A stretch of 64,000 bases of DNA from Bradyrhizobium sp. NDS-1 (lineage in GTDB: Bacteria > Pseudomonadota > Alphaproteobacteria > Rhizobiales > Xanthobacteraceae): the NCBI RefSeq assembly GCF_032918005.1, contig NZ_CP136628.1:6309501-6373500 (forward strand). The letters run 5' to 3'. Of this stretch, positions 1 through 64,000 are shown in pieces. A program made the position numbers and the translations under genes. Every line of letters starts with the position of its first letter. Within the stretch, counting starts at the first letter, position 1. The notes below the pieces were generated by a model. It did no database searches, had not been told where the DNA came from, and saw only the letters and a program-made list of their open reading frames with translations.

Positions 1-204
1 CATCTGGAGACGATCGATGCCGGGCATATGGGAGAACGGACCCGGCGCCACGATCGGTGTCGCGGCAAACCGCCAGAGCAGGCTGTTCCAATCCCTCGCC
101 GGCGCATCTTCGCGCCAAGCTCCCGCAAGGTCGGTGAAGATGCCACCGCCGTTCTTCCAGGGCGAGCGCGTGTAGTCTTCAGGTTTGAGCAGTGTGGTCT
201 TCAT
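1..204 (-). CDS. hutD: HutD/Ves family protein, N-terminal part (runs off the window)
   Basis: The first 68 residues are visible and the gene continues beyond the left edge. The translation starts MKTTLLKPEDYTRSPWKNGG and later shows GPFSHMPGIDR. The WKNGGG block and the GPFS-x-x-PG-x-DR block are the two signatures of the HutD/Ves family of small cupin-like proteins, often found with histidine utilisation genes. The biochemical role of the family is unsettled. The ATG is chosen because the two blocks sit at the usual distances from it and a purine-rich GAGGAT lies just upstream. The start overlaps the 3' end of the hydrolase remnant by 26 nt, so both are probably on one transcript. Family call fairly sure, function unknown. 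Confidence 0.8.
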   Translation of the reverse strand, partial: MKTTLLKPEDYTRSPWKNGGGIFTDLAGAWREDAPARDWNSLLWRFAATPIVAPGPFSHMPGIDRLQM

Positions 205-442
205 GGAGATCCTCGATACGATGGGAGTGCGGCGGAGCGTTCGCGTATGCTTCCAGAAACGGCTCAGCGGCCTTCCGCACCGTTTCAAGATGTGTGAACA
301 GCGACACGTGGCCGCCGTCGGGAAGCGCGAGCAGCTTCGCCTGCGGGATTGCCCGACAAATGCTCTCGGCATGCGAGAACAGCACGACGTTGTCGGACGG
401 CGCAGGCCCGACAAGCGGCACAGCGTCCGGGTTTGCGGTCAT
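179..442 (-). pseudogene. C-terminal remnant of an alpha/beta-hydrolase
   Basis: This 87-codon frame resembles only the last third of an alpha/beta-fold hydrolase: a DNVVLFSHAESICRAIPQAK segment, where such enzymes carry the acid-residue loop and the following helix, then LPDGGHVSLFTHLETV, where the catalytic His sits. The nucleophile elbow and oxyanion loop are missing. Its ATG overlaps the TGA of the upstream DUF2087 gene as ATGA, so it may still be translated by coupling. I read it as a truncated gene. A short functional protein is possible but could not be a normal hydrolase. Confidence 0.5.
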
Positions 443-1005
443 GTCGCGACCTCCGTTTCCGGGGCACCGACCTTCAGGTGACGCAGCAACGCCGTAGCGT
501 CGCTTGGCGGCCGACGCTCGATCCGGCGATAGTCCCGCCCATCGGCTGTGCGGACGATCAGGCCGTGATCGCACAGCGCGCGGCGGAGCAAGGCATCATC
601 GGCGAAAGCGTGTTGGCGATTCAACAATGCCTTGACCTGCGCCTCGGCAAGACTGCAGCGCGGCGGGAAGCCGGCCCACAACACCCAAAGGCTCAATTGC
701 TGCATGCTATGCCGAGCCGGCCAGCGAAGCAGCCGGCCGTAGTCGCCGAAATGGCGCGCCGCCCGTTGCACGGGCTTCAGATCGACCGCATCGCCCTGGG
801 ATGCCGGCGCCACGCGGTCATCAACGGAACTTCCGGCCGCACATGCACGAAAATGCTGGTAATTCCTGTGTCCCGTCGCACGCGCGAGAATGTTGAGCAG
901 CTCGACGTGCCCCGGTGGCGACGTCCGCTCCAGGAGCTGGGCGCGCACGGATTTCGCGAGCGCGGAGATGTCGCCCGCGACAAAGGCAATGGGAGTTCTG
1001 GCCAT
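439..1005 (-). CDS. DUF2087 domain-containing protein
   Basis: The protein has 188 residues and is probably cytoplasmic. The N-terminal 60 residues (VAGDISALAKSVRAQLLE, then HVELLNILARATGHRNYQHF) form a short helical segment. The C-terminal half (LAEAQVKALLNRQHAFADDA, RRALCDHGLIVRTADGRDYRR) matches DUF2087, a small winged-helix-like module often found in transcription-factor-like proteins. The ATG at 1005 is preferred over a TTG two codons upstream because GAGG lies about 8 nt before it. The 3' end overlaps the hydrolase remnant as ATGA. Regulatory activity is inferred from the domain only. Confidence 0.75.
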   Translation of the reverse strand: MARTPIAFVAGDISALAKSVRAQLLERTSPPGHVELLNILARATGHRNYQHFRACAAGSSVDDRVAPASQGDAVDLKPVQRAARHFGDYGRLLRWPARHSMQQLSLWVLWAGFPPRCSLAEAQVKALLNRQHAFADDALLRRALCDHGLIVRTADGRDYRRIERRPPSDATALLRHLKVGAPETEVAT

Positions 1006-1249
1006 GACCAATCCTCGATGTGCCGATCCGGGTAGGATTGTCGGAGGTCACCGGCTTACGACGCGGCACGAGGTTGGTGTCGGTTCGATTGAGCCTTGCA
1101 GGTTTAGCTTCCCTCGCGGGACGGTGACGCCTGGGTGAACTGCAGACCCAAGCCCCCTTTACAACGGACGCCCGTCAAGCTCAAGAGCCTGACGTGAGAT
1201 GCGCGTAAGCCGCGATCGGAGGCGCTGGGTGCCCCGGATTCCGACGCCG

Positions 1250-3364
1250 CTATTTCGACGCCAGTGCCGCCACAGGCCGCCAAGCAGCGTCCGGCCCGGC
1301 CGATGCGAGTTTGCGGCAGCGGTCGCGCATCAGCTCGGCTGGACGATCGTGGCCGCGCCGTTTCAATACCGTCTCGAAATCGGCTATCGCATAGGTGAAC
1401 CGGCGCGCCCGATAGCTGGCAAGGCCGCGCTCGTAATCAGCGATCCAGGACGCATCGACGCTAGCGTCGTCATTCGCCATCCCGATCAGCTCGTAGACGG
1501 AGATCCCCTCTTCCCGTCCGTAGACAGCGATGCTGTCGAGCTCGCGCGTGACGACGGCGCCGCGCGCCAGACGTTCGGTCGTCTCGCCGATCAGGATCTG
1601 CGTGCCATAGGATTTATTGGCCCCTTCGAGCCGGCTGGCGACGTTCACGGCATCGCCGATCACGGTGTAGTTCAGCCGCAGCTCCGAGCCGATATTGCCG
1701 ACCAGCATGCGGCCCGAATTGATTCCGATCCGGATCTGGAGCGGCTGGCCGAGATCGTCGACCAGCCCGGACTCTTCCACGGCCCTGCGGCAGGCGAGCG
1801 CGGCGCGGCAGCAGCGCGCGGCGTGATCGTCCTGCGGCTGCGGCGCGCCCCAGAAAGCCATCACGGCGTCGCCGATGAATTTGTCGATGGTGCCGCCATT
1901 GGCGACGATCATCTCCGAGGTGACGTCGAGATAGCGCGACAGCAGCGGCACGACGCGATCGCCCAGCCGTTCGGACAGCCCGGTGAAGCCGGCAATGTCG
2001 ATGAACATCACGCTGAGCTCCTGGACATAGCCGCCGGGCTTCGCCTCGACGCCCTGGTGCAGCAAATCACGAACGAGATCGGCCGGGATGAATTTTCGGA
2101 ATGCGGACAGCCCGGCCGCCATCTCGGCAATCGCGCCCGACAGGCTCGCAATCTCCCTTAGCCGTGACGGATGGCGACGGACCTGCTCCAGCGCAAAGGC
2201 CTCGACATGACGTAGCTCGCCGACGACGAGCGACAGCGGCGCGGCAATGACGGAGCGCGCAAGCAACGCCGAGACGAGCGCTGCGAATACGGCGCCGATC
2301 GCGAGGCCGAGGATCAGACGCCGCAGCGTCGTCTCGACCGGCCCGAGAAACTCGGCCTCGGGGATCACCGTGGCGAGCGACCAGCCGGGAAACGGCAGCG
2401 GCGTCAGCGTCACCTCGTAGGCTGCGCGGCCCGATGTGAGGCGGCTGCGCCACGCCTCTTTGCGGCCGGTCTCACCGGCCTTGTCGAGCGCCAGGCGCGC
2501 GAGCGGTAGCAGCTTCAGGTCGCCGCGCGCCGGATGGAGCTCGTCGGCCTCCTTGTCCGGCGCCGCGACGAGTTCGCCGCTGCCATCGACGATGAAGGCG
2601 GTCCCCGTGCGCCCGACCTCGAGTTGCGACAGGAAACGCGCAAGCCTCGTGTATTCGATGATGACGGCCAGAACGCCTTGCCGTTCCTGATAGACGTCGA
2701 TCGGCCCGGCGAAGGCGATCGACGGCCGCTGGCCGGTCGCATGGTCCAGCACCCTGAACCATTGCGGATCGTCCGCCTTCAGCCCGGCCTTGAACCAGGC
2801 CTGATCGGCGACGCGGAACGAGGTCGGCTCGAAGCGGCGATTGGCGAATTCGATGTCGCCGGGCACGACGTCGTACTCATCGACACGGCGCTCGCCAGGA
2901 TGATCCGTCAGCGAGATCTCCATCATCTCCAGGCGGCGATCACCGAGCTTGTGCGCGGCGAAGTAGGAGCCGTCGGGCCAGCCGAAGGCGACCCAGGAAA
3001 TCGTCGCCTGCGACTGCAATTGCGACAGAAACACGAATTCGCGCTTGTCGGCCTCGCGGGTGTCGAGCACGTTCTGCAGGAACAAGGTGCGGATCGCGGT
3101 GTGCGCGGCGCGCGCCTCGTCGACGATGGCCAAGACCTCCTTGCGCACCGCCGCCACGATCTGCTCGTTGATGGTCGAGGCGAGTTGCCGGCTGGTCGCC
3201 TCCGCGGTGCGCCACCACAGGAGGCTGGAGAGCGCGGCCGTCAACAGGATCGCCGTCAGGACCAGCGCGGACACCGCGAGGCGGATGCTGATCGTCAGCC
3301 TTGCGATCGTATGAAGCCGTCGTTCGGGATCAACCTTCATCACTGTCTTCGCCCGCTGGTCCAC
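1250..3364 (-). CDS. Membrane-anchored class III adenylate/guanylate cyclase with periplasmic sensor domain
   Basis: This 704-residue protein would make a cyclic nucleotide from ATP or GTP. One transmembrane helix lies near residues 28-50. A roughly 290-residue periplasmic part follows that looks like a dCACHE sensor (WVAFGWPDGSYFAAHKLGDR, TGTAFIVDGSGELVAAP). A second helix near 350-375 precedes a linker and then the catalytic domain from about residue 450. Both metal-binding aspartates are visible, in VMFIDIAGFT and in IDKFIGDAVMAFWGAP, and LNYTVIGDAVNVASRLEG is the typical late motif. The architecture is a normal one-component receptor cyclase and the ligand cannot be read from sequence. 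It stands alone, divergent from the bufferin operon. Confidence 0.88.
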   Translation of the reverse strand: MDQRAKTVMKVDPERRLHTIARLTISIRLAVSALVLTAILLTAALSSLLWWRTAEATSRQLASTINEQIVAAVRKEVLAIVDEARAAHTAIRTLFLQNVLDTREADKREFVFLSQLQSQATISWVAFGWPDGSYFAAHKLGDRRLEMMEISLTDHPGERRVDEYDVVPGDIEFANRRFEPTSFRVADQAWFKAGLKADDPQWFRVLDHATGQRPSIAFAGPIDVYQERQGVLAVIIEYTRLARFLSQLEVGRTGTAFIVDGSGELVAAPDKEADELHPARGDLKLLPLARLALDKAGETGRKEAWRSRLTSGRAAYEVTLTPLPFPGWSLATVIPEAEFLGPVETTLRRLILGLAIGAVFAALVSALLARSVIAAPLSLVVGELRHVEAFALEQVRRHPSRLREIASLSGAIAEMAAGLSAFRKFIPADLVRDLLHQGVEAKPGGYVQELSVMFIDIAGFTGLSERLGDRVVPLLSRYLDVTSEMIVANGGTIDKFIGDAVMAFWGAPQPQDDHAARCCRAALACRRAVEESGLVDDLGQPLQIRIGINSGRMLVGNIGSELRLNYTVIGDAVNVASRLEGANKSYGTQILIGETTERLARGAVVTRELDSIAVYGREEGISVYELIGMANDDASVDASWIADYERGLASYRARRFTYAIADFETVLKRRGHDRPAELMRDRCRKLASAGPDAAWRPVAALASK

Positions 3365-3566
3365 CGCGCCACTGTCATGCTCTACGCCGCAGGCCCGCGC
3401 CCGTTACCTCTGGCATGAATAAGTCGTCCGCCGCCAATGCCCGGCGGCTACCGTCTCGATACGCCTTAAGCATTGGCTTTGAACGCAAGCTTGCCCGCCA
3501 ATACCGGCCCAAGCGCACGCGTCGTGCGCCCAATCCAACCGGTCACGCCTTCGTGAACAGCAGTCC

Positions 3567-3592
3567 GTAACGCGGGCTGCGCGGGCAGCGAA
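3567..3592 (+). promoter_or_regulatory. Putative ECF sigma-F-type promoter of the bufferin operon
   Basis: GTAACG at 3567-3572 is followed by exactly 16 nt and then CGAA at 3589-3592. The Caulobacter heavy-metal-responsive ECF factor SigF is known to use GTAACC-N16-CGAA, and bufferin-type genes belong to that regulon there. One base differs in the -35 part. Transcription would start near 3600, about 50 nt before the precursor gene. The matching sigma factor is not in this window. Confidence 0.55.
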
Positions 3593-3605
3593 GGACACCA
3601 TGCGC

Positions 3606-3626
3606 GCATCGCCTGCTAGGCGATGC
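3606..3626 (+). promoter_or_regulatory. Hairpin in the bufferin mRNA leader
   Basis: GCATCGCC and GGCGATGC form a perfect 8-bp stem around the loop TGCTA. It lies between the predicted transcription start and the AGGAGA ribosome site of the precursor gene. No U tract follows, so it is not a terminator. It may stabilise or tune the leader; this is inference. Confidence 0.35.
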
Positions 3627-3648
3627 CATCTCGAACAGGAGAATCCCG

Positions 3649-3954
3649 ATGTCTGCCAAGCATGCCGTCACTTCGCTGGTCCTCGCCGGCGCCCTATCCA
3701 CCGCGCTCGCGAGCCTCGCCGCGGCCGGCCCGCTGACCAAGGCCGAGGGCGAGGCTGCCATGGCCGCCAAGAAAGAGAAGTGCTTCGGCGTCGCGCTGAA
3801 GGGCCAGAACGACTGCGCGGCGGGACCGGGCACGACCTGCCAGGGCACATCAACCGTCGATTTCCAAGGCAACGCCTGGAAATTCGTGCAGGGCGGCACC
3901 TGCACCAGTATCGAGCTGCCGGGCGGCAAGAAGGGTTCGCTGAAGCCGGTCTAG
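3649..3954 (+). CDS. bufA: DUF2282 bufferin precursor peptide
   Basis: A 101-residue secreted RiPP precursor. Residues 1-26 form a signal peptide ending LASLAAAG. The mature part carries the four conserved cysteines of the family, Cys45 (EKCFGVA), Cys56 (NDCAAGPG), Cys64 (TTCQGTS) and Cys85 (GGTCTSIE). In characterised bufferins, cysteines are converted to thiooxazole heterocycles by a DUF692 iron oxidase, and the exported peptide binds copper. The next three genes are the expected oxidase, partner and membrane protein in the standard order. The ATG is supported by AGGAGA 8-12 nt upstream. The family call is strong; the modification itself is inferred from known relatives. Confidence 0.92.
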
Positions 3955-3997
3955 CGGCCCGCACGAAGTCGCCGACAAGCACGAACGGAGCAGCACG

Positions 3998-4915
3998 ATG
4001 AGCACGGTGATCAAGTCGACCCGACCAGCAGCCATGCCGCTCCGCTTCGCAATTCCCATCGGCGGCGTAGCCGGGACGAGCTTCAAGCCCGAGCATCTGG
4101 CTGATATCCTCGAGGCAGGACCTCGGCGTGGCTTCTTCGAAGTCCACGCCGAGAACTACATGGGCCATGGAGGCCCGCCGCATCGCGCGCTGGAGGCGAT
4201 CCGCCGCGATCATGCGCTCTCGCTGCACGGCGTCGGCATGTCGATCGGCGGACCCCGGCCGCTCGACAAGGCGCATCTGGCGCGCTTTTGCGGCCTCGTC
4301 GCGCGCTATCAGCCGACGCTGGTCTCCGAGCATCTGGCATGGTCGACCCATGAGACCAGCTTCTTCAACGATCTGTTGCCCCTGCCCTATACCGAAGCGA
4401 CGTTGGCTTGCGTCTGCGATCACATCGACCAGGTGCAGGAAGCGATCCGCCGTCCGCTGCTGCTGGAGAACCCGTCAACCTATGTCACGTTTCGCGAATC
4501 CTCGATGCGCGAGACCGAGTTCATCCGCGCAATTGCCGAGCGCACCGGCTGCGGGCTGCTGCTCGACGTCAACAACGTGTTCGTCTCCGCGACGAACCAT
4601 GGCTTCTCGGCACTCGAATATCTCACGGACTTCCCGCTGTCGCGGGTCGGGGAGATCCATCTTGCGGGCCATGCCGAGCAGGCGGACGACGAAGGTGATC
4701 CGCTGTTGATCGACAGTCACGACGGCCCGGTCGCTGACGCAGTCTGGAAGCTCTACGAGCTCGTCATCCAGCGCCGCGGTCCGGTGCCGACGCTGGTCGA
4801 ATGGGACAGCAAGATTCCGGACTGGCCGGTGCTGCAAGCGGAAGCCGCTGCTGCCCAGGCGATTCTCGACCGTCATCAGTCCCCAGCATTGGCGGGAGAC
4901 CGCCATGCGGCCTGA
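3998..4915 (+). CDS. bufB: DUF692 multinuclear non-heme iron oxidase (bufferin-modifying enzyme)
   Basis: A 305-residue TIM-barrel enzyme of the MNIO family that would oxidise cysteines of the adjacent precursor to thiooxazoles. Metal-ligand motifs appear in order: [62 protein letters not shown] and LVEWD. The length matches the family (about 280-310). It starts 43 nt after the precursor gene and its last 11 nt overlap the DUF2063 gene, so the two are co-translated. No key ligand block is missing. Confidence 0.93.
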
Positions 4916-5684
4916 ACCCGACTTGTCTTTCGCCGCTGCGTTCGCGCCGGCACTGCTGGATCCGGCACGCAGCACGCCCGAGACCGTGTCCGGCCCGAAC
5001 GGCAAGGCCGCGAGCCGGCGCTACGACGTCTACCGCAACAACGTCACCGTCAGCCTGATCGACGCGCTGGCCGCGGTCTATCCGGCGGTGCAGCGCATCA
5101 CCGGCGCCGAGTTCTTCCGCGCCATGGCGCGCTTCCATGTTCGCAGCACCCCGCCCACCTCGCCGCTGCTGTTCGAGTATGGCCGCGACTTCCCGGAGTT
5201 CATTGTGCGTTATGAGCATGCGCAGGCCATGCCGTGGCTCGCCGACGTCGCGCGCATCGAGCGGGCCTGGCTCGATGCCTATCACGCAGCCGACGCTGCG
5301 CCGCTGTCGCCGGCGCGGCTTTCGGCGATCGCCCCGGAACGGCTTGCTGACACCATCTTCATCCCGCATCCGGCAATGCGGATCGTGCGTTCGCCGTTCT
5401 CTGCGGTGACGATCTTCGCCGCCAACCGCGACAACGCGCCGGTCAAGCGCATCGACGCGTCCACGCCGGAGGACGCCCTGATCACACGGCCCGAACTCGA
5501 CGTCGCGGTCCGACATCTTCCGGTTGGCGGCGCCGTCTTTGCCTCTTGCCTCGCATCTGGCCGGCCGCTCGGCGAAGCTGCCGCGTCGGCACTGGATGCA
5601 GCGCCCGAATTCGACATCGCCATGAACATCGCCGGCCTGCTCGAGGCCGGTGCATTCACCTCGCTTGCTGCTGGAGACGCATGA
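4905..5684 (+). CDS. bufC: DUF2063 (HvfC/BufC-type) partner protein
   Basis: A 259-residue protein of the DUF2063 family. The N-terminal domain ([54 protein letters not shown]) is the usual HvfC/BufC helical domain. The C-terminal half is a smaller beta-rich domain. Known homologues bind the MNIO and help it recognise the precursor leader. The start overlaps the oxidase gene by 11 nt, and its TGA overlaps the next ATG as ATGA, an arrangement that suggests fixed stoichiometry. Older databases call this family DNA-binding; the operon context makes that role unlikely here. Confidence 0.9.
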
Positions 5685-6193
5685 TGATCACGGACCAACG
5701 CATAGCGTCGGGCAGCGGGCTGCCGTCGTTCTGGCTGCTCGTCGACAGGGCCAATCGGCTGGTGCAGACGATCGCCACCCCCTCGCTGGTCCAACTCGTG
5801 CTGCGCCTCGCGCTGGCGGTGCCGTTCTGGCGCTCGGGCCTGCTCAAATGGGACGGCTTCCTCAGGCTCAACGACACCGCCGTGACGTTGTTCAGCGACG
5901 AGTTCATGCTGCATCTGCCGGGCGGGCCCTATCACTTTCCGGCCCCGACGGTGATGGCGTTCCTGTCGGGCTGCGGCGAGGTCACGTTTCCGATCCTGCT
6001 GGTGCTGGGTCTCGGCACACGATTCGCAGGGCTCGGGCTGTTGTTCATGACCGTCATCGTCGAGCTCACCGTGCCCGACGGCTGGCCGATCCACCTCACC
6101 TGGGCGGCAATGGCGCTCGGCATCATGGCTTACGGACCCGGCAACATCTCGCTCGACCACCTGCTCTGTCGCGCGCGGTCGCAGGCGCGATAG
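5681..6193 (+). CDS. bufD: DoxX family membrane protein of the bufferin operon
   Basis: A 170-residue integral membrane protein with about four hydrophobic helices. LVLRLALAVPFWRSGLLKWD is the DoxX signature near the N-terminus, and CGEVTFPILLVLGLGTRFAG follows. Such proteins are the usual last gene of DUF2282-DUF692-DUF2063 operons; their role is uncertain and may be redox-related or export-related. Translation probably begins at the ATG overlapping the previous stop codon (ATGA). A second ATG lies one codon later. The frame is open upstream, but that part is the shadow of the DUF2063 gene. Confidence 0.87.
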   Translation: MMITDQRIASGSGLPSFWLLVDRANRLVQTIATPSLVQLVLRLALAVPFWRSGLLKWDGFLRLNDTAVTLFSDEFMLHLPGGPYHFPAPTVMAFLSGCGEVTFPILLVLGLGTRFAGLGLLFMTVIVELTVPDGWPIHLTWAAMALGIMAYGPGNISLDHLLCRARSQAR

Positions 6194-6275
6194 ATATACG
6201 TTTGTGTCTCCACCAGGTGCGCGCCCTTGCGCGCCTCAGGATGACGTCAGTGGGTGTGGCGCCCGAACGGCGGCC

Positions 6276-7121
6276 TCACATCCCGCTCAAGCCGCTATCC
6301 ACCGCGAGCGTCTGCGCGGTGACGTAGACGCTCTCATCCGACAGGAAGAACAGCACGGCGTAGGCAATCTCCCAGGCTGTCGCCTGACGGCCGAAGGGGA
6401 CGTGGCCCTTGCCGCGCGAGGGGCGGCCCGCGCCGGCTTCGCGGCCGTTGGGGGTATCGACGAGGCCGGGATAGACCAGGTTGGCGCGGATGCCGCGGCG
6501 GGAGCCGAGATGGGCGATGTTGCGCATCAGGCCGCCGAGCGCGGCCTTTGAGGAATCATACACCGCCATCTGCGAGCCCGCTTTCAGCGCGGCAATGGAG
6601 GAGATGAAGACGATGGCGCCGCCATCGTCAAGCTTCGGCAGAGCCGCGCGGCAACACAGCATGGGGCCGCGGACGTTGACGTCGTAGATCGCATTCCACT
6701 CCTCGGCACTGACGGCATCGAGCCCGACCTTGCCGAAGGTGCCGATATTCAGCACCATGCCGTCGAGGCCGCCCATCGCGCGATGGGCTTGCTCGATCAT
6801 GCCTTGGACGTCGGCTTCAGACGTAACGTCGGCAGCGATCGCAACAGCCTCGCCACCCTCATCGGTGATGCGCTTGACGGTCTGCTCGGCAGAGGCGCGG
6901 TTGAGATCGGCGACCGCGACCTTCGCACCTTCACGTGCGCATAGAATGCTCATGGCACGGCCGTTGCCGATCGGGTCGGAGGCGGCATCGAACACACGCT
7001 GTCCGCCGCCGACGATCAGGATGCGGCGGCCCTTCAGGCGCCCCCTGCCCGGCGCCTCTCCCAACGATTCCGAGCTGTGCGGACGTACGTAGCGCTCCGG
7101 CTTGCTCTCGGCTTCCGACAT
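6276..7121 (-). CDS. SDR family NAD(P)-dependent oxidoreductase
   Basis: A 281-residue Rossmann-fold dehydrogenase. The nucleotide site reads RILIVGGGQRVFDAASDPIG, a glycine motif with an insertion of several residues rather than the compact TGxxxGIG. The rest is normal: VADLNRAS, ADVTSEADV, VLNIGTFGKV (the NNAG position is altered), VFISSIAALKAG with the catalytic Ser, and YDSSKAALGG with the Tyr-x-x-x-Lys pair. The C-terminus ALFFLSDESVYVTAQTL-like segment is also typical. The substrate is unknown. It lies 10 nt after the carboxymuconolactone decarboxylase-like gene on the same strand, so the two are probably co-transcribed from the TetR-controlled promoter. Confidence 0.85.
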   Translation of the reverse strand: MSEAESKPERYVRPHSSESLGEAPGRGRLKGRRILIVGGGQRVFDAASDPIGNGRAMSILCAREGAKVAVADLNRASAEQTVKRITDEGGEAVAIAADVTSEADVQGMIEQAHRAMGGLDGMVLNIGTFGKVGLDAVSAEEWNAIYDVNVRGPMLCCRAALPKLDDGGAIVFISSIAALKAGSQMAVYDSSKAALGGLMRNIAHLGSRRGIRANLVYPGLVDTPNGREAGAGRPSRGKGHVPFGRQATAWEIAYAVLFFLSDESVYVTAQTLAVDSGLSGM

Positions 7122-7131
7122 CTCAGCCGCC

Positions 7132-7683
7132 CTATTTCTTGCCGCCGTCGTAGACCTTCATGCCTGCGGCGGGATCGAGATCGGTTTCGGTCGCCTCGGT
7201 AAGGCGTGCCATCATCATGTAGAAGCCGAGCGCGACGATGGATTCGACGATCTCCTGGTCGCTGAAATGCTTTCGCGCGGCGGCAAAGGTCGCTTCGGTC
7301 ACGCGGACGTTCTCGACTACCTCACGGCCGAATTTCAGCAGCGCGCGCTCGGCATCGCTTAAGCCGGTGGCATCGTAGTCAGCGCGCTCGACTGCATCGA
7401 CCTGCGCTTGCGTGCAGCCGACGCCGAGCGCGATCGGCACGTGCTGGCGCCATTCATAGGCACCGCCTTCGAGCTGGGCCGCCTGGAGGATCAGCAGTTC
7501 CCGGTTGACCGCCGAGAGCTTCTGCTTGTGCAGGATCGAATTGCCGAGCCGCATCGCCGGGATCATGTTGGCTTCGGCATGGGCCATCATGCGGAAGATG
7601 TTGAGCTTGACCGGCATGCGGTCGAACGAGGCGCGGATGTCGCCGCTCGTCGTCTCCGGATCAATCAGGGGCAGCCTTGCCAC
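7132..7683 (-). CDS. Carboxymuconolactone decarboxylase family protein
   Basis: A 183-residue all-helical protein of the CMD/AhpD superfamily. Recognisable parts are IPAMRLGNSILHKQKLSAVN, RELLILQAAQLEGGAYEW, QHVPIALGVGCTQAQVDAVE and a late DQEIVESIVALGFYMMMARL. The conserved Cys pair of peroxidase-type AhpD is absent from the middle helix (AYEWRQH), so it is closer to lactone-decarboxylase-like members. The GTG start is backed by GGAGAG six nt upstream and lies inside the last 23 nt of the tetR gene. Context suggests a catabolic role with the neighbouring SDR. Confidence 0.83.
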   Translation of the reverse strand: MARLPLIDPETTSGDIRASFDRMPVKLNIFRMMAHAEANMIPAMRLGNSILHKQKLSAVNRELLILQAAQLEGGAYEWRQHVPIALGVGCTQAQVDAVERADYDATGLSDAERALLKFGREVVENVRVTEATFAAARKHFSDQEIVESIVALGFYMMMARLTEATETDLDPAAGMKVYDGGKK

Positions 7684-8359
7684 GTTTCTCTCCCTTGGGC
7701 TTCCGTTTCTTGTTGTCGATATCGTTGCCTGCCGCGATCAGCGACAGGAAGAAGGCGAGATAGCGGTCGATCGCCTCGATCACCCTCGCTCGCGGCGAGG
7801 GTGCCGCGCCCATCACATAGTGCTCGAGGCGGATATAGATCAGGCCTGCCGCGAACAGCCGCGCGGTCTCGCGCGGGTCCGGCGTCGACACGAGGCCCGC
7901 CAGCGCGAAGCCGCGGAAGTAGTCCGTCATCAGGCTCTGCTCGCGCGCGTAGAAATGATCGGCGAATTTGGCGCGGATGCCGGGCACACGGTTGCGCTCG
8001 GCGGTGATGACTTTCTGGAACTGATGTTCGCGCGGGTCGGACCATTGCTCGACGAGGTCGAGTGCGAACTGGCGGCAGAACGCGGCGGGCTGGCGCGCGA
8101 GCTGCTTGTAGCGCGGCTCTTCCAGCCGGCTCGCCGAACTCGCCGGACCGTGCTCGCTGACGATCGCCTCCAGGATCGCGGCCTTGCCGGGAAAGTGATT
8201 GTAAAGGCTGCTCTCGCGGATGCCGACGCGGCGCGCCAGCTCGCGCATCGAGGTGCCGCCATAGCCGCTCTGCGCAAACAGGCTGAGCGCCTCGGTGAGG
8301 ATGCGCTCTCGTGTCGAAGGCGCAGCCGCTTCCGCCGCGCTGGAGGTGTGGACAGCCAT
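7661..8359 (-). CDS. TetR family transcriptional regulator
   Basis: A 232-residue repressor. The N-terminal HTH is clear (TRERILTEALSLFAQSGYGG, then TSMRELARRVGIRESSLYNH, then FPGKAAIL). The C-terminal ligand domain is followed by a basic tail (DNKKRKPKGEKRGK). The ATG at 8359 is preferred to the upstream in-frame extension, because that extension would run through the operator palindromes. Two perfect palindromes lie 7 and 41 nt upstream, between this gene and the divergent binding-protein gene. It therefore probably represses both itself (with the CMD and SDR genes) and the divergent genes. Confidence 0.88.
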   Translation of the reverse strand: MAVHTSSAAEAAAPSTRERILTEALSLFAQSGYGGTSMRELARRVGIRESSLYNHFPGKAAILEAIVSEHGPASSASRLEEPRYKQLARQPAAFCRQFALDLVEQWSDPREHQFQKVITAERNRVPGIRAKFADHFYAREQSLMTDYFRGFALAGLVSTPDPRETARLFAAGLIYIRLEHYVMGAAPSPRARVIEAIDRYLAFFLSLIAAGNDIDNKKRKPKGEKRGKAAPD

Positions 8360-8365
8360 GATCAC

Positions 8366-8395
8366 TTGACTAGCGAACGATCGTTCGCTAGTCAA
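8366..8395. promoter_or_regulatory. TetR operator 1, 30-bp perfect palindrome
   Basis: The left arm TTGACTAGCGAACGA is followed directly by its exact reverse complement. The core CGAACGATCGTTCG is repeated in operator 2. It sits just before the tetR start codon, where binding would block tetR transcription. Confidence 0.75.
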
Positions 8396-8399
8396 CCGC

Positions 8400-8415
8400 A
8401 CGAACGATCGTTCGT
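8400..8415. promoter_or_regulatory. TetR operator 2, 16-bp perfect palindrome
   Basis: ACGAACGATCGTTCGT is a second copy of the operator core, centred 27 bp from operator 1 and about 70 nt upstream of the divergent Bug-type gene. Two identical cores in one divergent promoter support cooperative or double-sided repression. Confidence 0.72.
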
Positions 8416-8478
8416 TTTATCTCGCGTTTCAACTCCGCCCGAAGAACAAGCGGAGAGCAATTTTTGGGAGAATGGTTC

Positions 8479-9468
8479 ATGGCGCGCTTCGCCGGCCTTC
8501 GCTTGCTTCGGGCCGTAACATGGTCGTTGGTCGCAACGTTGCCCGCGATGTTGCCGGCGCACGCCGAGGATCCAGCCGCCTACCCCACGCACAAGATCAA
8601 GATGCTGCTGCCTTATGCGGCCGGCGGCGGCGGCGACGTGGTCGGCCGGCTGCTTGCCGAGAGGATGGGCAGGACGCTCGGACAGAGCATCTATATCGAG
8701 AACCACACGGGCGCGGCCGGCACGCTCGGCACGCAGATGGTCGCGACGTCGCCCAATGACGGCTACACCATCACCGTCGGCGGCATGACCACGCATGTAC
8801 TGGCACCGGCGATCTATCCAAAGCTGCCCTACGATTCGATCAGGGATTTCACGACCATCGGGCGTGTCGGGACGTCCTCGATCATGCTGGTCGCGACCAA
8901 GAATTTCCCGGCCAACGACATCAAAGGTCTGATCGCGCTCGCCAGGAAGGGCGAGCCGATCCAGTACGGCAGCTGGGGCGTCGGCTCGACCGGGCAATTC
9001 TGTGCCGAAATCCTGATGCAGCAGACCGGCATTAAGATGGACCACGTGCCGTTCAACGGCATCGCGAAGCTGGCCGGCGACCTGCTCGGCGGCCACATCT
9101 CGCTGGCGACCCTCGACGTCGCGACCGCGACGCCACTGGTGAAGGAGGGATCGATCAAGGCGCTGGCCGCCTGCGGCGAGCGTTCGCCGAGCCTGCCCGA
9201 CGTCGCCAGCTACAAGGAGCAGGGCGTGCCGTTCGACCGCAGCCTGTCCTGGGCGATGTATGCGCCCGCGGGGCTCGCGCCGCCCATCGCCACGAAGCTG
9301 TCGGCGGCGCTGAAGGATGCGCTCGGCGACGCCGTCGTGAAGGAGAAGCTGCTGGCGCTCGGCATCACGCCGCAATTCATCCCCGGCGAAGAGCAGCGCG
9401 ACATCAACGCCCGCGACATCGCGGCCTGGAAGCAGGTTGCCAAGGACGCAGGCATTGAGGTCAAGTGA
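8479..9468 (+). CDS. Bug/TctC-type tripartite tricarboxylate transporter substrate-binding protein
   Basis: A 329-residue periplasmic solute-binding protein. The signal peptide ends near LPAMLPAHAED. The mature protein starts with the family motif YPTHKIKMLLPYAAGGGGDV, and HTGAAGTLGTQMVATSPNDG and the YGSWGVGSTGQFCAE region follow. Such proteins bind carboxylates (for example tricarboxylates, aromatic acids) and are often encoded without their TctA/TctB membrane partners, as here. The ATG at 8479 has GGGAGA upstream; a TTG five codons earlier is less likely. The divergent tetR with its twin operators implies ligand-controlled expression. Confidence 0.88.
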   Translation: MARFAGLRLLRAVTWSLVATLPAMLPAHAEDPAAYPTHKIKMLLPYAAGGGGDVVGRLLAERMGRTLGQSIYIENHTGAAGTLGTQMVATSPNDGYTITVGGMTTHVLAPAIYPKLPYDSIRDFTTIGRVGTSSIMLVATKNFPANDIKGLIALARKGEPIQYGSWGVGSTGQFCAEILMQQTGIKMDHVPFNGIAKLAGDLLGGHISLATLDVATATPLVKEGSIKALAACGERSPSLPDVASYKEQGVPFDRSLSWAMYAPAGLAPPIATKLSAALKDALGDAVVKEKLLALGITPQFIPGEEQRDINARDIAAWKQVAKDAGIEVK

Positions 9469-9492
9469 TCGAGTGACGAGAGGAGCGCGAGC

Positions 9493-10029
9493 ATGAGCCG
9501 CATCTTCGGCGCGGTGCGCCAGAACGGCTACGTCGTGCGGGACATCCAGGCTGCGATGAAGCATTGGATCGAGGTGATGCGCGTCGGCCCCTGGTACTAC
9601 ATGGACCGCGTCAAGACCGACTGGTTCCGTCATCGCGGCCAGGATTCAGCCGTCGAGATGAGCATTGCGCTCGCCAATTCCGGCGACCTCCAGATCGAGC
9701 TGATCCAGCAGCGCAACGATGCGCCTTCGCTGTACAAGGAGTTCCTCGACGCCGGCCACGAGGGCCTGCAGCACATGTCCTATTGGAGCCTCGACTATCA
9801 GGCGCTCTACGACAAGGCCCTCGGGCTCGGCTACAGGATCGGCCACGAGGGCCAGATCGGCGGCGACAAGGGCCGCTTTGCCTATTTCGACACCCAGGCC
9901 CATCCGGGCACGGTGATCGAGATCTCCGACATCAGCGGCACCAAGGGGCCGTTCTTCGAGCGTGTCCGTCAGGCGGCGTTGAACTGGGACGGCACGCGGC
10001 CGATCCGTGAGGTCGGGGCAAAATCGTAA
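9493..10029 (+). CDS. VOC (glyoxalase/bleomycin-resistance) family protein
   Basis: A 178-residue vicinal-oxygen-chelate protein. GAVRQNGYVVRDIQAAMKHW is the start of the first beta-alpha-beta module, and IELIQQRNDAPSLYKEFLD, HMSYWSLDY and AHPGTVIEISDI supply the later metal-ligand-like positions (His and Glu). It resembles members annotated as epimerase- or lactoylglutathione lyase-like and co-occurring with Bug proteins. It follows the binding-protein gene by 24 nt with AGGAG before its ATG, so the two form an operon. The reaction is not assignable. Confidence 0.82.
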   Translation: MSRIFGAVRQNGYVVRDIQAAMKHWIEVMRVGPWYYMDRVKTDWFRHRGQDSAVEMSIALANSGDLQIELIQQRNDAPSLYKEFLDAGHEGLQHMSYWSLDYQALYDKALGLGYRIGHEGQIGGDKGRFAYFDTQAHPGTVIEISDISGTKGPFFERVRQAALNWDGTRPIREVGAKS

Positions 10030-10170
10030 GGCCCCGTCATGGACCTCGCCAATGCCCTTCGAGGGCGCGCAAGACGATGCAGGAGCCGGCCGGGTTCACG
10101 TCATTGCTGGCGCGGTAGACGGCTATCCATGGTAGGATGAGCCCCGCATTCGAACCTGCAGCGAGGCAAC

Positions 10171-10983
10171 ATGTCCGACACTGACAAGGTTTTCGCCGGC
10201 TCGATTCCGAAAATCTACGACGAGTATCTCGTCCCAATGATCTTCTCGGTCTACGCGGAAGACATCGCAAGACGCGTCGCGGCCCGCTCTCCTGCGGTGC
10301 TGCTCGAGATCGCCGCGGGCACCGGCGCAGTGACGCGCGCCGTGGCAGCGGCGCTGCCGCGCGGCATCCGCTATGTCGCGACCGACCTCAACGAGCCCAT
10401 GCTCGCGGTCGCCGCGCAACGCCAGGGGGATGACGACCGCATCACCTGGCGCCAGGCCGACGCAATGGCCCTCCCCTTTGGCGACGGCGAGTTCGACGTG
10501 GTCTGCTGCCAATTCGGCGCCATGTTCTTTCCGGACCGTGTCAAGGCTTACAAAGAGGTGAAGCGAGTCCTGAAGCGCGACGGCACGTTCGTGTTCAACG
10601 TCTGGGATCGGATCGAGGACAATGTGCTGTCGCATGAAGCAACGCTGGCGCTTGCAAAGCTGTTTCCCGACGACCCGCCGCGATTCATGGTTCGCACGCC
10701 GCACGGCTATTGCGGCAAGACCGTCATCAGGACCGACCTCGAACGCGCAGGCTTCCGCGACATCTCGATCGAGACGCGATCCGAGATCAGCCGTGCGCCA
10801 TCGCCCGAATACGTCGCGCTCGCCCTCTGTCAGGGCACGCCGCTGCGCAGCGAGATCGAGACAAGGGATGCCAGCAAGCTTCAGGCTGCGACCGACATCG
10901 TCGCCGAGACGATCCGGACGCGTCATGGCGCCGGAGCGGTGGAAGGCAAGATTCAGGCTGTGGTGATCGAAGCGCGCACGTAG
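10171..10983 (+). CDS. Class I SAM-dependent methyltransferase
   Basis: A 270-residue methyltransferase of the UbiE/type 11 group. Motif I is VLLEIAAGTGAVTRAV, the acidic motif after it is VATDLNEPML, and WRQADAMALPFGDGEFDVVC is the post-motif region typical of methyltransferase domain 11. Late parts (FRDISIETRSE) match the lid region. GAGG precedes the ATG. It stands 141 nt after the VOC gene and is probably separate. The substrate is unknown. Confidence 0.84.
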   Translation: MSDTDKVFAGSIPKIYDEYLVPMIFSVYAEDIARRVAARSPAVLLEIAAGTGAVTRAVAAALPRGIRYVATDLNEPMLAVAAQRQGDDDRITWRQADAMALPFGDGEFDVVCCQFGAMFFPDRVKAYKEVKRVLKRDGTFVFNVWDRIEDNVLSHEATLALAKLFPDDPPRFMVRTPHGYCGKTVIRTDLERAGFRDISIETRSEISRAPSPEYVALALCQGTPLRSEIETRDASKLQAATDIVAETIRTRHGAGAVEGKIQAVVIEART

Positions 10984-11016
10984 CTGCAGGCCTCCGCCAG
11001 GGCGCCGTCCTGCCTC

Positions 11017-12570
11017 CTACCACCAGCTTCGCTGCATCGGCTGCGTCGACTGATAGTATTGATACTGGCCGCGCTGCCGGCGTGGAGCCGGCTGTACGTA
11101 GGGATCACGCTGGTAGAAGAAGCCGAAGCCGTTGCCGCCATTGTCCCAACCGTCGTCGCTGGCGATCATGTCGGGGGCGGTCGGCTTGCGGGTGATGAAG
11201 CCGCCCTGCGGCTCGTTTTTCAGCACCGCGACGAACTCCGTCCGGTAGTTGGTCTCGCTGCTCAGCGGCTCGTCCGAGATGACGATCGAGGAGCGCGGCA
11301 ATGCGGTCGGCCCGATGCGATCCCAAACGTCCTGCGGGATCGTGATGCGGTCGAGGGCATTGCGAGCCTCGTCGCCGTTTTCGATCGTGACCACGCTCCA
11401 GCGCAGGCCCGTGTCGGTCTTCGCCATCGCCGTGAAGATATGCGTGCCGAGCGGCCGCTCGGGATTGCGGATCGTGACGGGGACCTCGATGCTGGTGTCG
11501 AACACCTCGCCGCCGCCGTCGGGCGCCGGCTTGTGCGTGTTTCGCCGCACATAGAGCTTCTGCGTCTCGCGGCTGATATAGACCGAGACCGGCTCGCCCG
11601 CGAGTTTCGCGTCGGTCGCGGCCTTCACCGCCTCGGCCCTTCTGGCGGCAGTGGCCTTGGCGGCGTCCTTCGTTGCAGCAACGGCATCGCGCTTCGGCTG
11701 CGCGGCCGCCCTGGCGGCGTCGAGCTGCGTCGCCGCGTCGGCGGCCTTGGCTGCCGCCTTCTGCTTCAACTCCTCAGCCTTGGCGCGGGCCTGATCGTTC
11801 TTGACGTTTGCGAGCGTCTTGTCGGCGAAAGCGAGCTCGGCATCGGCGCGGGCCTTCTGCTGTTCCAGCTTGCGCAGCGCGGCAGGGAGCGAAGCAGCTT
11901 CCTTCGCGGCAGCAGATGCAGCCTTCTTGGCCTCGTCGGCGGCCCTTGTCGCCTCTTCGGCCTCGGCGGAGAGCTTGTTCGCCCGGCCGGGGACGGCAGC
12001 GATGGCCTCCGGCTTCGGCACGAACAGCGAGGGATGAGAGATATCGGTCGGGACCGTGTCGTGAGGCGAGACGATCACGCGCATGCCGATATAGGTCTTG
12101 TCGAACACGTTCTCGGCAAAGCCGAACGGCATCCGCACGCAGCCGTGCGAGGCGGCATAACCGGGCAGCGGTCCGCCATGCAGGGCGATGCCGTTCCAGG
12201 TGATGCGCTGCATATGCGGCATCCAGGCATCGTCATACAGGCTCGAGCGATGCTCCCGGTTCTTCTCGAGGATGGCGAACACGCCGGCCGGCGTCTCGCG
12301 TCCCGTAGTGCCGGTCGACACCGGCGCGCGCACGATCCAACCGTCGGCGTCGTAGAAGGTGACCTGCTGGCTCTTGATCGACACGATCGCCATGATCGGA
12401 TCACCCGCCTGCCGCTGCGCCACCGCCTCCGCCGGCTGGCGCGCCTGCTTGGCCGCCCCGGCCGGGGGCAGGGCGCCAAACGCGACCATCGCCGCCAGCG
12501 TCACAATTCCGGGAGGGCCCCAACGCCGCGTTGCCAGGGTGGATTGCGCCGTCGTCGGTCGGTCTCTCAT
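11017..12570 (-). CDS. L,D-transpeptidase family protein with coiled-coil insert
   Basis: A 517-residue secreted protein. A signal sequence covers about residues 18-40. A YkuD catalytic domain follows (residues 58-175) with His131 (ALHGGPLPG) and the SHGCVRM site carrying Cys144, so it should make 3-3 peptidoglycan cross-links or attach proteins. Residues about 195-315 are Ala/Lys/Glu-rich and read as coiled coil. The C-terminal part (VSVYISRETQKLYVRR, then PERPLGTHIFTA, then RSSIVISDEPLS) resembles a second, degenerate YkuD fold without the HxGC site. The tail is Gln/Tyr/Trp-rich. The coiled coil may span the periplasm or bind a partner; that is inference. Confidence 0.85.
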   Translation of the reverse strand: MRDRPTTAQSTLATRRWGPPGIVTLAAMVAFGALPPAGAAKQARQPAEAVAQRQAGDPIMAIVSIKSQQVTFYDADGWIVRAPVSTGTTGRETPAGVFAILEKNREHRSSLYDDAWMPHMQRITWNGIALHGGPLPGYAASHGCVRMPFGFAENVFDKTYIGMRVIVSPHDTVPTDISHPSLFVPKPEAIAAVPGRANKLSAEAEEATRAADEAKKAASAAAKEAASLPAALRKLEQQKARADAELAFADKTLANVKNDQARAKAEELKQKAAAKAADAATQLDAARAAAQPKRDAVAATKDAAKATAARRAEAVKAATDAKLAGEPVSVYISRETQKLYVRRNTHKPAPDGGGEVFDTSIEVPVTIRNPERPLGTHIFTAMAKTDTGLRWSVVTIENGDEARNALDRITIPQDVWDRIGPTALPRSSIVISDEPLSSETNYRTEFVAVLKNEPQGGFITRKPTAPDMIASDDGWDNGGNGFGFFYQRDPYVQPAPRRQRGQYQYYQSTQPMQRSWW

Positions 12571-12978
12571 GCCATGCCCCGGTCGGAATGCCAGTCCGCG
12601 CTCATGTCGATTACGTTTCAGATTGCGATCTTTGGATTAAGAAATCGCAGCCGCCATACGTTCCGTCTGTGGCGATATTCGGCCCGCTTCGGCAACAAAT
12701 CTCTCATATACGACGGCTTACGCAGGCGGAAGGGTGGCTTGAGCCTGAGGCTGGTCCGAGGCTGGGTCTCTCGCTGCGGCGAAACGTCCGCCTGGAGGGT
12801 CGGATCCGCCGGTTCTTGGACCTCACCGGGAATGGACGGCCCCAGCGATCACAATCCGGATCACGCGATGCGGCAAGAACGCATATGTGCTTTGGACGGA
12901 CAGCGTTTCAGGAGGTCGCCAGCACCTTCCGACCGAACCTCGGCAATCACTGCAACCGCGGTGCGGACATTCACGCCT
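12571..12978. other. Intergenic region of 408 bp
   Basis: This gap lies between the L,D-transpeptidase start and the desaturase 3' end. It should hold the transpeptidase promoter. Open frames crossing it are not protein-like. I see no repeat, RNA gene or recognisable motif. Confidence 0.4.
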
Positions 12979-14025
12979 TCAGCGGCTTGGCCGCAGGCGT
13001 GCCGCCAGCGGCGAGGCGGCTGAGGTCAAGGTTGCCTCTCCAAAGGAGACGAGTTGCAGCCGCTCCTCGTCCCATAAGGTCAGCCGCACGGTTCGCAAGC
13101 TCTGGACCAGCGTAATCCGTCCGACGGCGGCGAGCTGTGGATGGTCCCGCAACACCTCCGGCAGGCGATAGCAGGGAATTCGACTGCACAAATGATGGAC
13201 GTGGTGGACGCCGATATTTGCCGTAAACCACCGCAAGACACGCGGTAATTGGTAGTGCGAGCTGCCGTGCAGTGCGGCATCGTGAAAATTCCAGGTCTCG
13301 TCATGTGACCAGTAGGTATGCTCGAACTGGTGCTGGACGTAGAACAGCCAGACACCGATGGACGCCGCCAGAACGACGATCGGCACGTGTACCAGCAGGA
13401 ATGGCCCATAGCCGACCAGCCAAATCATCGCGGCGACCAGAATCGCGATGGCGGCGTTCGTGCCCATCGTACTCAGCCAAGGGGTCCAGCCGCCGCGCAT
13501 CAACCCAATCGGCACTCGATGCTTGAAGATGAACAAATAGGTGGGACCGACGCCAAACATCACGATGGGATGCCGATACAGCCGGTATAGCACCCGACGC
13601 CATCGCGGCTGGTCGCGAAACTCGCGCACGGTCAACGTATCAATGTCGCCCAAGCCCCGGTGATCGAGATTGCCGGAGTTCGCATGATGGCGGGCATGGT
13701 TATGCCGCCAATAATCGTATGGTGTCAGTGTCACCACACCGATGGCTCGGCCGACCCAATCGTTCACAGCCCGGCCGCGGAAGAAAGAGCCATGTCCGCA
13801 ATCATGCTGGATCATGAACAGACGGACCAGCAAGCCCGCAGCAGGGACCTCGAACAGCACGGCGAACCAATAGCCCTGGTCAAGAGCGGCCCAGATCAGC
13901 GCCCAGATGAAGCAGAGCGGAACTGCCGTGATCGCCAATTCGAGAACACCGCGTACACTGTCGGGCTCGCGATAGCGAACGAGCGACTGCACGGATGCGC
14001 GCATCTCCGGCATTCCTTGCGGCAT
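12979..14025 (-). CDS. Membrane fatty acid desaturase
   Basis: A 348-residue integral membrane di-iron enzyme of the DesA/FADS group, which introduces double bonds into lipid acyl chains. The three histidine boxes are intact: HDCGHGS, HNHARHH and HQFEH, plus HHVHHL close to the C-terminus. Hydrophobic segments flank the boxes. I place the start at the ATG at 14025 (MPQGMPEM), with GGAGC about 10 nt upstream. A longer GTG-initiated frame to 14148 exists but would translate the TGAGCA palindrome at 14132. That site lies 107 nt upstream of the chosen start and suggests control by the nearby Crp/Fnr protein. Confidence 0.87.
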   Translation of the reverse strand: MPQGMPEMRASVQSLVRYREPDSVRGVLELAITAVPLCFIWALIWAALDQGYWFAVLFEVPAAGLLVRLFMIQHDCGHGSFFRGRAVNDWVGRAIGVVTLTPYDYWRHNHARHHANSGNLDHRGLGDIDTLTVREFRDQPRWRRVLYRLYRHPIVMFGVGPTYLFIFKHRVPIGLMRGGWTPWLSTMGTNAAIAILVAAMIWLVGYGPFLLVHVPIVVLAASIGVWLFYVQHQFEHTYWSHDETWNFHDAALHGSSHYQLPRVLRWFTANIGVHHVHHLCSRIPCYRLPEVLRDHPQLAAVGRITLVQSLRTVRLTLWDEERLQLVSFGEATLTSAASPLAARLRPSR

Positions 14026-14131
14026 TTCCGCCTGCTCCAAAAAAGTACTGCGATCGCCCGGACGCCTTCGGCAGCGGTTCGGAAATCGTGCCCCGCACGC
14101 GCCCATACTGGTCAGGGCTTGGATATCCTGC

Positions 14132-14147
14132 TGAGCAATATTGCTCA
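14132..14147. promoter_or_regulatory. Island palindrome site 1 (desaturase side)
   Basis: TGAGCAATATTGCTCA is a perfect 16-bp palindrome, 107 nt from the desaturase ATG. It is the best copy of a motif found five times between 14.1 and 17.7 kb. Size and symmetry fit a Crp/Fnr-type dimer. Confidence 0.65.
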
Positions 14148-14214
14148 CATCAGGCGCGCCGCAAACGGATCGGGGCCAGATTAGACGCGTTCGCGGCCGG
14201 CGATTCCCGCAATG

Positions 14215-14230
14215 TGAGCAATATTGAACA
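14215..14230. promoter_or_regulatory. Island palindrome site 2 (zinc-ribbon side)
   Basis: TGAGCAATATTGAACA matches site 1 at 14 of 16 positions and ends 111 nt before the zinc-ribbon ATG. Its centre is about 62 nt before the possible TATCAT -10 box, compatible with a class I activator position. Confidence 0.55.
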
Positions 14231-14340
14231 GTGGCTGACGGACGGGCGCGGCATGCTCATCGTTACGCGGCCGGCGAATCGGCTATCATCGGCGGCGGCT
14301 TCGGGTCCGGCATACGCCGCCATATGAGGAGTAGCTTCAT

Positions 14341-14535
14341 ATGTCCGAGGTCTATAGTCGTCCAGAACCGACCTTGATCCCGATACCACGACCACACTGC
14401 CCGGCCTGCCAGAGCCGCATGATGCTGATTCAGGTCGGGGCAAGTCGCGACGGCCTCAATCTGCGCATCTTCAAATGCTCCAAGTGCGGGAACGTCCATG
14501 AATCTCTGGCCGATCCGATGAGATCAACCGAATAG
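14341..14535 (+). CDS. Small zinc-ribbon protein
   Basis: A 64-residue protein with two CxxC knuckles, Cys20/Cys23 (HCPACQS) and Cys46/Cys49 (KCSKCGN), 22 residues apart. This spacing is typical of a single zinc ribbon. There is no signal peptide or membrane segment, so it is cytoplasmic. No catalytic part is present; it may bind nucleic acid or a protein partner. The TGAGCA-type site 111 nt upstream places it in the same putative regulon as its neighbours. Function unknown. Confidence 0.75.
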   Translation: MSEVYSRPEPTLIPIPRPHCPACQSRMMLIQVGASRDGLNLRIFKCSKCGNVHESLADPMRSTE

Positions 14536-14560
14536 CAGCTGAAGGAGCGCGCGCAAGAAA

Positions 14561-14594
14561 GCGGCCCTGGCACGGGGGTAGGAACCAGGACCGC
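14561..14594 (+). terminator. Possible terminator hairpin after the zinc-ribbon gene
   Basis: GCGGCCCTGG and CCAGGACCGC pair over 10 bp with one mismatch around a 14-nt loop, 25 nt after the stop codon. The downstream T content is poor, so termination efficiency is doubtful. Confidence 0.3.
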
Positions 14595-14687
14595 CCTTCA
14601 TCAGATATGATGAGTGGGCATCACATCCGGTCGTCATCACCAAGTCACCCCGACGACGTTCGTTCCAGGCATATTCTCACGACGCGG

Positions 14688-14981
14688 CTACCAGCGCTTG
14701 CGCCAAGCGCCGCCCCAGCTGCTTCGTCCGCGGACGAGCCCGATGATCAAGAGCAGCAGGACCGCACCCACCACAGCGTTGACAATCTGCGAGACGACAC
14801 CCGAACCGGGATGAATCCCCAGCTGCGGAATGATCAAGCTCGCAATGAAGGCCCCTGTTATTCCCACGACGAGATCACCAACCAAGCCCAGGCCGGTGCC
14901 CATGACGATCTGGCACGCGAGCCAACCGGCCGCGATGCCCACAGCCAATATGACGAAAAGGCCCTCACCAGATATGTTCAT
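14688..14981 (-). CDS. GlsB/YeaQ/YmgE family stress-response membrane protein
   Basis: A 97-residue membrane protein with three hydrophobic helices. The family signature GLVGDLVVGITGAFIASLII and the first helix ending AAGWLACQIVMG are both clear. A basic tail (RGRSSWGGAWRKRW) follows the last helix. Members (transglycosylase-associated proteins) are widely induced by general, acid or osmotic stress; their molecular role is unknown. GAGG is correctly placed before the ATG. A degenerate TGAGCA-type site lies 76 nt upstream. Confidence 0.88.
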   Translation of the reverse strand: MNISGEGLFVILAVGIAAGWLACQIVMGTGLGLVGDLVVGITGAFIASLIIPQLGIHPGSGVVSQIVNAVVGAVLLLLIIGLVRGRSSWGGAWRKRW

Positions 14982-15056
14982 TTCACATCCTCAGCATCGG
15001 ACAACCGAGCAGCATTCCGCCCAATGGTCAGGTTAGACCTGGGCAGGAGCGGATGA

Positions 15057-15072
15057 TGTGCAAAACTGCTCA
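15057..15072. promoter_or_regulatory. Island palindrome site 3 (GlsB side)
   Basis: TGTGCAAAACTGCTCA matches the perfect site at 13 of 16 positions and lies 76 nt upstream of the GlsB/YeaQ start codon, in the divergent gap. Confidence 0.45.
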
Positions 15073-15133
15073 AATGACGGTCGTATGATCGGCGCGGGGG
15101 TTCATCATCAATTGCGAACCATTCCTTCAAAGA

Positions 15134-15149
15134 TGAGCAATTCTGCTCT
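15134..15149. promoter_or_regulatory. Island palindrome site 4 (91-residue protein side)
   Basis: TGAGCAATTCTGCTCT matches the perfect site at 13 of 16 positions and ends 118 nt before the TTG start of the rightward gene. Confidence 0.45.
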
Positions 15150-15266
15150 GCAGCCGGGCGACCCAACCGTTAGAGTCTCGAACGTCTCTCCCGCGACCCG
15201 GCGCGATGAGCCGCGTCGGCAAATGGCGCGGCCGGCGCCCTGCAGGCTCGACCAGGAGATCTCATC

Positions 15267-15542
15267 TTGACCATCAGAACAACGCGGACCATCGTATCGT
15301 TCGCCAATCCCTTCGTCCTTCAGGGGCTGGAGGGCGCTCAGCCCGCCGGCGAATATGTCATCCTCACTGACGACGAGCGGATCGAAGGATTGTCGAGAAT
15401 CGCCTATCGGCGCGTGGCGACGTTGTTGCAAACGCCCGCGAGGTCTGCCTCCCAATCGCGGACCCGGTCCTACGCGATCAGCCAGACGGAACTGGACGCC
15501 GCACTCATGAAGGATCGGCATCAGACGGTCGTAAGGCATTGA
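15267..15542 (+). CDS. Conserved hypothetical protein, 91 residues
   Basis: The protein starts MTIRTTRTIVSFANPFVLQG, continues AGEYVILTDDERIEGLSRIA, and ends in a polar tail. I recognise it as a small beta-rich family common in Bradyrhizobium (fixed pattern of a PAGxY turn followed by DxExIEGLS), with no assigned function. It has no signal peptide. The TTG start is supported by AGGAG 8 nt upstream. The leftward frame on the opposite strand looks like a shadow. The palindrome 118 nt upstream links it to the island regulon. Confidence 0.7.
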   Translation: MTIRTTRTIVSFANPFVLQGLEGAQPAGEYVILTDDERIEGLSRIAYRRVATLLQTPARSASQSRTRSYAISQTELDAALMKDRHQTVVRH

Positions 15543-15691
15543 GCGCGGGCAATCCGCTTAACGAGCCTGCCCTAAGCCGCAGGCAGATTGCCTGCTCCAA
15601 ATCACAGACCGGAGGCGAAGCAAGATTTGCCTAACGTGCCCGGCAAGGTCTTGCTAGACTGAAGCTCTCTCCATTTAGGTTGTGCGACGTC

Positions 15692-16369
15692 ATGCCAAAA
15701 GCGCCGAAAAGCGCGTTCGATCCAAAACTCTTTCTCGCCAAGGTCGGCGAGGGCAAAACCATATTGAAGTTCGACAAGAACCAGGTGGTGTTCTCGCAAG
15801 GCGACGCCGCGGATAACGTTTTTTACATCCAGAAGGGGAGGATCAAGGTTCTCGTCGTCTCGGAGCAGGGCAAGGAGGCGGTGGTCGGAATCATGGAGCC
15901 CGGACAATTCTTCGGTGAGGGCTGCCTGAACGGCCATCCCTTGCGGATTTCGACGACCGTGGCGATGGAGCAAAGCGTGATCACGTCCATCACGAAGCCA
16001 GCAATGCTCGTCGCACTCAAGGCCGAACCGAAGTTCTCCGAGTTGTTCATGGGGTATCTGCTGAGCCGAAACAGCCGCATAGAAGAAGACCTGATCGACC
16101 AGTTGTTTAATTCGAGCGAGAAGCGGCTTGCGCGTCTTCTGCTGCTGTTGGCCAATTTCGGCAAGGACGGCGCCACTCAGCCCATCTCGGCGAAGGTTAG
16201 TCAGGAGACACTTGCGGAGATGATCGGGACAACCCGATCCCGCGTCAGCTTTTTCATGAACAAATTTCGCAAGCTCGGCTTTATCACCTACAACGGCAAG
16301 ATCGAGGTTCACACTTCCCTCCTGAACGCGGTCTTGTATGACAAGCCTGAGATCGCGAGGGACGACTGA
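15692..16369 (+). CDS. Crp/Fnr family transcriptional regulator
   Basis: A 225-residue regulator. The cNMP-binding-like beta-barrel covers about residues 20-135 (NQVVFSQGDAADNVFYIQKG, then GIMEPGQFFGEGCLNGHP). A dimerisation helix follows (SRNSRIEEDLIDQLFNSSEK), then a winged HTH at the C-terminus with VSQETLAEMIGTTRSRVSFF as the recognition helix region. The Fnr-type N-terminal iron-sulphur cysteines are absent, so it is not a direct oxygen sensor. The ATG at 15692 is preferred over an upstream TTG. It is the only regulator inside the 13-17.6 kb island and the obvious candidate to bind the five TGAGCA-type palindromes; this is inference. Confidence 0.9.
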   Translation: MPKAPKSAFDPKLFLAKVGEGKTILKFDKNQVVFSQGDAADNVFYIQKGRIKVLVVSEQGKEAVVGIMEPGQFFGEGCLNGHPLRISTTVAMEQSVITSITKPAMLVALKAEPKFSELFMGYLLSRNSRIEEDLIDQLFNSSEKRLARLLLLLANFGKDGATQPISAKVSQETLAEMIGTTRSRVSFFMNKFRKLGFITYNGKIEVHTSLLNAVLYDKPEIARDD

Positions 16370-16425
16370 GACGGTTGGAAGCAAGCGCGCCCCAAGCCCT
16401 CTCCTGCAACGATCGAAGGTACCCC

Positions 16426-16653
16426 ATGAAGAAGCCGACCGTGCAAGTCGAAGAGATCGAGCCGAGAACAATTCAAAGGGCTGACGTGGCACCAGCCAGT
16501 GGCTTCTCGCTAATCGTCGATGGCCACTTCAAGACCCGCTACGAAAGCGAGACGGCTGCCCGGGCAGCCGGCACCGAGTTGCTCGGCCGGTTCCCGATGC
16601 TGCAAATCCTGGTCTACGATGCTGAAACGAGGGTGCGGTCGCCGCTGCAATAG
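16426..16653 (+). CDS. Small hypothetical protein, 75 residues
   Basis: The frame starts MKKPTVQVEEIEPRTIQ and contains SGFSLIVDGHFKTRYESETA and ELLGRFPMLQILVYD. The alternating pattern suggests a small alpha/beta domain. It starts 57 nt after the regulator gene on the same strand, with GAAGG before the ATG, and is probably transcribed with it. I do not recognise a characterised family. Confidence 0.55.
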   Translation: MKKPTVQVEEIEPRTIQRADVAPASGFSLIVDGHFKTRYESETAARAAGTELLGRFPMLQILVYDAETRVRSPLQ

Positions 16654-16736
16654 ATTTTCCAATTGATCGGCCTCCGCATCGGGCATCGTCGCCTGCCGCT
16701 TCGCGCGTTGTTCGTGAAAACCTCGGGAGTGCACGA

Positions 16737-17075
16737 TCACCCTTTTTTGGAACGATCGGCCGGGGCGTCGGAGATGATTCGGCGCAGCCGTATTGCTTCC
16801 GCAAAATTGGCAGATGGCTGCCTTTGCGGTGCAGAACGGTTCTCGGGCTCGTCAAGCTCCGGCGCTTCCCCAACGGAAAGCAGCGCTTCGCTGCCGCGGT
16901 CCAGGCGCTTGTCGGAGCCCGACGCGTCGAGCATATGACCGACCAACTCGCCCGAGAGACGGTAGATGTTGTTTCCCCGAAGATCGTAAACTCTCTTGCC
17001 AGTGAGATCGAAAATCGATGCACCGTTCACGACGCCGGCGCGGACGCCCCTATTATTGAATATGTATCCGCTCAC
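16737..17075 (-). CDS. Beta-flower-type small protein
   Basis: A 112-residue protein. The N-terminal 50 residues (SGYIFNNRGVRAGVVNG, IFDLTGKRVYDLRGNNIYRL, SGELVGHML) show the four-fold repeat of G-x-x-(V/I)-x-D-x-x-G units seen in the so-called 4-fold beta flower domain. The remainder is charged and probably disordered. An ATG at 17081 has no spacing to the GGGAG ribosome site, while the GTG at 17075 is six nt from it, so the GTG is chosen. It is the last gene of a leftward three-gene micro-operon. Function unknown. Confidence 0.65.
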   Translation of the reverse strand: MSGYIFNNRGVRAGVVNGASIFDLTGKRVYDLRGNNIYRLSGELVGHMLDASGSDKRLDRGSEALLSVGEAPELDEPENRSAPQRQPSANFAEAIRLRRIISDAPADRSKKG

Positions 17076-17121
17076 CCGCATCTCCCATCCACGCCTCTTT
17101 GAAGGTCCCGGCGCTCGCCTA

Positions 17122-17265
17122 TCAGCTCGTGACCCGGCCTTTCGCCTCTTCGTCGGCCAGACGCTCCAGGAGCCATTGCCGCCGGACAGCGTCTTTTTCC
17201 AGATCGATGCCCCGTTTGAAGATTCTGAGGTTTTCGCGCCGGATGAACTCGTCCAGCTCGCTCAA
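17122..17265 (-). CDS. 47-residue helical protein, translationally coupled
   Basis: A very short gene reading LSELDEFIRRENLRIFKRGI, then DLEKDAVRRQWLLERLADEE and AKGRVTS. It is an amphipathic, highly charged helix-turn-helix-sized peptide of a kind frequent in Bradyrhizobium. The TTG start overlaps the TGA of the preceding zinc-ribbon gene (TTGA), and an in-frame stop nearby excludes any longer version. Strong amphipathic pattern and coupling support that it is real. Function unknown. Confidence 0.6.
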   Translation of the reverse strand: MSELDEFIRRENLRIFKRGIDLEKDAVRRQWLLERLADEEAKGRVTS

Positions 17266-17501
17266 GTCGGTGGCCGCAGGTCATGACTGTCGAGCCAGAC
17301 CATCGTGGCCAACGTCATCGGATCGCTTTCGATTGCGGCGGCGGAACCTTGGTGGCACCCGGCGCACGCGAACGTTCCGATCTCCAATGCTGCCAGGCCC
17401 GGAATCCTCACCAAGCTCGTGCATTCGCCACACCAACGACATCGCGGCCCTTCGCCTGATGCAGGTGAGGGACTGTGTGCCTGGGAATACTGCAAGTACA
17501 T
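17262..17501 (-). CDS. Small zinc-ribbon protein, first gene of a micro-operon
   Basis: A 79-residue frame with Cys21/Cys24/Cys27 (CRWCGEC) and Cys46/Cys49 (FACAGCH), linked by SLVRIPGLAALEIGT. This C-x2-C...C-x2-C pattern with a proline in the linker is a recognisable lineage-specific zinc ribbon. The extra Cys27 is unusual. The start is uncertain: a GTG at 17510 is an alternative and neither has a good ribosome site. A TGAGCA-type palindrome lies 111 nt upstream. The stop overlaps the start of the 47-residue gene. Confidence 0.6.
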   Translation of the reverse strand: MYLQYSQAHSPSPASGEGPRCRWCGECTSLVRIPGLAALEIGTFACAGCHQGSAAAIESDPMTLATMVWLDSHDLRPPT

Positions 17502-17611
17502 GCGGTGCACCGCGGGGATCCGGCGAGAGCGTTACAGCATCCTCAATCACCGATAGATTGCCGATAAGGGGCGGTGATGAGGCCAGCATAGAAGGCTGGC
17601 CCCCCGGTTAC

Positions 17612-17627
17612 TGATCAATATTGCTCG
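17612..17627. promoter_or_regulatory. Island palindrome site 5 (zinc-ribbon micro-operon)
   Basis: TGATCAATATTGCTCG matches the perfect site at 14 of 16 positions, with the CAATATTG core intact. It lies 111 nt upstream of the leftward zinc-ribbon gene, the same distance as site 2. Confidence 0.5.
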
Positions 17628-17667
17628 CTCCGGCGAAGGTCTTTCCTGGAACCGGGCCGGCTCCTTG

Positions 17668-19104
17668 CTACACCCCCAGCACGTTCCGGGTGGAGGCCCG
17701 CAAGACGCGCAACGACAGCGTCTGCACCTGGGCGACATTGAGAAGCCACGCTGCGGCGGCATAAGCGAAGCCGCCTGCAAGGCTCACGACGATCAGCGCC
17801 ACGAGGCCGGTGCCGCCGACTTGCGAACGCGCAACGAGGATGGCGGCCGCCATCGCCGCGGCCGAAACCGCGACCCCGGCGAGCCGGTTGAGATCGAACG
17901 GGACCGGGTGGGCGCGATGCATCAGGACGACGGCAACGAGGAATCCGATCGCCTCGGTCGCCAGCGTCGCCAGCGCCGCGCCGTAGATGCCGTAACCGGC
18001 AACCAGCACGACCATCAGGACCACGCTGACCACCAGCGTAACAAAGGATTGCGCCGCCAGCATGAAGGGCCGCTCGGCGAGCTGGAAGCTAATCTGGACG
18101 TAGAACTGATTGGCGATACCGAAGAAGCGGGCAAGCACCAGGGTCGGCAGCAGCGCCGACACACCGGCGCGAAAGTCGATGCCGACGAGCGTCCCCGCGA
18201 CCTGATCTGCGGCCAGCGCGAGCCAGATCGCAACGGGGGTCACGACGACGAGCAGCAGCTCGAGGCTCTCGGTCAGCCGCTCCCGCGTCGTCTCCTTGTT
18301 ATTCTCGGACAATGAGCGAAACACCAGCGGCACGGTCGCTGCGGCGACGCTGGATGCAATCATGACCATGAACTGGCGCGGCAGGTCGGCGGCGACGCCG
18401 AAGATGCCGGCGGCATCCTTGCCGAGCAGATAAGCGACGATGAGGCGGTCGCAGGCCGAGTAGATCGCGACGGACAATCCGGCCAGCGTCAACGGCAGGC
18501 CGTAGCGCGCAAGCTGCATGAACTGGCTGCGCTGGAAGGACGCGATCCTGGTGCGGTCGCCGACCAGATTCAGGATGATTCCGGTGAGCGAGCCCAGGCC
18601 GAACGCGGCAAGCAGCCCCAATCCACCCCAACCGAGCCAGACGGCGGCGAGGCCGAAGCCGACGCTCGCCACGCTGCGCACGATCGAGATTGCGGCAAAC
18701 CGGTAGGGCCGCAATTTGGCGCGTTCGAACTCCTGGCCGACATCGACGGCATTGGCCATGATGGCGACGAACATGCTGGCAAGCAGCAGCTCGACGCTGA
18801 CGTCGCTGCGGAACAGGAACACCAGCGGCGTCATGGCGCAGAGCACCGCGGCGGTGAGGGCGAAGGCGACCATCGCCGTGCCGCGAAAATCCACCTCCGA
18901 CGACATCGCCTGATAGCGGGACACGGACAGCTTGATCCAGGCGAAGTAGATCGCGCCCAGAATGCCGGCGAGGCTGATACCTACGACATAAACGCCGTAC
19001 TCCGCCGGGCTCAGCAGGCGCGTATAGGCCGTGACGGCGAAGAAGCCCACCGCCGCGGGCAGGATGTAGGCGACGAGATAAATCGAGAAATGGCTGTTCA
19101 GCAT
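17668..19104 (-). CDS. Polysaccharide flippase-like membrane protein (Wzx/MATE-like)
   Basis: A 478-residue integral membrane protein with about 12-14 hydrophobic segments. The N-terminus (YILPAAVGFFAVTAYTRLLS, then PAEYGVYVVG) is the usual start of oligosaccharide flippases of the MOP superfamily, which move lipid-linked sugar units across the inner membrane. RYGLPLTLAGLSVAIYSACD is the central hallmark (a helix with the Arg-Tyr-Gly-Leu-Pro start). Neighbours are a Tat-exported GH10 enzyme and a DUF6492 protein, consistent with a surface polysaccharide locus, although no polymerase or glycosyltransferase cluster is present here. Confidence 0.86.
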   Translation of the reverse strand: MLNSHFSIYLVAYILPAAVGFFAVTAYTRLLSPAEYGVYVVGISLAGILGAIYFAWIKLSVSRYQAMSSEVDFRGTAMVAFALTAAVLCAMTPLVFLFRSDVSVELLLASMFVAIMANAVDVGQEFERAKLRPYRFAAISIVRSVASVGFGLAAVWLGWGGLGLLAAFGLGSLTGIILNLVGDRTRIASFQRSQFMQLARYGLPLTLAGLSVAIYSACDRLIVAYLLGKDAAGIFGVAADLPRQFMVMIASSVAAATVPLVFRSLSENNKETTRERLTESLELLLVVVTPVAIWLALAADQVAGTLVGIDFRAGVSALLPTLVLARFFGIANQFYVQISFQLAERPFMLAAQSFVTLVVSVVLMVVLVAGYGIYGAALATLATEAIGFLVAVVLMHRAHPVPFDLNRLAGVAVSAAAMAAAILVARSQVGGTGLVALIVVSLAGGFAYAAAAWLLNVAQVQTLSLRVLRASTRNVLGV

Positions 19105-19420
19105 GCGAGCACGGGACCGGCGGCGGTCTTGCGAGTGTGGCGGCCGTTCATCAATGGGACCATGGCGGGGCGGACGAACCGCGCCGCAGCATCGCTCAAG
19201 AGTGTCACATTAGTCTGCAGATCGGGCGGCGAATGAAGCTTCGAAGCCGCTTTCGCGCGTTAGCGTTAAATTTGCCCTTCCTGGAACGGCCCTGACGGCA
19301 AGGCGACCATGGCCGGAACTCGTGTCTTGCAGATGGCAGAGGTTAACCCAACAAGGCAAAACCCCGGCATCGCAAGGCACCGCTTGGTACGATGGTGCGT
19401 TGGTTCGAAAAAGGACTGCC
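19105..19420. other. Intergenic region of 316 bp
   Basis: This is the divergent gap between the flippase and the GH10 gene. It must hold promoters for both. I find no clear palindrome, sigma-54 or EcfG promoter, and no credible small gene. Confidence 0.4.
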
Positions 19421-20488
19421 GTGACGAGGCTCGACAGACGCGAATTTCTTCTTGGCGGCGCCGCAGCACTCGCGGCGGGCGCATCGGCATCGGCCGTGCC
19501 GGCATCGAAGCTCGCCCGACGCCATCAGGGTTTTGGCGCGGCCGCCACGCTCTGGGACCTGCAAGCCGATCCAAGGCTCGGCGAAGCCATCAGCACCTAT
19601 TGCACGCAGGTGGTGCCGGTGCTCGAACTGAAATGGCCGATGCTGCGGCCGAACGCGCACACGTTCAACTTCGAGCGCGCCGACGCCATCCTGGATTTTG
19701 CGCGGGAGAACGATCTGACGATGCGCGGCCACGCGCTCGCCTGGTATCACGACATTCCGGACTGGACCAAGCAGATCAAGGCGACCCGCGGCGTCGAGCG
19801 CGCCTATCTCGACCACATCGGCACCGTCGTCTCTTACTACAAGGACAAGCTGACGTCGTGGGACGTCGTCAACGAGCCGATCCCGGACAATCCCCGCAGT
19901 CCAAAGGACCGGCGCGACACGTTCTGGACGCAGCATCTGGGTCAAGGCTCGATTCCGCTGGCCTTCCGCACGGCGGCCGCCGCCGATCCCCTCGTCAAGC
20001 TCGCGATCAACGAATATGACATCGAATCGGCCAAGGATTCGTTCATCGCGAAGCGCGCGGCCTACCGCAATCTGATCATGGACCTCCTCGACCAGGGTGT
20101 TCCGCTCCACGCCGTGGGCCTGCAATCGCATCTGCATGCCGAGCTCGAGATCGACACCCATGGGCTCGCCGAATTCGTCACCGAACTGCGCTCCTGGGGC
20201 CTCGAGGTGCTCGTCACCGAGCTCGACGTCGACGACCAGAAGCTGACGGGCAATCCGGCCGAACGCGACGCCATCGTCGCCAAGCGCGTGGACGATCTGC
20301 TCACGGCGATCTCGACCAGCGGCCCGGTTCGCTCGATCCTGACCTGGGGCCTCTCCGATCGCTATAGCTGGATCAACGGCACCTTTGCGCGCGCGGACAA
20401 GCAGCCGAACCGGCCCCTGCCCCTCGACGGCGAGTTCAAGCCGAAGCCGTTCATGGACGTGATCAGCAAGTTCACGAAAGACGCTTGA
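19421..20488 (+). CDS. Tat-exported GH10 family glycoside hydrolase (endo-1,4-beta-xylanase-like)
   Basis: A 355-residue secreted enzyme. The N-terminus DRREFLLGGAAALAAGASAS carries a Tat twin-arginine signal. The (beta/alpha)8 GH10 domain shows the acid/base Glu in SWDVVNEPIPDN and the nucleophile Glu in VLVTELDVDDQ, with MRGHALAWYHDIPDW and GLQSHLHAELE also in place. All catalytic blocks are intact. The GTG start has AAGGA six nt upstream; the frame is open further left, but that part has no ribosome site. In this context it may trim a self-made polysaccharide rather than plant xylan, which is inference. Confidence 0.9.
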   Translation: MTRLDRREFLLGGAAALAAGASASAVPASKLARRHQGFGAAATLWDLQADPRLGEAISTYCTQVVPVLELKWPMLRPNAHTFNFERADAILDFARENDLTMRGHALAWYHDIPDWTKQIKATRGVERAYLDHIGTVVSYYKDKLTSWDVVNEPIPDNPRSPKDRRDTFWTQHLGQGSIPLAFRTAAAADPLVKLAINEYDIESAKDSFIAKRAAYRNLIMDLLDQGVPLHAVGLQSHLHAELEIDTHGLAEFVTELRSWGLEVLVTELDVDDQKLTGNPAERDAIVAKRVDDLLTAISTSGPVRSILTWGLSDRYSWINGTFARADKQPNRPLPLDGEFKPKPFMDVISKFTKDA

Positions 20489-20498
20489 GCGCGCAAGC

Positions 20499-21449
20499 TT
20501 AGCTGCGCGTCTTTACCTCGAACCCGGCCGCATCTCCCATATCTTCGGGAGACAGGCTCGGAGCCCGGCGATCACGCGAGCTGAGGCGGAACACGTCGCG
20601 GATATCCTCGACCGAGGTCGACGAATAGGACTGGATGCAGAGCGCGACCTGTTCGGGAGAGGCGCTGCGGATCAGCGCTTCGATCGACAGGCGATCGAGC
20701 GGCGTGTCGTCCCAATGCGAGACTGCGATGCTGTCTTCCGTAACCCGATGGGTCGCCAGATGCTTCGGTGAGTTCGCGACGAAATTGCCGTAAAGCAGGT
20801 ATTCGGAGAATTTCTTCTTGCGGCACAAGGCCAGCGCCCAGCTCAGGCCGGTCGCCGACTTGATGGCGCCGGTCATCGCACGCGCGGTGTCCCTGTCCCA
20901 GACCAGCGCATTACCGACATAGTCGTCAGCGGGGAAGGAGCGGTCCTTGATGCCGAGAAGCTGATCGACCGTCCGCAGCCACAAACCATGCAACGGATGG
21001 TCGGCGCCGATCGCCTTGCGCGTAACGAAGAGCGGCGTCTGCTCTCCACCGGCATATTGACCGACATCGAACTCGCGGAAGAACAGATTGTCCGAATCCA
21101 GGATGCAGACGCGCTGCTCGGACGCATTGAGGACGCCGGCGATCTTCAGGATCTGCTGGATGTGCCAGCCGTGCACAGGTGACGACAGCAGCGACAGCCA
21201 GACGCGCCGCTTGCTGATGAACTGGAGCGCCGGCGGCAACGCGAACAGCCATTTCGGCAAATAGCGCGAGGCCGGAACGATGACCCGCTTGTCGGACGCA
21301 AAGCGCGCGAACAGCGGCACATCCTCATCGTTAACGAGAACATAATGCCGCGTATATCCCGTCAGCCAGGTGTCGATGCTTTCGCTGAGCAGCGAAAAGC
21401 GTTCGATATCCTTGGCATAGCTGGCAGTCAGCAGGGCAACGGAATGCAT
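20499..21449 (-). CDS. DUF6492 family protein (putative glycosyltransferase-like)
   Basis: A 316-residue protein starting MHSVALLTASYAKDIERFSL. It contains ESIDTWLTGYTRHYVLVNDE and CILDSDNLFFREFDV, where the D-S-D triad resembles the metal-binding DxD of GT-A glycosyltransferases. The family is DUF6492, usually near polysaccharide genes. There is no signal peptide. It converges with the GH10 gene (10 nt between stops) and lies on the same side as the surface-polysaccharide genes. Activity is not proven for the family. Confidence 0.72.
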   Translation of the reverse strand: MHSVALLTASYAKDIERFSLLSESIDTWLTGYTRHYVLVNDEDVPLFARFASDKRVIVPASRYLPKWLFALPPALQFISKRRVWLSLLSSPVHGWHIQQILKIAGVLNASEQRVCILDSDNLFFREFDVGQYAGGEQTPLFVTRKAIGADHPLHGLWLRTVDQLLGIKDRSFPADDYVGNALVWDRDTARAMTGAIKSATGLSWALALCRKKKFSEYLLYGNFVANSPKHLATHRVTEDSIAVSHWDDTPLDRLSIEALIRSASPEQVALCIQSYSSTSVEDIRDVFRLSSRDRRAPSLSPEDMGDAAGFEVKTRS

Positions 21450-21544
21450 GATGCGTGCTCAAATGGCCATCGATCCTCAGTCATAGCCGTGCCGGAAGGC
21501 GTTGGATACCTGCATCCGCAATCAAGGTAAAATGAAATGAAGAA

Positions 21545-22339
21545 TTAGCTATCCGACGGCAGCCCCCGCTCGATGCCGCGAAAGCGCAGTGGCGCCAGCG
21601 CCGACGCGCGCTGCCACCAGTCGGCGACGCGGTCGTCGAGCCCGGTGGTGCCGCGGCCCTGGCCGGGGAAGATCCGGATCTGCTGGACCGCTTCGGCTTG
21701 AAAGCCCCTGCCCTTGCGCGTGATCTTGATGACCGCGCCTTCACGGTCCCGCTGCGTCAGCGGCACCAGCAGGCGGCCGCGCGGGCGCAGCGCCTCGAGC
21801 CAGAGCGGATGCGGGTACGAAAAGCCGGCGTGTATGATGATCACGTCGGCGGGTTCGGGAATCTCCTCACATCCATCGCCGTGACATACGATGACGTTGC
21901 GATAGGGGCGAAGATAGTTCGCAGCGCGGAACGCCAGACGCTCGTCACAATCGACCGCCACCACGCGTCCTTTCGGGCCGACCATCCTGGACAGGATCGC
22001 CGTGAAATAACCGAGCCCGCAACCGATCTGGACCACGCGGTCCTTCTCCTTGATGTCGAGCACGTCGATGAAATGCGCCCACAGGCTCGGCAGCCCGGTG
22101 TCGAGCCTGCGGCGCGCGTCGATCGCGACCAGCACATTGTCGTAGAGATGGACGGGATCGGCATCCGGCGTCAGCCGGTAGCTGCGGGCCGTCTCGCTCT
22201 TGATACGCCACCGGCCTCTGGGCAGAAAATCCTCACGCGGGACGGCAGCAAGCGCTTCGAGCAGGCGCGGTGAGGAAATCCGCTCGCGCTTCGCAATCAG
22301 CTCGACGTAACGCGCACGCGCGGCGGCCAGATCGCTCAT
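21545..22339 (-). CDS. Protein-L-isoaspartate O-methyltransferase family protein
   Basis: A 264-residue SAM methyltransferase that would repair isoaspartyl residues. Motif I is RVVQIGCGLGYFTAILSRMV, preceded by PSLWAHFIDVLDIKE. The usual PCMT substrate-binding sequence near the N-terminus is altered, and the C-terminal third is longer than in classical Pcm (about 210 residues), so a different methyl acceptor is possible. The ATG follows the stop of the upstream cyclase gene by one base, which implies co-transcription and coupling. Confidence 0.75.
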   Translation of the reverse strand: MSDLAAARARYVELIAKRERISSPRLLEALAAVPREDFLPRGRWRIKSETARSYRLTPDADPVHLYDNVLVAIDARRRLDTGLPSLWAHFIDVLDIKEKDRVVQIGCGLGYFTAILSRMVGPKGRVVAVDCDERLAFRAANYLRPYRNVIVCHGDGCEEIPEPADVIIIHAGFSYPHPLWLEALRPRGRLLVPLTQRDREGAVIKITRKGRGFQAEAVQQIRIFPGQGRGTTGLDDRVADWWQRASALAPLRFRGIERGLPSDS

Positions 22340-22340
22340 C

Positions 22341-25300
22341 TCACCGCATCGGCCCGTTCGCGACGAGCGCGTCTGCGCCGAGTTCGTTGACGAGCTCCAT
22401 CGCCTGCTTGAGGTCCGGCGTGTCGAAACCCTCGCTGAACTTGCCGACGATCGGCACAAGCAGCAGGCTGGCATGCTCACGCTTGCCGGCGTCGAGCGAC
22501 AGTCGCGCCAGGCTGACGGCAGTGCGAAGCTCCCAGGACAGCGCGCCCTGCTTGCGCGCGACCTCCAGCGACAGGGTAAAAAGATCCACAGCCTCCTGCA
22601 TCGATGCCGGGTCGCCGTCCGACAGCGTGATCTCGCCTTGGAGGCGATAGACTTCGGCGAGATAGGAGTGATCGCCGGTGCGTCTGGCGGTCGCGAGTGC
22701 ACCGTCAAGCGCGCGCAGGGCCGCCTCGCGCATCCCGACCTTGGCATAGGCTTCGGCGAGCAGACAGCGGAACCAGCAACCGGCGAGCCAGGAATCCATC
22801 GCCTCGTACTCGTCGAGGCCGAAGCGCATCTGGCTGAGACCTTCATCGGCCTCGCCGAGCTGGGCCAGCGCCCAGCCGCGCAGGATCGCGGCCTGCTGCT
22901 TCCAATGCAGGAAGCTGTGTTCGGTGGCGATGATCATGGCGCGGTTGGCGTAGTCGCGCGTACCCTCGACGTCACGCAGATGCTGGCAGAGATAGGCGCC
23001 GAACACGAGCGCGAAGGCGAGCGTGAAGGGATGGCGGATCTTCTCGGCATTCGCGATCGCCTGCTCGCTGTGCTGGCGCGCCGCGTCAGGCCGGCCGAGG
23101 AACCACAGGAGGTAGCCGAGATAGGACAGCGAGACGACGCCGGGATCGGTGCCGTGCCGCTCCATCAGGTCGGCGTGCAAATCGGGGCTATAGAGGTTGA
23201 TGCAGCGGTGCAAATGATGCTGGGAAGCAGCGAAGCGTCCGCGATAGAGCATGGTCATCGCGATCGAGCGATGCGCCTCCATCAGATAGCCGGTCTGCTG
23301 GGCCGGCTGCGCCCGTTCGTTCAGCCGCTCGCGCTTGGCGAATTTCAACAGCTCGACGCTGAGATCGTGCGCGCGGGAGAGATCGGCTCGGATGAAATGG
23401 CAGACCCACAGGCCGCGGGTGGCGGCAAAGGCCTTTTCGTCGTCGTCGAGCTGCTGACCGAGCTCGAGCGCGCGGATGTAGTTCTCCTCGACCTCCTGCA
23501 CCGCGTAGCCCTTGGCGGAGATCAGCGCGTTGCCGAGCGCGATGCGCAGCTCGAGCTCCATCTCGTCCGCGCCCTGCATGCGCGCATTGGCGTGCACGAC
23601 GCTCAAGCCCCGGCGCAGGTGACCGATTGCCTCCAGATTGCCGCCGCTCCTTGCCGCCTGCTTGCCGGCCTTGAGCCAGAAGCTTGCCGCGCCCTCGCTC
23701 TGGCCGGACTCGGTCAGGTGATGGGCGAGCAGCTCCGGTTCGCGCTCGGTCCTCTCCGGATACATCTCGGCGAGCACCTGGGCGATCCGCGAATGCAGCT
23801 TGCGCCGCTCGCTGTGCAAGAGGCTGTCATGCGCGGCGTTCTGGATCATCACGTGCTTGAACGAATAGAGCGCGTCCGGCGGATGGCCGCGGCGCATGAT
23901 CAGCCCCGCCTGCTCCAGATGATTGAGCGCGGCCTCGATCTGCTCGGCCGGCGTGTTGGCGACGGCATGCAGCGTCTCGTAGGAGAACTCACGGCCGATG
24001 GTGGCGCCGATCTGGGCGATCCGCTTGAACGGGCCCATGCGGTCCAGCCGCGCCATCAGCGAGTCGGTCAGGGTTGCCGGGATTGCAAGCTGCCGCCACG
24101 GGCCCGACAGGACGTAGCGCCCGTGCCGCTCGGTCAAGAGGTTGGATTCCAGGACGGTCTTCGTGAGCTCTTCCAAGAACAACGGCACGCCGTCGGTCTT
24201 GACGATGATCTCCTCGACGACCTCCTTGGGCATCTCTCTGCCGGCGACGCGCTCCACCAGCGTCGTGCGCAACTGCCGGCTCAGGCGGTTGAGCACCAGC
24301 GTCGTGATGTGCGAATGCGCGTTCCAGCTCGGCTGGAATTCGGACCGCGCGGTAATGATGACCAGGATCGGCCGGTTCTGCGCCCGATCGACCAGAAGGT
24401 CGATCACCTCACGGGAGGTCGGATCGATCCAGTGCAGATCCTCGAATGCGATCACGAGCGGCATCTCGCGCGCAAGGCCCAGGAAGTGATTGACCAGTGC
24501 CGCGACGGTGGCGTCCTTCTGCTGCTGCGGTGACAGCTCGAGCGGCGGATAGCGGTCTGCGGTCGGTATCGACAGCAGCGCGGCAAACAGCGGCGTAATC
24601 TGCTCGATGTCGCCATGAGCGGCGGCGATCGCGGTCTCGAGGCTCGTCAGCGACAGTGCGGACGGATCATCGCGGTCGAGGCCGAGGGAGAATCTGAGCT
24701 GCTCGGCGAACGGATAGAGCGCCGTGGACGTGTAGTAGGGCGAGCACTGGAAAGAGACCTGTCCGTGACGGTCGCCCGAGATCCGCTCGAAGATTTCCTG
24801 GATGATGCGCGACTTGCCGATGCCAGGTTCGCCGAACTTGACGACGACCTGGCCGTCGCCGTCCTTGGCCTGCTGCCAGCGGCCCATCAGCAGCGCGATC
24901 TCCTCCTCGCGGTTGACGAGCGGCGTCAGCCGCGTGCCCATGGCGGCCGCGAAACGTGTTTCCACCCGCGAGGCGCGCATCACGTGCCAGGCCTGGGCCT
25001 TCTCGGAGATTCCCTTCAGATCATGGACGCCGAGATTGCGGAACTCGAACTTCCCTTTCAGCAGCGAGTGGGTCGAGGCGGAGATCACCACGCCATTGGG
25101 CGGCGCCAGGCCTTGCAGGCGCGCGGCGAGGTTGACGGTCTCGCCGACCGCGGAGTCGCGCTCTTCGGTCCCCTGCCCGATGAGGTCGCCGACCACGACG
25201 AGGCCGGTCGCGATCCCGATGCGAACGGCGGGTGAGTGGCTGAGCGCGCCGCGCGGCTCGATCGCGCGTGCGGTCGACAGCACCCGCACGATCTCGAGCC

Positions 25301-25805
25301 CGGCACGCACCGCGCGCTCGGCATCGTCCTCATGCGCGGTCGGGTAGCCGAAATAGACCAGAATGCCGTCGCCGACGAAACGGGCGGCAAAACCCTCGTA
25401 ATGCTTCACCACGCGGACGCAGGTTTCGCGGAAGCTCGCGATCATGTCGCGGACGTCTTCCGGATCGAACTGCACGGAGAGCGAGGTGGAATCCACCATG
25501 TCACAGAACATGGTGGTGAGCTGACGCCGCTCGGCGCCGACCTCTGTGCGGATTTGCGGCCGCACCGTCGCCGCGGGCGCCTGCGCCGTTTCCGCCTCGA
25601 ACAGCGCCGCCATCGCCCGTTGCAGCCGCTTGCGATCGCCAAGCGGCAATCCGAGCTCGACCAGATCGGATTCGGTCAGGTCACCCATGACGTCGAGATC
25701 AAGGCGGTGCTGTGCGAAGAGATCGGAGTAATGGCCGAGGCCGATGCCCTCGAGCCAGCGCTTCAGCCCGCCTTCCGTTCCCGTGTCCGGCTCGTTCTCC
25801 AGCAT
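22341..25805 (-). CDS. SAM domain - class III cyclase - AAA ATPase - TPR signalling protein
   Basis: A 1154-residue cytoplasmic protein. Residues about 15-70 form a SAM domain (LKRWLEGIGLGHYSDLFAQH, DLTESDLVELGL). A class III cyclase domain spans about 90-270 (LTTMFCDMVDSTSLSVQFDP, FVGDGILVYFGYP, VGETVNLAARLQGLAPPNG). A zinc-less linker then leads to a P-loop ATPase (KFGEPGIGKSRIIQEIFERI, Walker B-like VIAFEDLHWID) and a long helical TPR region to the end. Both catalytic aspartates are present. This is the architecture of large multidomain cyclases common in Bradyrhizobium; the signal is unknown. The ATG at 25805 is preferred over an upstream frame. It diverges from the NRPS gene with under 200 nt between. 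Confidence 0.86.
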   Translation of the reverse strand: MLENEPDTGTEGGLKRWLEGIGLGHYSDLFAQHRLDLDVMGDLTESDLVELGLPLGDRKRLQRAMAALFEAETAQAPAATVRPQIRTEVGAERRQLTTMFCDMVDSTSLSVQFDPEDVRDMIASFRETCVRVVKHYEGFAARFVGDGILVYFGYPTAHEDDAERAVRAGLEIVRVLSTARAIEPRGALSHSPAVRIGIATGLVVVGDLIGQGTEERDSAVGETVNLAARLQGLAPPNGVVISASTHSLLKGKFEFRNLGVHDLKGISEKAQAWHVMRASRVETRFAAAMGTRLTPLVNREEEIALLMGRWQQAKDGDGQVVVKFGEPGIGKSRIIQEIFERISGDRHGQVSFQCSPYYTSTALYPFAEQLRFSLGLDRDDPSALSLTSLETAIAAAHGDIEQITPLFAALLSIPTADRYPPLELSPQQQKDATVAALVNHFLGLAREMPLVIAFEDLHWIDPTSREVIDLLVDRAQNRPILVIITARSEFQPSWNAHSHITTLVLNRLSRQLRTTLVERVAGREMPKEVVEEIIVKTDGVPLFLEELTKTVLESNLLTERHGRYVLSGPWRQLAIPATLTDSLMARLDRMGPFKRIAQIGATIGREFSYETLHAVANTPAEQIEAALNHLEQAGLIMRRGHPPDALYSFKHVMIQNAAHDSLLHSERRKLHSRIAQVLAEMYPERTEREPELLAHHLTESGQSEGAASFWLKAGKQAARSGGNLEAIGHLRRGLSVVHANARMQGADEMELELRIALGNALISAKGYAVQEVEENYIRALELGQQLDDDEKAFAATRGLWVCHFIRADLSRAHDLSVELLKFAKRERLNERAQPAQQTGYLMEAHRSIAMTMLYRGRFAASQHHLHRCINLYSPDLHADLMERHGTDPGVVSLSYLGYLLWFLGRPDAARQHSEQAIANAEKIRHPFTLAFALVFGAYLCQHLRDVEGTRDYANRAMIIATEHSFLHWKQQAAILRGWALAQLGEADEGLSQMRFGLDEYEAMDSWLAGCWFRCLLAEAYAKVGMREAALRALDGALATARRTGDHSYLAEVYRLQGEITLSDGDPASMQEAVDLFTLSLEVARKQGALSWELRTAVSLARLSLDAGKREHASLLLVPIVGKFSEGFDTPDLKQAMELVNELGADALVANGPMR

Positions 25806-25990
25806 GGTGATTTCTGCCCGACCCTCATTCCGTCGAAGGGCTTCAGGGCGCCTCAACCACAGATTTTGGGCCCAAAACGTCACCTCAGACTGGACGCGTT
25901 CCCCAACTTCTTGGAAGAATAGCTCAATCGCATCAAAAGGGAACGGAATTGTCGGACGTCACACTCCCGGCCCTGGAGGAATCAGGCAGC

Positions 25991-28900
25991 ATGGCGGCCG
26001 AAACGAAGATGTTCGCCGATATCGGTGGCCTTCTCGATTTCTACGCCCGAAAGACGCCGACGGCGCCCGCCCTGCTCGCCCCGGGCCGTCCGGCCCTCAA
26101 CTACGGCGCGCTTGGCGCGGCCACGCAGGATCTCGTCCGCGCGCTGCGCCGGCTCGGCATGACCCCTGCCGACCGCATCGCGGTCGCGCTGCCGCGCGGC
26201 GCCGACAGCGCGCTGGCGCTGATCGCGGTCGCATCGAGCTGCGCCTGCGTCCCCGTCAACCCCGATCTGACGGCTGACGAATTGCAGCGCTATTTCAGCG
26301 AACTGAAGCTGTCGGCGCTCGTGACGCAGACCGACATGAGCCCTGCGAGCCGCGAGGCCGCCAAGGCGCTCGGCATCGCGATCATCGATTTCGTGCCGGG
26401 GCCGCAGGACAATCTCGCCGGCTGCGCATTCGTTGGGCCGACAGTCCGGCCAGCGGCGAACGGCGGCGCCTCGCGCGGCGACGACGATGCGTTCATCCTG
26501 TTGACGTCCGGCACGGCGGCGCGGCCGAAAATGGTACCGCTGACACATCGCAACGTGTGCCTGTCCGCCGCCAATGCCGGCCGCGTGCTGTCGCTCACGT
26601 CCCACGATCGTCTGCTCAACGTCCTGCCGCTGTTTCACGCCCATGGTTTGATCTCCGGCCTGCTGACGGCGCTGGCTGCGGGCTCCAGCGTGATCTGCAC
26701 CGACGGCTTCGACGCCCTTTCCTTCTTCGGCTGGATGCGGGAGCTGCAGCCGACCTGGTACACCGCCGTGCCGACCATTCATCGCGCGCTGCTGACGGCG
26801 GCGGAATCCGACCCGGACAGCGCCCGATCGTCGTCGCTGCGCGTGATCCGTTCGGCCTCGGCCTCGCTCGCGCCCACAATCCTCCAGGGGCTGGAGGCGA
26901 CGTTCGGCGTTCCGGTGCTCGAAACCTACGGCATGACCGAAGCCGCCTCGCAGATCGCGGCCAATCCGTTCGAGCTGCGCAAGGTCGGATCGGTCGGTCG
27001 CGCCGCCGGCCCCGAGATCGCGATCATGGACGAGACCGGCCGCGGGCTTGCGAGCGGCGCGCAGGGCGAGATCATGCTGCGCGGACCGAACATGACCCGC
27101 GGCTACTATAATGACGAAGCGGCAACGCAGGCCGCGTTCCGCGACGGCTGGTTCCGGACTGGCGACCTCGGCTATCTCGATGGCGACGGCTATCTTTTCA
27201 TCGTCGGGCGCATCAAGGACGTCATCAACCGCGGGGGGCAGAAGATCTCGCCTCTCGAAGTGGAAGAGGCCCTGCTCAGCCATCCGGCGGTGCTGGAGGC
27301 CGGCGTGTTCGCCGTCCCGCACGACAAGCTTGGCGAGAACGTTGCCGCCGTCGTGGTGCTGCGATCGGATGCCGAGGCGACCTCGGACCAGTTGCGCCAG
27401 TTCGTGCGAAGGCGGCTCGCAGCCTACAAGGTGCCTAGCCTGATCCGCAGCGTGGCAGCCCTGCCGAAGGGCGGCAGCGGCAAGGTCAAGCGTAACGCGC
27501 TCGCGGGGCTGATCAAGGCGGAGCACGCGGACGATGCGCGGTTGCCACGCAACCCGCTGGAGACCCAGCTCGCCGCGATCTGGGCCGGTCTCCTGGAGCT
27601 GCCGCGGGTCGGCGTCGACCAGGACGTCTTCGCGCTCGGTGCTGATTCGCTCGCGGTGACACAGATGCGCTCGCGCCTGCGCGAACGCTTCAACGTCGAC
27701 TTCTCGTTCGAGGACATTTTCGATTGCGCCACCGTCGCCGCGCTTGCGGCCCGGCTCGGGACTGCGGCGAGCCGTCGCGAGACGGCACTGCCGGCCTGGC
27801 GGCGAGTGACGGCCGCAGAGGCGCCGCTCTCGTTCCAGCAGCAGCGCATGTACGTGCTCTCGCGGCTCGATCCGACGCGCTACAATTACAATGTGGTCGA
27901 GGTCGCAGCGTTCAGAGGCCTGATCGACGTCGCCGCGCTTCAGGCCAGTCTTGCCGCGGTCTGTGCGCGCCACGAGGCGCTGCGCTCGGTCATCGTCGAA
28001 CGCCAGGGCGAGCCGTCGCAGCTCGTGCTGCAATCGGCGCCGCGGCTCGAGCGCGTCAAGCTCAAGCCCTGTGCTGCCGACAAACGGGCCGCAACGATCA
28101 GGCGCGAGGCACTCAAGCTCGCGCAATACCCTTTCGACCTGGCGCGCGAGCCGCTGCTGAAAGTCACGCTGCTGTCATTCGACAAGACGAGCCACGCGCT
28201 GGTGGTCAACGTCCATCACCTCGTTACCGACGGCTGGTCGCAGCGCCTGTTCTGGGAGGAGCTTGCAGCCCATTACGCCGCCGCACACAAAAGGAGCGTG
28301 GCGGCAGAGCCTTCGCCGGCTTTCCAATATCGCGACTTTGCGCTCTGGCAACAGAGCTGGGCGCAGACGCCGGCCGCAAAGGACCAGCTCGACTATTGGC
28401 GGACCCAGCTCGACGGCGTCACGACGCTGCCGCTGCGGACCGACCGTCCAAGGCCTGAGGTCTGGAGCGGTCACGGCGCCCGCCACTATCTCGAATTCTC
28501 CAGGACGCAGTCGGCCGAACTGCGCGCGTTCAGCCAGAACCAGGGCGTCACGCCTTTCATGACGCTGCTCGCCGCCTTCCAGTGCCTGCTATTCCGCCAC
28601 ACCGGGCATGAGGATGTCGCAACGGGATCGCTGATTGCCAACCGCAACCAGATCGAGAGCGAGCGCCTGATCGGGCTGTTCGCCAACACCCTGATCCTGC
28701 GCAACGATTTTGGCGGCGATCCGAGCTTCAGCGAATTGCTGCGGCGGGTCCGGCAGGTCACCCTCGATGCCTACCGCAACCAGGACCTTGCGATCGAGGA
28801 GGTGCTGCGGGCGCTGCAGGTCGCGCGGCGGAGCGACGGCAATCCGGTGTTCCGGATCATGTTCATCCTCCAGAACGCCTCGATCGAGGCGGCACGCTTC

Positions 28901-31900
28901 CCGGGCCTGTCGGCACGGCGGCTGGAAGTCGATCCCGAGGTGGCACGCTTCGACATCACGCTCGAGCTGGTCGAGGCCGACGGCCGCTTCACCGGCTTCT
29001 TCGAATACGCCACCGATCTGTTCGACGCCGCGACGATCGAGGCCATGGCGACCCAGCTCAAGTCCGTGCTGAAGGCCGCCATCGTCAATCCGGAGCAGCG
29101 CATCTCGCGCCTGCCGCTCCTCAACGAGACCGAACGCCGGCAATTGCTGGCGGCAGGCCGCGGCGTGCCGGCCAATTTCACCACAAGCGGCAATTTGAGC
29201 GAGCGCTTCGATCGTCAGGCCAGGAAGACGCCGAACGCGATTGCGGTGTCGGACGGGCGCACATCCCTGAGCTATCGCGAACTGGCCCGCCGCAGCCAGG
29301 CGATCGCGCGCTGGCTGGCGCGCGAAGGCGTCGGCGCTGAGAGCGTGGTGGCCTTGCTTGCGGATCGCGGGCCCGACCTGCTCGCCGCGATGATCGGCGT
29401 GCAGCGCGCGGGCGCGGCCTTCCTCAATCTCGACCCCGATCAGCCGCCAGCGCGGCTCGCGACCATTCTGGGATCGAGCTGCGCCCGCATGCTGCTGACC
29501 GGGCGGGCCCGGTCCGCCATGGTCGAGACGCTGCTCGCTCCGCTGGTCGAGCGCATTCCGGTGGCCGAGCTCGAAGACACGATCGCGTCGGCAGCGGCCA
29601 AGCCGGCCCGCGCCGCGCGGCGCGCGGCCTCCAGCCTTGTTTATCTCATTTATACATCGGGCTCCTCCGGAGCGCCGAAGGGCGTCATGATCGAGCAGCG
29701 CGGCCTGTCGAACCATCTTGCCTCGCTCGTCTCCGAGCTCGGCCTCTGCTCCAGGGACGTGATTGCGCAGACCGCGCCGCAGAGCTTTGTCATATCGGTC
29801 TGGCAGTTCCTGGCGGGGCCGATGGTCGGCGCGCGCGTGCATGTCTGCGACAATACGATCGTGCAGGACCCGATCCTGCTGGCGCGGGAGATCGAGCGCG
29901 AAGGCATCACCGTGCTTGAGATTGTCCCATCGCTCTTGCGCGTCATGGTCGATCGGATGAACGAGGGACAGGTCCGGCGCGCCTTCGCCGGATTGCGGCT
30001 GCTGATTTCGACCGGCGAGCCGTTGCCCGTCGACCTCTGCCGGGCCTGGTTCGCCGAGTGCCCGAAAGTACCGCTGATCAACGCCTATGGCGCTTCGGAA
30101 TGTTCCGACGACGTCTCCCTGCATCGCCTGACCAGGGCGCCGGCGATCACGACCGGCATCGTCCCGGTCGGTGCAGCGCTGCCGAACACCCAGCTCTACG
30201 TGCTCGATGCGAATCTCCAGCCGCAGCCGGTCGGCGTGACCGGCGAGCTCTGCATCGGCGGCGCGGGTGTCGGCCGCGGCTATATCAACGATCCCGCGCA
30301 GAGCCGGCAGCGATTCCTGCCCGATCCGTTCTCGCGCCAGACAGGCAGCCGGCTTTACCGCACCGGCGACCTCGCGCGCCGCCGCGCCGACGGCACGATC
30401 GAATGCCTCGGCCGCGCCGACCATCAGGTCAAGGTCCGCGGCTACCGCATCGAGCTCAAGGAGATCGAGAACGCGCTCGCCGATCATCCCGGCGTGCGGG
30501 CCGGCATCGTCGAGCCGCGCCGCGAGGCGAGCGGCGACATCCGGCTGATCGCCCATATCGTCGCAAGCCCCGACAGCCGGAGCAGCGCCAGCGAGCTGCG
30601 CGATTTCCTCAAGAGCCGGCTGCCGGGCCACGCCATCCCGTCCGCATTCCTGTTCCTGGATCACGTTCCGCTGAGCGCCCACGGCAAGATCGACCGGTCC
30701 GCGCTGCTGGCGCCGGCGCAGCAGGAATCGTCCGAACCGGATGCGACCGTGCCGGCGCGGCGCTTCACCGAAAAGGTGCTCGCCGACATCTGGATCGACC
30801 TGCTCAGGGTGGACAGCGTCGGCGTCACCGACAATTTCTTCGACCTCGGCGGCCATTCGCTGCTGGCGGGCCAGACGATGGCGCGTGTCGCGCGGGCGCT
30901 CGGGGTGTCGCTGCCGATCAAGACCATCTTCGAAGCACCGACGATCGAAGGACTTGCCCGGCGGGTCGACCAGGCCATGACGGAGACGCCGCGCAAGCCT
31001 GGCGCCATGTCGGGGCTGGCTGATGCGAGGCCGACCGACGGCGGCGGGCCGACGCTCTCGATTGCGCAGGACCAGATGCTGCGGATCGAGCAGAACCTCC
31101 CGGGGTTGCCGCTGTTCAACCTGCCCTTCGCCTTCCGTCTCCAGGGTCCGCTCGATGCGACCGCCCTGGCGCAGGCGATCGACGATGTGGTCAATCGCCA
31201 CGAAGCGCTGCGGACCGCGTTCGGCTGGAACGGCGAGGAGCCTGTCCGTCACGTCGCCGCACCCGGCACCCTCGGCCGTGTCCTGACCATCGAGACGATC
31301 GGCGACGGCCAACCCCACAACAACAAGCGGCGCAGAGCCCTGGAGCAGAGGAAGGTCGATCTCCTGATCCAGCACGAGACCTATGGCCCAATCGACCCCA
31401 CGCGCGCGCCCCTGCTGCGTGTCAGGCTGTTGCGGATCCACGACGCCGATCATGTCCTGTTGCTGACGCTGCATCACGCCATTGTCGACGGCTGGTCGAT
31501 CGGTGTGCTGTTCGAGGAGGTGTCGAGCCGCTATGCAGCGCTGTCCGGACATCCGTCGGCGCCGCTACCAAAGCCGCCTCCGGCCTTCTCGGACGTCTCT
31601 CGCTGGCAGCGCTGGTGGTGCGGCACCGACGCTGCCCGCCGCCAGGCTGCCGACTGGACGGAGAATTTGCGCGGCGCGACCCCCGTCTTCGACGGCAAAT
31701 CAACCCCAGGCGCGTCCAGCGGGCACCATCCGGTCAGCCTCGAGCCCGAGTTGATCGGGCGGCTCAAGACGTTCGCCAGCCAGCACAACGGCACGCTCTT
31801 CATGGGCCTGCTCACCGGCCTGAAGACCCTGCTGCTCGCCCGGACGGGCCGCACCGACATCGCGGTCGCCACCGCCATGGCCAATCGCGCCCAGCCGGAC

Positions 31901-32395
31901 ACCGACCGGATCGTCGGCCCGTTCGAGAACACGGTGATCATCCGCACCACAATCACGCCCGAGCTGTCGTTCGCGCAAGCGTTGACACGGGTGCGCCAGA
32001 GTGTGCTCGACGCCCATGCGCGGCAAGAGCTGCCGTTCAACCTCCTCGCCGACCATCTGGAGCGGGAAGGGATCGATCCGGCCTCGCTGCTCCAGGTCTA
32101 TTTCACGCTGCAAAATCCACTGCGTCAGCCGCTCGATTTGCCGGATCTCGCGACCCAATCGATCGGCAACATCACGCGCGAAGGCCAGCCGGTGCTGCCG
32201 ATCAACCAGACCTGGCTGTCGCTGATGCTCAAGGAGCGCCCGACCGGAATCACCGGCTCGTGCAATTACAAGCGCGAATTGCTGGACGGCCATTTGGTCG
32301 GCGCGTGGATGAAGGATCTCGTCGTGCTCCTGGCGACTGCCATCGCCCAACCCAACTTGCCGCTCGGCCGATTGCTCGCTCGCAAGGCGGCATGA
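25991..32395 (+). CDS. Dimodular nonribosomal peptide synthetase, A-T-C-A-T-C
   Basis: A 2134-residue synthetase. Domains by residue: A1 about 5-500 (LLTSGTAARPK, ETYGMTEAASQ, INRGGQKISPLEVEEAL), most like stand-alone oxalyl/acyl-CoA ligases; carrier T1 near 551 (ALGADSLA); C1 with HHLVTDG near 741; A2 about 1060-1560 (YTSGSSGAPKG near 1220, LYRTGDLARR); T2 near 1622 (DLGGHSLLAG); and a last C with HHAIVDG near 1827. Both condensation sites look active. There is no thioesterase, reductase or epimerase domain, so the terminal C probably releases the product onto a nucleophile. In A2, Val1267 replaces the usual Asp of FDxSVW. A TTG 14 codons upstream is an alternative start. Followed by genes for a small peptide, Sfp-type transferase and monooxygenase. 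Confidence 0.93.
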   Translation: MAAETKMFADIGGLLDFYARKTPTAPALLAPGRPALNYGALGAATQDLVRALRRLGMTPADRIAVALPRGADSALALIAVASSCACVPVNPDLTADELQRYFSELKLSALVTQTDMSPASREAAKALGIAIIDFVPGPQDNLAGCAFVGPTVRPAANGGASRGDDDAFILLTSGTAARPKMVPLTHRNVCLSAANAGRVLSLTSHDRLLNVLPLFHAHGLISGLLTALAAGSSVICTDGFDALSFFGWMRELQPTWYTAVPTIHRALLTAAESDPDSARSSSLRVIRSASASLAPTILQGLEATFGVPVLETYGMTEAASQIAANPFELRKVGSVGRAAGPEIAIMDETGRGLASGAQGEIMLRGPNMTRGYYNDEAATQAAFRDGWFRTGDLGYLDGDGYLFIVGRIKDVINRGGQKISPLEVEEALLSHPAVLEAGVFAVPHDKLGENVAAVVVLRSDAEATSDQLRQFVRRRLAAYKVPSLIRSVAALPKGGSGKVKRNALAGLIKAEHADDARLPRNPLETQLAAIWAGLLELPRVGVDQDVFALGADSLAVTQMRSRLRERFNVDFSFEDIFDCATVAALAARLGTAASRRETALPAWRRVTAAEAPLSFQQQRMYVLSRLDPTRYNYNVVEVAAFRGLIDVAALQASLAAVCARHEALRSVIVERQGEPSQLVLQSAPRLERVKLKPCAADKRAATIRREALKLAQYPFDLAREPLLKVTLLSFDKTSHALVVNVHHLVTDGWSQRLFWEELAAHYAAAHKRSVAAEPSPAFQYRDFALWQQSWAQTPAAKDQLDYWRTQLDGVTTLPLRTDRPRPEVWSGHGARHYLEFSRTQSAELRAFSQNQGVTPFMTLLAAFQCLLFRHTGHEDVATGSLIANRNQIESERLIGLFANTLILRNDFGGDPSFSELLRRVRQVTLDAYRNQDLAIEEVLRALQVARRSDGNPVFRIMFILQNASIEAARFPGLSARRLEVDPEVARFDITLELVEADGRFTGFFEYATDLFDAATIEAMATQLKSVLKAAIVNPEQRISRLPLLNETERRQLLAAGRGVPANFTTSGNLSERFDRQARKTPNAIAVSDGRTSLSYRELARRSQAIARWLAREGVGAESVVALLADRGPDLLAAMIGVQRAGAAFLNLDPDQPPARLATILGSSCARMLLTGRARSAMVETLLAPLVERIPVAELEDTIASAAAKPARAARRAASSLVYLIYTSGSSGAPKGVMIEQRGLSNHLASLVSELGLCSRDVIAQTAPQSFVISVWQFLAGPMVGARVHVCDNTIVQDPILLAREIEREGITVLEIVPSLLRVMVDRMNEGQVRRAFAGLRLLISTGEPLPVDLCRAWFAECPKVPLINAYGASECSDDVSLHRLTRAPAITTGIVPVGAALPNTQLYVLDANLQPQPVGVTGELCIGGAGVGRGYINDPAQSRQRFLPDPFSRQTGSRLYRTGDLARRRADGTIECLGRADHQVKVRGYRIELKEIENALADHPGVRAGIVEPRREASGDIRLIAHIVASPDSRSSASELRDFLKSRLPGHAIPSAFLFLDHVPLSAHGKIDRSALLAPAQQESSEPDATVPARRFTEKVLADIWIDLLRVDSVGVTDNFFDLGGHSLLAGQTMARVARALGVSLPIKTIFEAPTIEGLARRVDQAMTETPRKPGAMSGLADARPTDGGGPTLSIAQDQMLRIEQNLPGLPLFNLPFAFRLQGPLDATALAQAIDDVVNRHEALRTAFGWNGEEPVRHVAAPGTLGRVLTIETIGDGQPHNNKRRRALEQRKVDLLIQHETYGPIDPTRAPLLRVRLLRIHDADHVLLLTLHHAIVDGWSIGVLFEEVSSRYAALSGHPSAPLPKPPPAFSDVSRWQRWWCGTDAARRQAADWTENLRGATPVFDGKSTPGASSGHHPVSLEPELIGRLKTFASQHNGTLFMGLLTGLKTLLLARTGRTDIAVATAMANRAQPDTDRIVGPFENTVIIRTTITPELSFAQALTRVRQSVLDAHARQELPFNLLADHLEREGIDPASLLQVYFTLQNPLRQPLDLPDLATQSIGNITREGQPVLPINQTWLSLMLKERPTGITGSCNYKRELLDGHLVGAWMKDLVVLLATAIAQPNLPLGRLLARKAA

Positions 32396-32524
32396 CGACC
32401 GCGCCATGACGGCTCACTCGTCAAAGCTGTGCATGACCAAGTTGCATCTTGATTATTTGACGCCACCGCGCAAGATTATTCCTGCGTTTCCATTTGGACG
32501 ATTATTTTCAACCGGGGGAGTGTT

Positions 32525-32692
32525 ATGGGTTTCATCAAATTTACCAAAGGTACCGCGTTGAGCGACAAGGACCGCAAGGCCCTCCTGAAGCTGCTGAGTG
32601 CCGAGAAGAAGAAGCTGCAGTCCGCCCTGAAGGACGTCGATGCCAGCCTGTCGGTGCTGAGCGGCGCGAAGAAAGCCAAGAAGAAGAAGTAA
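32525..32692 (+). CDS. 55-residue lysine-rich peptide gene next to the NRPS
   Basis: Starts MGFIKFTKGTALSDKDRKAL and continues into a charged helix (LKLLSAEKKKLQSALKDVDA) ending in a poly-lysine tail. It has an ideal ribosome site, GGGGGAG six nt before the ATG, stronger than any neighbour. No signal peptide, no cysteine. The heptad-like leucines suggest a short coiled coil. It lies between the synthetase and the phosphopantetheinyl transferase on the same strand. It may be a partner of the locus, a nucleic-acid-binding peptide, or unrelated. I do not recognise a family. Confidence 0.62.
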   Translation: MGFIKFTKGTALSDKDRKALLKLLSAEKKKLQSALKDVDASLSVLSGAKKAKKKK

Positions 32693-32827
32693 GATTCGTC
32701 GGCCGGGACGCCGCACGACTCTTCAGGCTTCACTTTCGGACATGGGCCGCTCGTGTATCGAGCCGGGGTCTCGCACAAGCTTGCGCCTGTAAACCGGCCT
32801 GCAAATCGACAAGAAATCGCCCGGGTG

Positions 32828-32844
32828 GACCGCTAGAAGCGGTC
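32828..32844 (+). promoter_or_regulatory. Short hairpin upstream of the phosphopantetheinyl transferase gene
   Basis: GACCGCT and AGCGGTC form a perfect 7-bp stem with loop AGA, about 80 nt before the ATG at 32926, inside a 233-nt gap. It may be a weak terminator or processing site for the upstream peptide mRNA. No T tract follows. Confidence 0.25.
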
Positions 32845-32925
32845 TGCTTGGATGATTCTTGCTCAGTTGTTTCTTCCGTCGGGGCCGGGGATTTTCCCTC
32901 GGCCTGACGCAATAGGCCCCAATTG

Positions 32926-33657
32926 ATGGCGGACGACAGAATTGAACTCTTTGTCGGACTGATCGAGTCCATTGACGTGCCGGGCGCGGTCGATACGTGC
33001 CGGCGGCTGCTTTCGGTGGACGAACGGGCGCGGGCCGATCGCTTCATGTTCGAGCGGCATCGACGGCAGTATATTTTCGCGCACGCCATGCTGCGCCTGG
33101 CGCTGTCGCAGGTCGCCTCCAACGTCGCTCCCTCCGACTGGTCCTTTGGAGCCGGGCGCTACGGGCGGCCGTTTGTCGCAGCGCCCGCGACCTCGACCGC
33201 GCTGCATTTCAGCCTGTCCCACGCCGACGGCTGCGTCGCCTGCGTCGTGTCGAGGCATGAGACCGTCGGCGTCGACGTCGAAACCGTGTCGCGGCGGGTG
33301 GCGCCGCTGTCCACTGCGCTTCGCTTCTTTGCGCCGGAGGAGGTCGAAACGCTGCGCGGACTGCCGGAGCCGGCCGCGATCGAGCGCTTCTTCGACTATT
33401 GGACGCTCAAGGAGGCCTATCTGAAGGCCAGGGGCTTTGGGCTCAATTTGCCGCTCGACGCCTTCGCGATGCAGGTGTCGCGCGAGGGCATCGAGATCAG
33501 CTTCAAGCCCGATATCGCCGACGATCCCGACGGCTGGCGCTTTTCGCTGTGCTCGCCGTCGCCCTCTCATCGCCTCGCGATCGCCGACGGCTCCCGCGCG
33601 AACGGCGGCCTTCCCATCAGCCGCAATGCCTGGCCGCTCCAGGAAGCGGCTGAATGA
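32926..33657 (+). CDS. Sfp-type 4'-phosphopantetheinyl transferase
   Basis: A 243-residue enzyme that transfers phosphopantetheine from CoA to carrier domains, here most likely T1 and T2 of the adjacent synthetase. The family motifs are intact: FSLSHADGCVACVVS, VGVDVETVSRR with the Mg-binding acidic residues, and FFDYWTLKEAYLKARGFGLN. The length is typical of the Sfp class. The ATG is chosen over a TTG one codon earlier. Its TGA overlaps the ATG of the monooxygenase gene (ATGA), so the two are made together. Confidence 0.92.
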   Translation: MADDRIELFVGLIESIDVPGAVDTCRRLLSVDERARADRFMFERHRRQYIFAHAMLRLALSQVASNVAPSDWSFGAGRYGRPFVAAPATSTALHFSLSHADGCVACVVSRHETVGVDVETVSRRVAPLSTALRFFAPEEVETLRGLPEPAAIERFFDYWTLKEAYLKARGFGLNLPLDAFAMQVSREGIEISFKPDIADDPDGWRFSLCSPSPSHRLAIADGSRANGGLPISRNAWPLQEAAE

Positions 33658-34634
33658 CGTCGCCGCGGCTGCGCGTCTTTCCGGCGATTTCGCGCAACCG
33701 CGACCCCGGGACATATGTCGGCGAGCTGATGCGGGTCGCGCAGTTCGCCGACCGCAACGGTTTCGAGGGCGTTCTGCTGTTCGAAGGCAACGACGTATTC
33801 GTCGAGCCCTGGGCGATGGCCCAGCACATCATGGCAGGGACGGCGCGATCTTCGCCGCTGATCGCCGTCAATCCGGTCTACATGCACCCGTTCACGGCGG
33901 CGAAATTCGTCTCGTCCCTTGCGCAGCTCCACGGCCGCAAGGTCTATCTCAACATGATCACGGGGACGGCGGTCAGCGACTTGCAGGGCCTCGGCGACGA
34001 CCAGTCGCATGCGGATCGCTATGTCAGGCTCGGCGAATTCGTGGAGCTGATGCGCCAGTTGCTGGCAAGTCCGCGGCCGGTCAATTTCGAGGGGCGTTTC
34101 TACCGTACGCACCATCTGCAACTGCGACCGCGCCTGCCGCCGGAGCTGATGCCGGAATTCCTGATCGCAGGCCAATCCGAGGCAGCCCAGCGGGCGGCGG
34201 AGCAAGCGGGCTGCATCAAGATGCAGATGCTGCCGCCCGAGCTCGATCGCGAGCTCCACTCGCCCGGCATGAATTTCGGCATCTTCGCCCGCGAGGGACG
34301 CGAGGAGGCGCGGCAGGCCGCCAAGCTGCGTTTCCGCGACAACCCCGACGATCGCGAGCTGCTCGTGCTGACCATGGAGAACACTGATTCCGTGTGGAAG
34401 CGGCACCTCTATGACGGCCAGAGCGGCGAGCTCCGGGATAATGGCTACTGGCTGCTGCCATTCCTGACCTTCCAGGCCGATTGCCCCTATCTCGTCGGCA
34501 GCTACGAGGAGATCGGCGCGAGGCTGAAGGCGTTTGCGGCAAAAGGCCTGACCACGATCATGCTCGACATGGTCGCCGACGAATCCGAGATGCAGCACGT
34601 CTGCAAGGCGCTCGCGGCGAGCGGGATGTTCTAG
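33654..34634 (+). CDS. Luciferase-like (LLM class) flavin-dependent monooxygenase
   Basis: A 326-residue FMN-dependent TIM-barrel enzyme of the bacterial luciferase/SsuD superfamily. Typical blocks are RVAQFADRNGFEGVLLFEGN, SSPLIAVNPVYMHPFTAAKF, GRKVYLNMITGTAVSDLQGL, HADRYVRLGEFVELMRQLLA and EFLIAGQSEAAQRAAEQAGC. It needs reduced FMN from a separate reductase, not seen here. Co-translation with the phosphopantetheinyl transferase makes it a probable tailoring oxygenase for the NRPS product, for example hydroxylating or oxidatively cleaving a carrier-bound intermediate. An independent alkanesulfonate role is the alternative. Confidence 0.88.
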   Translation: MTSPRLRVFPAISRNRDPGTYVGELMRVAQFADRNGFEGVLLFEGNDVFVEPWAMAQHIMAGTARSSPLIAVNPVYMHPFTAAKFVSSLAQLHGRKVYLNMITGTAVSDLQGLGDDQSHADRYVRLGEFVELMRQLLASPRPVNFEGRFYRTHHLQLRPRLPPELMPEFLIAGQSEAAQRAAEQAGCIKMQMLPPELDRELHSPGMNFGIFAREGREEARQAAKLRFRDNPDDRELLVLTMENTDSVWKRHLYDGQSGELRDNGYWLLPFLTFQADCPYLVGSYEEIGARLKAFAAKGLTTIMLDMVADESEMQHVCKALAASGMF

Positions 34635-34685
34635 CTATCACACTCGCCGTCATGGCCGGGCAACGCGGGGAGAGGTGAAGACCCC

Positions 34686-35711
34686 TCACCGCGCCTCTTC
34701 GAATCCCGCCAGTACCGAGGTCAGGTTCGCGCCCAGAATATCCGAGAGGTAGCCGCCCTCCTGCACGAACACGGTCGGCAGGCCCATCCTCGCGATGGCC
34801 TGGCCGATACGGCGGAAGCCCGGCGTGGTGACGGCCAATCCCTTGAGCGGATCGTGCTCGGAGGCGTCTAGGCCGAGCGCGATGACGAGGGCGCCGGGAG
34901 CAAAGGACTCGATTGCCTTGCGCGCAACGTCCAGCGACTGCATGTAGCCGTCGTCGCCGGTGCCGATGGCCAGCGGGATGTTGAGATTGGTGCCAAGGCC
35001 GGGTCCTTCGCCGCGTTCATGGGCATAGCCCCACACGTATGGATAATAAGCGATCGGATCGGCATGAATCGAGATCGTGTAGACGTCGGGCCGGGCGTAG
35101 AAGATGCCTTGCGTGCCGTTGCCGTGATGGACGTCGACGTCGAGGATCACGACCCGCTCGTGCTTCTGCCGCAGATGCGCTGCGGCAATCGCGCTGTTGT
35201 TGAGGAAGCAGAAGCCGCCGGCCATGTCGCGATAGGCGTGGTGACCGGGCGGACGGCAGAGCGCATAGGTCGCGTCCTCGCCATCCATCACCATCTGCGC
35301 AGCGGTGACCGCAACGTCCGTCGCGGCACAGGCCGCGGCCCAGGTGCCCGGACCGATCGGCGCCGCGGTGTCGGCGGTGTGCCAGCCGAGCTTGCCGACG
35401 ATGTGGGTGGGATAGGTCCCGGCATGCCGCACCGGATGGATGTTGCCGATCATCTCCGGGCCGGAATCGCCGAGCGCGGTCCAGGCGTCCCAGGCTTCGC
35501 TCAGGAACGACAGATATTCCGGACTGTGAATGCGCGCGCGCGGCCCCTGCCCGAATTTGGTCGGCTCAACCAGTTGGTGCTTGCCGTCCTTCAATCCATT
35601 GAGCAGGCGGTCGGCGCGCTCGGGTTGCTCGGTGGTGCGCTTGACGACGCCGCGGACCAGGAAGAATTGCGGATCGTGGCTGCGGTGCAGTTCGGTATGG
35701 ACGGCCTTCAC
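34686..35711 (-). CDS. Histone-deacetylase-like amidohydrolase (acetylpolyamine deacetylase type)
   Basis: A 341-residue zinc hydrolase. The active-site motifs are present: CRPPGHHAYRDMAGGFCFLN, VVILDVDVHHGNGTQGIFYA (zinc Asp/His), and ALGLDASEHDPL for the third ligand, followed by FVQEGGYLSD with the catalytic-site glycines. Bacterial members with this N-terminus (MKAVHTELHRSHDPQFFLVR) are close to acetylpolyamine amidohydrolases. Substrate assignment rests on that resemblance. A gamma-glutamyl/polyamine-like block lies 5 kb downstream, which fits but is not proof. Confidence 0.85.
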   Translation of the reverse strand: MKAVHTELHRSHDPQFFLVRGVVKRTTEQPERADRLLNGLKDGKHQLVEPTKFGQGPRARIHSPEYLSFLSEAWDAWTALGDSGPEMIGNIHPVRHAGTYPTHIVGKLGWHTADTAAPIGPGTWAAACAATDVAVTAAQMVMDGEDATYALCRPPGHHAYRDMAGGFCFLNNSAIAAAHLRQKHERVVILDVDVHHGNGTQGIFYARPDVYTISIHADPIAYYPYVWGYAHERGEGPGLGTNLNIPLAIGTGDDGYMQSLDVARKAIESFAPGALVIALGLDASEHDPLKGLAVTTPGFRRIGQAIARMGLPTVFVQEGGYLSDILGANLTSVLAGFEEAR

Positions 35712-35837
35712 TCAAACACTCCGTGCTCGCATGCTCTTAAGGGGCGCCGTAGATGTCTTGATCCCCACGGCGGCAAGATGCAAGCAAGAAGAATGCCGCA
35801 TCAGCCGCGCGGCTCTGCGCCTGAAGCAGATCGTCCT

Positions 35838-36779
35838 CTAGCAGCGCCCGCGCTGGAGACAGTGCTCGCGGCCCTGCTGATCGGTGCGGAAGGACTCGAT
35901 GAAGCCGCCTTGACGCTGGGTGACGAAGACGGTCTTGCCGTCGCTGCCGCCGAAGGCGAGGTTGGTCGGCTCCTTGGCTTTGAGCGCGATCTCTCGCTCG
36001 ACCGCGCCATTGGGCTTCACCAGCGCAACCGTCCCTTTGAGAATACGCGCGACATAGAGACGACCGGCAATGTCGGTGCGCAAGCCATCGACGGTGTCGG
36101 GCTGAAACGCCTTGACCAGCTTCGCAGCCGTCAGCTCGTTGCCGTTGATCGCATAGGACCAGATCTGGCCGCTGCTGGATTCCCCGACATAGAGCGTCTT
36201 GCCGTCCGGGCTAAGATCGATGCCGTTGGTGGTACCCATCGCGCGCGGCGCCGACATCACTTGTCCCCGCACTGTGCCGTCGGCCGCTTTCGCGATCCGC
36301 CAGATGTGGCCTTCTCTGCCCTTCCAGTTCGGGTCGCTCGCATAGATCGTGCCATCGCGGGCGATCGTGATGTCGTTGGGCTGGTTCATCTCGTCGGAGT
36401 GAAACCAGATGCCCGGCTGGGTCGCCCCCTTTGGAATCGCGAAGATGTTGTGCTTCTTGTAGTCGGCGATGAACATGGTGCCGCTCGCATCGAAGCGGAT
36501 GGCGTTGCCGACACTGCCCTCGGGAAGCTGCGTGAACGGCTCCGACGCCGCACCGCCCGCAGGCAGCCTGCCGATGGTGCCGGCCTTGCCGAGATTGACC
36601 ACGAACAGATTGCCCTCGAGGTCGGCTGCGGGTCCCTCGATGCCGAAGGTGTATTCACCGGGTGGCGTCACCTGCACGCTTTCGAACAATCTCGTCTCCG
36701 CTTGCGCGGATCCCGCCGCAACGACGAGGAGAACGCTACTGCACAGGCACCAGAAATTCCTGCCGGATGTAATAGCCAT
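35838..36779 (-). CDS. SMP-30/gluconolactonase-like beta-propeller protein
   Basis: A 313-residue periplasmic protein with a signal peptide (VLLVVAAGSAQAETRLFESV). Propeller repeats are visible: FGIEGPAADLEGNLFVVNLG, NAIRFDASGTMFIADYKKHN, PNDITIARDGTIYASDPNWK and NGIDLSPDGKTLYVGESSSG. The conserved Glu/Asn/Asp metal-site pattern of SMP-30 lactonases is present in this arrangement. The start is ambiguous: the ATG at 36779 overlaps the upstream dehydrogenase gene by 44 nt, and one more ATG lies at 36800. It probably hydrolyses the lactone produced by its neighbour; that is inference from context. Confidence 0.8.
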   Translation of the reverse strand: MAITSGRNFWCLCSSVLLVVAAGSAQAETRLFESVQVTPPGEYTFGIEGPAADLEGNLFVVNLGKAGTIGRLPAGGAASEPFTQLPEGSVGNAIRFDASGTMFIADYKKHNIFAIPKGATQPGIWFHSDEMNQPNDITIARDGTIYASDPNWKGREGHIWRIAKAADGTVRGQVMSAPRAMGTTNGIDLSPDGKTLYVGESSSGQIWSYAINGNELTAAKLVKAFQPDTVDGLRTDIAGRLYVARILKGTVALVKPNGAVEREIALKAKEPTNLAFGGSDGKTVFVTQRQGGFIESFRTDQQGREHCLQRGRC

Positions 36780-38865
36780 CGCCGTCGGTGCACTCGCCAT
36801 TCAGATAGGGATCGGCCGGCCGGAAGAATCGGCTGAAGCCGGGTTTGTCTACAGCGCTCCTTTGTGTCACGACCACGACCTTTGCGGCCGGTATTTCGCC
36901 GCATTCCCTGCTGGTTTTGCCAAAGAACTTGCGCTGCGGCGGGCCGGGCCTGATCCTCATCCGCGTGCCCGGAACCATCTTCGCAACGAGCAAGTCCATC
37001 GTGTCGAGCAGGCGCGTGTAGCCGGGCTCGGTCTTTGGCAGGCTCTCGCCGCCCGGCGGCATGAGCTTCTCCGCGCCAATGCCGCGCAGGCGCGTGCGCA
37101 GCCTGCCGGCATCGGGATCGCCCGGATAGATCCAGCCGTCCTGGCTGAGCATGAAGCGGAGCACGGCCCCGTCCTTTTCCGCGTCCGACTGGCCCGGCTT
37201 CAAACCGAAATCGGAGTGGCAGCCGACGCAATGCTTCTCGACGAGGCCTTTGCGCAGCGTGGTCAGCCGGCTGCTGTTCTGCGCATCCCTGGCGACGAAG
37301 GTCGCGAGCTGGTCGATCATCGCCTGGCTGCGCATGTCGCAGGGCAGCGGCGGTGGCGGATCACCCGCTGCACGATCGATGCGGATCACGGTCTGGTTCT
37401 TGTCCTCGACCAGCCAGATGGCGCCGTCATCCGCGACCGTCATGCCGACCGGCGCGCCTTGCGGCCGCGCGCCGTTGACGCGGTGCCAGCCCGCGATCAA
37501 CTCATCGAACGGCGCGGCAGCCACCTCGCCGGCAGCCGTCTGAAAGTTGCGCGTCGGCTCCGCCGCGCAACTGACGTGATAGCGCACCGGCGCGGTGACG
37601 GGCCTCGGAAAGCCGTGGTCGTCGACGTCGTAGACCAGCAGACGGCTGCCGGTCGGACGATAGCCGTGCAGGCCGACCAGCAGCTTGCCCTCCAGCTCCG
37701 GGAATTTCGTGCCGCGATAATAGAGCATCGCGAGCGGCGCCCCGTGCGGCGGCAGCAGCGAGAGCGGCGGCTTGTAGAGCGCGCTGGCCGTGCAGAGCGA
37801 CTTGTAGATCCCGCTTTGCAGCACGTTTTTGAACTCGGGGCTCGGCGTCGACACATCGTAGCAATAGGGCCAGCCATAATGCCTGCCCTGCTCGATCGCG
37901 TTGATCTCCTCGTTCGGCTTGAAGATATCCGGCAAGTCGCGGCTGTTCTCGCCCTGCAGGAAGGCGTAGCCGGCGTCGGGAAAACCGGGATGCAGGGCCA
38001 GGGCCATCGAGTTGCGCAAGCCGCGCGCATGGACCGTGTGCGGCGGATCGGCATCGCCTGGTTTCAGCGCCGGGAAGACGCCGCCCGCAGGCGGCACGAA
38101 CAGCCAGATCGATGCGAAGGCGGACGCGCCCTCGGCCGCCGCGCAAGGCCTCGTGATCGGCGCCGGCGTGATGCAGTCGTCGCTGTGCGAGCCGACATTG
38201 ACGAATAGCCGCCCGGTCCTGTCGAAGACGAACTGCTTGAGCGGATGCGCGCTCTCCTCGATCCGGGTGCCGTCGGGCAGCGCGATCCGGCGTCCGGGCA
38301 TGTGACGGATGATGGTCTCGACGGTGCCGCGCGGATTGTCGGCGAGCGGATCGAACCGGAAGATCGTCTCGGCGGTCGAGGCGTAGAGCTTCTTGTCCGG
38401 ACCGCCCGCGAGGCCGAACGGATATTCGATTCCCGCGAGAAGCTCCTTGAGCCGCCCGCCCTGTGGCGCGCGCGGATCGAGCAGCAGCAGCCGTCCGTCG
38501 GTGCGGCCCCAGCCTCCCATGTCGGCCACCACGAACAGGTCGCGGCCCGGCACCTGGACGATCGCGCGTGGAAACTTGAGGTGATCCGCTTCGCTGGCGA
38601 CGAGGCCGGCGCAAAAGCCAGCCTTCATGTCGATCTTGATCCTGGGAAATGCGAGATCACCGTTGCCGCAGGTGTCCGCGCTGATCGCATAGCCGCTCCG
38701 GAGCGGCTCCGATGACGCCACCGAGATGTGCCCAAGCAGGGCGCCGAAAGCCCACGCCGAGGCACACGCCAAGGCCCCCGCACATGCGCGCAGCCTTCGG
38801 CATTCGCGCTTGGATGTGAAATGGCTCACGGCGGCCCCCAAAACTTCCCGCGAATGGTGTTCCAT
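36736..38865 (-). CDS. PQQ-dependent sugar dehydrogenase-like protein with C-terminal cytochrome c
   Basis: A 709-residue exported protein. The N-terminal signal region precedes a six-bladed propeller of the soluble glucose/sorbosone dehydrogenase type (FPRAIVQVPGRDLFVVADMG, FDRTGRLFVNVGSHSDDC, VHARGLRNSMALALHPGFPD, QGRHYGWPYCYD). A c-type haem motif CVGCH follows near residue 550 (VEKHCVGCHSDFGLKPGQSD), with the probable distal Met in EKLMPPGG. The fusion would pass electrons straight to the respiratory chain. The downstream lactonase-like gene overlaps, consistent with sugar to lactone to acid oxidation. PQQ binding is inferred from the fold. Confidence 0.82.
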   Translation of the reverse strand: MEHHSREVLGAAVSHFTSKRECRRLRACAGALACASAWAFGALLGHISVASSEPLRSGYAISADTCGNGDLAFPRIKIDMKAGFCAGLVASEADHLKFPRAIVQVPGRDLFVVADMGGWGRTDGRLLLLDPRAPQGGRLKELLAGIEYPFGLAGGPDKKLYASTAETIFRFDPLADNPRGTVETIIRHMPGRRIALPDGTRIEESAHPLKQFVFDRTGRLFVNVGSHSDDCITPAPITRPCAAAEGASAFASIWLFVPPAGGVFPALKPGDADPPHTVHARGLRNSMALALHPGFPDAGYAFLQGENSRDLPDIFKPNEEINAIEQGRHYGWPYCYDVSTPSPEFKNVLQSGIYKSLCTASALYKPPLSLLPPHGAPLAMLYYRGTKFPELEGKLLVGLHGYRPTGSRLLVYDVDDHGFPRPVTAPVRYHVSCAAEPTRNFQTAAGEVAAAPFDELIAGWHRVNGARPQGAPVGMTVADDGAIWLVEDKNQTVIRIDRAAGDPPPPLPCDMRSQAMIDQLATFVARDAQNSSRLTTLRKGLVEKHCVGCHSDFGLKPGQSDAEKDGAVLRFMLSQDGWIYPGDPDAGRLRTRLRGIGAEKLMPPGGESLPKTEPGYTRLLDTMDLLVAKMVPGTRMRIRPGPPQRKFFGKTSRECGEIPAAKVVVVTQRSAVDKPGFSRFFRPADPYLNGECTDGDGYYIRQEFLVPVQ

Positions 38866-39034
38866 GACGGGAAAACGCCGTCCAGCTCAAGATCACCCGC
38901 CTGTGATTAAACCTCTAACGACCTTGGGACCGACCAATATCCGTAAATTCCCTTACCGGGTTCGACCCGAATGTTTCGCGAAGGCCTCGGGTGGTATCGG
39001 TTTGCCACCCCAGTTGCTCCCCCAGGAGGCGGAT

Positions 39035-39268
39035 ATGGTCCAGGTCTATTTCCACTGCTCCAACACCGAGGGCACCCTGATCGACCGCTACGGCGCCGCC
39101 GTGTCCAATCTCACTGAGGCGCGCGACCGTGCCTCTCAGATCATGCGGTCGATGATCCTGACGCCGAGCAGCGAAGACTGGCGCGACTGGGTGATCCATG
39201 TCAGCGACGATGACGGCGAAGAGATTTTCGATCTGCCCTTCACCGCCATGCTCGGCAAGCCCCATTGA
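39035..39268 (+). CDS. DUF6894 family small protein
   Basis: A 77-residue protein starting MVQVYFHCSNTEGTLIDRYG. The pattern of an aromatic-rich first strand, a D-x-x-G turn and an Ala-rich helix (LTEARDRASQIMRSMI), then WVIHVSDDDGEEIFDLPF, matches DUF6894, a small rhizobial alpha/beta family without known function. The ATG is preferred because AGGAGG lies 6-12 nt upstream; the longer open frame to the left is not protein-like. Confidence 0.8.
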   Translation: MVQVYFHCSNTEGTLIDRYGAAVSNLTEARDRASQIMRSMILTPSSEDWRDWVIHVSDDDGEEIFDLPFTAMLGKPH

Positions 39269-39277
39269 GGTGATGCC

Positions 39278-39454
39278 ATGCTGATCGCTTCCTTGAGCCT
39301 GCTCCGCCAGCCTCTGAACTTCGTCGCCGCCAGATGGCAGACCTTGATGAAGGTCGCAGGCAATCCGTACCGCCCCGAGCTTCACTACATGCGCGGACCT
39401 GGCCCGAAATGGCGCGCCAAGTACCAGGCCAGCCGAGTGAACCGCGCGCTCTGA
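39278..39454 (+). CDS. Small hypothetical protein, 58 residues
   Basis: The frame begins MLIASLSLLRQPLNFVAARW and ends in a basic part (GPGPKWRAKYQASRVNRAL). It starts 9 nt after the DUF6894 stop, with GAGG upstream, so it may be its operon partner. The pI is high and there are no cysteines. No family recognised; coding is plausible but unproven. Confidence 0.4.
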   Translation: MLIASLSLLRQPLNFVAARWQTLMKVAGNPYRPELHYMRGPGPKWRAKYQASRVNRAL

Positions 39455-39494
39455 CGGACTGCGGCTGCGCTGCTTCCTCGTTAATCTCAGTCTC

Positions 39495-39612
39495 TCCTTC
39501 GTCATGGCCGGGCTTGTCCCGGCCATTCACGTTTTTGGAGCGATTCAAAGACGTGGATGCCCGGGCCTTCGCTGGCTTCGGCTACGCAGGCGGGACAAGC
39601 CCGGGCGAGATG
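39495..39612. repeat. REP-like palindromic element
   Basis: TGGCCGGG and CCCGGCCA form a stem at 39505-39525, followed by a related GCCCGGGC pair further right. The phrase GTCATGGCCGGGCTTGTCCC is a very common intergenic repeat in Bradyrhizobium. It lies after the small genes and before the convergent enoyl-CoA hydratase, where it can act as a bidirectional end. A shorter relative, GTCATGGCCGGGCAAC, is at 34650-34665. Confidence 0.6.
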
Positions 39613-39634
39613 AGTGGGGCGAGTGTGCCGCCCC

Positions 39635-40408
39635 TCACCGCCCGGTAAACCTGGCCTTGCGCTTCTCGACGAAGGCATTGCGGCCTTCGATCGCATCGGC
39701 GGTCTTGCGAACCACGGCCTGCAGTTCGATCTCGCGGCGGAACTGCGCTTCGTAGGTCGCATGCTCGCTCTCATCGACGAGCAGGCGCGTTGCCACCAAA
39801 GCGCGCGTTGGGCCGTCGGCGAGGCGGCGCGCCAGGGCGAGCGCCTCCTCCATCAGCATGGCATCGTCGACCACCTGCCGCACCAGGCCGATCTCCTCGG
39901 CACGTTCGGCCGTGAGCGGCTCGTTCAGCAGCATCAGCTCGAGCGCGCGCTGCCGGCCGATCAACCGTGGCAGCAGCCAGGTCGAGCCGAGATCCGGCAC
40001 CAGAGCGATGCGGCTGAACACCTGGATGAAGCTCGCCGACCGGGCCGCGACGATCATGTCGCCGGCCATCGCAAGACTGAAGCCGCCGCCGGCAGCGACG
40101 CCATTGACGGCGACGACGACGGGCACCCGGCATTCGCGCAGCGCCCTGAAGGCCGGCCAGTAGAAGCGCATGACGCCGGCCGCGATGTCTTCGCCGAGCG
40201 CCTCCGATGCTTTCAAATTCTGTCCCGAGCAAAAACCGCGCCCGGCGCCGGTGAGGATCAGGGCGCGGATGCCTTCGTCCTGCGTCATCTCGCCGATGGC
40301 CGCGGCGAGTGCGCCGAGCAGGTCCGGCGTCATCGCGTTCAGGCTGGCCGGTTCGTCGAGCGTCAGGATTCCGACCGCGCCATCCCGCGCCTGTTTCACA
40401 CCTGCCAT
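39635..40408 (-). CDS. Enoyl-CoA hydratase/isomerase family protein
   Basis: A 257-residue crotonase-fold protein. The two oxyanion-hole segments are visible, ALILTGAGRGFCSGQNLKAS and VNGVAAGGGFSLAMAGDMIV. In the second, the residue at the position of the first catalytic Glu is not Glu; the second one is at the IALVPDLGSTWLLPRLIGRQ block, where Asp replaces it. This pattern resembles PaaG-type isomerases more than classical hydratases. The ATG has GGGAG upstream. It faces away from the gamma-glutamyltransferase gene. CoA substrate unknown. Confidence 0.84.
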   Translation of the reverse strand: MAGVKQARDGAVGILTLDEPASLNAMTPDLLGALAAAIGEMTQDEGIRALILTGAGRGFCSGQNLKASEALGEDIAAGVMRFYWPAFRALRECRVPVVVAVNGVAAGGGFSLAMAGDMIVAARSASFIQVFSRIALVPDLGSTWLLPRLIGRQRALELMLLNEPLTAERAEEIGLVRQVVDDAMLMEEALALARRLADGPTRALVATRLLVDESEHATYEAQFRREIELQAVVRKTADAIEGRNAFVEKRKARFTGR

Positions 40409-40511
40409 GTCGCGTCTCCCTTTCGATGTTCTCGTTGTCCGCAATGTGCCATTGTCCGCGCGCTCCGCCAATGCAGAGCCCCGACGTCAACGCAGCACAC
40501 AAGACGACATC

Positions 40512-42101
40512 ATGCCTCATCAGTTCAGCCTCAACCAAATCGTCCGCAAACCCGCAGTCACGTCCAAAGGCGGCATTGTCGCCTCGCAATCGCGGCGGGC
40601 GGCCGAAGTCGGGGCGCAGGTGCTCGCCGCAGGCGGCGACTGCGTGGACGCGATCGTGGCAACGACCATGGCGCTGAACGTTCTGGAGCCCTGGAACAGC
40701 GGTATCGGCGGCGGCGGTGCGATGGTGCTCTACCGCGCCAAGGAAAATCGCACCGAGGTGATCGACTATGGCATGTGCGCGCCGCAAAGCCTCCGCTTGG
40801 CCGACTATCCGCTTAGCGGCGAAGGCGCTGCTTCCGATCTCTTCCCCTGGCCGCGGGTGAAGGATGATCGCAACATCCATGGCCCCGGCTCGATTGCCGT
40901 GCCCGGCGTCGTCGCCGGGATGGAGGAGGCGCATCGCCGCTACGCCAAGATGCCGTGGAAGGATCTGGTCGCGCCGGCAGCCAGGCTCGCCGGTGAAGGC
41001 CTGCTGGTCGATTGGTGGACCACGGTGACGATCTCGGGCTCGGCCGCCGATCTCAGGCGCTACCCCGCCAGCGCGGCGGCATTCCTGAAAGACGGGCTGC
41101 CGCCGACCGCGCCATGGGGCATCAAGGCCGAGACGCGCCTGCCGCAGGACACGCTGAAAGCGACGCTGTCGCATCTTGCCGAGGCCGGGCCGCGCGATTT
41201 CTACCAGGGTGACCTCGCCAGGAGCATCGCCTCCGACATCAAGGCCGATGGCGGGTCGCTGTCGGTCGAGGACCTCGCCGCCTTCCGCGCGCATGTGCGC
41301 GAGCCGCTGGCGATCCCGTATCGCGACGGCAAGGTATATGCGACGCCCGAGCTCACGGCCGGGCCCACCATGGCGCACGCGCTGCGGCTGTTGCAGCAGA
41401 GCCTGAATCCGGCAAGCGCGCCGGACGCGGCCGCCTATGTCGAATACGCTCTTGCTCTGCAGGCCGCCTTCCGCGAGCGGCTCAAGGACATGGGCGATGC
41501 CGACGGCAAGCGCTCGCTCGGTGCCGAATACCTGGCGCCCGCCTGCACCACGCATTTCTCCGTGGTCGACAGGCACGGCAACATCGCCGCGGTGACGCAG
41601 ACGCTGCTCTCGTCCTTCGGCTCGAGATATGTGACGCCGCACACCGGCGTCGCCATGAACAACGGCATCATGTGGTTCGACCCGACGCCCGGCACGACCA
41701 ACTCGCTCGCGCCCGGCAAGCGCTGCCTTTGCAACTACACGCCTGTCATCGTCGAGACGAAGGATGGCAAGCGTCTCGCCGTCGGCGCATCCGGCGGACG
41801 CCGCATCCTGCCCTCCGTGATGCAGCTCGTCTCCTTCGCGATGGATTTCGGCATGGATCTCGACGCGGCCATTCACCAGCCGCGTATCGACGCCAGCGAG
41901 GGTGCGGTCGTGATCGGCGATGCTCGACTGCCGGAGGACGTGCGCAAGACACTCGCCGCGCGCTTCGACTATGAAGAGACCCGCGTGCAGGCCTTGCCGC
42001 AGAAATTCGCCTGCCCGAGCGTGGTGATGCGCGAGGGCGATACGAATTTTGGCGCGGTCGAGATCTTTCAACCTTGGGCTGACGCGGTCGCAGAAGGCTG
42101 A
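40512..42101 (+). CDS. ggt: Gamma-glutamyltransferase
   Basis: A 529-residue N-terminal nucleophile hydrolase that would cleave gamma-glutamyl bonds in glutathione or gamma-glutamyl polyamines. The processing and nucleophile site TTHFSVVDRHGN places the catalytic Thr at residue 346. The GVAMNNGIMWF and GASGGRRILPSVMQLV blocks are the donor-binding loops. No signal peptide is evident, in contrast to most periplasmic homologues, so the location is uncertain. The frame is open far upstream, but that part lies opposite the hydratase gene; the ATG at 40512 fits the conserved VRKPAVTSKGGIVASQSRRA start. Confidence 0.87.
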   Translation: MPHQFSLNQIVRKPAVTSKGGIVASQSRRAAEVGAQVLAAGGDCVDAIVATTMALNVLEPWNSGIGGGGAMVLYRAKENRTEVIDYGMCAPQSLRLADYPLSGEGAASDLFPWPRVKDDRNIHGPGSIAVPGVVAGMEEAHRRYAKMPWKDLVAPAARLAGEGLLVDWWTTVTISGSAADLRRYPASAAAFLKDGLPPTAPWGIKAETRLPQDTLKATLSHLAEAGPRDFYQGDLARSIASDIKADGGSLSVEDLAAFRAHVREPLAIPYRDGKVYATPELTAGPTMAHALRLLQQSLNPASAPDAAAYVEYALALQAAFRERLKDMGDADGKRSLGAEYLAPACTTHFSVVDRHGNIAAVTQTLLSSFGSRYVTPHTGVAMNNGIMWFDPTPGTTNSLAPGKRCLCNYTPVIVETKDGKRLAVGASGGRRILPSVMQLVSFAMDFGMDLDAAIHQPRIDASEGAVVIGDARLPEDVRKTLAARFDYEETRVQALPQKFACPSVVMREGDTNFGAVEIFQPWADAVAEG

Positions 42102-42188
42102 GTCCACATCCGAGTTGTTGCCAGCGCGCGTTGAGCACTCGCGCGACTACGCATCCAGGCGAGCGTCACGACTCCTCCACATTCGCAG

Positions 42189-42213
42189 GGAACTTAGCTG
42201 CGCATAGTTCGTT
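42189..42213 (+). promoter_or_regulatory. EcfG (general stress sigma factor) promoter
   Basis: GGAAC at 42189-42193, exactly 16 nt, then CGTT at 42210-42213. This matches the alphaproteobacterial EcfG consensus GGAAC-N16/17-CGTT. Transcription would begin near 42220 and lead into the His-rich secreted peptide gene. Confidence 0.65.
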
Positions 42214-42253
42214 CGCTCAACGGACAAATGCGCTCGCCCCAGTGGAGGACATG

Positions 42254-42484
42254 ATGAAGAAACTTGCGCTCGCCGCGTCGCTGATCATTGCAGCCGGCTT
42301 TACATTGACCAGCCCTGCATTGGCCAAGGGCGGCCATGGCGGCGGTCACGGACACGGTCATGGTCACGGTCATAAGATAGGCCATCATTATCATGGCACG
42401 CCGCCCGGATGGTCGCGCGGACGCAAGGTCGGCTGGCGCGGTTACAGCTGCCCGCCGGGCCTATGGAAGCAGGGCCGCTGCTGA
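42254..42484 (+). CDS. Small secreted histidine-rich protein
   Basis: A 76-residue protein. Residues 1-24 are a clear signal peptide (FTLTSPALAK). A Gly-His stretch follows (HGGGHGHGHGHGHKIG, HHYHG) and then a basic C-terminal part (GWSRGRKVGWRGYSCPPG) with two cysteines. The GH repeats should bind transition metals such as nickel, zinc or copper. GGAGG is five nt before the ATG at 42254; an ATG one codon earlier is too close. The EcfG-type promoter upstream puts it in the general stress response. Function unknown. Confidence 0.75.
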   Translation: MKKLALAASLIIAAGFTLTSPALAKGGHGGGHGHGHGHGHKIGHHYHGTPPGWSRGRKVGWRGYSCPPGLWKQGRC

Positions 42485-42537
42485 GGCTCTATCCGAATCG
42501 CATGCAAGGCGTCGCCCCCTGACGGGGCGGCGCCTTC

Positions 42538-43824
42538 TCATATGCCGAGCCGGTCGCGCACGCGGCCCGCGATCACCGCGGTCGTCACCCCGACCGGCCA
42601 GAATGCGTGCATCGGGATCGGCTTGATGCCGGTGACGGGCATATCGATCTCGGCCTTGGGGCCGCCGATCAGCCGGCGCGCGAGCTGCGCTCCCATCGCG
42701 GTCGAGAGCGCGACGCCACGGCCATTGCAGCCGAGCGAGATCAGGATGTTCTCTGCGGGCTCGTGCACGTGGGGATAATGATCCCCGGTGATGGCGAGCC
42801 GGCTGTTCCAACCATGCGTCCAGGCCACGCCCTTGAGCTGCGGCCACAGCCGCTCGGCATAGCGCATGAGATAGGCGACGTCGGACGGCGAGTTGATCCA
42901 GCGCATCGGGCCTCGGCCGCCCATCAACAGACGATTGTGCTGATCGATGCGATAATAGACCGTGATGTGGCCGCTCTCGTAGAGCACCGGACGCGTCGGC
43001 ATGATCGAACGAGCCACCTCGTCCGACAACGGCGCGGTGGCGGCGATCGAGGAAAACACCGGCACGATGGTGCGGCGGAGCGCGGGCCAGAGATCGTCGG
43101 TGAAACCGTTGGTCGCGAGCAGGACCTTGTCCGCATGGACCACGGCGCGCGGCGTCTCGATGCGCCAGCGCGAGCCGTCGCGGCGCAGTGACAATGCCGG
43201 TGTCTCGCCAAAGACCTTCGCGCCTGCCGAAATCGCGGCGCGCGCAAGGCCGCGGGCATAGCTGAGCGGATGCAGATCGCCGCCGCGGGTATCCAGCATG
43301 GCACCGATGTAGCGGTCGGTGCCGGTCATCTCGCGCAGTTGCTCGCGGTTCAGGTAGGTCACCGGCATGCCGCGGCGGATGCATTGCTGCGCGGTCTGTT
43401 CGATCGCCGCAGCGCTGGCCTCGTGATAGGCCGCGCGCAGCGTGCCGTTCTGCCGTGCCTCGCACGGAATCTGGTAACGTCGGATCAGATCGTGGGTGAA
43501 ATTCGTGGTGCCATAGGAGAAGTCGATCATGCGGCGGCCGAGTTCCGCGCCGAAATCCGCCTCGATTTGATCAGGGTCGTGCTTCAGCCCGGGGTTGGTG
43601 TGGCCGCCATTGTTGCCGGACGCGCCCCAGCCGGGCTCCTGCGCCTCCAGCACAAGCGCCTCGACGCCCTGCTCTGCCAGATGCAATGCCGTGGAGAGGC
43701 CGGTGTAGCCGCCGCCGACGATCGCGACGGAGACATTCTTGTCGACGTCGAGCGGCGGCGCGGTGACCGGCGCGACGGCGGTGTCGGCATAGACAGAAGG
43801 CGGCAGAGGGAGGCGCGCAGGCAT
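42538..43824 (-). CDS. FAD-dependent oxidoreductase, PuuB-like (gamma-glutamylputrescine oxidase family)
   Basis: A 428-residue DAO-family flavoprotein. The dinucleotide fold begins NVSVAIVGGGYTGLSTALHL and is followed by LEAQEPGWGASGNNGGHTNP, the signature of the PuuB/OrdL subgroup. The tail NILISLGCNGRGVALSTAMG is also typical. The likely substrates are gamma-glutamylated amines or small secondary amines. It is followed at 13 nt on the same strand side by the ABC ATPase gene, so it may be the last gene of the transporter operon. Presence of gamma-glutamyltransferase supports a gamma-glutamyl pathway; no PuuA ligase is seen. Confidence 0.85.
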   Translation of the reverse strand: MPARLPLPPSVYADTAVAPVTAPPLDVDKNVSVAIVGGGYTGLSTALHLAEQGVEALVLEAQEPGWGASGNNGGHTNPGLKHDPDQIEADFGAELGRRMIDFSYGTTNFTHDLIRRYQIPCEARQNGTLRAAYHEASAAAIEQTAQQCIRRGMPVTYLNREQLREMTGTDRYIGAMLDTRGGDLHPLSYARGLARAAISAGAKVFGETPALSLRRDGSRWRIETPRAVVHADKVLLATNGFTDDLWPALRRTIVPVFSSIAATAPLSDEVARSIMPTRPVLYESGHITVYYRIDQHNRLLMGGRGPMRWINSPSDVAYLMRYAERLWPQLKGVAWTHGWNSRLAITGDHYPHVHEPAENILISLGCNGRGVALSTAMGAQLARRLIGGPKAEIDMPVTGIKPIPMHAFWPVGVTTAVIAGRVRDRLGI

Positions 43825-43836
43825 GGCAAGGACCGG

Positions 43837-44568
43837 TCAGAGCGGATGCAGCACACGCCGCAAAAAATCCTGCGTGCGCGGATGCTGGGGTTGGTTGAGC
43901 AGCGCCTTGGCCGGCCCCTGCTCGACGATGATTCCGCCATCGATGAACAGCACACGGTCGGCGACATCGCGGGCAAATCCCATCTCGTGGGTGACGACGA
44001 CCATCGTCATGCCGTCGTCGGCGAGCTTGCGCATCACGCCAAGAACGTCGCCGACCAGTTCAGGATCGAGCGCCGAGGTCGGCTCGTCGAACAGGATGGC
44101 TTTTGGCTGCATCGCCAGCGCCCGCGCGATCGCGACGCGCTGCTGCTGGCCGCCGGAGAGCTGCGGCGGATGTGCATCGGCCTTCTCTGCAAGCCCGACC
44201 TGGGCAAGCAGGGCGCGGCCGCGCTCCAGCACTTGCGCACGGGGCTCCTTCTTCACATAGAGCGGCCCTTCGACGACGTTCTCAAGGACCGTGCGATGCG
44301 GGAACAGGTTGAAGCGCTGGAACACCATCGAGACCTGGGTTCGGATGGCCACGATCGACGGCGCATCGCGGTCGACCTTCAATCCCTCGACGCTGATCTC
44401 GCCGCGATCGTAGCTCTCGAGCCCGTTGATACAGCGCAGGATGGTGGACTTGCCGGAGCCGGAAGGACCGACGATACAGACCACCTCGCCCTTTTCGACC
44501 TTCGCATTGATGCCCTTGAGCACCTCGACCTTGCCAAAGCTCTTGTGGATGTCCTTCAGCTCGATCAT
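43837..44568 (-). CDS. Amino acid ABC transporter ATP-binding protein
   Basis: A 243-residue ATPase of the polar amino acid uptake (GlnQ/HisP) class. Walker A is GPSGSGKSTILRC, the Q loop is MVFQRFNLFPH, the signature is LSGGQQQRVAIARALA, Walker B is AILFDEPTSALDP and the switch His follows in VVVTHEMGFA. The start codon overlaps the permease stop as ATGA. Energises the neighbouring permease. Confidence 0.93.
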   Translation of the reverse strand: MIELKDIHKSFGKVEVLKGINAKVEKGEVVCIVGPSGSGKSTILRCINGLESYDRGEISVEGLKVDRDAPSIVAIRTQVSMVFQRFNLFPHRTVLENVVEGPLYVKKEPRAQVLERGRALLAQVGLAEKADAHPPQLSGGQQQRVAIARALAMQPKAILFDEPTSALDPELVGDVLGVMRKLADDGMTMVVVTHEMGFARDVADRVLFIDGGIIVEQGPAKALLNQPQHPRTQDFLRRVLHPL

Positions 44569-45218
44569 CGCTTGCCGGCCCGCTTCTCGAAGTGACGGAC
44601 CAGCAGGATCAGGGGAATGCTCATGGTGAGATACATCAGCGCCACCAGCGTAAACACGCTGGTGTTCTTGAAGGTCGAGGACGCGATCAACTTGCCCTGC
44701 AGCGCGAGCTCGGCGACCGTGATGGTGGAAGCCTGCGAGGAATCCTTCAGCATCATGATCATGACGTTGCCGTAAGGCGGCAGCACGATGCGCACCGCCT
44801 GCGGCAGCACCACGCGGCGCATGGTCAGCCACCAGCCCATGCCGATCGACTGCGCCGCCTCGATTTGCCCCTTGTCGATCGCCTCGATGCCGGCGCGGAA
44901 ATTTTCGGCCTGATAGGCCGAATAGGCGATGCCGAGCCCGAGTATCGCGGCCTGCAGGGCCGACAAGGTGACGCCGAGATCGGGCATCACGAAGTAAAGG
45001 TAGAACAACAGCACGATGATGGGGATGCCGCGGATCACGTTGATCAGGCTGGCGCTGAGCATCGACAGCGCCTTGATGCCGGAGACCCGCATCATCGCCC
45101 AGACGAGGCCCAGCACCGTGGACAGCAGCAGCGAGCCGATGGTGACGACGATCGTCAGCGCGACGCCGTTCAGCAGAATCGGGAAGAACTCGGCGGCGTC
45201 GCGCCAAAAGCCTTTCAT
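44565..45218 (-). CDS. Amino acid ABC transporter permease
   Basis: A 217-residue inner-membrane protein with about five hydrophobic helices. SLINVIRGIPIIVLLFYLYF and the EAA loop EAIDKGQIEAAQSIGMGWWL are characteristic of HisMQ/GlnP permeases. It lies 22 nt after the binding-protein gene and overlaps the ATPase gene by 4 nt. Since only one permease gene is present, it probably works as a homodimer. Confidence 0.92.
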   Translation of the reverse strand: MKGFWRDAAEFFPILLNGVALTIVVTIGSLLLSTVLGLVWAMMRVSGIKALSMLSASLINVIRGIPIIVLLFYLYFVMPDLGVTLSALQAAILGLGIAYSAYQAENFRAGIEAIDKGQIEAAQSIGMGWWLTMRRVVLPQAVRIVLPPYGNVMIMMLKDSSQASTITVAELALQGKLIASSTFKNTSVFTLVALMYLTMSIPLILLVRHFEKRAGKR

Positions 45219-45240
45219 CTGATAGCCTGGCCTCTGGCGA

Positions 45241-45996
45241 TCAACCTTGCGCCTTCAGGCCCCATTTATCGAGGATCTTGTCGATGGTGCCGTTGGCCTT
45301 CAGCTTCGCGAGCGAGGCATTGATCTTGCCGAGCAGCGCCGTCTCGCCCTTGCGCACGCCGATGCCGACCGAGCCGACGGTGACGGGCTTGTAGCCGTCG
45401 ACGAGGCGCACCTCGGGGAAGCCGCCCTGCTTCAGATTGTAGGCGAGGATCGGATAATCGGCGTAGCCGGCCTTGAGACGGCCGGTGTTCACGTCGCGCA
45501 GGATGTCGGGAATGGTGTCGTAGGCCTTGACGTCCGCGAACAGGCCGGACTTCTTCAGCGCATCGACGAAGGCGGTGCCGACCTGAGCGCCGACCGTCTC
45601 GCCCTTCAAATCGTCTTGCGTGGCGTAAGCCTTGGTGTCGCCCTTGGGCACCACCAGCCCTTCGCCGTAGGTATAGATCGGATCGGAGAAGTCGACGACC
45701 TCTTTCCGCGGCGGCGTGATGAACATCGCAGCCGCGATGATGTCGATCTTGCTCGAGGTCAGCGACGGGATCAGCGCCGAGAACTGCATCGGCTCGATCT
45801 GGACGTTGAAGCCGGCGTCCTTGCCGATCTCGGTGATGAGATCGACCATGATGCCCTGGATGGTGTTGGTCTTGGTGTCCAGGAAGGTGAAGGGAATGCC
45901 TGTCGGCGTCGAGCCGACCTTCAGCGCCTGCTGCGCCGAAGCCGGCACCACGGCCAGAGCAAGCGCCGCGATCGCGGCCAGACCAAAACGCTTCAT
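45241..45996 (-). CDS. Amino acid ABC transporter periplasmic binding protein
   Basis: A 251-residue family 3 solute-binding protein. The signal peptide ends VVPASAQQALKVGS. FTFLDTKTNTIQGIMVDLIT, IIAAAMFITPPRKEVVDFSD and PIYTYGEGLVVPKGDTKAYA follow the usual lobe pattern, with the Arg that binds the ligand carboxylate in PPRKEVVDFSDP replaced in order by Arg-Lys. The ligand is probably an amino acid or related amine. First gene of the transporter operon, divergent from an XRE-cupin regulator with two operator-like repeats between. Confidence 0.9.
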   Translation of the reverse strand: MKRFGLAAIAALALAVVPASAQQALKVGSTPTGIPFTFLDTKTNTIQGIMVDLITEIGKDAGFNVQIEPMQFSALIPSLTSSKIDIIAAAMFITPPRKEVVDFSDPIYTYGEGLVVPKGDTKAYATQDDLKGETVGAQVGTAFVDALKKSGLFADVKAYDTIPDILRDVNTGRLKAGYADYPILAYNLKQGGFPEVRLVDGYKPVTVGSVGIGVRKGETALLGKINASLAKLKANGTIDKILDKWGLKAQG

Positions 45997-46077
45997 CGCA
46001 TCCCCCTTTGGGTCTGGCCGGTGACGGCGTTTCGCGCATGTCGTGATCAGACATTGCGGGCCAAGCCGTTTCGGCCT

Positions 46078-46097
46078 ATTTTCACCAATATGAAAAT
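46078..46097. promoter_or_regulatory. XRE-cupin operator 1
   Basis: ATTTTCA and TGAAAAT form perfect 7-bp arms separated by CCAATA, in the divergent gap between the binding-protein gene and the regulator gene. A second copy of the TTCA-N6-TGAA core lies 50 bp to the right. Confidence 0.55.
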
Positions 46098-46128
46098 TTG
46101 GTCACACTTTCGCGAACGATGCAAGTAG

Positions 46129-46146
46129 TTTTCATGCACATGAAGG
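46129..46146. promoter_or_regulatory. XRE-cupin operator 2
   Basis: TTTTCA, six nt, then TGAAGG repeats the core TTCA-N6-TGAA of operator 1, 13 nt before the GTG of the regulator gene. The pairing and phasing (about five helical turns) suggest autoregulation. Confidence 0.5.
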
Positions 46147-46158
46147 AAGCGGTTTGAC

Positions 46159-46821
46159 GTGAGCGGTGGCAAAAGAATGCGCAAACCGGTCGCCGCAAAG
46201 CCGGCGAAGCGGGTGAGGGCCAAGGCCGTGATCAATAAGGCCGAGCCCGCGATGGACGTCGAAGTCGGCCGCCGCATCCGGGATCTCCGGCGCGCCAGGC
46301 AGTTCTCGCTGGAGACGGTCGCGGCGCGCACGGAGCTTTCGATCGGCTTCCTCAGCCAGATCGAGCGCGGCCTGTCGTCACCGTCCCTGCGGGTCCTGGC
46401 CACGCTGGCCGACGTGCTCGGCGTCGGCATCGCCGCCCTGTTCGGTGCAAGTCCGAGCGCCGATGGAGCATCCGATCAGGTCGTGACGCGGGGATCGCAA
46501 CGCCCCGAGCTGAAGCTCTGGCGCACCGGCGTGTCCAAGCAGCTGCTGAGCCCGGCGAGCACCGACAACAAGCTCAACCTCTTCCTGGTGCATCTGGAGC
46601 CGGGCGGCTCCACGGGCGACGAGCTCTACACCCATGACGGCGAGGAAGCCGGGCTCGTGCTCGAGGGCGAGATGATGCTGACGGTGGACAGCGAGACCTG
46701 GTCGCTGAAGACCGGCGACAGCTTCCGGTTTGCGAGCCGCAGACCCCACCGGTTTTCAAACCCGGCCGAGGATGCGAAGGCCGTGGTGCTCTGGGTGAAT
46801 TGCGTGACGGGGGCGGGGTAG
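46159..46821 (+). CDS. XRE family regulator with cupin sensor domain
   Basis: A 220-residue regulator. After a basic, probably flexible N-terminus (residues 1-30), the HTH is RIRDLRRARQFSLETVAART, then ELSIGFLSQIERGLSSPSLR. The C-terminal cupin (LVHLEPGGSTGDELYTHDGE, EAGLVLEGEMMLTVDSETWS, DSFRFASRRPHRFSNP) would bind a small ligand. Close relatives control amino acid or polyamine uptake and catabolism genes. Divergent from the ABC transporter operon. GTG start with GGAAGCGG upstream. Confidence 0.87.
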   Translation: MSGGKRMRKPVAAKPAKRVRAKAVINKAEPAMDVEVGRRIRDLRRARQFSLETVAARTELSIGFLSQIERGLSSPSLRVLATLADVLGVGIAALFGASPSADGASDQVVTRGSQRPELKLWRTGVSKQLLSPASTDNKLNLFLVHLEPGGSTGDELYTHDGEEAGLVLEGEMMLTVDSETWSLKTGDSFRFASRRPHRFSNPAEDAKAVVLWVNCVTGAG

Positions 46822-46881
46822 ATTGCCGACGCTGCACCCGCTGGCATAATGTGAGAGCCGCGAGGCAAGGGAAAACCGCCG

Positions 46882-47439
46882 ATGGATGACCTCATCATCG
46901 CTGCGATCCGACAGCGGCTGAAGACGAAAGTCACCGATCTGGGCCGACCTCCGAGCCAAGAGCTGATTCCCAGCAATCCCAGCGATATAGCCTCCGACGA
47001 AGAGTACCTTCGCTTCCGGCTGCCGCCTCTCTTGAAGCGAATCTATGCCGAGATCGGGAATGGCGGCTTCGGCCCCGGATACGGATTCATCGGATTAACA
47101 AACGGCGTTGCCGACGATACCGGCAAGACCGTTGTTGAGATCTATGACGCGTTTCGCAGTGCGCCTGAGCTGGCGTGGCCGGATGGCCTACTGCCGATCA
47201 GCCATTGGGGATGCGCGATCTATTCTTGCATCGAATGTCTCGATCCGGATTTCCGGATGCGGATTTTTGATCCCAACGATCACGATGGCGACGACTGGAC
47301 CGACGCATTCTTCGAGGATTCGCCCAGTTTCGAAGACTGGATCAGATCGTGGGCATCCGGCATCAATGTGTGGGACGCGATGTACGGCGATGACGGCCAC
47401 GTCGCTCGGATTATGTCCGCGCGCCGCAAGCGGCATTGA
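46882..47439 (+). CDS. SMI1/KNR4-like protein
   Basis: A 185-residue protein. LPPLLKRIYAEIGNGGFGPG, then YGFIGL, is the signature of the SMI1/KNR4 (SUKH) fold, where a helix is followed by the N-G-G-F-G-P-G-x-G loop. Such proteins can be immunity proteins of polymorphic toxins or housekeeping partners. No toxin gene is adjacent, so an orphan role is likely here. No signal peptide. Confidence 0.75.
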   Translation: MDDLIIAAIRQRLKTKVTDLGRPPSQELIPSNPSDIASDEEYLRFRLPPLLKRIYAEIGNGGFGPGYGFIGLTNGVADDTGKTVVEIYDAFRSAPELAWPDGLLPISHWGCAIYSCIECLDPDFRMRIFDPNDHDGDDWTDAFFEDSPSFEDWIRSWASGINVWDAMYGDDGHVARIMSARRKRH

Positions 47440-47498
47440 CGCGCGGACCGCTGCGCCGAGGGTACGGTGATGGATTTGGACGCGCGCTGCCTCCACCT

Positions 47499-47585
47499 CG
47501 TCATTGCGAGGAGCCCTTGCGACGAAGCAATCCAGGCTGTCTCCGCGGAAAGATCCTGGATTGCTTCGCTTCGCTCGCAATGACG
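47499..47585. repeat. REP/BIME-like long inverted repeat
   Basis: CGTCATTGCGAGGAGCCC at the left and GCTCGCAATGACG at the right are complementary ends. The inner parts GAAGCAATCCAGG and CCTGGATTGCTTC also pair, around a short loop. The whole element is a near-perfect foldback of 87 bp, a frequent intergenic repeat in Bradyrhizobium and relatives. It sits between convergent genes and may stop transcription from both sides. Confidence 0.7.
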
Positions 47586-47596
47586 CGGAGAGAGTC

Positions 47597-48862
47597 TTAC
47601 CCGAACCGGTGCTTATACCGCTCCACCGACAGCGCACTCACGTCGATGTCCGGCTTCTTGCCGGACAGCGTATCCGCGAGCACGCGTCCCGAACCGCAGG
47701 ACATGGTCCAGCCGAGCGTGCCGTGGCCGGTGTTGAGGTGGAGGTTGCCGTACTGCGTCGGACCGATCACCGGTGGGCCGTCCGGCGTCATCGGACGCAG
47801 GCCGCTCCAGAACGTCGCCTTGGAAAGATCGCCGCCGCGCGGGAACAGATCGGTCAAGGAATGGTCCAGCGTGGCACGGCGCGCATCGTAGAGCTTGTCC
47901 GAATAGCCGGAGATTTCCGCGGTGCCGCCGACGCGGATGCGATTGCCGAGGCGCGTGATCGCGACCTTGTAGCTCTCGTCCATCACGGTGGATTCCGGCG
48001 CGCCGGAGGCGTCCTTGATCGGCACCGTGATCGAATAGCCCTTCACCGGATAGACCGGCAGCGAAATGCCGAGCGGGGCCACCAGCCGCGACGACCAGCT
48101 GCCGAGCGCGAGCACATAGCTATCGGCCTGCAACGTGCCGGCACCGGTCATCACGCCGCTGACGCGCGCACCGTCGGTGACGATGCGGTCGATCGAGGTG
48201 TTGAACATGAAGCGCACGCCGAGCGCCTCGGCATGCTTGGCCAGTGCCTGCGTGAACATGTGGCAGTCGCCGGTCTCGTCCTGCGGCAGTCGAAGCCCGC
48301 CGACGAATTTTTCCTTCACGCCCGATAGCGCCGGCTCCACCGCAATGCAGCCCTCGCGGCTCAGCACTTCGAACGGAACGCCGTACTGCTTGAGCACGGC
48401 GATGTCCTCGGCCGTGCCGTCGAGCTGCGCCTGGTAGCGGAACAGCTGCAGCGTGCCTTGCGCGCGCTCGTCATATTGAAAGCCGATGTCGCGTCGCAGG
48501 TCGCGCAAGGAGTCGCGGCTGTATTCCGCGATCGGGATCATCCGGCTCTTGTTGACTGCGTACCGCGCGCTGGTGCAGTTGCGCAGCATCTTGAGCAGCC
48601 AGACCCACATGACGGGGTCGAGCTTCGGCCGGATCACCAGCGGGCCGTGCTTCATCAGCAGCCACTTCACCGCCTTCACCGGCACGCCGGGGCCGGCCCA
48701 GGGCGAGGAATAGCCGGGCGACACCTCGCCGGCATTGGCGAAGGAGGTCTCGAGCGCCGGCTCCGGCTGACGGTCGACGACCGTCACCTCGTGGCCGGCA
48801 CGTGCGAGGTAGTAGGCAGAGGTGACACCGATGACACCGCTGCCGAGGATCAGAACTTTCAC
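47597..48862 (-). CDS. dadA: D-amino acid dehydrogenase (DadA type)
   Basis: A 421-residue FAD-dependent membrane-associated enzyme that oxidises D-amino acids to keto acids. It starts [20 protein letters not shown] and continues [20 protein letters not shown], then [14 protein letters not shown], the DadA signature. The end [20 protein letters not shown] is also diagnostic. The GTG start matches the protein family start. It lies 70 nt after the aminotransferase on the same strand, a likely two-gene operon for alanine or omega-amino acid turnover. Confidence 0.9.
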
Positions 48863-48932
48863 GCTTGGTCCAACTCCCGCGGCATCACGCTCGCCGCTGC
48901 AAGGAAACAACTCGCAACGGCGAGAGCAATTA

Positions 48933-50261
48933 TCAGGCCACCCGCTTGATGGCGTCGCCGAGAATCGAGACGATGTCGTCGATGTGGCTCTTTTCGACGA
49001 TCAGCGGCGGCGACAGCGCGAAGCTATCGCCACTCATGCGGAAGTACAGTCCGCGATTGAAGCAGTCGACCATGACGTCGTAGCCGCGCGCACCGACAGC
49101 ACCGTCGCGCGGCGACAGCTCGACTGCGCCCATCAGGCCGCAATTGCGGATGTCGATGACGTTCGGCAGGCCCTTGAGCGAATGCAGCGCATCGCGCCAG
49201 TATTCGGCGATCGACGCACCGCGCGTCAGCAGGCCTTCGTCCTTGTAGATGTCGAGCGTCGCGATGCCGGCGGCGCAGGCGGTCGGATGCGCGGAATAAG
49301 TGTATCCGTGAAACAGCTCCATGACATTTTCCGGGCCGATCATCATGGCGTCGTGCACCTTGCGGTGCGCGAAAACCGCGCCGCAGGGGATGGTGCCGTT
49401 GGTGATGCCCTTGGCGGTGGTCATCATGTCCGGCGTGACGCCGAAGAAATTGGCGGCGAACGGCGTGCCGAGGCGGCCGAAGCCGGTTATGACCTCGTCG
49501 AAGATCAGGAGGATGCCGTGCTTGTCGCAGATCTCGCGCAGGCGCTGCAGGTAGCCCTTCGGCGGCGGCAGCACGGCGGTCGACCCCGGGACCGGCTCGA
49601 CGATGACGGCGGCGATGGTCTCGGCGCCATGCAAGGCCACGAGGCGTTCGAGATCGTCGGCAAGCTCGGCGCCGTGCTCGGGCTGATCCTTGGCGAAGGC
49701 GTTGCGGGTGAGATCGTGGGTGTGTCGGATGTGATCGACGCCCGGCAGCAGGGTTGCGAAGGCGCGGCGGTTGGCGACCATGCCGCCGACCGAGGTGCCG
49801 CCGAAGCCGACGCCGTGATAGCCGCGCTCGCGACCGATCAGGCGGGTGCGGCTGGCCTGGCCGTTGGCGCGGTGATAGGCGAGCGCGATCTTCAGTGCGG
49901 TGTCGACCGACTCGGAGCCGGAGTTGGTGAAGAAGATGCGGTCGAGGCCCTTCGGCGCGATCTCGGCGAGCCGCTCGGCGAAGTCGAATGCGAGCGGATG
50001 GCCCATCTGGAACGACGGCGCAAAGTCCAGCGTCATGAGCTGACGCTCGACCGCGGCGGCGATCTGCTTGCGGCCGTGGCCGGCATTGACGCACCAGAGG
50101 CCGGCGGAGCCGTCGATCACCTTGCGGCCGTCGACGGTGGTGTAGTGCATGCCCTCGGCCGAGGAGAACAGGCGCGGCGCCTTCTTGAACTGCCGGTTGG
50201 CCGTGAACGGCATCCAGAACGAGTCGGTCTTGATAGTGTTCGGAATCTGATGAAGGGTCAC
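48933..50261 (-). CDS. Class III omega-amino acid:pyruvate aminotransferase
   Basis: A 442-residue PLP enzyme. [20 protein letters not shown] is the start typical of the beta-alanine:pyruvate aminotransferase group. [20 protein letters not shown] binds the cofactor phosphate, [15 protein letters not shown] holds the PLP-contacting Asp, and [16 protein letters not shown] contains the Schiff-base Lys. It may use beta-alanine, polyamine-derived amines or taurine-like donors. The GTG start has AAAGGAG 7 nt upstream; the longer frame lacks this support. Confidence 0.88.
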
Positions 50262-50421
50262 GGCCGCGCTCCTTTGCTGACCTGCTAGCAGAGCCACGGC
50301 TTGGAAAGCGCAACAAGTCCTTTTCTGCCTCGCCGCAACCCATTGATTTCACTGGGGCGATTAGACCATATTTGCGCGATCCGCATCACCTGCAACACAG
50401 GACCAGGGCAAGGACCGGAAC

Positions 50422-50970
50422 ATGAGCGTCGACATCGGTGGACGGCTGCGATTCATCCGGGCGCGCCACAAGCTGTCGCAGCGCGAGCTGGCCAGGCGTG
50501 CCGGCGTCACCAATTCGACGATCTCGCTGATCGAATCCAACCAGATGAACCCCTCGGTCGGCGCCCTCAAGCGCATCCTCGACGGCATCCCGATGGGGCT
50601 CGCCGAGTTCTTCGCGCTGGAGCCGGAGTCGCGGCGCAAGATCTTCTACCGCGCGGACGAGCTGACGGAGGTTGGCAAGAAGCCGATCTCGTATCGCCAG
50701 GTCGGCGACAATCTGTTCGGCCGCAGCCTCCAGATTCTGAAGGAGCGTTACGAGCCCGGCAGCGACACCGGGCGCGTGCACCTCGTCCATGACGGCGAGG
50801 AAGGCGGCATCGTGATCTCGGGCAAGCTCGAGGTCACCGTCGAGGACGAGCGCCGCATCCTCAATCCGGGCGACGCCTATTATTTCGAGAGCCGCCGCCC
50901 GCACCGTTTCCGCTGCGTCGGCGGCAAGCCGTGCGAAGTGATCTCGGCCTGCACGCCGCCGACGTTCTAG
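50422..50970 (+). CDS. XRE family regulator with cupin domain (PuuR-like)
   Basis: A 182-residue regulator. The HTH is RLRFIRARHKLSQRELARRA, then GVTNSTISLIESNQMNPSVG. The cupin part (VHLVHDGEEGGIVISGKLEV, then TVEDERRILNPGDAYYFESR, RPHRFRC) has the conserved histidine-poor barrel of PuuR, the repressor of putrescine use. It is divergent from the omega-aminotransferase and dadA genes and probably controls them. It is shorter than, and different from, the other XRE-cupin protein at 46.2 kb. Confidence 0.88.
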   Translation: MSVDIGGRLRFIRARHKLSQRELARRAGVTNSTISLIESNQMNPSVGALKRILDGIPMGLAEFFALEPESRRKIFYRADELTEVGKKPISYRQVGDNLFGRSLQILKERYEPGSDTGRVHLVHDGEEGGIVISGKLEVTVEDERRILNPGDAYYFESRRPHRFRCVGGKPCEVISACTPPTF

Positions 50971-51017
50971 AGCATGATCCGGAAAAGTGCGAAGCGGTTC
51001 TCGGAAAAGATCATGCG
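50970..51017. repeat. Bradyrhizobium-type intergenic palindrome
   Basis: GAGCATGATCCGGAAAAGTG at the left and CGGAAAAGATCATGC at the right form an imperfect foldback. The same sequence family is scattered in Bradyrhizobium genomes, often right after stop codons, as here (it begins with the last base of the regulator's TAG). Confidence 0.6.
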
Positions 51018-51029
51018 CAAACAACAACC

Positions 51030-51070
51030 TAAAGCGCGATGATGGTTCATCCAAATCTCATCGCGCTTTA
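51030..51070. terminator. Bidirectional terminator-like inverted repeat
   Basis: TAAAGCGCGATGA and TCATCGCGCTTTA are perfect 13-bp complementary arms around a 15-nt loop. The element lies between the convergent ends of the XRE-cupin gene and the molybdenum-enzyme gene. Arms ending in AAA/TTT favour a rho-independent terminator in both directions, although no long T run follows. Confidence 0.55.
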
Positions 51071-51113
51071 GACCTACGCAGCGGAGCGAGAAGATCTCGC
51101 CCCGCCCGCCGTC

Positions 51114-53378
51114 TCAACGCTGCGTCAACAACTCCTCGATTCGAATCGGAAAACGGCGCACACGCACGCCGGTCGCGTGCCAGACCGCGTTGGCGACCGC
51201 GCCGGCGCTGCCGGTGATGCCGATTTCGCCGACGCCCTTGATGCCGAGCGCATTGACGTGCGGATCGTGCTCCTCGACCGTGATGACGTCGAGCGGCGGC
51301 ACGTCGGCATTCACGGGAACGTGGTACTCGCCGAGATTGGCATTCATGATGCGGCCGGTGCGCCGGTCGGTGATCGCTTCCTCGTGCAGCGCAAAGGACA
51401 GGCCCCAGATCATGCCGCCGAACAGCTGGCTTTGCACCATGCGCGGGTTGACGATGCGGCCGGCTGCGAAGGCGCCGACCATGCGGCTGACGCGGATTTG
51501 GCCGAGATCGGGATCGACCTTCACCTCAGCGAACACCGCGCCATGTGAATGCATCGCGTATTGCTCCATCGCCGCGGGATTCGGCGCACCGGTGCCGCGC
51601 GCCTCGACCTCGGCAACGCCGGCGCGCGCCAGGATCTCGGAATAGCTCTCGCTGCGGCTCTCATCGTCGCGTCGGACCAGCCTTCCCTCGCGCGCGATCA
51701 CGCCGGCATTGCCGGCGCCGAACAGCGGCGAATGCTCGTCAGTGGTAGCGAGATCGGCGAGCTTTGCGATCACGGCCGCGCCCGCGCTGTGGATCGCGGC
51801 ACCCGCGGTTGCCGTATGCGCGGAGCCGCCGGCAATGCCGGCATCGGGCAAATCGGACGTACCGGCCTTGAACGCGACGCGGTCGATATCGAGCCCGAGT
51901 TCGTCGGCCGCGATCTGGGCCAGCGCGGTCCAGGCGCCCTGCCCCATGTCGTGCGCACCGATCTCCATCACGCCTGAACCGTCGCGGCGGATCGCTGCGC
52001 GCGCTTCCGCCTGGAACATCAGCGCCGGAAAGGTCGCCGTGCCCATGCCCCAACCGACCAGCAGCCCGGCATCGTCGCGCATCTGCCGCGGCTGCAGCGA
52101 ACGCTTCGCCCAGCCGAAGCGCGCCGCGCCCTGCTCGTAACAGGCGCGCAACGCCTTTGAGGAGAACGGCTTGCCGCTGATCGGCTCGACCTCGGCATAG
52201 TTCTTCTTCTGGCGGAAGGCGAGCGGATCCATGCCGCAGGCCCAGGCCATCTCGTCGATCGCGCTCTCCAGCGCAATCGAGCCGGTCGCCTCGCCGGGCG
52301 CGCGCATGAACAGCGGCGTGCCGGTATTGACGCGCACGGCGTCATGCGAGGTGCGGATCGCAGGCGCCGCATAGAGTGTGTGCGAGGCGTCGGCTGCGGG
52401 CTCGTAGAAATCGTCGAACGTGCTCGACACGGTCCTCGCATGATGATCGAGCGCGGTCAAACGCCCCTCTCCATCCGCGCCGATGCGCAGGCGCTGGCGC
52501 GTCGGTGCGCGATGGCCGACCGGCCCATACATCTGCTCGCGGCGCAGCACGAGCTTGACCGGCTTGCCGACCAGCTTGGCGGCCATGACGCCGAGCACCT
52601 GCGGCCCGGCCATCAACCCCTTGGAGCCGAAGCCGCCCCCGAGAAACGGGCTGCGAATATGAATCTTGTCATGCGCGATGCCGAACAACTCGGCGATCCG
52701 CGCCAGCGAGAGCATCAGACCCTGGGTTGGCATGTCCACCGACAGCCTGTCGCCGTCCCAATGCGCCACGATCCCATGCGGCTCCATCGCGTTGTGATAT
52801 TGCGGCGGCGTCTCATAGACGACGTCGATCCGCTTCTCGGCCGAAGCAAGCCCTGCCTCGATGTCCCCATGATGATGCTCGGACGGATTGCCAACGCCGA
52901 CGACGGGCGGCACAAAGCTCTCGCCGGCATCGAGGCCGACCAGCGCAGGCAGCGCCTCGTAACGCGGCGCCAGCAGCGCGGCGCCTTCGGTTGCAGCCTC
53001 CAACGTCTCCGCGATCACCACCGCAATCGGCTGGTTGGCGTAGCGGACCTCGTTGGTCTGCAACACCTCCATCCGGAAGACGAACGGATTTGTCTTGATC
53101 TCGGGATCGATCGCGAGAGCCGGTTTGTGGTCCGACGTCATGACGTCGACCACACCGGGATGGCGCTTGGCGGCATCGACATCAAGCGAAGTCACACGAC
53201 CGCGCGCGATGCTGGACACGGCCATCACCGCAAACAGCATGCCAGGCGGGTGATTGTCGGCAGCGTAGGTCGCCTGCCCCTTGACCTTGAGAATGCCGTC
53301 GCGACGGGTCAGCGGCTGGCCGATATTCGAGCCGTGGCGCAGATGGGCGGGCGCACTGGTCAGGTTGAGCTCAGGCAT
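51114..53378 (-). CDS. Molybdopterin-binding large subunit, xanthine dehydrogenase/aldehyde oxidase family (PaoC-like)
   Basis: A 754-residue catalytic subunit. Recognisable blocks are LTRRDGILKVKGQATYAADN, VDVVYETPPQYHNAMEPHGI, RSPFLGGGFGSKGLMAGPQV (the Mo-cofactor loop), FMRAPGEATGSIALESAIDE and the late Glu in AEGIGITGSAGAVANAVWHA-like VGEIGITGSAGAVAN, which provides the active-site Glu. With the two smaller subunits upstream it makes an oxidase for aldehydes or a heterocycle. The gene overlaps the FAD subunit stop by 8 nt. The three-gene order and the cluster-binding FAD subunit favour a PaoABC-like aldehyde oxidase. Confidence 0.9.
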   Translation of the reverse strand: MPELNLTSAPAHLRHGSNIGQPLTRRDGILKVKGQATYAADNHPPGMLFAVMAVSSIARGRVTSLDVDAAKRHPGVVDVMTSDHKPALAIDPEIKTNPFVFRMEVLQTNEVRYANQPIAVVIAETLEAATEGAALLAPRYEALPALVGLDAGESFVPPVVGVGNPSEHHHGDIEAGLASAEKRIDVVYETPPQYHNAMEPHGIVAHWDGDRLSVDMPTQGLMLSLARIAELFGIAHDKIHIRSPFLGGGFGSKGLMAGPQVLGVMAAKLVGKPVKLVLRREQMYGPVGHRAPTRQRLRIGADGEGRLTALDHHARTVSSTFDDFYEPAADASHTLYAAPAIRTSHDAVRVNTGTPLFMRAPGEATGSIALESAIDEMAWACGMDPLAFRQKKNYAEVEPISGKPFSSKALRACYEQGAARFGWAKRSLQPRQMRDDAGLLVGWGMGTATFPALMFQAEARAAIRRDGSGVMEIGAHDMGQGAWTALAQIAADELGLDIDRVAFKAGTSDLPDAGIAGGSAHTATAGAAIHSAGAAVIAKLADLATTDEHSPLFGAGNAGVIAREGRLVRRDDESRSESYSEILARAGVAEVEARGTGAPNPAAMEQYAMHSHGAVFAEVKVDPDLGQIRVSRMVGAFAAGRIVNPRMVQSQLFGGMIWGLSFALHEEAITDRRTGRIMNANLGEYHVPVNADVPPLDVITVEEHDPHVNALGIKGVGEIGITGSAGAVANAVWHATGVRVRRFPIRIEELLTQR

Positions 53379-54426
53379 GGATAACTCCGGGGATCGCGGC
53401 AAAGGGAGAAGCCGGCAGCGCCGGCAGGCGCGCGGGCGTGCCGGCCGCGGCGAGGGTCAGCGCGCGCACCACGATGCGGCGTGCGAGCTCGATCTTGAAG
53501 GCGTTGTCGCCGGACGGCTTGGCGTCGGTAAGAGCGCGCCAGGCGGCTTCCTGGAAGGCGTCGGCCGTCGGCGCAACGTTCCTGAGAACGTCCTCCGCGG
53601 CGCGGGCACGCCAGGACTTCGCGGCGACGCCGCCGAGCGCGAGCCGCGCTTCCACGATCTTGCCTTTCTCGATCCGCAATGCGGCTGCAGCCGATACGAC
53701 GGCGAAAGCGTAGGAGGTGCGCTCGCGGACCTTGAGGTAGCGCGCATGCGCAGCAAAGCCGCGCGCCGCCGGCGGCAGGCGCACTGCGACGATGAGATCG
53801 CCGGGCTCGAGCACGGATTCGCGATCGGGCGTGTCGCCGGGCAGGCGGTGCAGCTCGTCGAGCGCGATCTCGCGCCGGCCATTTTTGCCCTCGATCTCGA
53901 CGATGGCATCGAGCGCGACCAGCGGCACGCAGAAATCAGAAGGGTGCGTCGCGATGCAGCTCTCGCTCCAGCCGAGCACGGCATGGCCGCGGTTCTCGCC
54001 GTCGCGGGCGTCGCAGCCGCTGCCGGCCTCGCGCTTGTTGCACCGGCTGGCGGTGTCGTAGAAATAGGCGCAGCGCGTCCGTTGCAGGAGATTGCCGCCG
54101 ACGGTCGCGGCGTTGCGCAGCTGCGCGGACGCACCGGAGAGCAGCGCTTCGGCAACGGCCGGATAGGACCTCGCGAATTCCGCATCGTGCGCAAGATCGG
54201 CGTTGCCCACCAAGGCGCCGATGCGTATGCCGCCGTCGGCGAGGCGCTCGATGCCGTCGAGCCCTTCGAGATGGGTGACGTCGACGAGACGATCCGGACG
54301 GCTGATATTGCCCTTCATCAGATCGAGCAGATTGGTGCCGGCGGCAAGATAGACGGCGCCCGGCTGGGCCGCCGCGGCAACGGCTTCAGCAACCGTCGCG
54401 GGCCTGACATAATCGAACTGTTTCAT
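53371..54426 (-). CDS. FAD-binding subunit of the molybdenum oxidase (PaoB-like)
   Basis: A 351-residue subunit. It starts MKQFDYVRPATVAEAVAAAA. The FAD site is VYLAAGTNLLDLMKGN and ATVGGNLLQRTRCAYFYDTA. The segment RTRCAYFYDTASRCNKREAG, followed by SGCDA, supplies cysteines for an additional 4Fe-4S cluster, a feature of E. coli PaoB that is missing in ordinary xanthine dehydrogenase FAD subunits. The start codon overlaps the iron-sulphur subunit stop (ATGA). Confidence 0.9.
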   Translation of the reverse strand: MKQFDYVRPATVAEAVAAAAQPGAVYLAAGTNLLDLMKGNISRPDRLVDVTHLEGLDGIERLADGGIRIGALVGNADLAHDAEFARSYPAVAEALLSGASAQLRNAATVGGNLLQRTRCAYFYDTASRCNKREAGSGCDARDGENRGHAVLGWSESCIATHPSDFCVPLVALDAIVEIEGKNGRREIALDELHRLPGDTPDRESVLEPGDLIVAVRLPPAARGFAAHARYLKVRERTSYAFAVVSAAAALRIEKGKIVEARLALGGVAAKSWRARAAEDVLRNVAPTADAFQEAAWRALTDAKPSGDNAFKIELARRIVVRALTLAAAGTPARLPALPASPFAAIPGVIHA

Positions 54427-54920
54427 GCCGAACGCCTCTGGTTGGTTTCGTCCATCTGTCCTTGCGCGTCGAGCACGGCATCGACAATGCCGGCATAGGC
54501 GCCGCAGCGGCAGAGATTGCCGCTCATGCATTCGCGGATGCGCTCGGGATCGTTGCCGGCCTGCGCCTCGCTCATCATGCCGATCGCGCTCATGATCTGG
54601 CCGGGCGTGCAGAAGCCGCACTGGAAGCCGTCATGGGCAATGAAGGCGGCCTGCACGGGATGAAGCTGGTCGCCGCGCGCCACGCCCTCGATGGTGAGGA
54701 TGTCGGCGCCGTCATGGCTGATGGCGAGCGCGAGGCAGGAGTTGATGCGCTTGCCGTCGACCAGAATGGTGCAGGCACCGCACTGACCGCGGTCGCATCC
54801 CTTCTTGGTTCCGGTGAGATGGACGCGCTCACGCAGGAGATCGAGCAGCGTGACGCGCGGATCGTCGAGGACGAAGTCGCGCCGCGCACCGTTCACGGTG
54901 AGGCTGATGGAGTGGTTCAT
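54423..54920 (-). CDS. 2Fe-2S subunit of the molybdenum oxidase (PaoA-like)
   Basis: A 165-residue subunit with two [2Fe-2S] clusters. The plant-ferredoxin type cluster is CDRGQCGACTILVDG with the fourth Cys in INSCLALA. The second cluster is GFQCGFCTPGQ plus CMSGNLCRCGAY. It lacks the Tat leader of E. coli PaoA, so this enzyme is probably cytoplasmic. First gene of the three-gene operon, transcribed leftwards, divergent from a tetR gene. Confidence 0.92.
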   Translation of the reverse strand: MNHSISLTVNGARRDFVLDDPRVTLLDLLRERVHLTGTKKGCDRGQCGACTILVDGKRINSCLALAISHDGADILTIEGVARGDQLHPVQAAFIAHDGFQCGFCTPGQIMSAIGMMSEAQAGNDPERIRECMSGNLCRCGAYAGIVDAVLDAQGQMDETNQRRSA

Positions 54921-55175
54921 ACAAGGCTCCGATCAGATATGGACATGAGTGATCGCGCAGCGCGCCATCGCCATGGCCGCCGTCGATTGCGTGCCGCCCC
55001 CGACATGAAGCGGGTCGGGCACATGAACGAAAATACGGAGGCACCCTCCGCTTAACAAGGGTCACGGGAAAATATTTGGAATTCGTCAAAAGCCCGTGCG
55101 TCACCAACGCGATGCAGCCGCTTCCGGGTTCAACGAGGGTTCAATCTAACCAATTCGTGATCTACATTGCCTGAC

Positions 55176-55817
55176 ATGGACGACCACGCCGACCAGACCC
55201 GAAAGCCCCGCGCCGACGCCGTGCGCAATCGCGAGCGCGTGCTCGAAGCGGCGAAAGCCGTGTTCAGCGCGGGCGGGCCAGAGGCGAGCCTCGAGGCTGT
55301 GGCGAAACGCGCCGGCGTCGGTATCGGCACGCTCTATCGGCACTTCCCGACGCGCGAGGATCTGTTCGAGGCGGTGTACCGGCGCGAGGTCGAGCAGCTC
55401 AGCGAGCTTGCCGAGCAGTTGAAGACTGCGAAGGACCCGGTCGATGCGCTCAGGCGCTGGCTGCGTTCAGGTGTCGAGTTCGTTGCCACCAAGAAGGGGA
55501 TGATGGCTGCCCTGGCGCTCGCGGTGCAGAGTTCATCGGAGCTCGCGGCGTTCTCGATGGATCGCCTGACCAAGGCGATCGGCTCGCTGCTCGACCGCGC
55601 GGTCGTGGCAGGCGAGATGCGCGGCGATGTCAGCCCGGAGGATTTGCTGCGGGCATTTTTTGGGATGTGCTACATGCACGACCAGCCCGGCTGGCAAGCG
55701 TCGGTGCTGCGCCTGCTCGATGTGTTCGTCGATGGCCTGCGCATGCAGCCTGTTAGGACAGCGAAGACGCGCACCGTCGCCAAGCCTGCGAAGCCTGCCC
55801 TGAAGCGCAAGCGCTAG
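55176..55817 (+). CDS. TetR family transcriptional regulator
   Basis: A 213-residue regulator. The HTH region is RNRERVLEAAKAVFSAGGPE, then ASLEAVAKRAGVGIGTLYRH and FPTREDLFEAVYRREVEQLS. The C-terminal domain resembles the SbtR-like TetR domain (EFVATKKGMMAALALAVQSS). It ends in a basic tail. The ATG is preferred to a TTG three codons earlier. Divergence from the PaoABC-like operon suggests it controls that operon in response to an aldehyde or related effector; no clean palindrome was found in the gap. Confidence 0.86.
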   Translation: MDDHADQTRKPRADAVRNRERVLEAAKAVFSAGGPEASLEAVAKRAGVGIGTLYRHFPTREDLFEAVYRREVEQLSELAEQLKTAKDPVDALRRWLRSGVEFVATKKGMMAALALAVQSSSELAAFSMDRLTKAIGSLLDRAVVAGEMRGDVSPEDLLRAFFGMCYMHDQPGWQASVLRLLDVFVDGLRMQPVRTAKTRTVAKPAKPALKRKR

Positions 55818-55859
55818 CGGGCGGCGGCCACAGGATCATGGCTACTGCGTGATAGCGAC

Positions 55860-57113
55860 CTAAGTGGCAAAACCCGGCCCGGCCTTCACCGCGCTCATCC
55901 GCGAGCGGATCAAGAGCAGCACGACAATGCCGATATTGAGCGCGTTCCACGCCACGCCGTTGGCGAACGCCGCTGCATAGGAGCCGGTCGCATCGAAGAT
56001 GAGGCCCGACACCCAGCCGCCAAACGACATGCCGAACACCGAGGCGAAGATCACGATGCCGACGCGGGTTGCGGCTTCGCTCGCCGGCATCGCCTCGCGC
56101 ACGATGATCGCGTAGCTCGGCACGATGCCGCCCTGGAACAGGCCGAACATCGCGGAAATCAGATAGAGCGAGGTGAGGCTGTCGAAGAAAAGATAGAACA
56201 CCAGCGCAAAGCCCTGCGCCAGCGATCCCACCAGCAGCGTCCAGATGCCGCCGATCTTGTCGGCGAGATAACCGGAGCCGATGCGGCTGACGATGCCGCA
56301 GCCCATCATCAGCGAGAGCATCTCCGCGCCGCGCGCCACGCCATAGCCGAGGTCGCCGCAATAGGCGACGATATGCACCTGCGGCATCGCCATGGCGACG
56401 CAGCAAGAGATGCTGGCGATCGAGAGCAGCACCGTCAGCGCATTGGTCGAGAGCTTGAGATCGACCCGCGGCGGCGGTGCATTGGCGTGATCGTGGACCT
56501 TGTCGTCGCCCATCTGCGCACGCAGGACGAGAACCAGAAGCGCCATCGTGCTGGCGCAGACGATGGCGATGCCGATATGGGTGTAGCGCCAGCCGATCTC
56601 CTGGGTGCCCCAGCTCACGATCGGCGGCCACATCGTGCCGGCCACGTAATTGCCGCTCGCGACGATGGTCACGGCCAGTCCGCGATAGCGCTCGAACCAG
56701 TGCGAAGCTTCCGCCATCAACGGCGCGAAGGTCGCGGACGTGCCGAGCCCGATCAGGAAATAGGCCGCCACGAACTGCCAGAGCTGGGTCGACAGCCCCG
56801 CAAGCACATTGGCGACACCGAGGAAGGCGATGCTGATCGCCATCGCCCACACGATGCCGAACCGGTCGGTGATCTTGCCGGCGATCACGCCGCCGAGCCC
56901 GAAACCGAACATCATCAGCGTGAAGGCCAGCGACACGGCGCCACGTGTGGCACCGAATTCCGCCTGCACCACGGGAATCACGACCACGACCGCCCACATG
57001 CCGACGGCGCCGATCGAGCCGATCACGAGCGCAACGAGCAGCCGCATCCAGGCCTGACGGGAATCAGGGCTGAAGGAATCAGGGCTTTGTCCTGGATGAC
57101 TGGGCGCGTGCAC
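55860..57113 (-). CDS. MFS transporter (oxalate/formate antiporter-like)
   Basis: A 417-residue transporter with 12 predicted helices. The first helix (LLVALVIGSIGAVGMWAVVV) and the loop 2-3 motif GGVIAGKITDRFGIVWAMAI are typical MFS. The central FLIGLGTSATFAPLMAEASH and later GSGYLADKIGGIW blocks resemble the OFA (oxalate/formate) group of carboxylate transporters. The start is uncertain: a GTG at 57113 and an ATG at 57047 are both possible, and neither has a strong ribosome site. The substrate is not assigned. Convergent with tetR. Confidence 0.82.
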   Translation of the reverse strand: MHAPSHPGQSPDSFSPDSRQAWMRLLVALVIGSIGAVGMWAVVVVIPVVQAEFGATRGAVSLAFTLMMFGFGLGGVIAGKITDRFGIVWAMAISIAFLGVANVLAGLSTQLWQFVAAYFLIGLGTSATFAPLMAEASHWFERYRGLAVTIVASGNYVAGTMWPPIVSWGTQEIGWRYTHIGIAIVCASTMALLVLVLRAQMGDDKVHDHANAPPPRVDLKLSTNALTVLLSIASISCCVAMAMPQVHIVAYCGDLGYGVARGAEMLSLMMGCGIVSRIGSGYLADKIGGIWTLLVGSLAQGFALVFYLFFDSLTSLYLISAMFGLFQGGIVPSYAIIVREAMPASEAATRVGIVIFASVFGMSFGGWVSGLIFDATGSYAAAFANGVAWNALNIGIVVLLLIRSRMSAVKAGPGFAT

Positions 57114-57272
57114 GCGCGGAACATGTTCGCGGAACGCTCCGCGGTCAAGCAGCGTGCCGCGATATTGGGCATGCGCGGTGCGCTGCGGTAATAAGTTCTT
57201 GGCGAATGCGCGTTTTGCCATTAGTTTGCATTCAGCGTGTGCAACATTGCCGCGCGGAACGCATGTGGCGGA

Positions 57273-57713
57273 ATGTTGCTGCGATTGACACGATCGATGC
57301 GGATCAGGGTGGGGCGGATCGTCGCCCTCGCCTATCTGTTCTGCGTGCTCGCGCCAGCGGCAAGCCTGGCCTGGGGCAGCGGCCCGGCGCCCTGCCTCGA
57401 TGGGGCCCCGCAGGCATATGCCGCACCGGTCCATCATCAGATGGCGGCCGGCCATGCGCACAATGGCGCCTCGCACAACCACGCCGGGCCACACGAGCAT
57501 CACCAAGCCAAGCAGGACGCGCCCGCGTCGCATCATCAGGACGGCAAGGGAACAGTCGGTCCCTGCTGCGCGATGATGTGCGTCAGCGCGTTGCCGGCCG
57601 ACCTGCCGGTCGTCGCAACACCGCTCCGACCGATGTCCACCTGCTCGCCCGAGCTCGTGGCCAGCCTGCACAGCACGGCACCGCCCCAGCACTACCGCCC
57701 CCCCATCACCTGA
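57273..57713 (+). CDS. CopL-like secreted His/Met-rich protein, first gene of the copper operon
   Basis: A 146-residue protein with a hydrophobic export signal near residues 15-35 (VALAYLFCVLAPAASLAWG). A histidine-rich stretch follows (PVHHQMAAGHAHNGASHNHA, then GPHEHHQAKQ) and a Cys-Cys-x-Met-Met-Cys block (GPCCAMMCVSAL). Such Cys/His/Met-rich leaders precede copper-resistance genes (CopL in xanthomonads, DUF2946-like proteins elsewhere) and may sense or buffer copper. Several in-frame starts exist; 57273 is chosen because GGCGGA lies just upstream. Direct copper binding is inferred. Confidence 0.7.
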   Translation: MLLRLTRSMRIRVGRIVALAYLFCVLAPAASLAWGSGPAPCLDGAPQAYAAPVHHQMAAGHAHNGASHNHAGPHEHHQAKQDAPASHHQDGKGTVGPCCAMMCVSALPADLPVVATPLRPMSTCSPELVASLHSTAPPQHYRPPIT

Positions 57714-57789
57714 TCTGACACGACGATTTCGGGCCGAGCGCGCTTTGCCGCGCGCGCGAACCTGTAGTCTTTCAGATCAGGGATGAATC

Positions 57790-58071
57790 ATGCTTGCGCT
57801 TTCCGGAGCGAAATCCGCCGCAGCCGTGGTGGCTGGACGACACCTTCTATTCCATTGGCCGCTTCTGGCCCTCGCTGCGCTGGCGATGTCCGGCTGCATG
57901 CCGGCCACGACCACAGTCGCCAGCGCCGATCCTGCCGATCCCGCGGCGAAGGTGGCGCCTGTCGGCTATCGCTCGACCATTGCGCCCTATACCAGCCTGC
58001 GGCCTGCGACACCGGCACCCTGGCGCGGCCGCAACGAGGCGGTGACGCCGCAGCCGAAGCAAGAGCGGTAG
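57790..58071 (+). CDS. Small lipoprotein of the copper operon
   Basis: A 93-residue protein whose hydrophobic leader ends in the lipobox LAMSGC with the acyl-Cys at 36. The mature part is short and proline-rich (SLRPATPAPWRGRNEAVTPQ). AGGGA precedes the ATG. Small lipoproteins of this sort commonly sit just before the TolC-type gene in multicopper oxidase operons. Function unknown; probably an accessory of the outer-membrane component. Confidence 0.72.
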   Translation: MLALSGAKSAAAVVAGRHLLFHWPLLALAALAMSGCMPATTTVASADPADPAAKVAPVGYRSTIAPYTSLRPATPAPWRGRNEAVTPQPKQER

Positions 58072-58080
58072 GAGCGCGCC

Positions 58081-59508
58081 ATGACACCCCATCTTGCGCG
58101 AGGCCTGCTCGTCATCGCAGCGCTCAGCATGTCCGGTTGCGCCGCGTTCTCGCCCGACGGCGGCATGACCGACGTCTCGGATCTGACGAGCCGGACCATC
58201 AACAAGGACGTCGCCTTCGTGCGCTCGGCCGAGGGCGCCGCCGCGGTCGATTCCCGCGTCCGCCAGCTGCTCTCGCGCACGCTCAGCGTTGACGCCGCCG
58301 TGCAGATCGCGCTGCTCAACAACAAGGGACTGCAGGCCGCCTACAACGAGCTGGCGCTGGCGGAGACCGAGCTGGTCGAGCAGAGCCTGCCGGCCAATCC
58401 GGTGTTCGCAGTCTCTCGCATCACCGGCAATGGCGCCAGCGAGATCGAGCGCCAGGTGGTCGGCGACATCCTCGCGCTCGCCACCCTGCCGTTCCGGTCC
58501 GAGATCGCTCGGGAACGCTTCCGCGGAGCGCAGCTGCGCGCCGCGCTGGCGACGCTGCGGCACGCCTCGGACGTGCGCCGCGCCTATGTCCGTGCGGTTG
58601 CCGCCAACGAGATGGTGGGGCTGCTGACCGACGCGAAGGCGACGGCGGAATCGACCGCACAGCTCGCGCTCAAGCTCGGCGAGACCGGCTCGCTCAACAA
58701 GCTCGATCAGGCCCGCGAGCAGGTGTTCTATGCCGAGACCACCGCCGACCTCGCCAGTGCGCGACAGGCGGCGGGAAGCGCGCGCGAAAAGCTGGCGCGC
58801 CAGATGGGGCTGTGGGACGACGGTCTCGACTTCCGCCTGCCCAATCAACTGCCGCCATTGCCGCGCCGGCCGCTGGCCCTCCCCACGATCGAGGCCGATG
58901 CGGTGGCACATCGCCTCGACCTGCAGATCGCGCGGCTTGAGCTGGCCGCGCTGGCGAAGGCGCTGAACCTCACCGAGGCGACGCGCTTCGTGACGCTGCT
59001 CGATATCGCCGGCATCTCCCGTCGCACCCAGGATCCGGAAGGGCCGCCGTTCCGCGAGCGCGGCTTCGACCTGCAGTTCCAGATTCCGATCTTCGACGGC
59101 GGTGAGGTACGCGTGCGTCAGGCGGCGGAGACCTACAACCTCGCCTTCAACCGCCTGACCGAGCGGGCCGTGAATGTGCGGTCCGAGGCGCGCGATGCCT
59201 ATCGCGTCTATCGCTCCACTTACGACATCGCCGGCCACTACCAGCGCGAGATCATCCCGTTGCGAAAGATCATCACCGAGGAGATGCAGCTGCGCTTCTC
59301 CAGCATGCAGGTCGACATCTTCGCGCTGCTCACCGAAGCGCGGCAGCGCCTCGCGGCGCTGCGCGGCGCGATCGATGCCAGGCAGAGATTCTTCCTCGCC
59401 CAGGCCGATCTGCAGACCGCCGTCAACGGCGGCGGTCTGCCCGCCGCCGTTGGCGACAATCCAACCACCGTTGCCGCGGCAGCTCCTGCCGAAGGCGGCG
59501 GCCACTGA
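58081..59508 (+). CDS. TolC family outer-membrane lipoprotein
   Basis: A 475-residue outer membrane efflux-channel protein. The lipobox ALSMSGC puts the lipid-anchored Cys at residue 20. The two TolC repeats are visible as long helical segments, LSVDAAVQIALLNNKGLQAA, YNELALAETELVEQSLPANP and later FDLQFQIPIFDGGEVRVRQA, AETYNLAFN, AVNVRSEARDAYRVY. No inner-membrane RND pump or membrane fusion protein is encoded in this operon, so the channel must pair with pumps elsewhere or act alone. It starts 9 nt after the lipoprotein gene. Confidence 0.88.
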   Translation: MTPHLARGLLVIAALSMSGCAAFSPDGGMTDVSDLTSRTINKDVAFVRSAEGAAAVDSRVRQLLSRTLSVDAAVQIALLNNKGLQAAYNELALAETELVEQSLPANPVFAVSRITGNGASEIERQVVGDILALATLPFRSEIARERFRGAQLRAALATLRHASDVRRAYVRAVAANEMVGLLTDAKATAESTAQLALKLGETGSLNKLDQAREQVFYAETTADLASARQAAGSAREKLARQMGLWDDGLDFRLPNQLPPLPRRPLALPTIEADAVAHRLDLQIARLELAALAKALNLTEATRFVTLLDIAGISRRTQDPEGPPFRERGFDLQFQIPIFDGGEVRVRQAAETYNLAFNRLTERAVNVRSEARDAYRVYRSTYDIAGHYQREIIPLRKIITEEMQLRFSSMQVDIFALLTEARQRLAALRGAIDARQRFFLAQADLQTAVNGGGLPAAVGDNPTTVAAAAPAEGGGH

Positions 59509-59521
59509 GACGGAGGCCAAG

Positions 59522-60856
59522 ATGTTTTCCCGCCGAGAATTTTTAGGCACCGCCGCGCTTGTCGGCGCATCCGCCATTCAAGGCCGCGTCCAGGCCGCGT
59601 CGATTCCGGAAGCACCCACCATGGACAAGGTGGTGATGCAGCCGCCGCTGCATCCGAGCAGCGGGCCTGACTATCGCCCCGTGGTCACGCTGAACGGCTG
59701 GTCGCTGCCGTTCCGGATGAACGGCGACTGGAAGGAATTCCATCTCGTCGCCGAGCCCGTGGTGCGCGAATTCGCCGAGGGCATGAAGGTGAATTTGTGG
59801 GGCTACAACGGCCAGTCGCCGGGACCGACGATCGAGGCGGTCGAAGGCGACAAGGTCCGGATCTTCGTCACCAACCGGCTGCCCGAATACACCACGGTGC
59901 ACTGGCACGGCATGATCATCCCGAGCGGCATGGACGGCGTCGGCGGATTGAACCAGCCGCACATCGAACCGGGCAAGACCTTCGTCTACGAATTCGAGAT
60001 GAAGAAGAGCGGAACCTTCATGTACCACCCGCATTCCGACGAGATGGTGCAGATGGCGATGGGTATGATGGGCATGTTCATCGTGCACCCGCGCGACCCG
60101 AGTTTCCGCGCCGTCGACCGCGACTTCGTGTTCGTGATGAGCACCTATCGCGTCGACCCCGGCACCTATCTGCCGCACGTCAACGAGATGACGGACTTCA
60201 ACATGTGGACCTGGAACGCGCGGGTCTTTCCCGGAATCGATCCGCTGCCGGTCAGGCTCGGCGACAAGGTGCGCGTGCGCATCGGCAATCTCAGTATGAC
60301 CAACCATCCGATTCATTTGCATGGCCACAGCTTCGCGGTGACCTGCACCGATGGCGGCTGGATTCAGGAGAGCGCGCAGATCCCGGAGACGACCACCGAC
60401 GTCCCGGTCGGCGCCATCAGGGTGTTCGATGTGCTCGCCGACAATCCCGGGGACTGGGCATTCCATTGCCACAAGTCGCACCACACCATGAATTCGATGG
60501 GACACGACGTGCGCAACCTGATCGGCGTGTCGCGCAAGGACCTCGCCAAGGCCGTCGGCAAGCTCGCGCCCGACGGCATGGCCATGGGCTCGACCGGCAT
60601 GGCGATGGGCAACATGGAGATGCCCGCGCCCGACAACACGCTGCCGATGATGACCGGCACCGGCCAGTTCGGGCCGATCGAGATGGGCGGCATGTTCACC
60701 GTGATGAAGATACGCGAAGACCTCGCGCGCGACGATTACCGCGATCCTGGTCCCTACAAATTCCCGCCAGGCACCGTCGCCTACGAAGTCGCCGCACCTG
60801 CCCCGGAGCCGGCGCGGCACAAACCCGGCAGTCCGCCGATGAAGCACAAGATGTGA
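59522..60856 (+). CDS. Tat-exported multicopper oxidase
   Basis: A 444-residue periplasmic enzyme that would oxidise Cu(I) or a similar substrate. The Tat signal is SRREFLGTAALVGAS. All four copper-binding blocks are present: HWHG (127-130), HPH (169-171), HPIHLHGH (262-269) and HCHKSHHTMNSM (315-326), giving one type 1 and one trinuclear centre. A Met-rich segment follows (residues about 352-378, GMAMGSTGMAMGNMEMPAPD), as in CueO/CopA-type cuprous oxidases. GGAGG lies six nt before the ATG. The protein has two visible cupredoxin domains, somewhat short compared with CueO (about 516). Confidence 0.93.
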   Translation: MFSRREFLGTAALVGASAIQGRVQAASIPEAPTMDKVVMQPPLHPSSGPDYRPVVTLNGWSLPFRMNGDWKEFHLVAEPVVREFAEGMKVNLWGYNGQSPGPTIEAVEGDKVRIFVTNRLPEYTTVHWHGMIIPSGMDGVGGLNQPHIEPGKTFVYEFEMKKSGTFMYHPHSDEMVQMAMGMMGMFIVHPRDPSFRAVDRDFVFVMSTYRVDPGTYLPHVNEMTDFNMWTWNARVFPGIDPLPVRLGDKVRVRIGNLSMTNHPIHLHGHSFAVTCTDGGWIQESAQIPETTTDVPVGAIRVFDVLADNPGDWAFHCHKSHHTMNSMGHDVRNLIGVSRKDLAKAVGKLAPDGMAMGSTGMAMGNMEMPAPDNTLPMMTGTGQFGPIEMGGMFTVMKIREDLARDDYRDPGPYKFPPGTVAYEVAAPAPEPARHKPGSPPMKHKM

Positions 60857-60888
60857 GCGTTTCGATGAACCACCAACCGGAGACCACG

Positions 60889-61344
60889 ATGAAGACCACG
60901 ATCAAGCTCGCCCTCGCGCTGGCCGCGCTTTTGGCCGCACCCGCCTTTGCCCACGACAAGCATGGGCACGGCAAATTTTCGGCCGGCGAGCCCGGCGATC
61001 CGAAGAAGCCGGCACGGACCATCGAGATCGCCATGAGCGAGATGGATTACGCACCGTCCAGGATCGAGGTCAAACGCGGCGAGCAAGTCCGCTTCGTGCT
61101 GCGCAATGTCGGCAAGGAGGACCATGAATTCCTGCTCGCCACCACCAAAGAGAATCTCGCGCATGCCGTGGAAATGAAGAAGCATCCGCACATGGAGCAT
61201 GACGAACCCAATGGCGTGCGCCTCGCGCCGAGCAAGACCGCCGAGATCCTCTGGAAGTTCAGCAAGGCCGGCACGTTCGAATTTTCCTGCCTGATCCCCG
61301 ACCATCGCGACTACGGCATGGTCGGCCAGGTCACCGTCAAGTAA
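60889..61344 (+). CDS. Periplasmic cupredoxin
   Basis: A 151-residue blue-copper-like protein. The signal peptide ends AAPAFAHDKHGHGKFS, leaving a His-rich mature N-terminus. The cupredoxin fold carries the usual ligands: His in EDHEFLLAT, then Cys, His and Met in SCLIPDHRDYGM. It may accept electrons from or deliver copper to the oxidase encoded upstream. The ATG at 60889 has GGAGA 5 nt upstream; an earlier ATG at 60865 lacks one. Confidence 0.88.
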   Translation: MKTTIKLALALAALLAAPAFAHDKHGHGKFSAGEPGDPKKPARTIEIAMSEMDYAPSRIEVKRGEQVRFVLRNVGKEDHEFLLATTKENLAHAVEMKKHPHMEHDEPNGVRLAPSKTAEILWKFSKAGTFEFSCLIPDHRDYGMVGQVTVK

Positions 61345-61360
61345 CGATAGGGAGCCTCTC

Positions 61361-61654
61361 ATGAACCGCATCATCCGTATCACTGCCGCGCTGGCGCTGT
61401 CGTTCGGCCTTGCCACCGCGGCCCTGGCCGCTTCGATCAGCGGCGAGGTCAAGAAGATCGACGAGGGCGCCGGCAAGATCACGCTCAAGCACGGACCGGC
61501 CAAGAGCCTCGGCATGGAGGAGCCCATGACCATGGTCTACCGCGTCAAGGACCCCGCGATGCTGAAGCAGGTGAAGGTCGGCGACAAGGTGACCTTCGAG
61601 GCCGAGGAGGCGGCGTCGGGGTATACAGTGACGAAGATGGAGAAGGCGAAGTAG
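61361..61654 (+). CDS. CusF-like periplasmic copper-binding protein
   Basis: A 97-residue protein with a signal peptide (FGLATAALAAS). The small OB-like domain shows SGEVKKIDEGAGKITLKHGP, then KSLGMEEPMTMVYRVKD and KVGDKVTFEAEE. The His-x-x...Met-x-x-x-x-Met pattern supplies the soft ligands of CusF, and MTMVYRV is the family block. It probably hands Cu(I) to a pump or the oxidase. Last gene of the copper operon, 16 nt after the cupredoxin. Confidence 0.9.
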   Translation: MNRIIRITAALALSFGLATAALAASISGEVKKIDEGAGKITLKHGPAKSLGMEEPMTMVYRVKDPAMLKQVKVGDKVTFEAEEAASGYTVTKMEKAK

Positions 61655-61707
61655 GACGGCCCTCCCCGACCATCGTTGCGGGCGACTCGCCCGGCCGCCT
61701 GGAAACT

Positions 61708-61729
61708 CCAATGCGCCTCAGCGCATTGG
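61708..61729 (+). terminator. Hairpin after the copper operon
   Basis: CCAATGCGC and GCGCATTGG pair perfectly over 9 bp around the loop CTCA, 54 nt after the CusF-like stop codon. There is no T run, so it could be an attenuated end or mRNA-stabilising structure. Confidence 0.35.
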
Positions 61730-61877
61730 GAGCTCCGGCGAAGGTCCGGCCCAACCGTATGGGTACCAAGCCTGCAGCCACGCATTGGGGACTGCGGTGA
61801 CTTGCCTACAACCCTAAACCTTTTCCACAACCTTAAATAATGGCACCATGATGCTCATTGGCGTCATGGAGCTCATT

Positions 61878-62630
61878 ATGGAACAAGATCATATCGACAA
61901 GGCAATCGTTGAGAACTACCGGAAACTGCGGACACGAATGGGCGTGCTGACCGCAGCTTTCCCAGTCGTCGTGATCGTGATCGGCCTGCTCTGGGGAATT
62001 CGCCCGCAGCCCTCGCTGAGTGATTACTATTTCGCCCAAACCCCTGCTCAAGGCGTGGCAGACCTCTATCCCGTCCGGCTCTGGTTCTGCGGCCTGCTCT
62101 TCGCGGTCGGCGTGTTCCTGTACCGCTACAAGGGCTTCTCGAAGAATGAAGACCGCTGGCTCAGCCTGACGGGCGCATTTACCTTGGGCGTCGCGATTTT
62201 TCCGATGGGCATCCCCGACAAGACGAGTCCCTTCACATTGGCATCGTTCGGCTATCCAAACGTCACGCTGCACGGCATCAGCGCCGTTCTGGCGTTCGTG
62301 TGTATCGGCGTTATCATATTCTGGTACTCGGACCAGACGCTGTCGCAAATCAAGAACGATCCAACAGCACGCAAGCGGTTTAGGACGTTCTACTTCCTGA
62401 TCGGCGCTTACATGCTCCTGGCGATGGGAGGCTCGGTCATTATGCATATGCTGCATACGGATCGGGCGAACGATTCCTACATCCTGTACGTGGAATGGTC
62501 CGGCCTCTGGGCGTTTGCGGCCTATTGGTTCGTCAAGAACTGGGAGCTTCGCTTCGTAGCCGAATCGATCAGGAAAGACTCGAGCAGCCCTTTGCCGATG
62601 GGCAATGCCGATGTGGTGCAGGCGCTCTAG
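61878..62630 (+). CDS. Multi-pass membrane protein of unknown function
   Basis: A 250-residue protein with about six hydrophobic helices (VLTAAFPVVVIVIGLLWGIR, LWFCGLLFAVGVFLYRYKGF, LHGISAVLAFVCIGVIIFWY, FYFLIGAYMLLAMGGSVIMH, and a last one near VEWSGLWAFAAYWFVKNW). The overall layout is reminiscent of DUF998/Frag1-like proteins but I cannot assign a family. The ATG at 61878 is chosen because GGAG lies six nt upstream; in-frame ATGs at 61848 and 61866 are alternatives. It is a single gene between the copper operon and flhA, with lower GC in its leader. Confidence 0.65.
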   Translation: MEQDHIDKAIVENYRKLRTRMGVLTAAFPVVVIVIGLLWGIRPQPSLSDYYFAQTPAQGVADLYPVRLWFCGLLFAVGVFLYRYKGFSKNEDRWLSLTGAFTLGVAIFPMGIPDKTSPFTLASFGYPNVTLHGISAVLAFVCIGVIIFWYSDQTLSQIKNDPTARKRFRTFYFLIGAYMLLAMGGSVIMHMLHTDRANDSYILYVEWSGLWAFAAYWFVKNWELRFVAESIRKDSSSPLPMGNADVVQAL

Positions 62631-62769
62631 GGCGCGCGATCCCGAGCAGTTCGGCCCGGCCTTCCCTCGGCCGCAGCCTGGCGGCCATCGTCCGGATTCG
62701 AAATCCGGGGGCCTAGCGCCCCCGGGTTCTGACCTTCATCGCCCCCGCGTTAACCGTTTGCTAACCATA

Positions 62770-62792
62770 CACCCGGCAAGAATTGCCGGGTG
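62770..62792 (+). promoter_or_regulatory. 10-bp hairpin upstream of flhA
   Basis: CACCCGGCAA and TTGCCGGGTG are perfect complements around the loop GAA, 40 nt before the flhA start. The AT-rich TTAACCGTTTGCTAACC just upstream may hold the promoter. The hairpin could be a leader element of the flhA mRNA or the end of upstream transcription. Confidence 0.45.
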
Positions 62793-62832
62793 AAGTCGAG
62801 TGTCGTCGGCCGCGTAGAACGGGAGGAACCCC

Positions 62833-64000
62833 GTGGACGCCAGTGCGGTGCCTCACTTTCGGAACGGCGGCCCATCGGCCGCCGCGCAGACGTTCGGGGC
62901 GCGCGGACGGCAGTCGCGCGGGGAGGCAGCTACCATGGTCGACGTCACCGCGGGACAGGGCGTAGGCGCCGCAAGGCCCGGCATCCCCTCCGTCAACGAG
63001 ATCGTCACCATCCTCAAGCGCGGCGATATCGCGCTGGCGCTCGGCGTCCTCACCATCCTGGTGGTGCTGATCCTGCCCCTGCCCGCGATCGTGCTGGACC
63101 TGTTCCTGGCGATCTCGATCACGCTCTCGATCCTGATCCTGATGACGTCGCTGTTCATCCAGGCCCCGCTCGAATTCTCTTCCTTTCCGACCGTCCTCCT
63201 GATCTCGACCATGCTGCGCCTGTCGCTCAACATGGCCTCGACCCGCCTGATCCTGTCGCACGGGCACGAGGGCACGGCTGCCGCCGGTCACGTCATCGAA
63301 GCCTTCGGCAACTTCGTGATGGGCGGCAATTTCGTCATCGGCATCATCGTTTTCGCCATCCTGATCATCGTCAATTTCGTCGTCATCACCAAGGGTTCGG
63401 GCCGCATCGCCGAAGTCGCCGCCCGCTTCCACCTCGACGCCATGCCCGGCAAGCAGATGGCGATCGACGCCGACCTCGGCGCCGGCCTGATCGACGAGAA
63501 GGTCGCCAAGGAGCGGCGCAAGGAGCTGGAGGACGAGAGCGGCTTCTTCGGCGCCATGGACGGTGCCTCCAAATTCGTCCGGGGCGACGCCATCGCCGGC
63601 CTTCTGGTCGTCTTCATCAACGTCGTCGGCGGCATCATCATCGGCGTGGCGCAGCAGGGCATGTCCTTCGCCGACGCCGGCCGCACCTACACGCTGCTGA
63701 CCGTCGGTGACGGCCTCGTCACCCAGGTGCCGGCGCTGATCGTCTCGACCGCGGCCGGCCTGCTCGTCTCCAAGGCCGGCGTCTCCGGCGCCGCCGACAA
63801 GGCGCTGATGAAGCAGTTCTCCGGCTATCCGCAGGCGCTCGCGATGTCCTCCGCCGTGATGCTGGTGCTGGCGGCGCTGCCGGGCATTCCGACCCTTCCC
63901 TTTCTCGCCCTGGGCGGCGGCGCCGGCGCGTTGGCCTGGAACGCCCGCAACCGCAACCGGGTGACGGCCAAGGCCGAGGAAGCCGCCCACGCCGCCTCCG
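62833..64000 (+). CDS. flhA: Flagellar biosynthesis protein FlhA, N-terminal part (runs off the window)
   Basis: The first 389 codons are visible. FlhA is the large inner-membrane component of the flagellar type III export gate. The membrane domain is evident ([60 protein letters not shown]) and is followed by the FHIPEP-like block [20 protein letters not shown] that defines the family. The GTG at 62833 is preferred because GGAGG lies six nt upstream and the frame is open; the more usual ATG lies 34 codons later (MVDVTAGQG), also with GGAGG upstream. Confidence 0.93.

Follow-up and report, generated by a model that had tools for sequence, protein, structure and literature searches.

A clade of terminal condensation domains in Bradyrhizobium nonribosomal peptide synthetases is accompanied by an undescribed small basic protein family

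In rhabdopeptide-type nonribosomal peptide synthetases (NRPSs), a condensation (C) domain in the last module releases the chain by passing it to a free acceptor. MbtH-like proteins are small NRPS partners that work with adenylation (A) domains. Release by a last-module C domain also occurs in the glidonin-type NRPS of Schlegelella, where a terminal C domain frees the chain onto a free acceptor by attaching putrescine (PMC10587159). Glidonins are dodecapeptides, termination falls to module 13, and more domains follow the releasing C domain (PMC10587159). The Bradyrhizobium locus analyzed here likely shares release by a last-module C domain with both systems but, in contrast to the glidonin type, consists of two modules, combines an acyl-ligase-like A1 with an A2 that lacks Asp235, and carries a 55-aa gene for a putative partner protein, pep55.

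The window, the whole stretch of 64,000 nucleotides that was analyzed, comes from the chromosome of Bradyrhizobium sp. NDS-1. The original prediction named an A-T-C-A-T-C synthetase, a 55-aa gene, an Sfp-type PPTase, and an LLM oxygenase, all of which are present and intact at this place, but its gene list overlooked CYC and PCMT, which belong to the same conserved neighborhood as the NRPS. The features are as follows.

21545 to about 22381, minus strand: PCMT, a PIMT/PCMT-like methyltransferase, conserved part (Pfam, locus comparison)
22341 to 25883, minus strand: CYC, a SAM, class III nucleotide cyclase, AAA_16, and TPR protein, divergent from the NRPS (Pfam, locus comparison)
25949 to 32395, plus strand: NRPS, A1-T1-C1-A2-T2-C2, 2148 codons from TTG (Pfam, motifs, 67 orthologous loci)
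26027 to 27505, plus strand: A1, adenylation domain of acyl-CoA-ligase type (PDB match, pocket comparison)
27566 to 27757, plus strand: T1, carrier domain with GADSL (Pfam, motif)
27815 to 29149, plus strand: C1, condensation domain with HHLVTDG (Pfam, tree, motif)
29207 to 30718 (end approximate), plus strand: A2, adenylation domain, pocket code VIWEITADD, Val replacing Asp235 (Pfam, alignment)
30794 to 31003 (borders approximate), plus strand: T2, carrier domain with GGHSL (Pfam, motif)
31079 (start approximate) to 32395, plus strand: C2, terminal condensation domain with HHAIVDG (Pfam, tree, motif)
32525 to 32692, plus strand: pep55, 55-aa ORF for a small basic protein, predicted to be helical by pattern (dN/dS, profile scans)
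32926 to 33657, plus strand: Sfp-type PPTase; the ORF runs from 32923, and the ATG at 32926 is the better start (PF01648, GVDVE, KEAY)
33654 to 34634, plus strand: LLM, an LLM-class flavin monooxygenase of SsuD/MsuD fold (PF00296, Foldseek, alignment, co-occurrence)

The NRPS was assigned a TTG start at 25949, the alternative being the ATG at 25991 used in the original prediction. CYC is conserved from residue 25, at about 25811, and an N-terminal extension of PCMT (approximately residues 1 to 155 of the longest ORF) was discarded because it overlaps CYC. In agreement with the domain order predicted for the NRPS, Pfam detected two AMP-binding, two PP-binding, and two Condensation stretches and, also as predicted, no thioesterase domain; no reductase domain was detected by Pfam either. 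The A-domain motifs (YGMTE/YGASE and FRTGD/YRTGD) are unbroken, as are those of both carrier and both C domains, such that A, carrier, and C domains with catalytic motifs lie within one protein. A scan of genome contigs found orthologues at 67 distinct loci (79 to 99% identity) among the best 80 matches, with 66 in Bradyrhizobium records and one in a Frankia record (L055), and this bimodular NRPS was present in 121 of 265 sampled Bradyrhizobium genomes (~46%). No RNA element scored above its gathering score within 20000 to 36000, no tRNA was found in the window, and no described pathway for the cluster was found in the open-access literature, coverage of which is incomplete. On sequence grounds, we conclude that the NRPS cluster is genuine and unbroken and, as far as sampled, restricted to the genus.

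Neither A domain has the Asp that occupies GrsA position 235 in A domains for alpha-amino acids. The closest PDB entries to A1 were oxalyl-CoA synthetases (5ie0 and 6qjz), the best match aligning over nearly its full length (E value of 1.4e-109). Residues aligned to AtAAE3 H214, H264, and S289 were kept in 90 of 90 A1 rows, but the position of H319, which we take to contact oxalate, was Ser or Thr in all 90. Moreover, A1 is fused to a carrier, unlike oxalyl-CoA synthetases and FadD7-type ligases, and it scored 582 bits against the FadD7 model, below the 650-bit cut-off. In A2, Val replaced GrsA Asp235 in 82 of 82 family rows, the position having been located by alignment to LgrA and the pocket positions following GrsA numbering as we take it to be. 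Because Asp235 is missing, A2 probably takes a substrate other than an alpha-amino acid; what it loads would carry no alpha-amine and is most likely a beta- or omega-amino acid, an assignment made with low confidence. A beta-alanine code, which we assume shares V235, W239, I299, D331, and K517 with A2, was considered but not adopted, as position 236 is Ile and not Asp, and a text search of the literature for the beta-alanine code returned no paper.

C2 is the last domain of the synthetase, its motif is intact, and no thioesterase (TE) or reductase (R) domain accompanies it; the earlier proposal that it is the likely release step is supported. C2 and the C domains of stand-alone A-T-C synthetases formed one separate clade (22 rows) with support of 100/100, and the two forms of synthetase may be related by gain or loss of the middle C-A-T module. 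One alternative is that C2 has been reduced to a docking or hydrolytic remnant, with the chain being passed to another enzyme in trans. In its favor, the variant loci L108 to L110 have, in place of the terminal C, a separate C-A-T-TE protein following the synthetase. Against this alternative, the HHAIVDG motif of C2 is intact, its clade is conserved also in stand-alone A-T-C proteins, its median dN/dS is 0.26, and the other C domains of the genome lie 1.2 Mb from the locus. We regard a nonreleasing C2 as quite improbable.

A purine-rich stretch, CGGGGGAG, lies upstream of the pep55 ATG, and the median dN/dS of pep55 was 0.17 across 66 relatives, which together indicate that pep55 is a real gene. 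For the first of 13 pep55 family members no Pfam or NCBIfam cut-off was reached, and no MbtH match was listed for any of the 13 in Pfam or NCBIfam. Like MbtH-like proteins, pep55 is small, is encoded beside an NRPS, and presumably works with it; unlike them, it has no MbtH family match and accompanies a clade of terminal C domains. We take pep55 and its relatives, which are small and basic, to be a previously undescribed family. The original prediction named the gene but left it out of its inference; here it was the most informative part of the locus.

Counting stand-alone A-T-C synthetases as well, the pep55 family was found beside the terminal-C clade in 21 of 22 loci. By type of locus, it occurred at all 67 orthologous loci among the best 80 NRPS matches, at 10 of 11 variant bimodular loci ending in C2, at 7 of 8 stand-alone A-T-C loci, and at none of the three loci with an NRPS that lacks a terminal C (L108 to L110), counts that are partly circular in that several variant sequences were profile seeds. 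A separate scan used a profile built on the protein from the window together with 34 database proteins, of which some coincide with matched sequences; it placed 116 of 125 matches no more than 9 kb from an NRPS of the family. Its negatives, 98 of them in genomes not listed by name, could be checked only via another scan. Among 131 genomes carrying an NRPS of the family, 126 had an unbroken match, the set being defined by at least 54% identity over A1-T1 plus stand-alone A-T-C proteins matching at 55% or more, of which there were eleven (ten more genomes), with stand-alone matches at 45 to 46% (G066, G137, and a second one in G010) and many at 38 to 39% falling outside the set. The five exceptions were the genome of L115, the three of L108 to L110, and G250, the NRPS ORF of which has the same short size as in the other four. 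A weak match within the L109 NRPS ORF (E value of 0.039) was left uncounted, no relative was detectable at bimodular locus L115 or at the distant stand-alone NRPS L157, and no match was found on plasmids. Overall, we lean toward a view in which the NRPS cluster makes a short N-acylated product and pep55 works specifically as the partner of the C domain responsible for release.

The association of pep55 could instead be with the cyclase. If so, pep55 would be a small regulator or nucleic-acid-binding protein that works with the cyclase protein, is carried along with the cluster, and takes no part in catalysis. Consistent with such a role, the pep55 tail is Lys-rich, and a cyclase-family gene was found near 7 of 8 stand-alone NRPSs and beside pep55 relatives at all six loci where these occur with no NRPS present (L139 to L144); the window's genome contains only 27 cyclase-domain matches. 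That such relatives accompany a cyclase where no NRPS exists indicates that a partner role is not exclusive to C domains, and it limits both the idea that pep55 is a partner of C2 and the idea, taken up below, that it is the acceptor. Another set of NRPS-less sites bears on the same question. At all 10 of these sites read, pep55 was broken or gone; they cover all of the 12 such genomes but G104 and G131. At L146, cyclase (split into two frames), NRPS, and pep55 are all broken, with both NRPS ends remaining, whereas at L145, the single clean case against a cyclase-bound pep55, an intact cyclase ORF stands beside a ruined NRPS and pep55, and the NRPS 3′ end remains. L108 to L110 lost pep55, C2, and cyclase together and so do not separate a partner from a regulator. 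We consider it unlikely that pep55 is merely a regulator working with the cyclase.

NRPS remnants were seen at three of the NRPS-less sites: L145, L146, and, as a weak match, L151 (E value of 0.006). That the NRPS-less sites are ancestral empty sites is refuted for L145 and L146 by the pieces of the NRPS gene and appears improbable at the remaining sites that hold pep55 remnants. No pep55 or NRPS remnant was seen at L127 and L150. The sites with remnants, 8 of the 10 in all, look like losses.

Another possibility is that pep55 is itself the acceptor, with C2 acylating either its N-terminus (Gly, Cys, or Ala after Met removal) or a Lys, in which case the product of the locus would be a small protein bearing an acyl chain instead of a free small molecule. 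C2 requires an acceptor, and among the neighbors of stand-alone A-T-C synthetases that were scanned (10 ORFs of four loci, plus the cyclases), only cyclase and pep55 turned up at more than one locus. Residue 2 of pep55 was Cys, Ala, or Gly in 104 of 106 relatives of at most 70 aa among the database matches listed; at the loci read it sorted by system, being Gly with most bimodular NRPSs, Cys with stand-alone A-T-C synthetases, and Ala in relatives of the type lacking an NRPS as well as in L119. For comparison, among 1522 long ORFs from these loci, counted whether or not they are real genes, Cys occupied position 2 in 1.2%. Moreover, at L108 to L110, which have neither pep55 nor C2, the C-A-T-TE protein that follows the NRPS has an A code that we take to resemble that for glycine. 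On the other side, the N-terminal residue varies, residue 2 may be inherited within subfamilies, no leader or cleavage signal was noticed in pep55, and, as noted above, relatives exist without an NRPS. We know of no precedent for a C domain that acylates a ribosomal protein. In the hybrid lipopeptides goadvionin and lipolanthine, an acyl chain from an assembly line is reportedly joined to a ribosomal peptide, a likeness to this one proposal only. For goadvionin, a separate acyltransferase reportedly links polyketide and peptide, according to a paper cited in PMC10435860, whereas here the joiner would be an NRPS C domain and the acceptor an apparently unprocessed basic protein. Acylation of pep55 by C2 is, in our judgment, distinctly doubtful, and we retain the view that pep55 assists C2.

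The original prediction included the PPTase as a part of the cluster. Its PF01648 match and GVDVE and KEAY motifs mark an Sfp-type enzyme, but it is the genome's only one besides AcpS and is retained in 12 genomes without the NRPS, and it is therefore not a dedicated cluster gene. Four genomes (G020, G109, G072, and G077) carry a divergent PPTase (54 to 59%) inside the cluster.

The LLM gene, whose ATG overlaps the PPTase stop (ATGA), fared differently in a test set beforehand of the oxygenase-NRPS link. The NRPS was present in 104 of 104 LLM genomes among 265 of the genus, within 12 kb of LLM in 103 and split over contigs in the last, counting LLM proteins of at least 64% identity (14 listed rows at 36 to 37% and many at 30 to 33% fell outside), PPTases of at least 54%, and NRPSs of at least 54% over A1-T1, with stand-alone A-T-C proteins left out. 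Conversely, 17 of 121 NRPS genomes had no LLM, which suggests a dispensable tailoring enzyme, and LLM was absent at 10 of the 67 loci among the best 80 NRPS matches. LLM could also be an alkanesulfonate monooxygenase for sulfur scavenging that is there by chance. SsuD and MsuD are its closest folds and sequences (Foldseek E value of 5.7e-18 to MsuD), many relatives bear the name alkanesulfonate monooxygenase in databases, and at L042, as judged from the ORFs, a Crp-type regulator and an ABC transporter of apparent sulfonate/nitrate/taurine type adjoin it. Identity to SsuD/MsuD is only 22%, however, and the SsuD equivalog score is 77 bits against a curated cut-off of 518. In an alignment to 1m41, SsuD C54, R226, H228, and R297, presumably functional residues, are not kept, and the R226-L-H228 stretch is missing. 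Moreover, LLM never occurred without the NRPS and stayed beside it where the PPTase is elsewhere (L108 to L110) or has no match alongside (L115). We conclude that a chance sulfur-scavenging enzyme is highly improbable.

On the view that we favor, the PPTase would arm T1 and T2, and A1 would load a carboxylic acid (small polar, dicarboxylic, or fatty) onto T1. C1 would then N-acylate the amine-bearing building block loaded by A2, and C2 would release the chain by transferring it to an acceptor, with pep55 contributing gating, docking, or acceptor delivery. The product may be of the amide or ester class, and in strains that keep LLM, the enzyme, with reduced FMN from elsewhere, would oxidize it or an intermediate. 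The divergent cyclase protein probably controls expression. Among five window proteins run through PADLOC for anti-phage defense, only partial matches were found: CYC matched PycC (Pycsar) models over the cyclase domain only, and PCMT gave a partial match to mad2.

What appears to be new here is a protein family, undescribed as judged from sequence comparison, that accompanies one clade of putatively releasing C domains. The pairing offers a concrete handle on what makes a terminal C domain receptive to its nucleophile and bears on whether C domains have partner proteins, as A domains have MbtH. Should pep55 prove to be the acceptor, C2 would be a new type of enzyme for protein acylation and a new way of joining nonribosomal with ribosomal products, conserved across Bradyrhizobium in both types of synthetase, the stand-alone A-T-C and the bimodular. 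Bradyrhizobium nodulates soybean and many other legumes, and the synthetase, for which no described product was found, is widespread in this genus.

The genome holding the window is a single contig of 7.65 Mb, and the window's proteins match Bradyrhizobium entries at 97 to 100% identity (P0122, L061). The genes of the locus are as follows.

25949..32395, + strand: NRPS of two modules, A1-T1-C1-A2-T2-C2, motifs intact (Pfam and motif check)
32525..32692, + strand: pep55, a 55-amino-acid ORF
32926..33657, + strand: Sfp-type PPTase
33654..34634, + strand: LLM, an LLM-class flavin monooxygenase
22341-25883, − strand: CYC, a SAM-cyclase-AAA-TPR protein, upstream of the NRPS and divergent
21545-22381, − strand: PCMT, a PIMT-like methyltransferase adjoining CYC
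Downstream of LLM, opposite strand: HDAC, a histone-deacetylase-type gene (Pfam)

Pfam domains and intact motifs bore out the A-T-C-A-T-C order of the original prediction, and the 55-residue gene, Sfp-type PPTase, and oxygenase that it described were all present in that order 3′ of the NRPS, the LLM ATG sharing bases with the PPTase stop. CYC scored 542 bits against the NCBIfam TOMM kinase/cyclase model, under the cutoff of 706. In PADLOC, the CYC cyclase domain matched Pycsar cyclase models and PCMT partially matched a mads model. The genome also has another NRPS cluster, larger than this one, at G000:C1:5110189-5138211, where 11 of the 13 condensation-domain matches in the genome lie.

A scan of genome contigs found, among the best 80 matches, at least 67 orthologous NRPS loci at 79 to 99% identity. 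All 67 contained pep55 and PPTase, 66 contained CYC (L084 being a contig end), 65 contained HDAC (L052 and L068 stop short of it), and 57 contained LLM. Median dN/dS of orthologues versus the window gene was 0.17 for pep55 (n = 66), 0.16 for LLM (n = 57), 0.12 for PPTase (n = 67), 0.09 for CYC (n = 66), 0.05 for HDAC (n = 65), and 0.26 for C2 (n = 67), and thus all six are under purifying selection. One NRPS match, in Bradyrhizobium sp. AT1 (L092), spans 7,112 bases versus the usual ~6,450, and the extra length could come from an insertion within the synthetase or from a different linker. Under the title Frankia sp. RB7, one record (L055) carries a Bradyrhizobium-type locus at 80% identity; the title may be wrong. 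ORFs read by eye in the LLM-HDAC gap of L042 (18710-22909) appear to encode an ABC transporter (ATPase, permease, and binding protein), resembling the sulfonate/nitrate/taurine uptake type, and a Crp-type regulator; about eleven further loci are alike in LLM-HDAC spacing, judged from spacing alone.

The accessible parts of the literature on Bradyrhizobium NRPS and LLM genes, antiSMASH surveys, bacteroids, and small proteins with cyclases held no description of the locus; its product could be described under another name elsewhere in print. A siderophore survey found NRPS-siderophore clusters in 234 Bradyrhizobium genomes out of the 286 it covered (PMC12815270). The NRPS gene blr2108 of B. diazoefficiens, the model strain, is listed in regulated-gene tables with values of 6.5 and 39.0 (PMC6515984) and −4.6 (PMC4926349). 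We conclude that the locus is real, conserved, and, as far as searched, uncharacterized.

Co-occurrence was scored in 265 genomes of the genus with identity floors of 64% for LLM and 54% for both PPTase and A1-T1 of the bimodular NRPS. LLM was found in 104 genomes, the NRPS in 121, and PPTase in 125. No genome had LLM without the NRPS, while 17 had the NRPS without LLM, 12 had PPTase without the NRPS, and 8 had the NRPS without PPTase at ≥54%. The synteny of oxygenase and NRPS that the original prediction proposed as a check was kept, as the two lay within 12 kb in 103 of the 104 LLM genomes and on separate contigs in the other (G047). Three variant loci (L108-L110 of G007, G124, and G084) have the order PCMT, A-T-C-A-T synthetase without a terminal C domain, LLM, and a second NRPS protein; pep55 and CYC are both missing, and PPTase is elsewhere in the genome. 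The second protein is C-A-T-TE in L108 (Pfam), the ORFs in L109 and L110 agree with it in size and matches, and its A code in all three is one we take to be glycine-like. At L115, LLM lies immediately upstream of the NRPS, and no PPTase match was found at the locus. Because LLM at ≥64% identity was never found without the NRPS in these genomes, is linked within 12 kb, and stays paired at L108-L110 and L115, we conclude that it belongs to the NRPS and that PPTase is chiefly a resident enzyme for carriers in general. Elsewhere, a distant LLM (35%) in another Bradyrhizobium (L126, G074) adjoins an AMP-binding ligase with a carbamoyltransferase nearby, possibly another small biosynthetic cluster. 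In another family of the order (L154, G339), an LLM relative (41 to 43%) has an Sfp-type PPTase (43%) nearby, as well as a TonB-dependent receptor, with no NRPS recognized in 19 kb.

The nearest folds to an AlphaFold model of LLM (24 sequences, pLDDT 84) were MsuD/SsuD (Foldseek). When the LLM profile was aligned to SsuD, none of C54, R226, H228, and R297, presumably functional residues of SsuD, was kept, and assignment as an alkanesulfonate monooxygenase was therefore set aside. The reduced FMN that LLM needs is most likely supplied by a separate reductase, as is usual for the SsuD type.

Most variant loci, read directly as DNA, have a basic ORF of 55 to 68 amino acids after the NRPS. The approximate pep55 consensus is M[GAC]F..LIDF..L(T/S)..Q(R/K)K.L...L...K..L..AL.DV..SL..L, after which comes a tail rich in Lys and Arg. 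Pfam and NCBIfam named no known family for it; all matches were weak, the best having E of about 1e-3. When 5.8 billion proteins were searched with a profile and the 8,000 best candidates scored, at least 239 relatives were found; among the 120 matches listed, those named to organism were Bradyrhizobium and none had a Pfam domain. Across 347 genomes sampled evenly from the order, pep55 occurred in 10, all of them from Bradyrhizobium, a genus with 12 genomes listed.

Within the genus, 235 genomes yielded 125 pep55 matches in 117 genomes, and 116 of the 125 matches had an NRPS of this family within 9 kb. The other nine were six at loci of an NRPS-less type (five read directly; the host genomes carry a bimodular NRPS elsewhere), one where a contig ends (G206), one at a break between contigs (G047), and a fragment in an NRPS-less genome (G104). 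Conversely, 126 of 131 genomes with the family NRPS had an unbroken pep55 match, the exceptions being G026 (L115), G007, G124, and G084 (L108-L110), and G250, whose NRPS ORF has the same short size as those of L108-L110 (size only). At L139-L144 (G008, G193, G214, G011, G219, and G034), a pep55 relative beginning MAF adjoins and converges with a CYC relative (40 to 41% identity) with no NRPS at the locus. The next gene at L139 and L144 is a flavin monooxygenase (Pfam), an ORF of similar size holds that position at L140, L141, and L143 but not L142, and the same kind of gene precedes the NRPS at L118 and L119.

Ten sites without the NRPS (L127 and L145-L153) were read from 12 such genomes, and all ten retain PPTase and HDAC. 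Eight (not L145 or L146) have the order GH10-DUF6492-PPTase-HDAC, without PCMT, CYC, NRPS, or LLM. Broken pep55 pieces persist at eight (L145-L149 and L151-L153), three of them beside what is left of the NRPS gene: its 3′ end at L145, both ends at L146, and a weak piece (E = 0.006) at L151. CYC is split into two frames at L146 but is a whole ORF (1,163 amino acids) at L145, where NRPS and pep55 are wrecked. From this single clean case, pep55 appears to decay together with the NRPS rather than with the cyclase.

A tree of 51 C domains was built by maximum likelihood, with long branches flagged. In it, C2 of the bimodular NRPS grouped with the only C domain of each of seven stand-alone A-T-C synthetases in one clade of 22 rows (support 100/100). 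Outside this clade fell C1, the C domain of the L108-L110 second protein, and 7 of the 11 further C domains that the window's genome encodes. A pep55 relative lies beside 21 of the 22 clade members; at the sole exception, L115, one was looked for at the locus and not found. The pep55 profile likewise found no relative at L108-L110, the three read loci without C2. The distant C domain of L157 fell outside the clade on a long branch, and a 73-amino-acid basic ORF in the pep55 position there was unrecognized by the profile. A cyclase-domain gene lay within the read stretch near 7 of 8 stand-alone synthetases, although such matches number no more than 27 in the whole genome that holds the window. 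We lean modestly toward an explanation in which pep55 is a partner of C2. One in which pep55 acts as a regulator is unlikely, and one in which it is the acyl acceptor slightly more so.

The closest PDB matches to A1 were oxalyl-CoA synthetases, and the closest family model, that of FadD7-type ligases, was matched with a score under the cutoff. Residues aligned to AtAAE3 H214, H264, and S289 were kept in 90 of 90 rows and H319 was replaced by Ser or Thr, all four being positions to which we assign functional roles by assumption. For A2, the Stachelhaus code was V-I-W-E/Q-I-T-A-D-D in 80 of 82 rows, the other two differing at one place. Val replaced Asp235, the residue that binds the alpha-amino group according to a review (PMC11355689), in 82 of 82 rows. 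Acidic pocket residues (D330 and D331 in all 82 rows, E278 in 72 of them) suggest that the substrate amine is placed further out, and we take the substrate, with low confidence, to be a beta- or omega-amino acid.

In the best-supported explanation, A1 would load an acid, C1 would couple it to an unusual amino acid, and C2 would release the chain with pep55 as its dedicated partner, oxidation by LLM being optional. Such release has a precedent in glidonin synthesis, where a terminal C domain adds putrescine (PMC10587159). We conclude that the locus is a short NRPS with probable terminal-C release and that its added interest is an undescribed family of proposed partner proteins, pep55.
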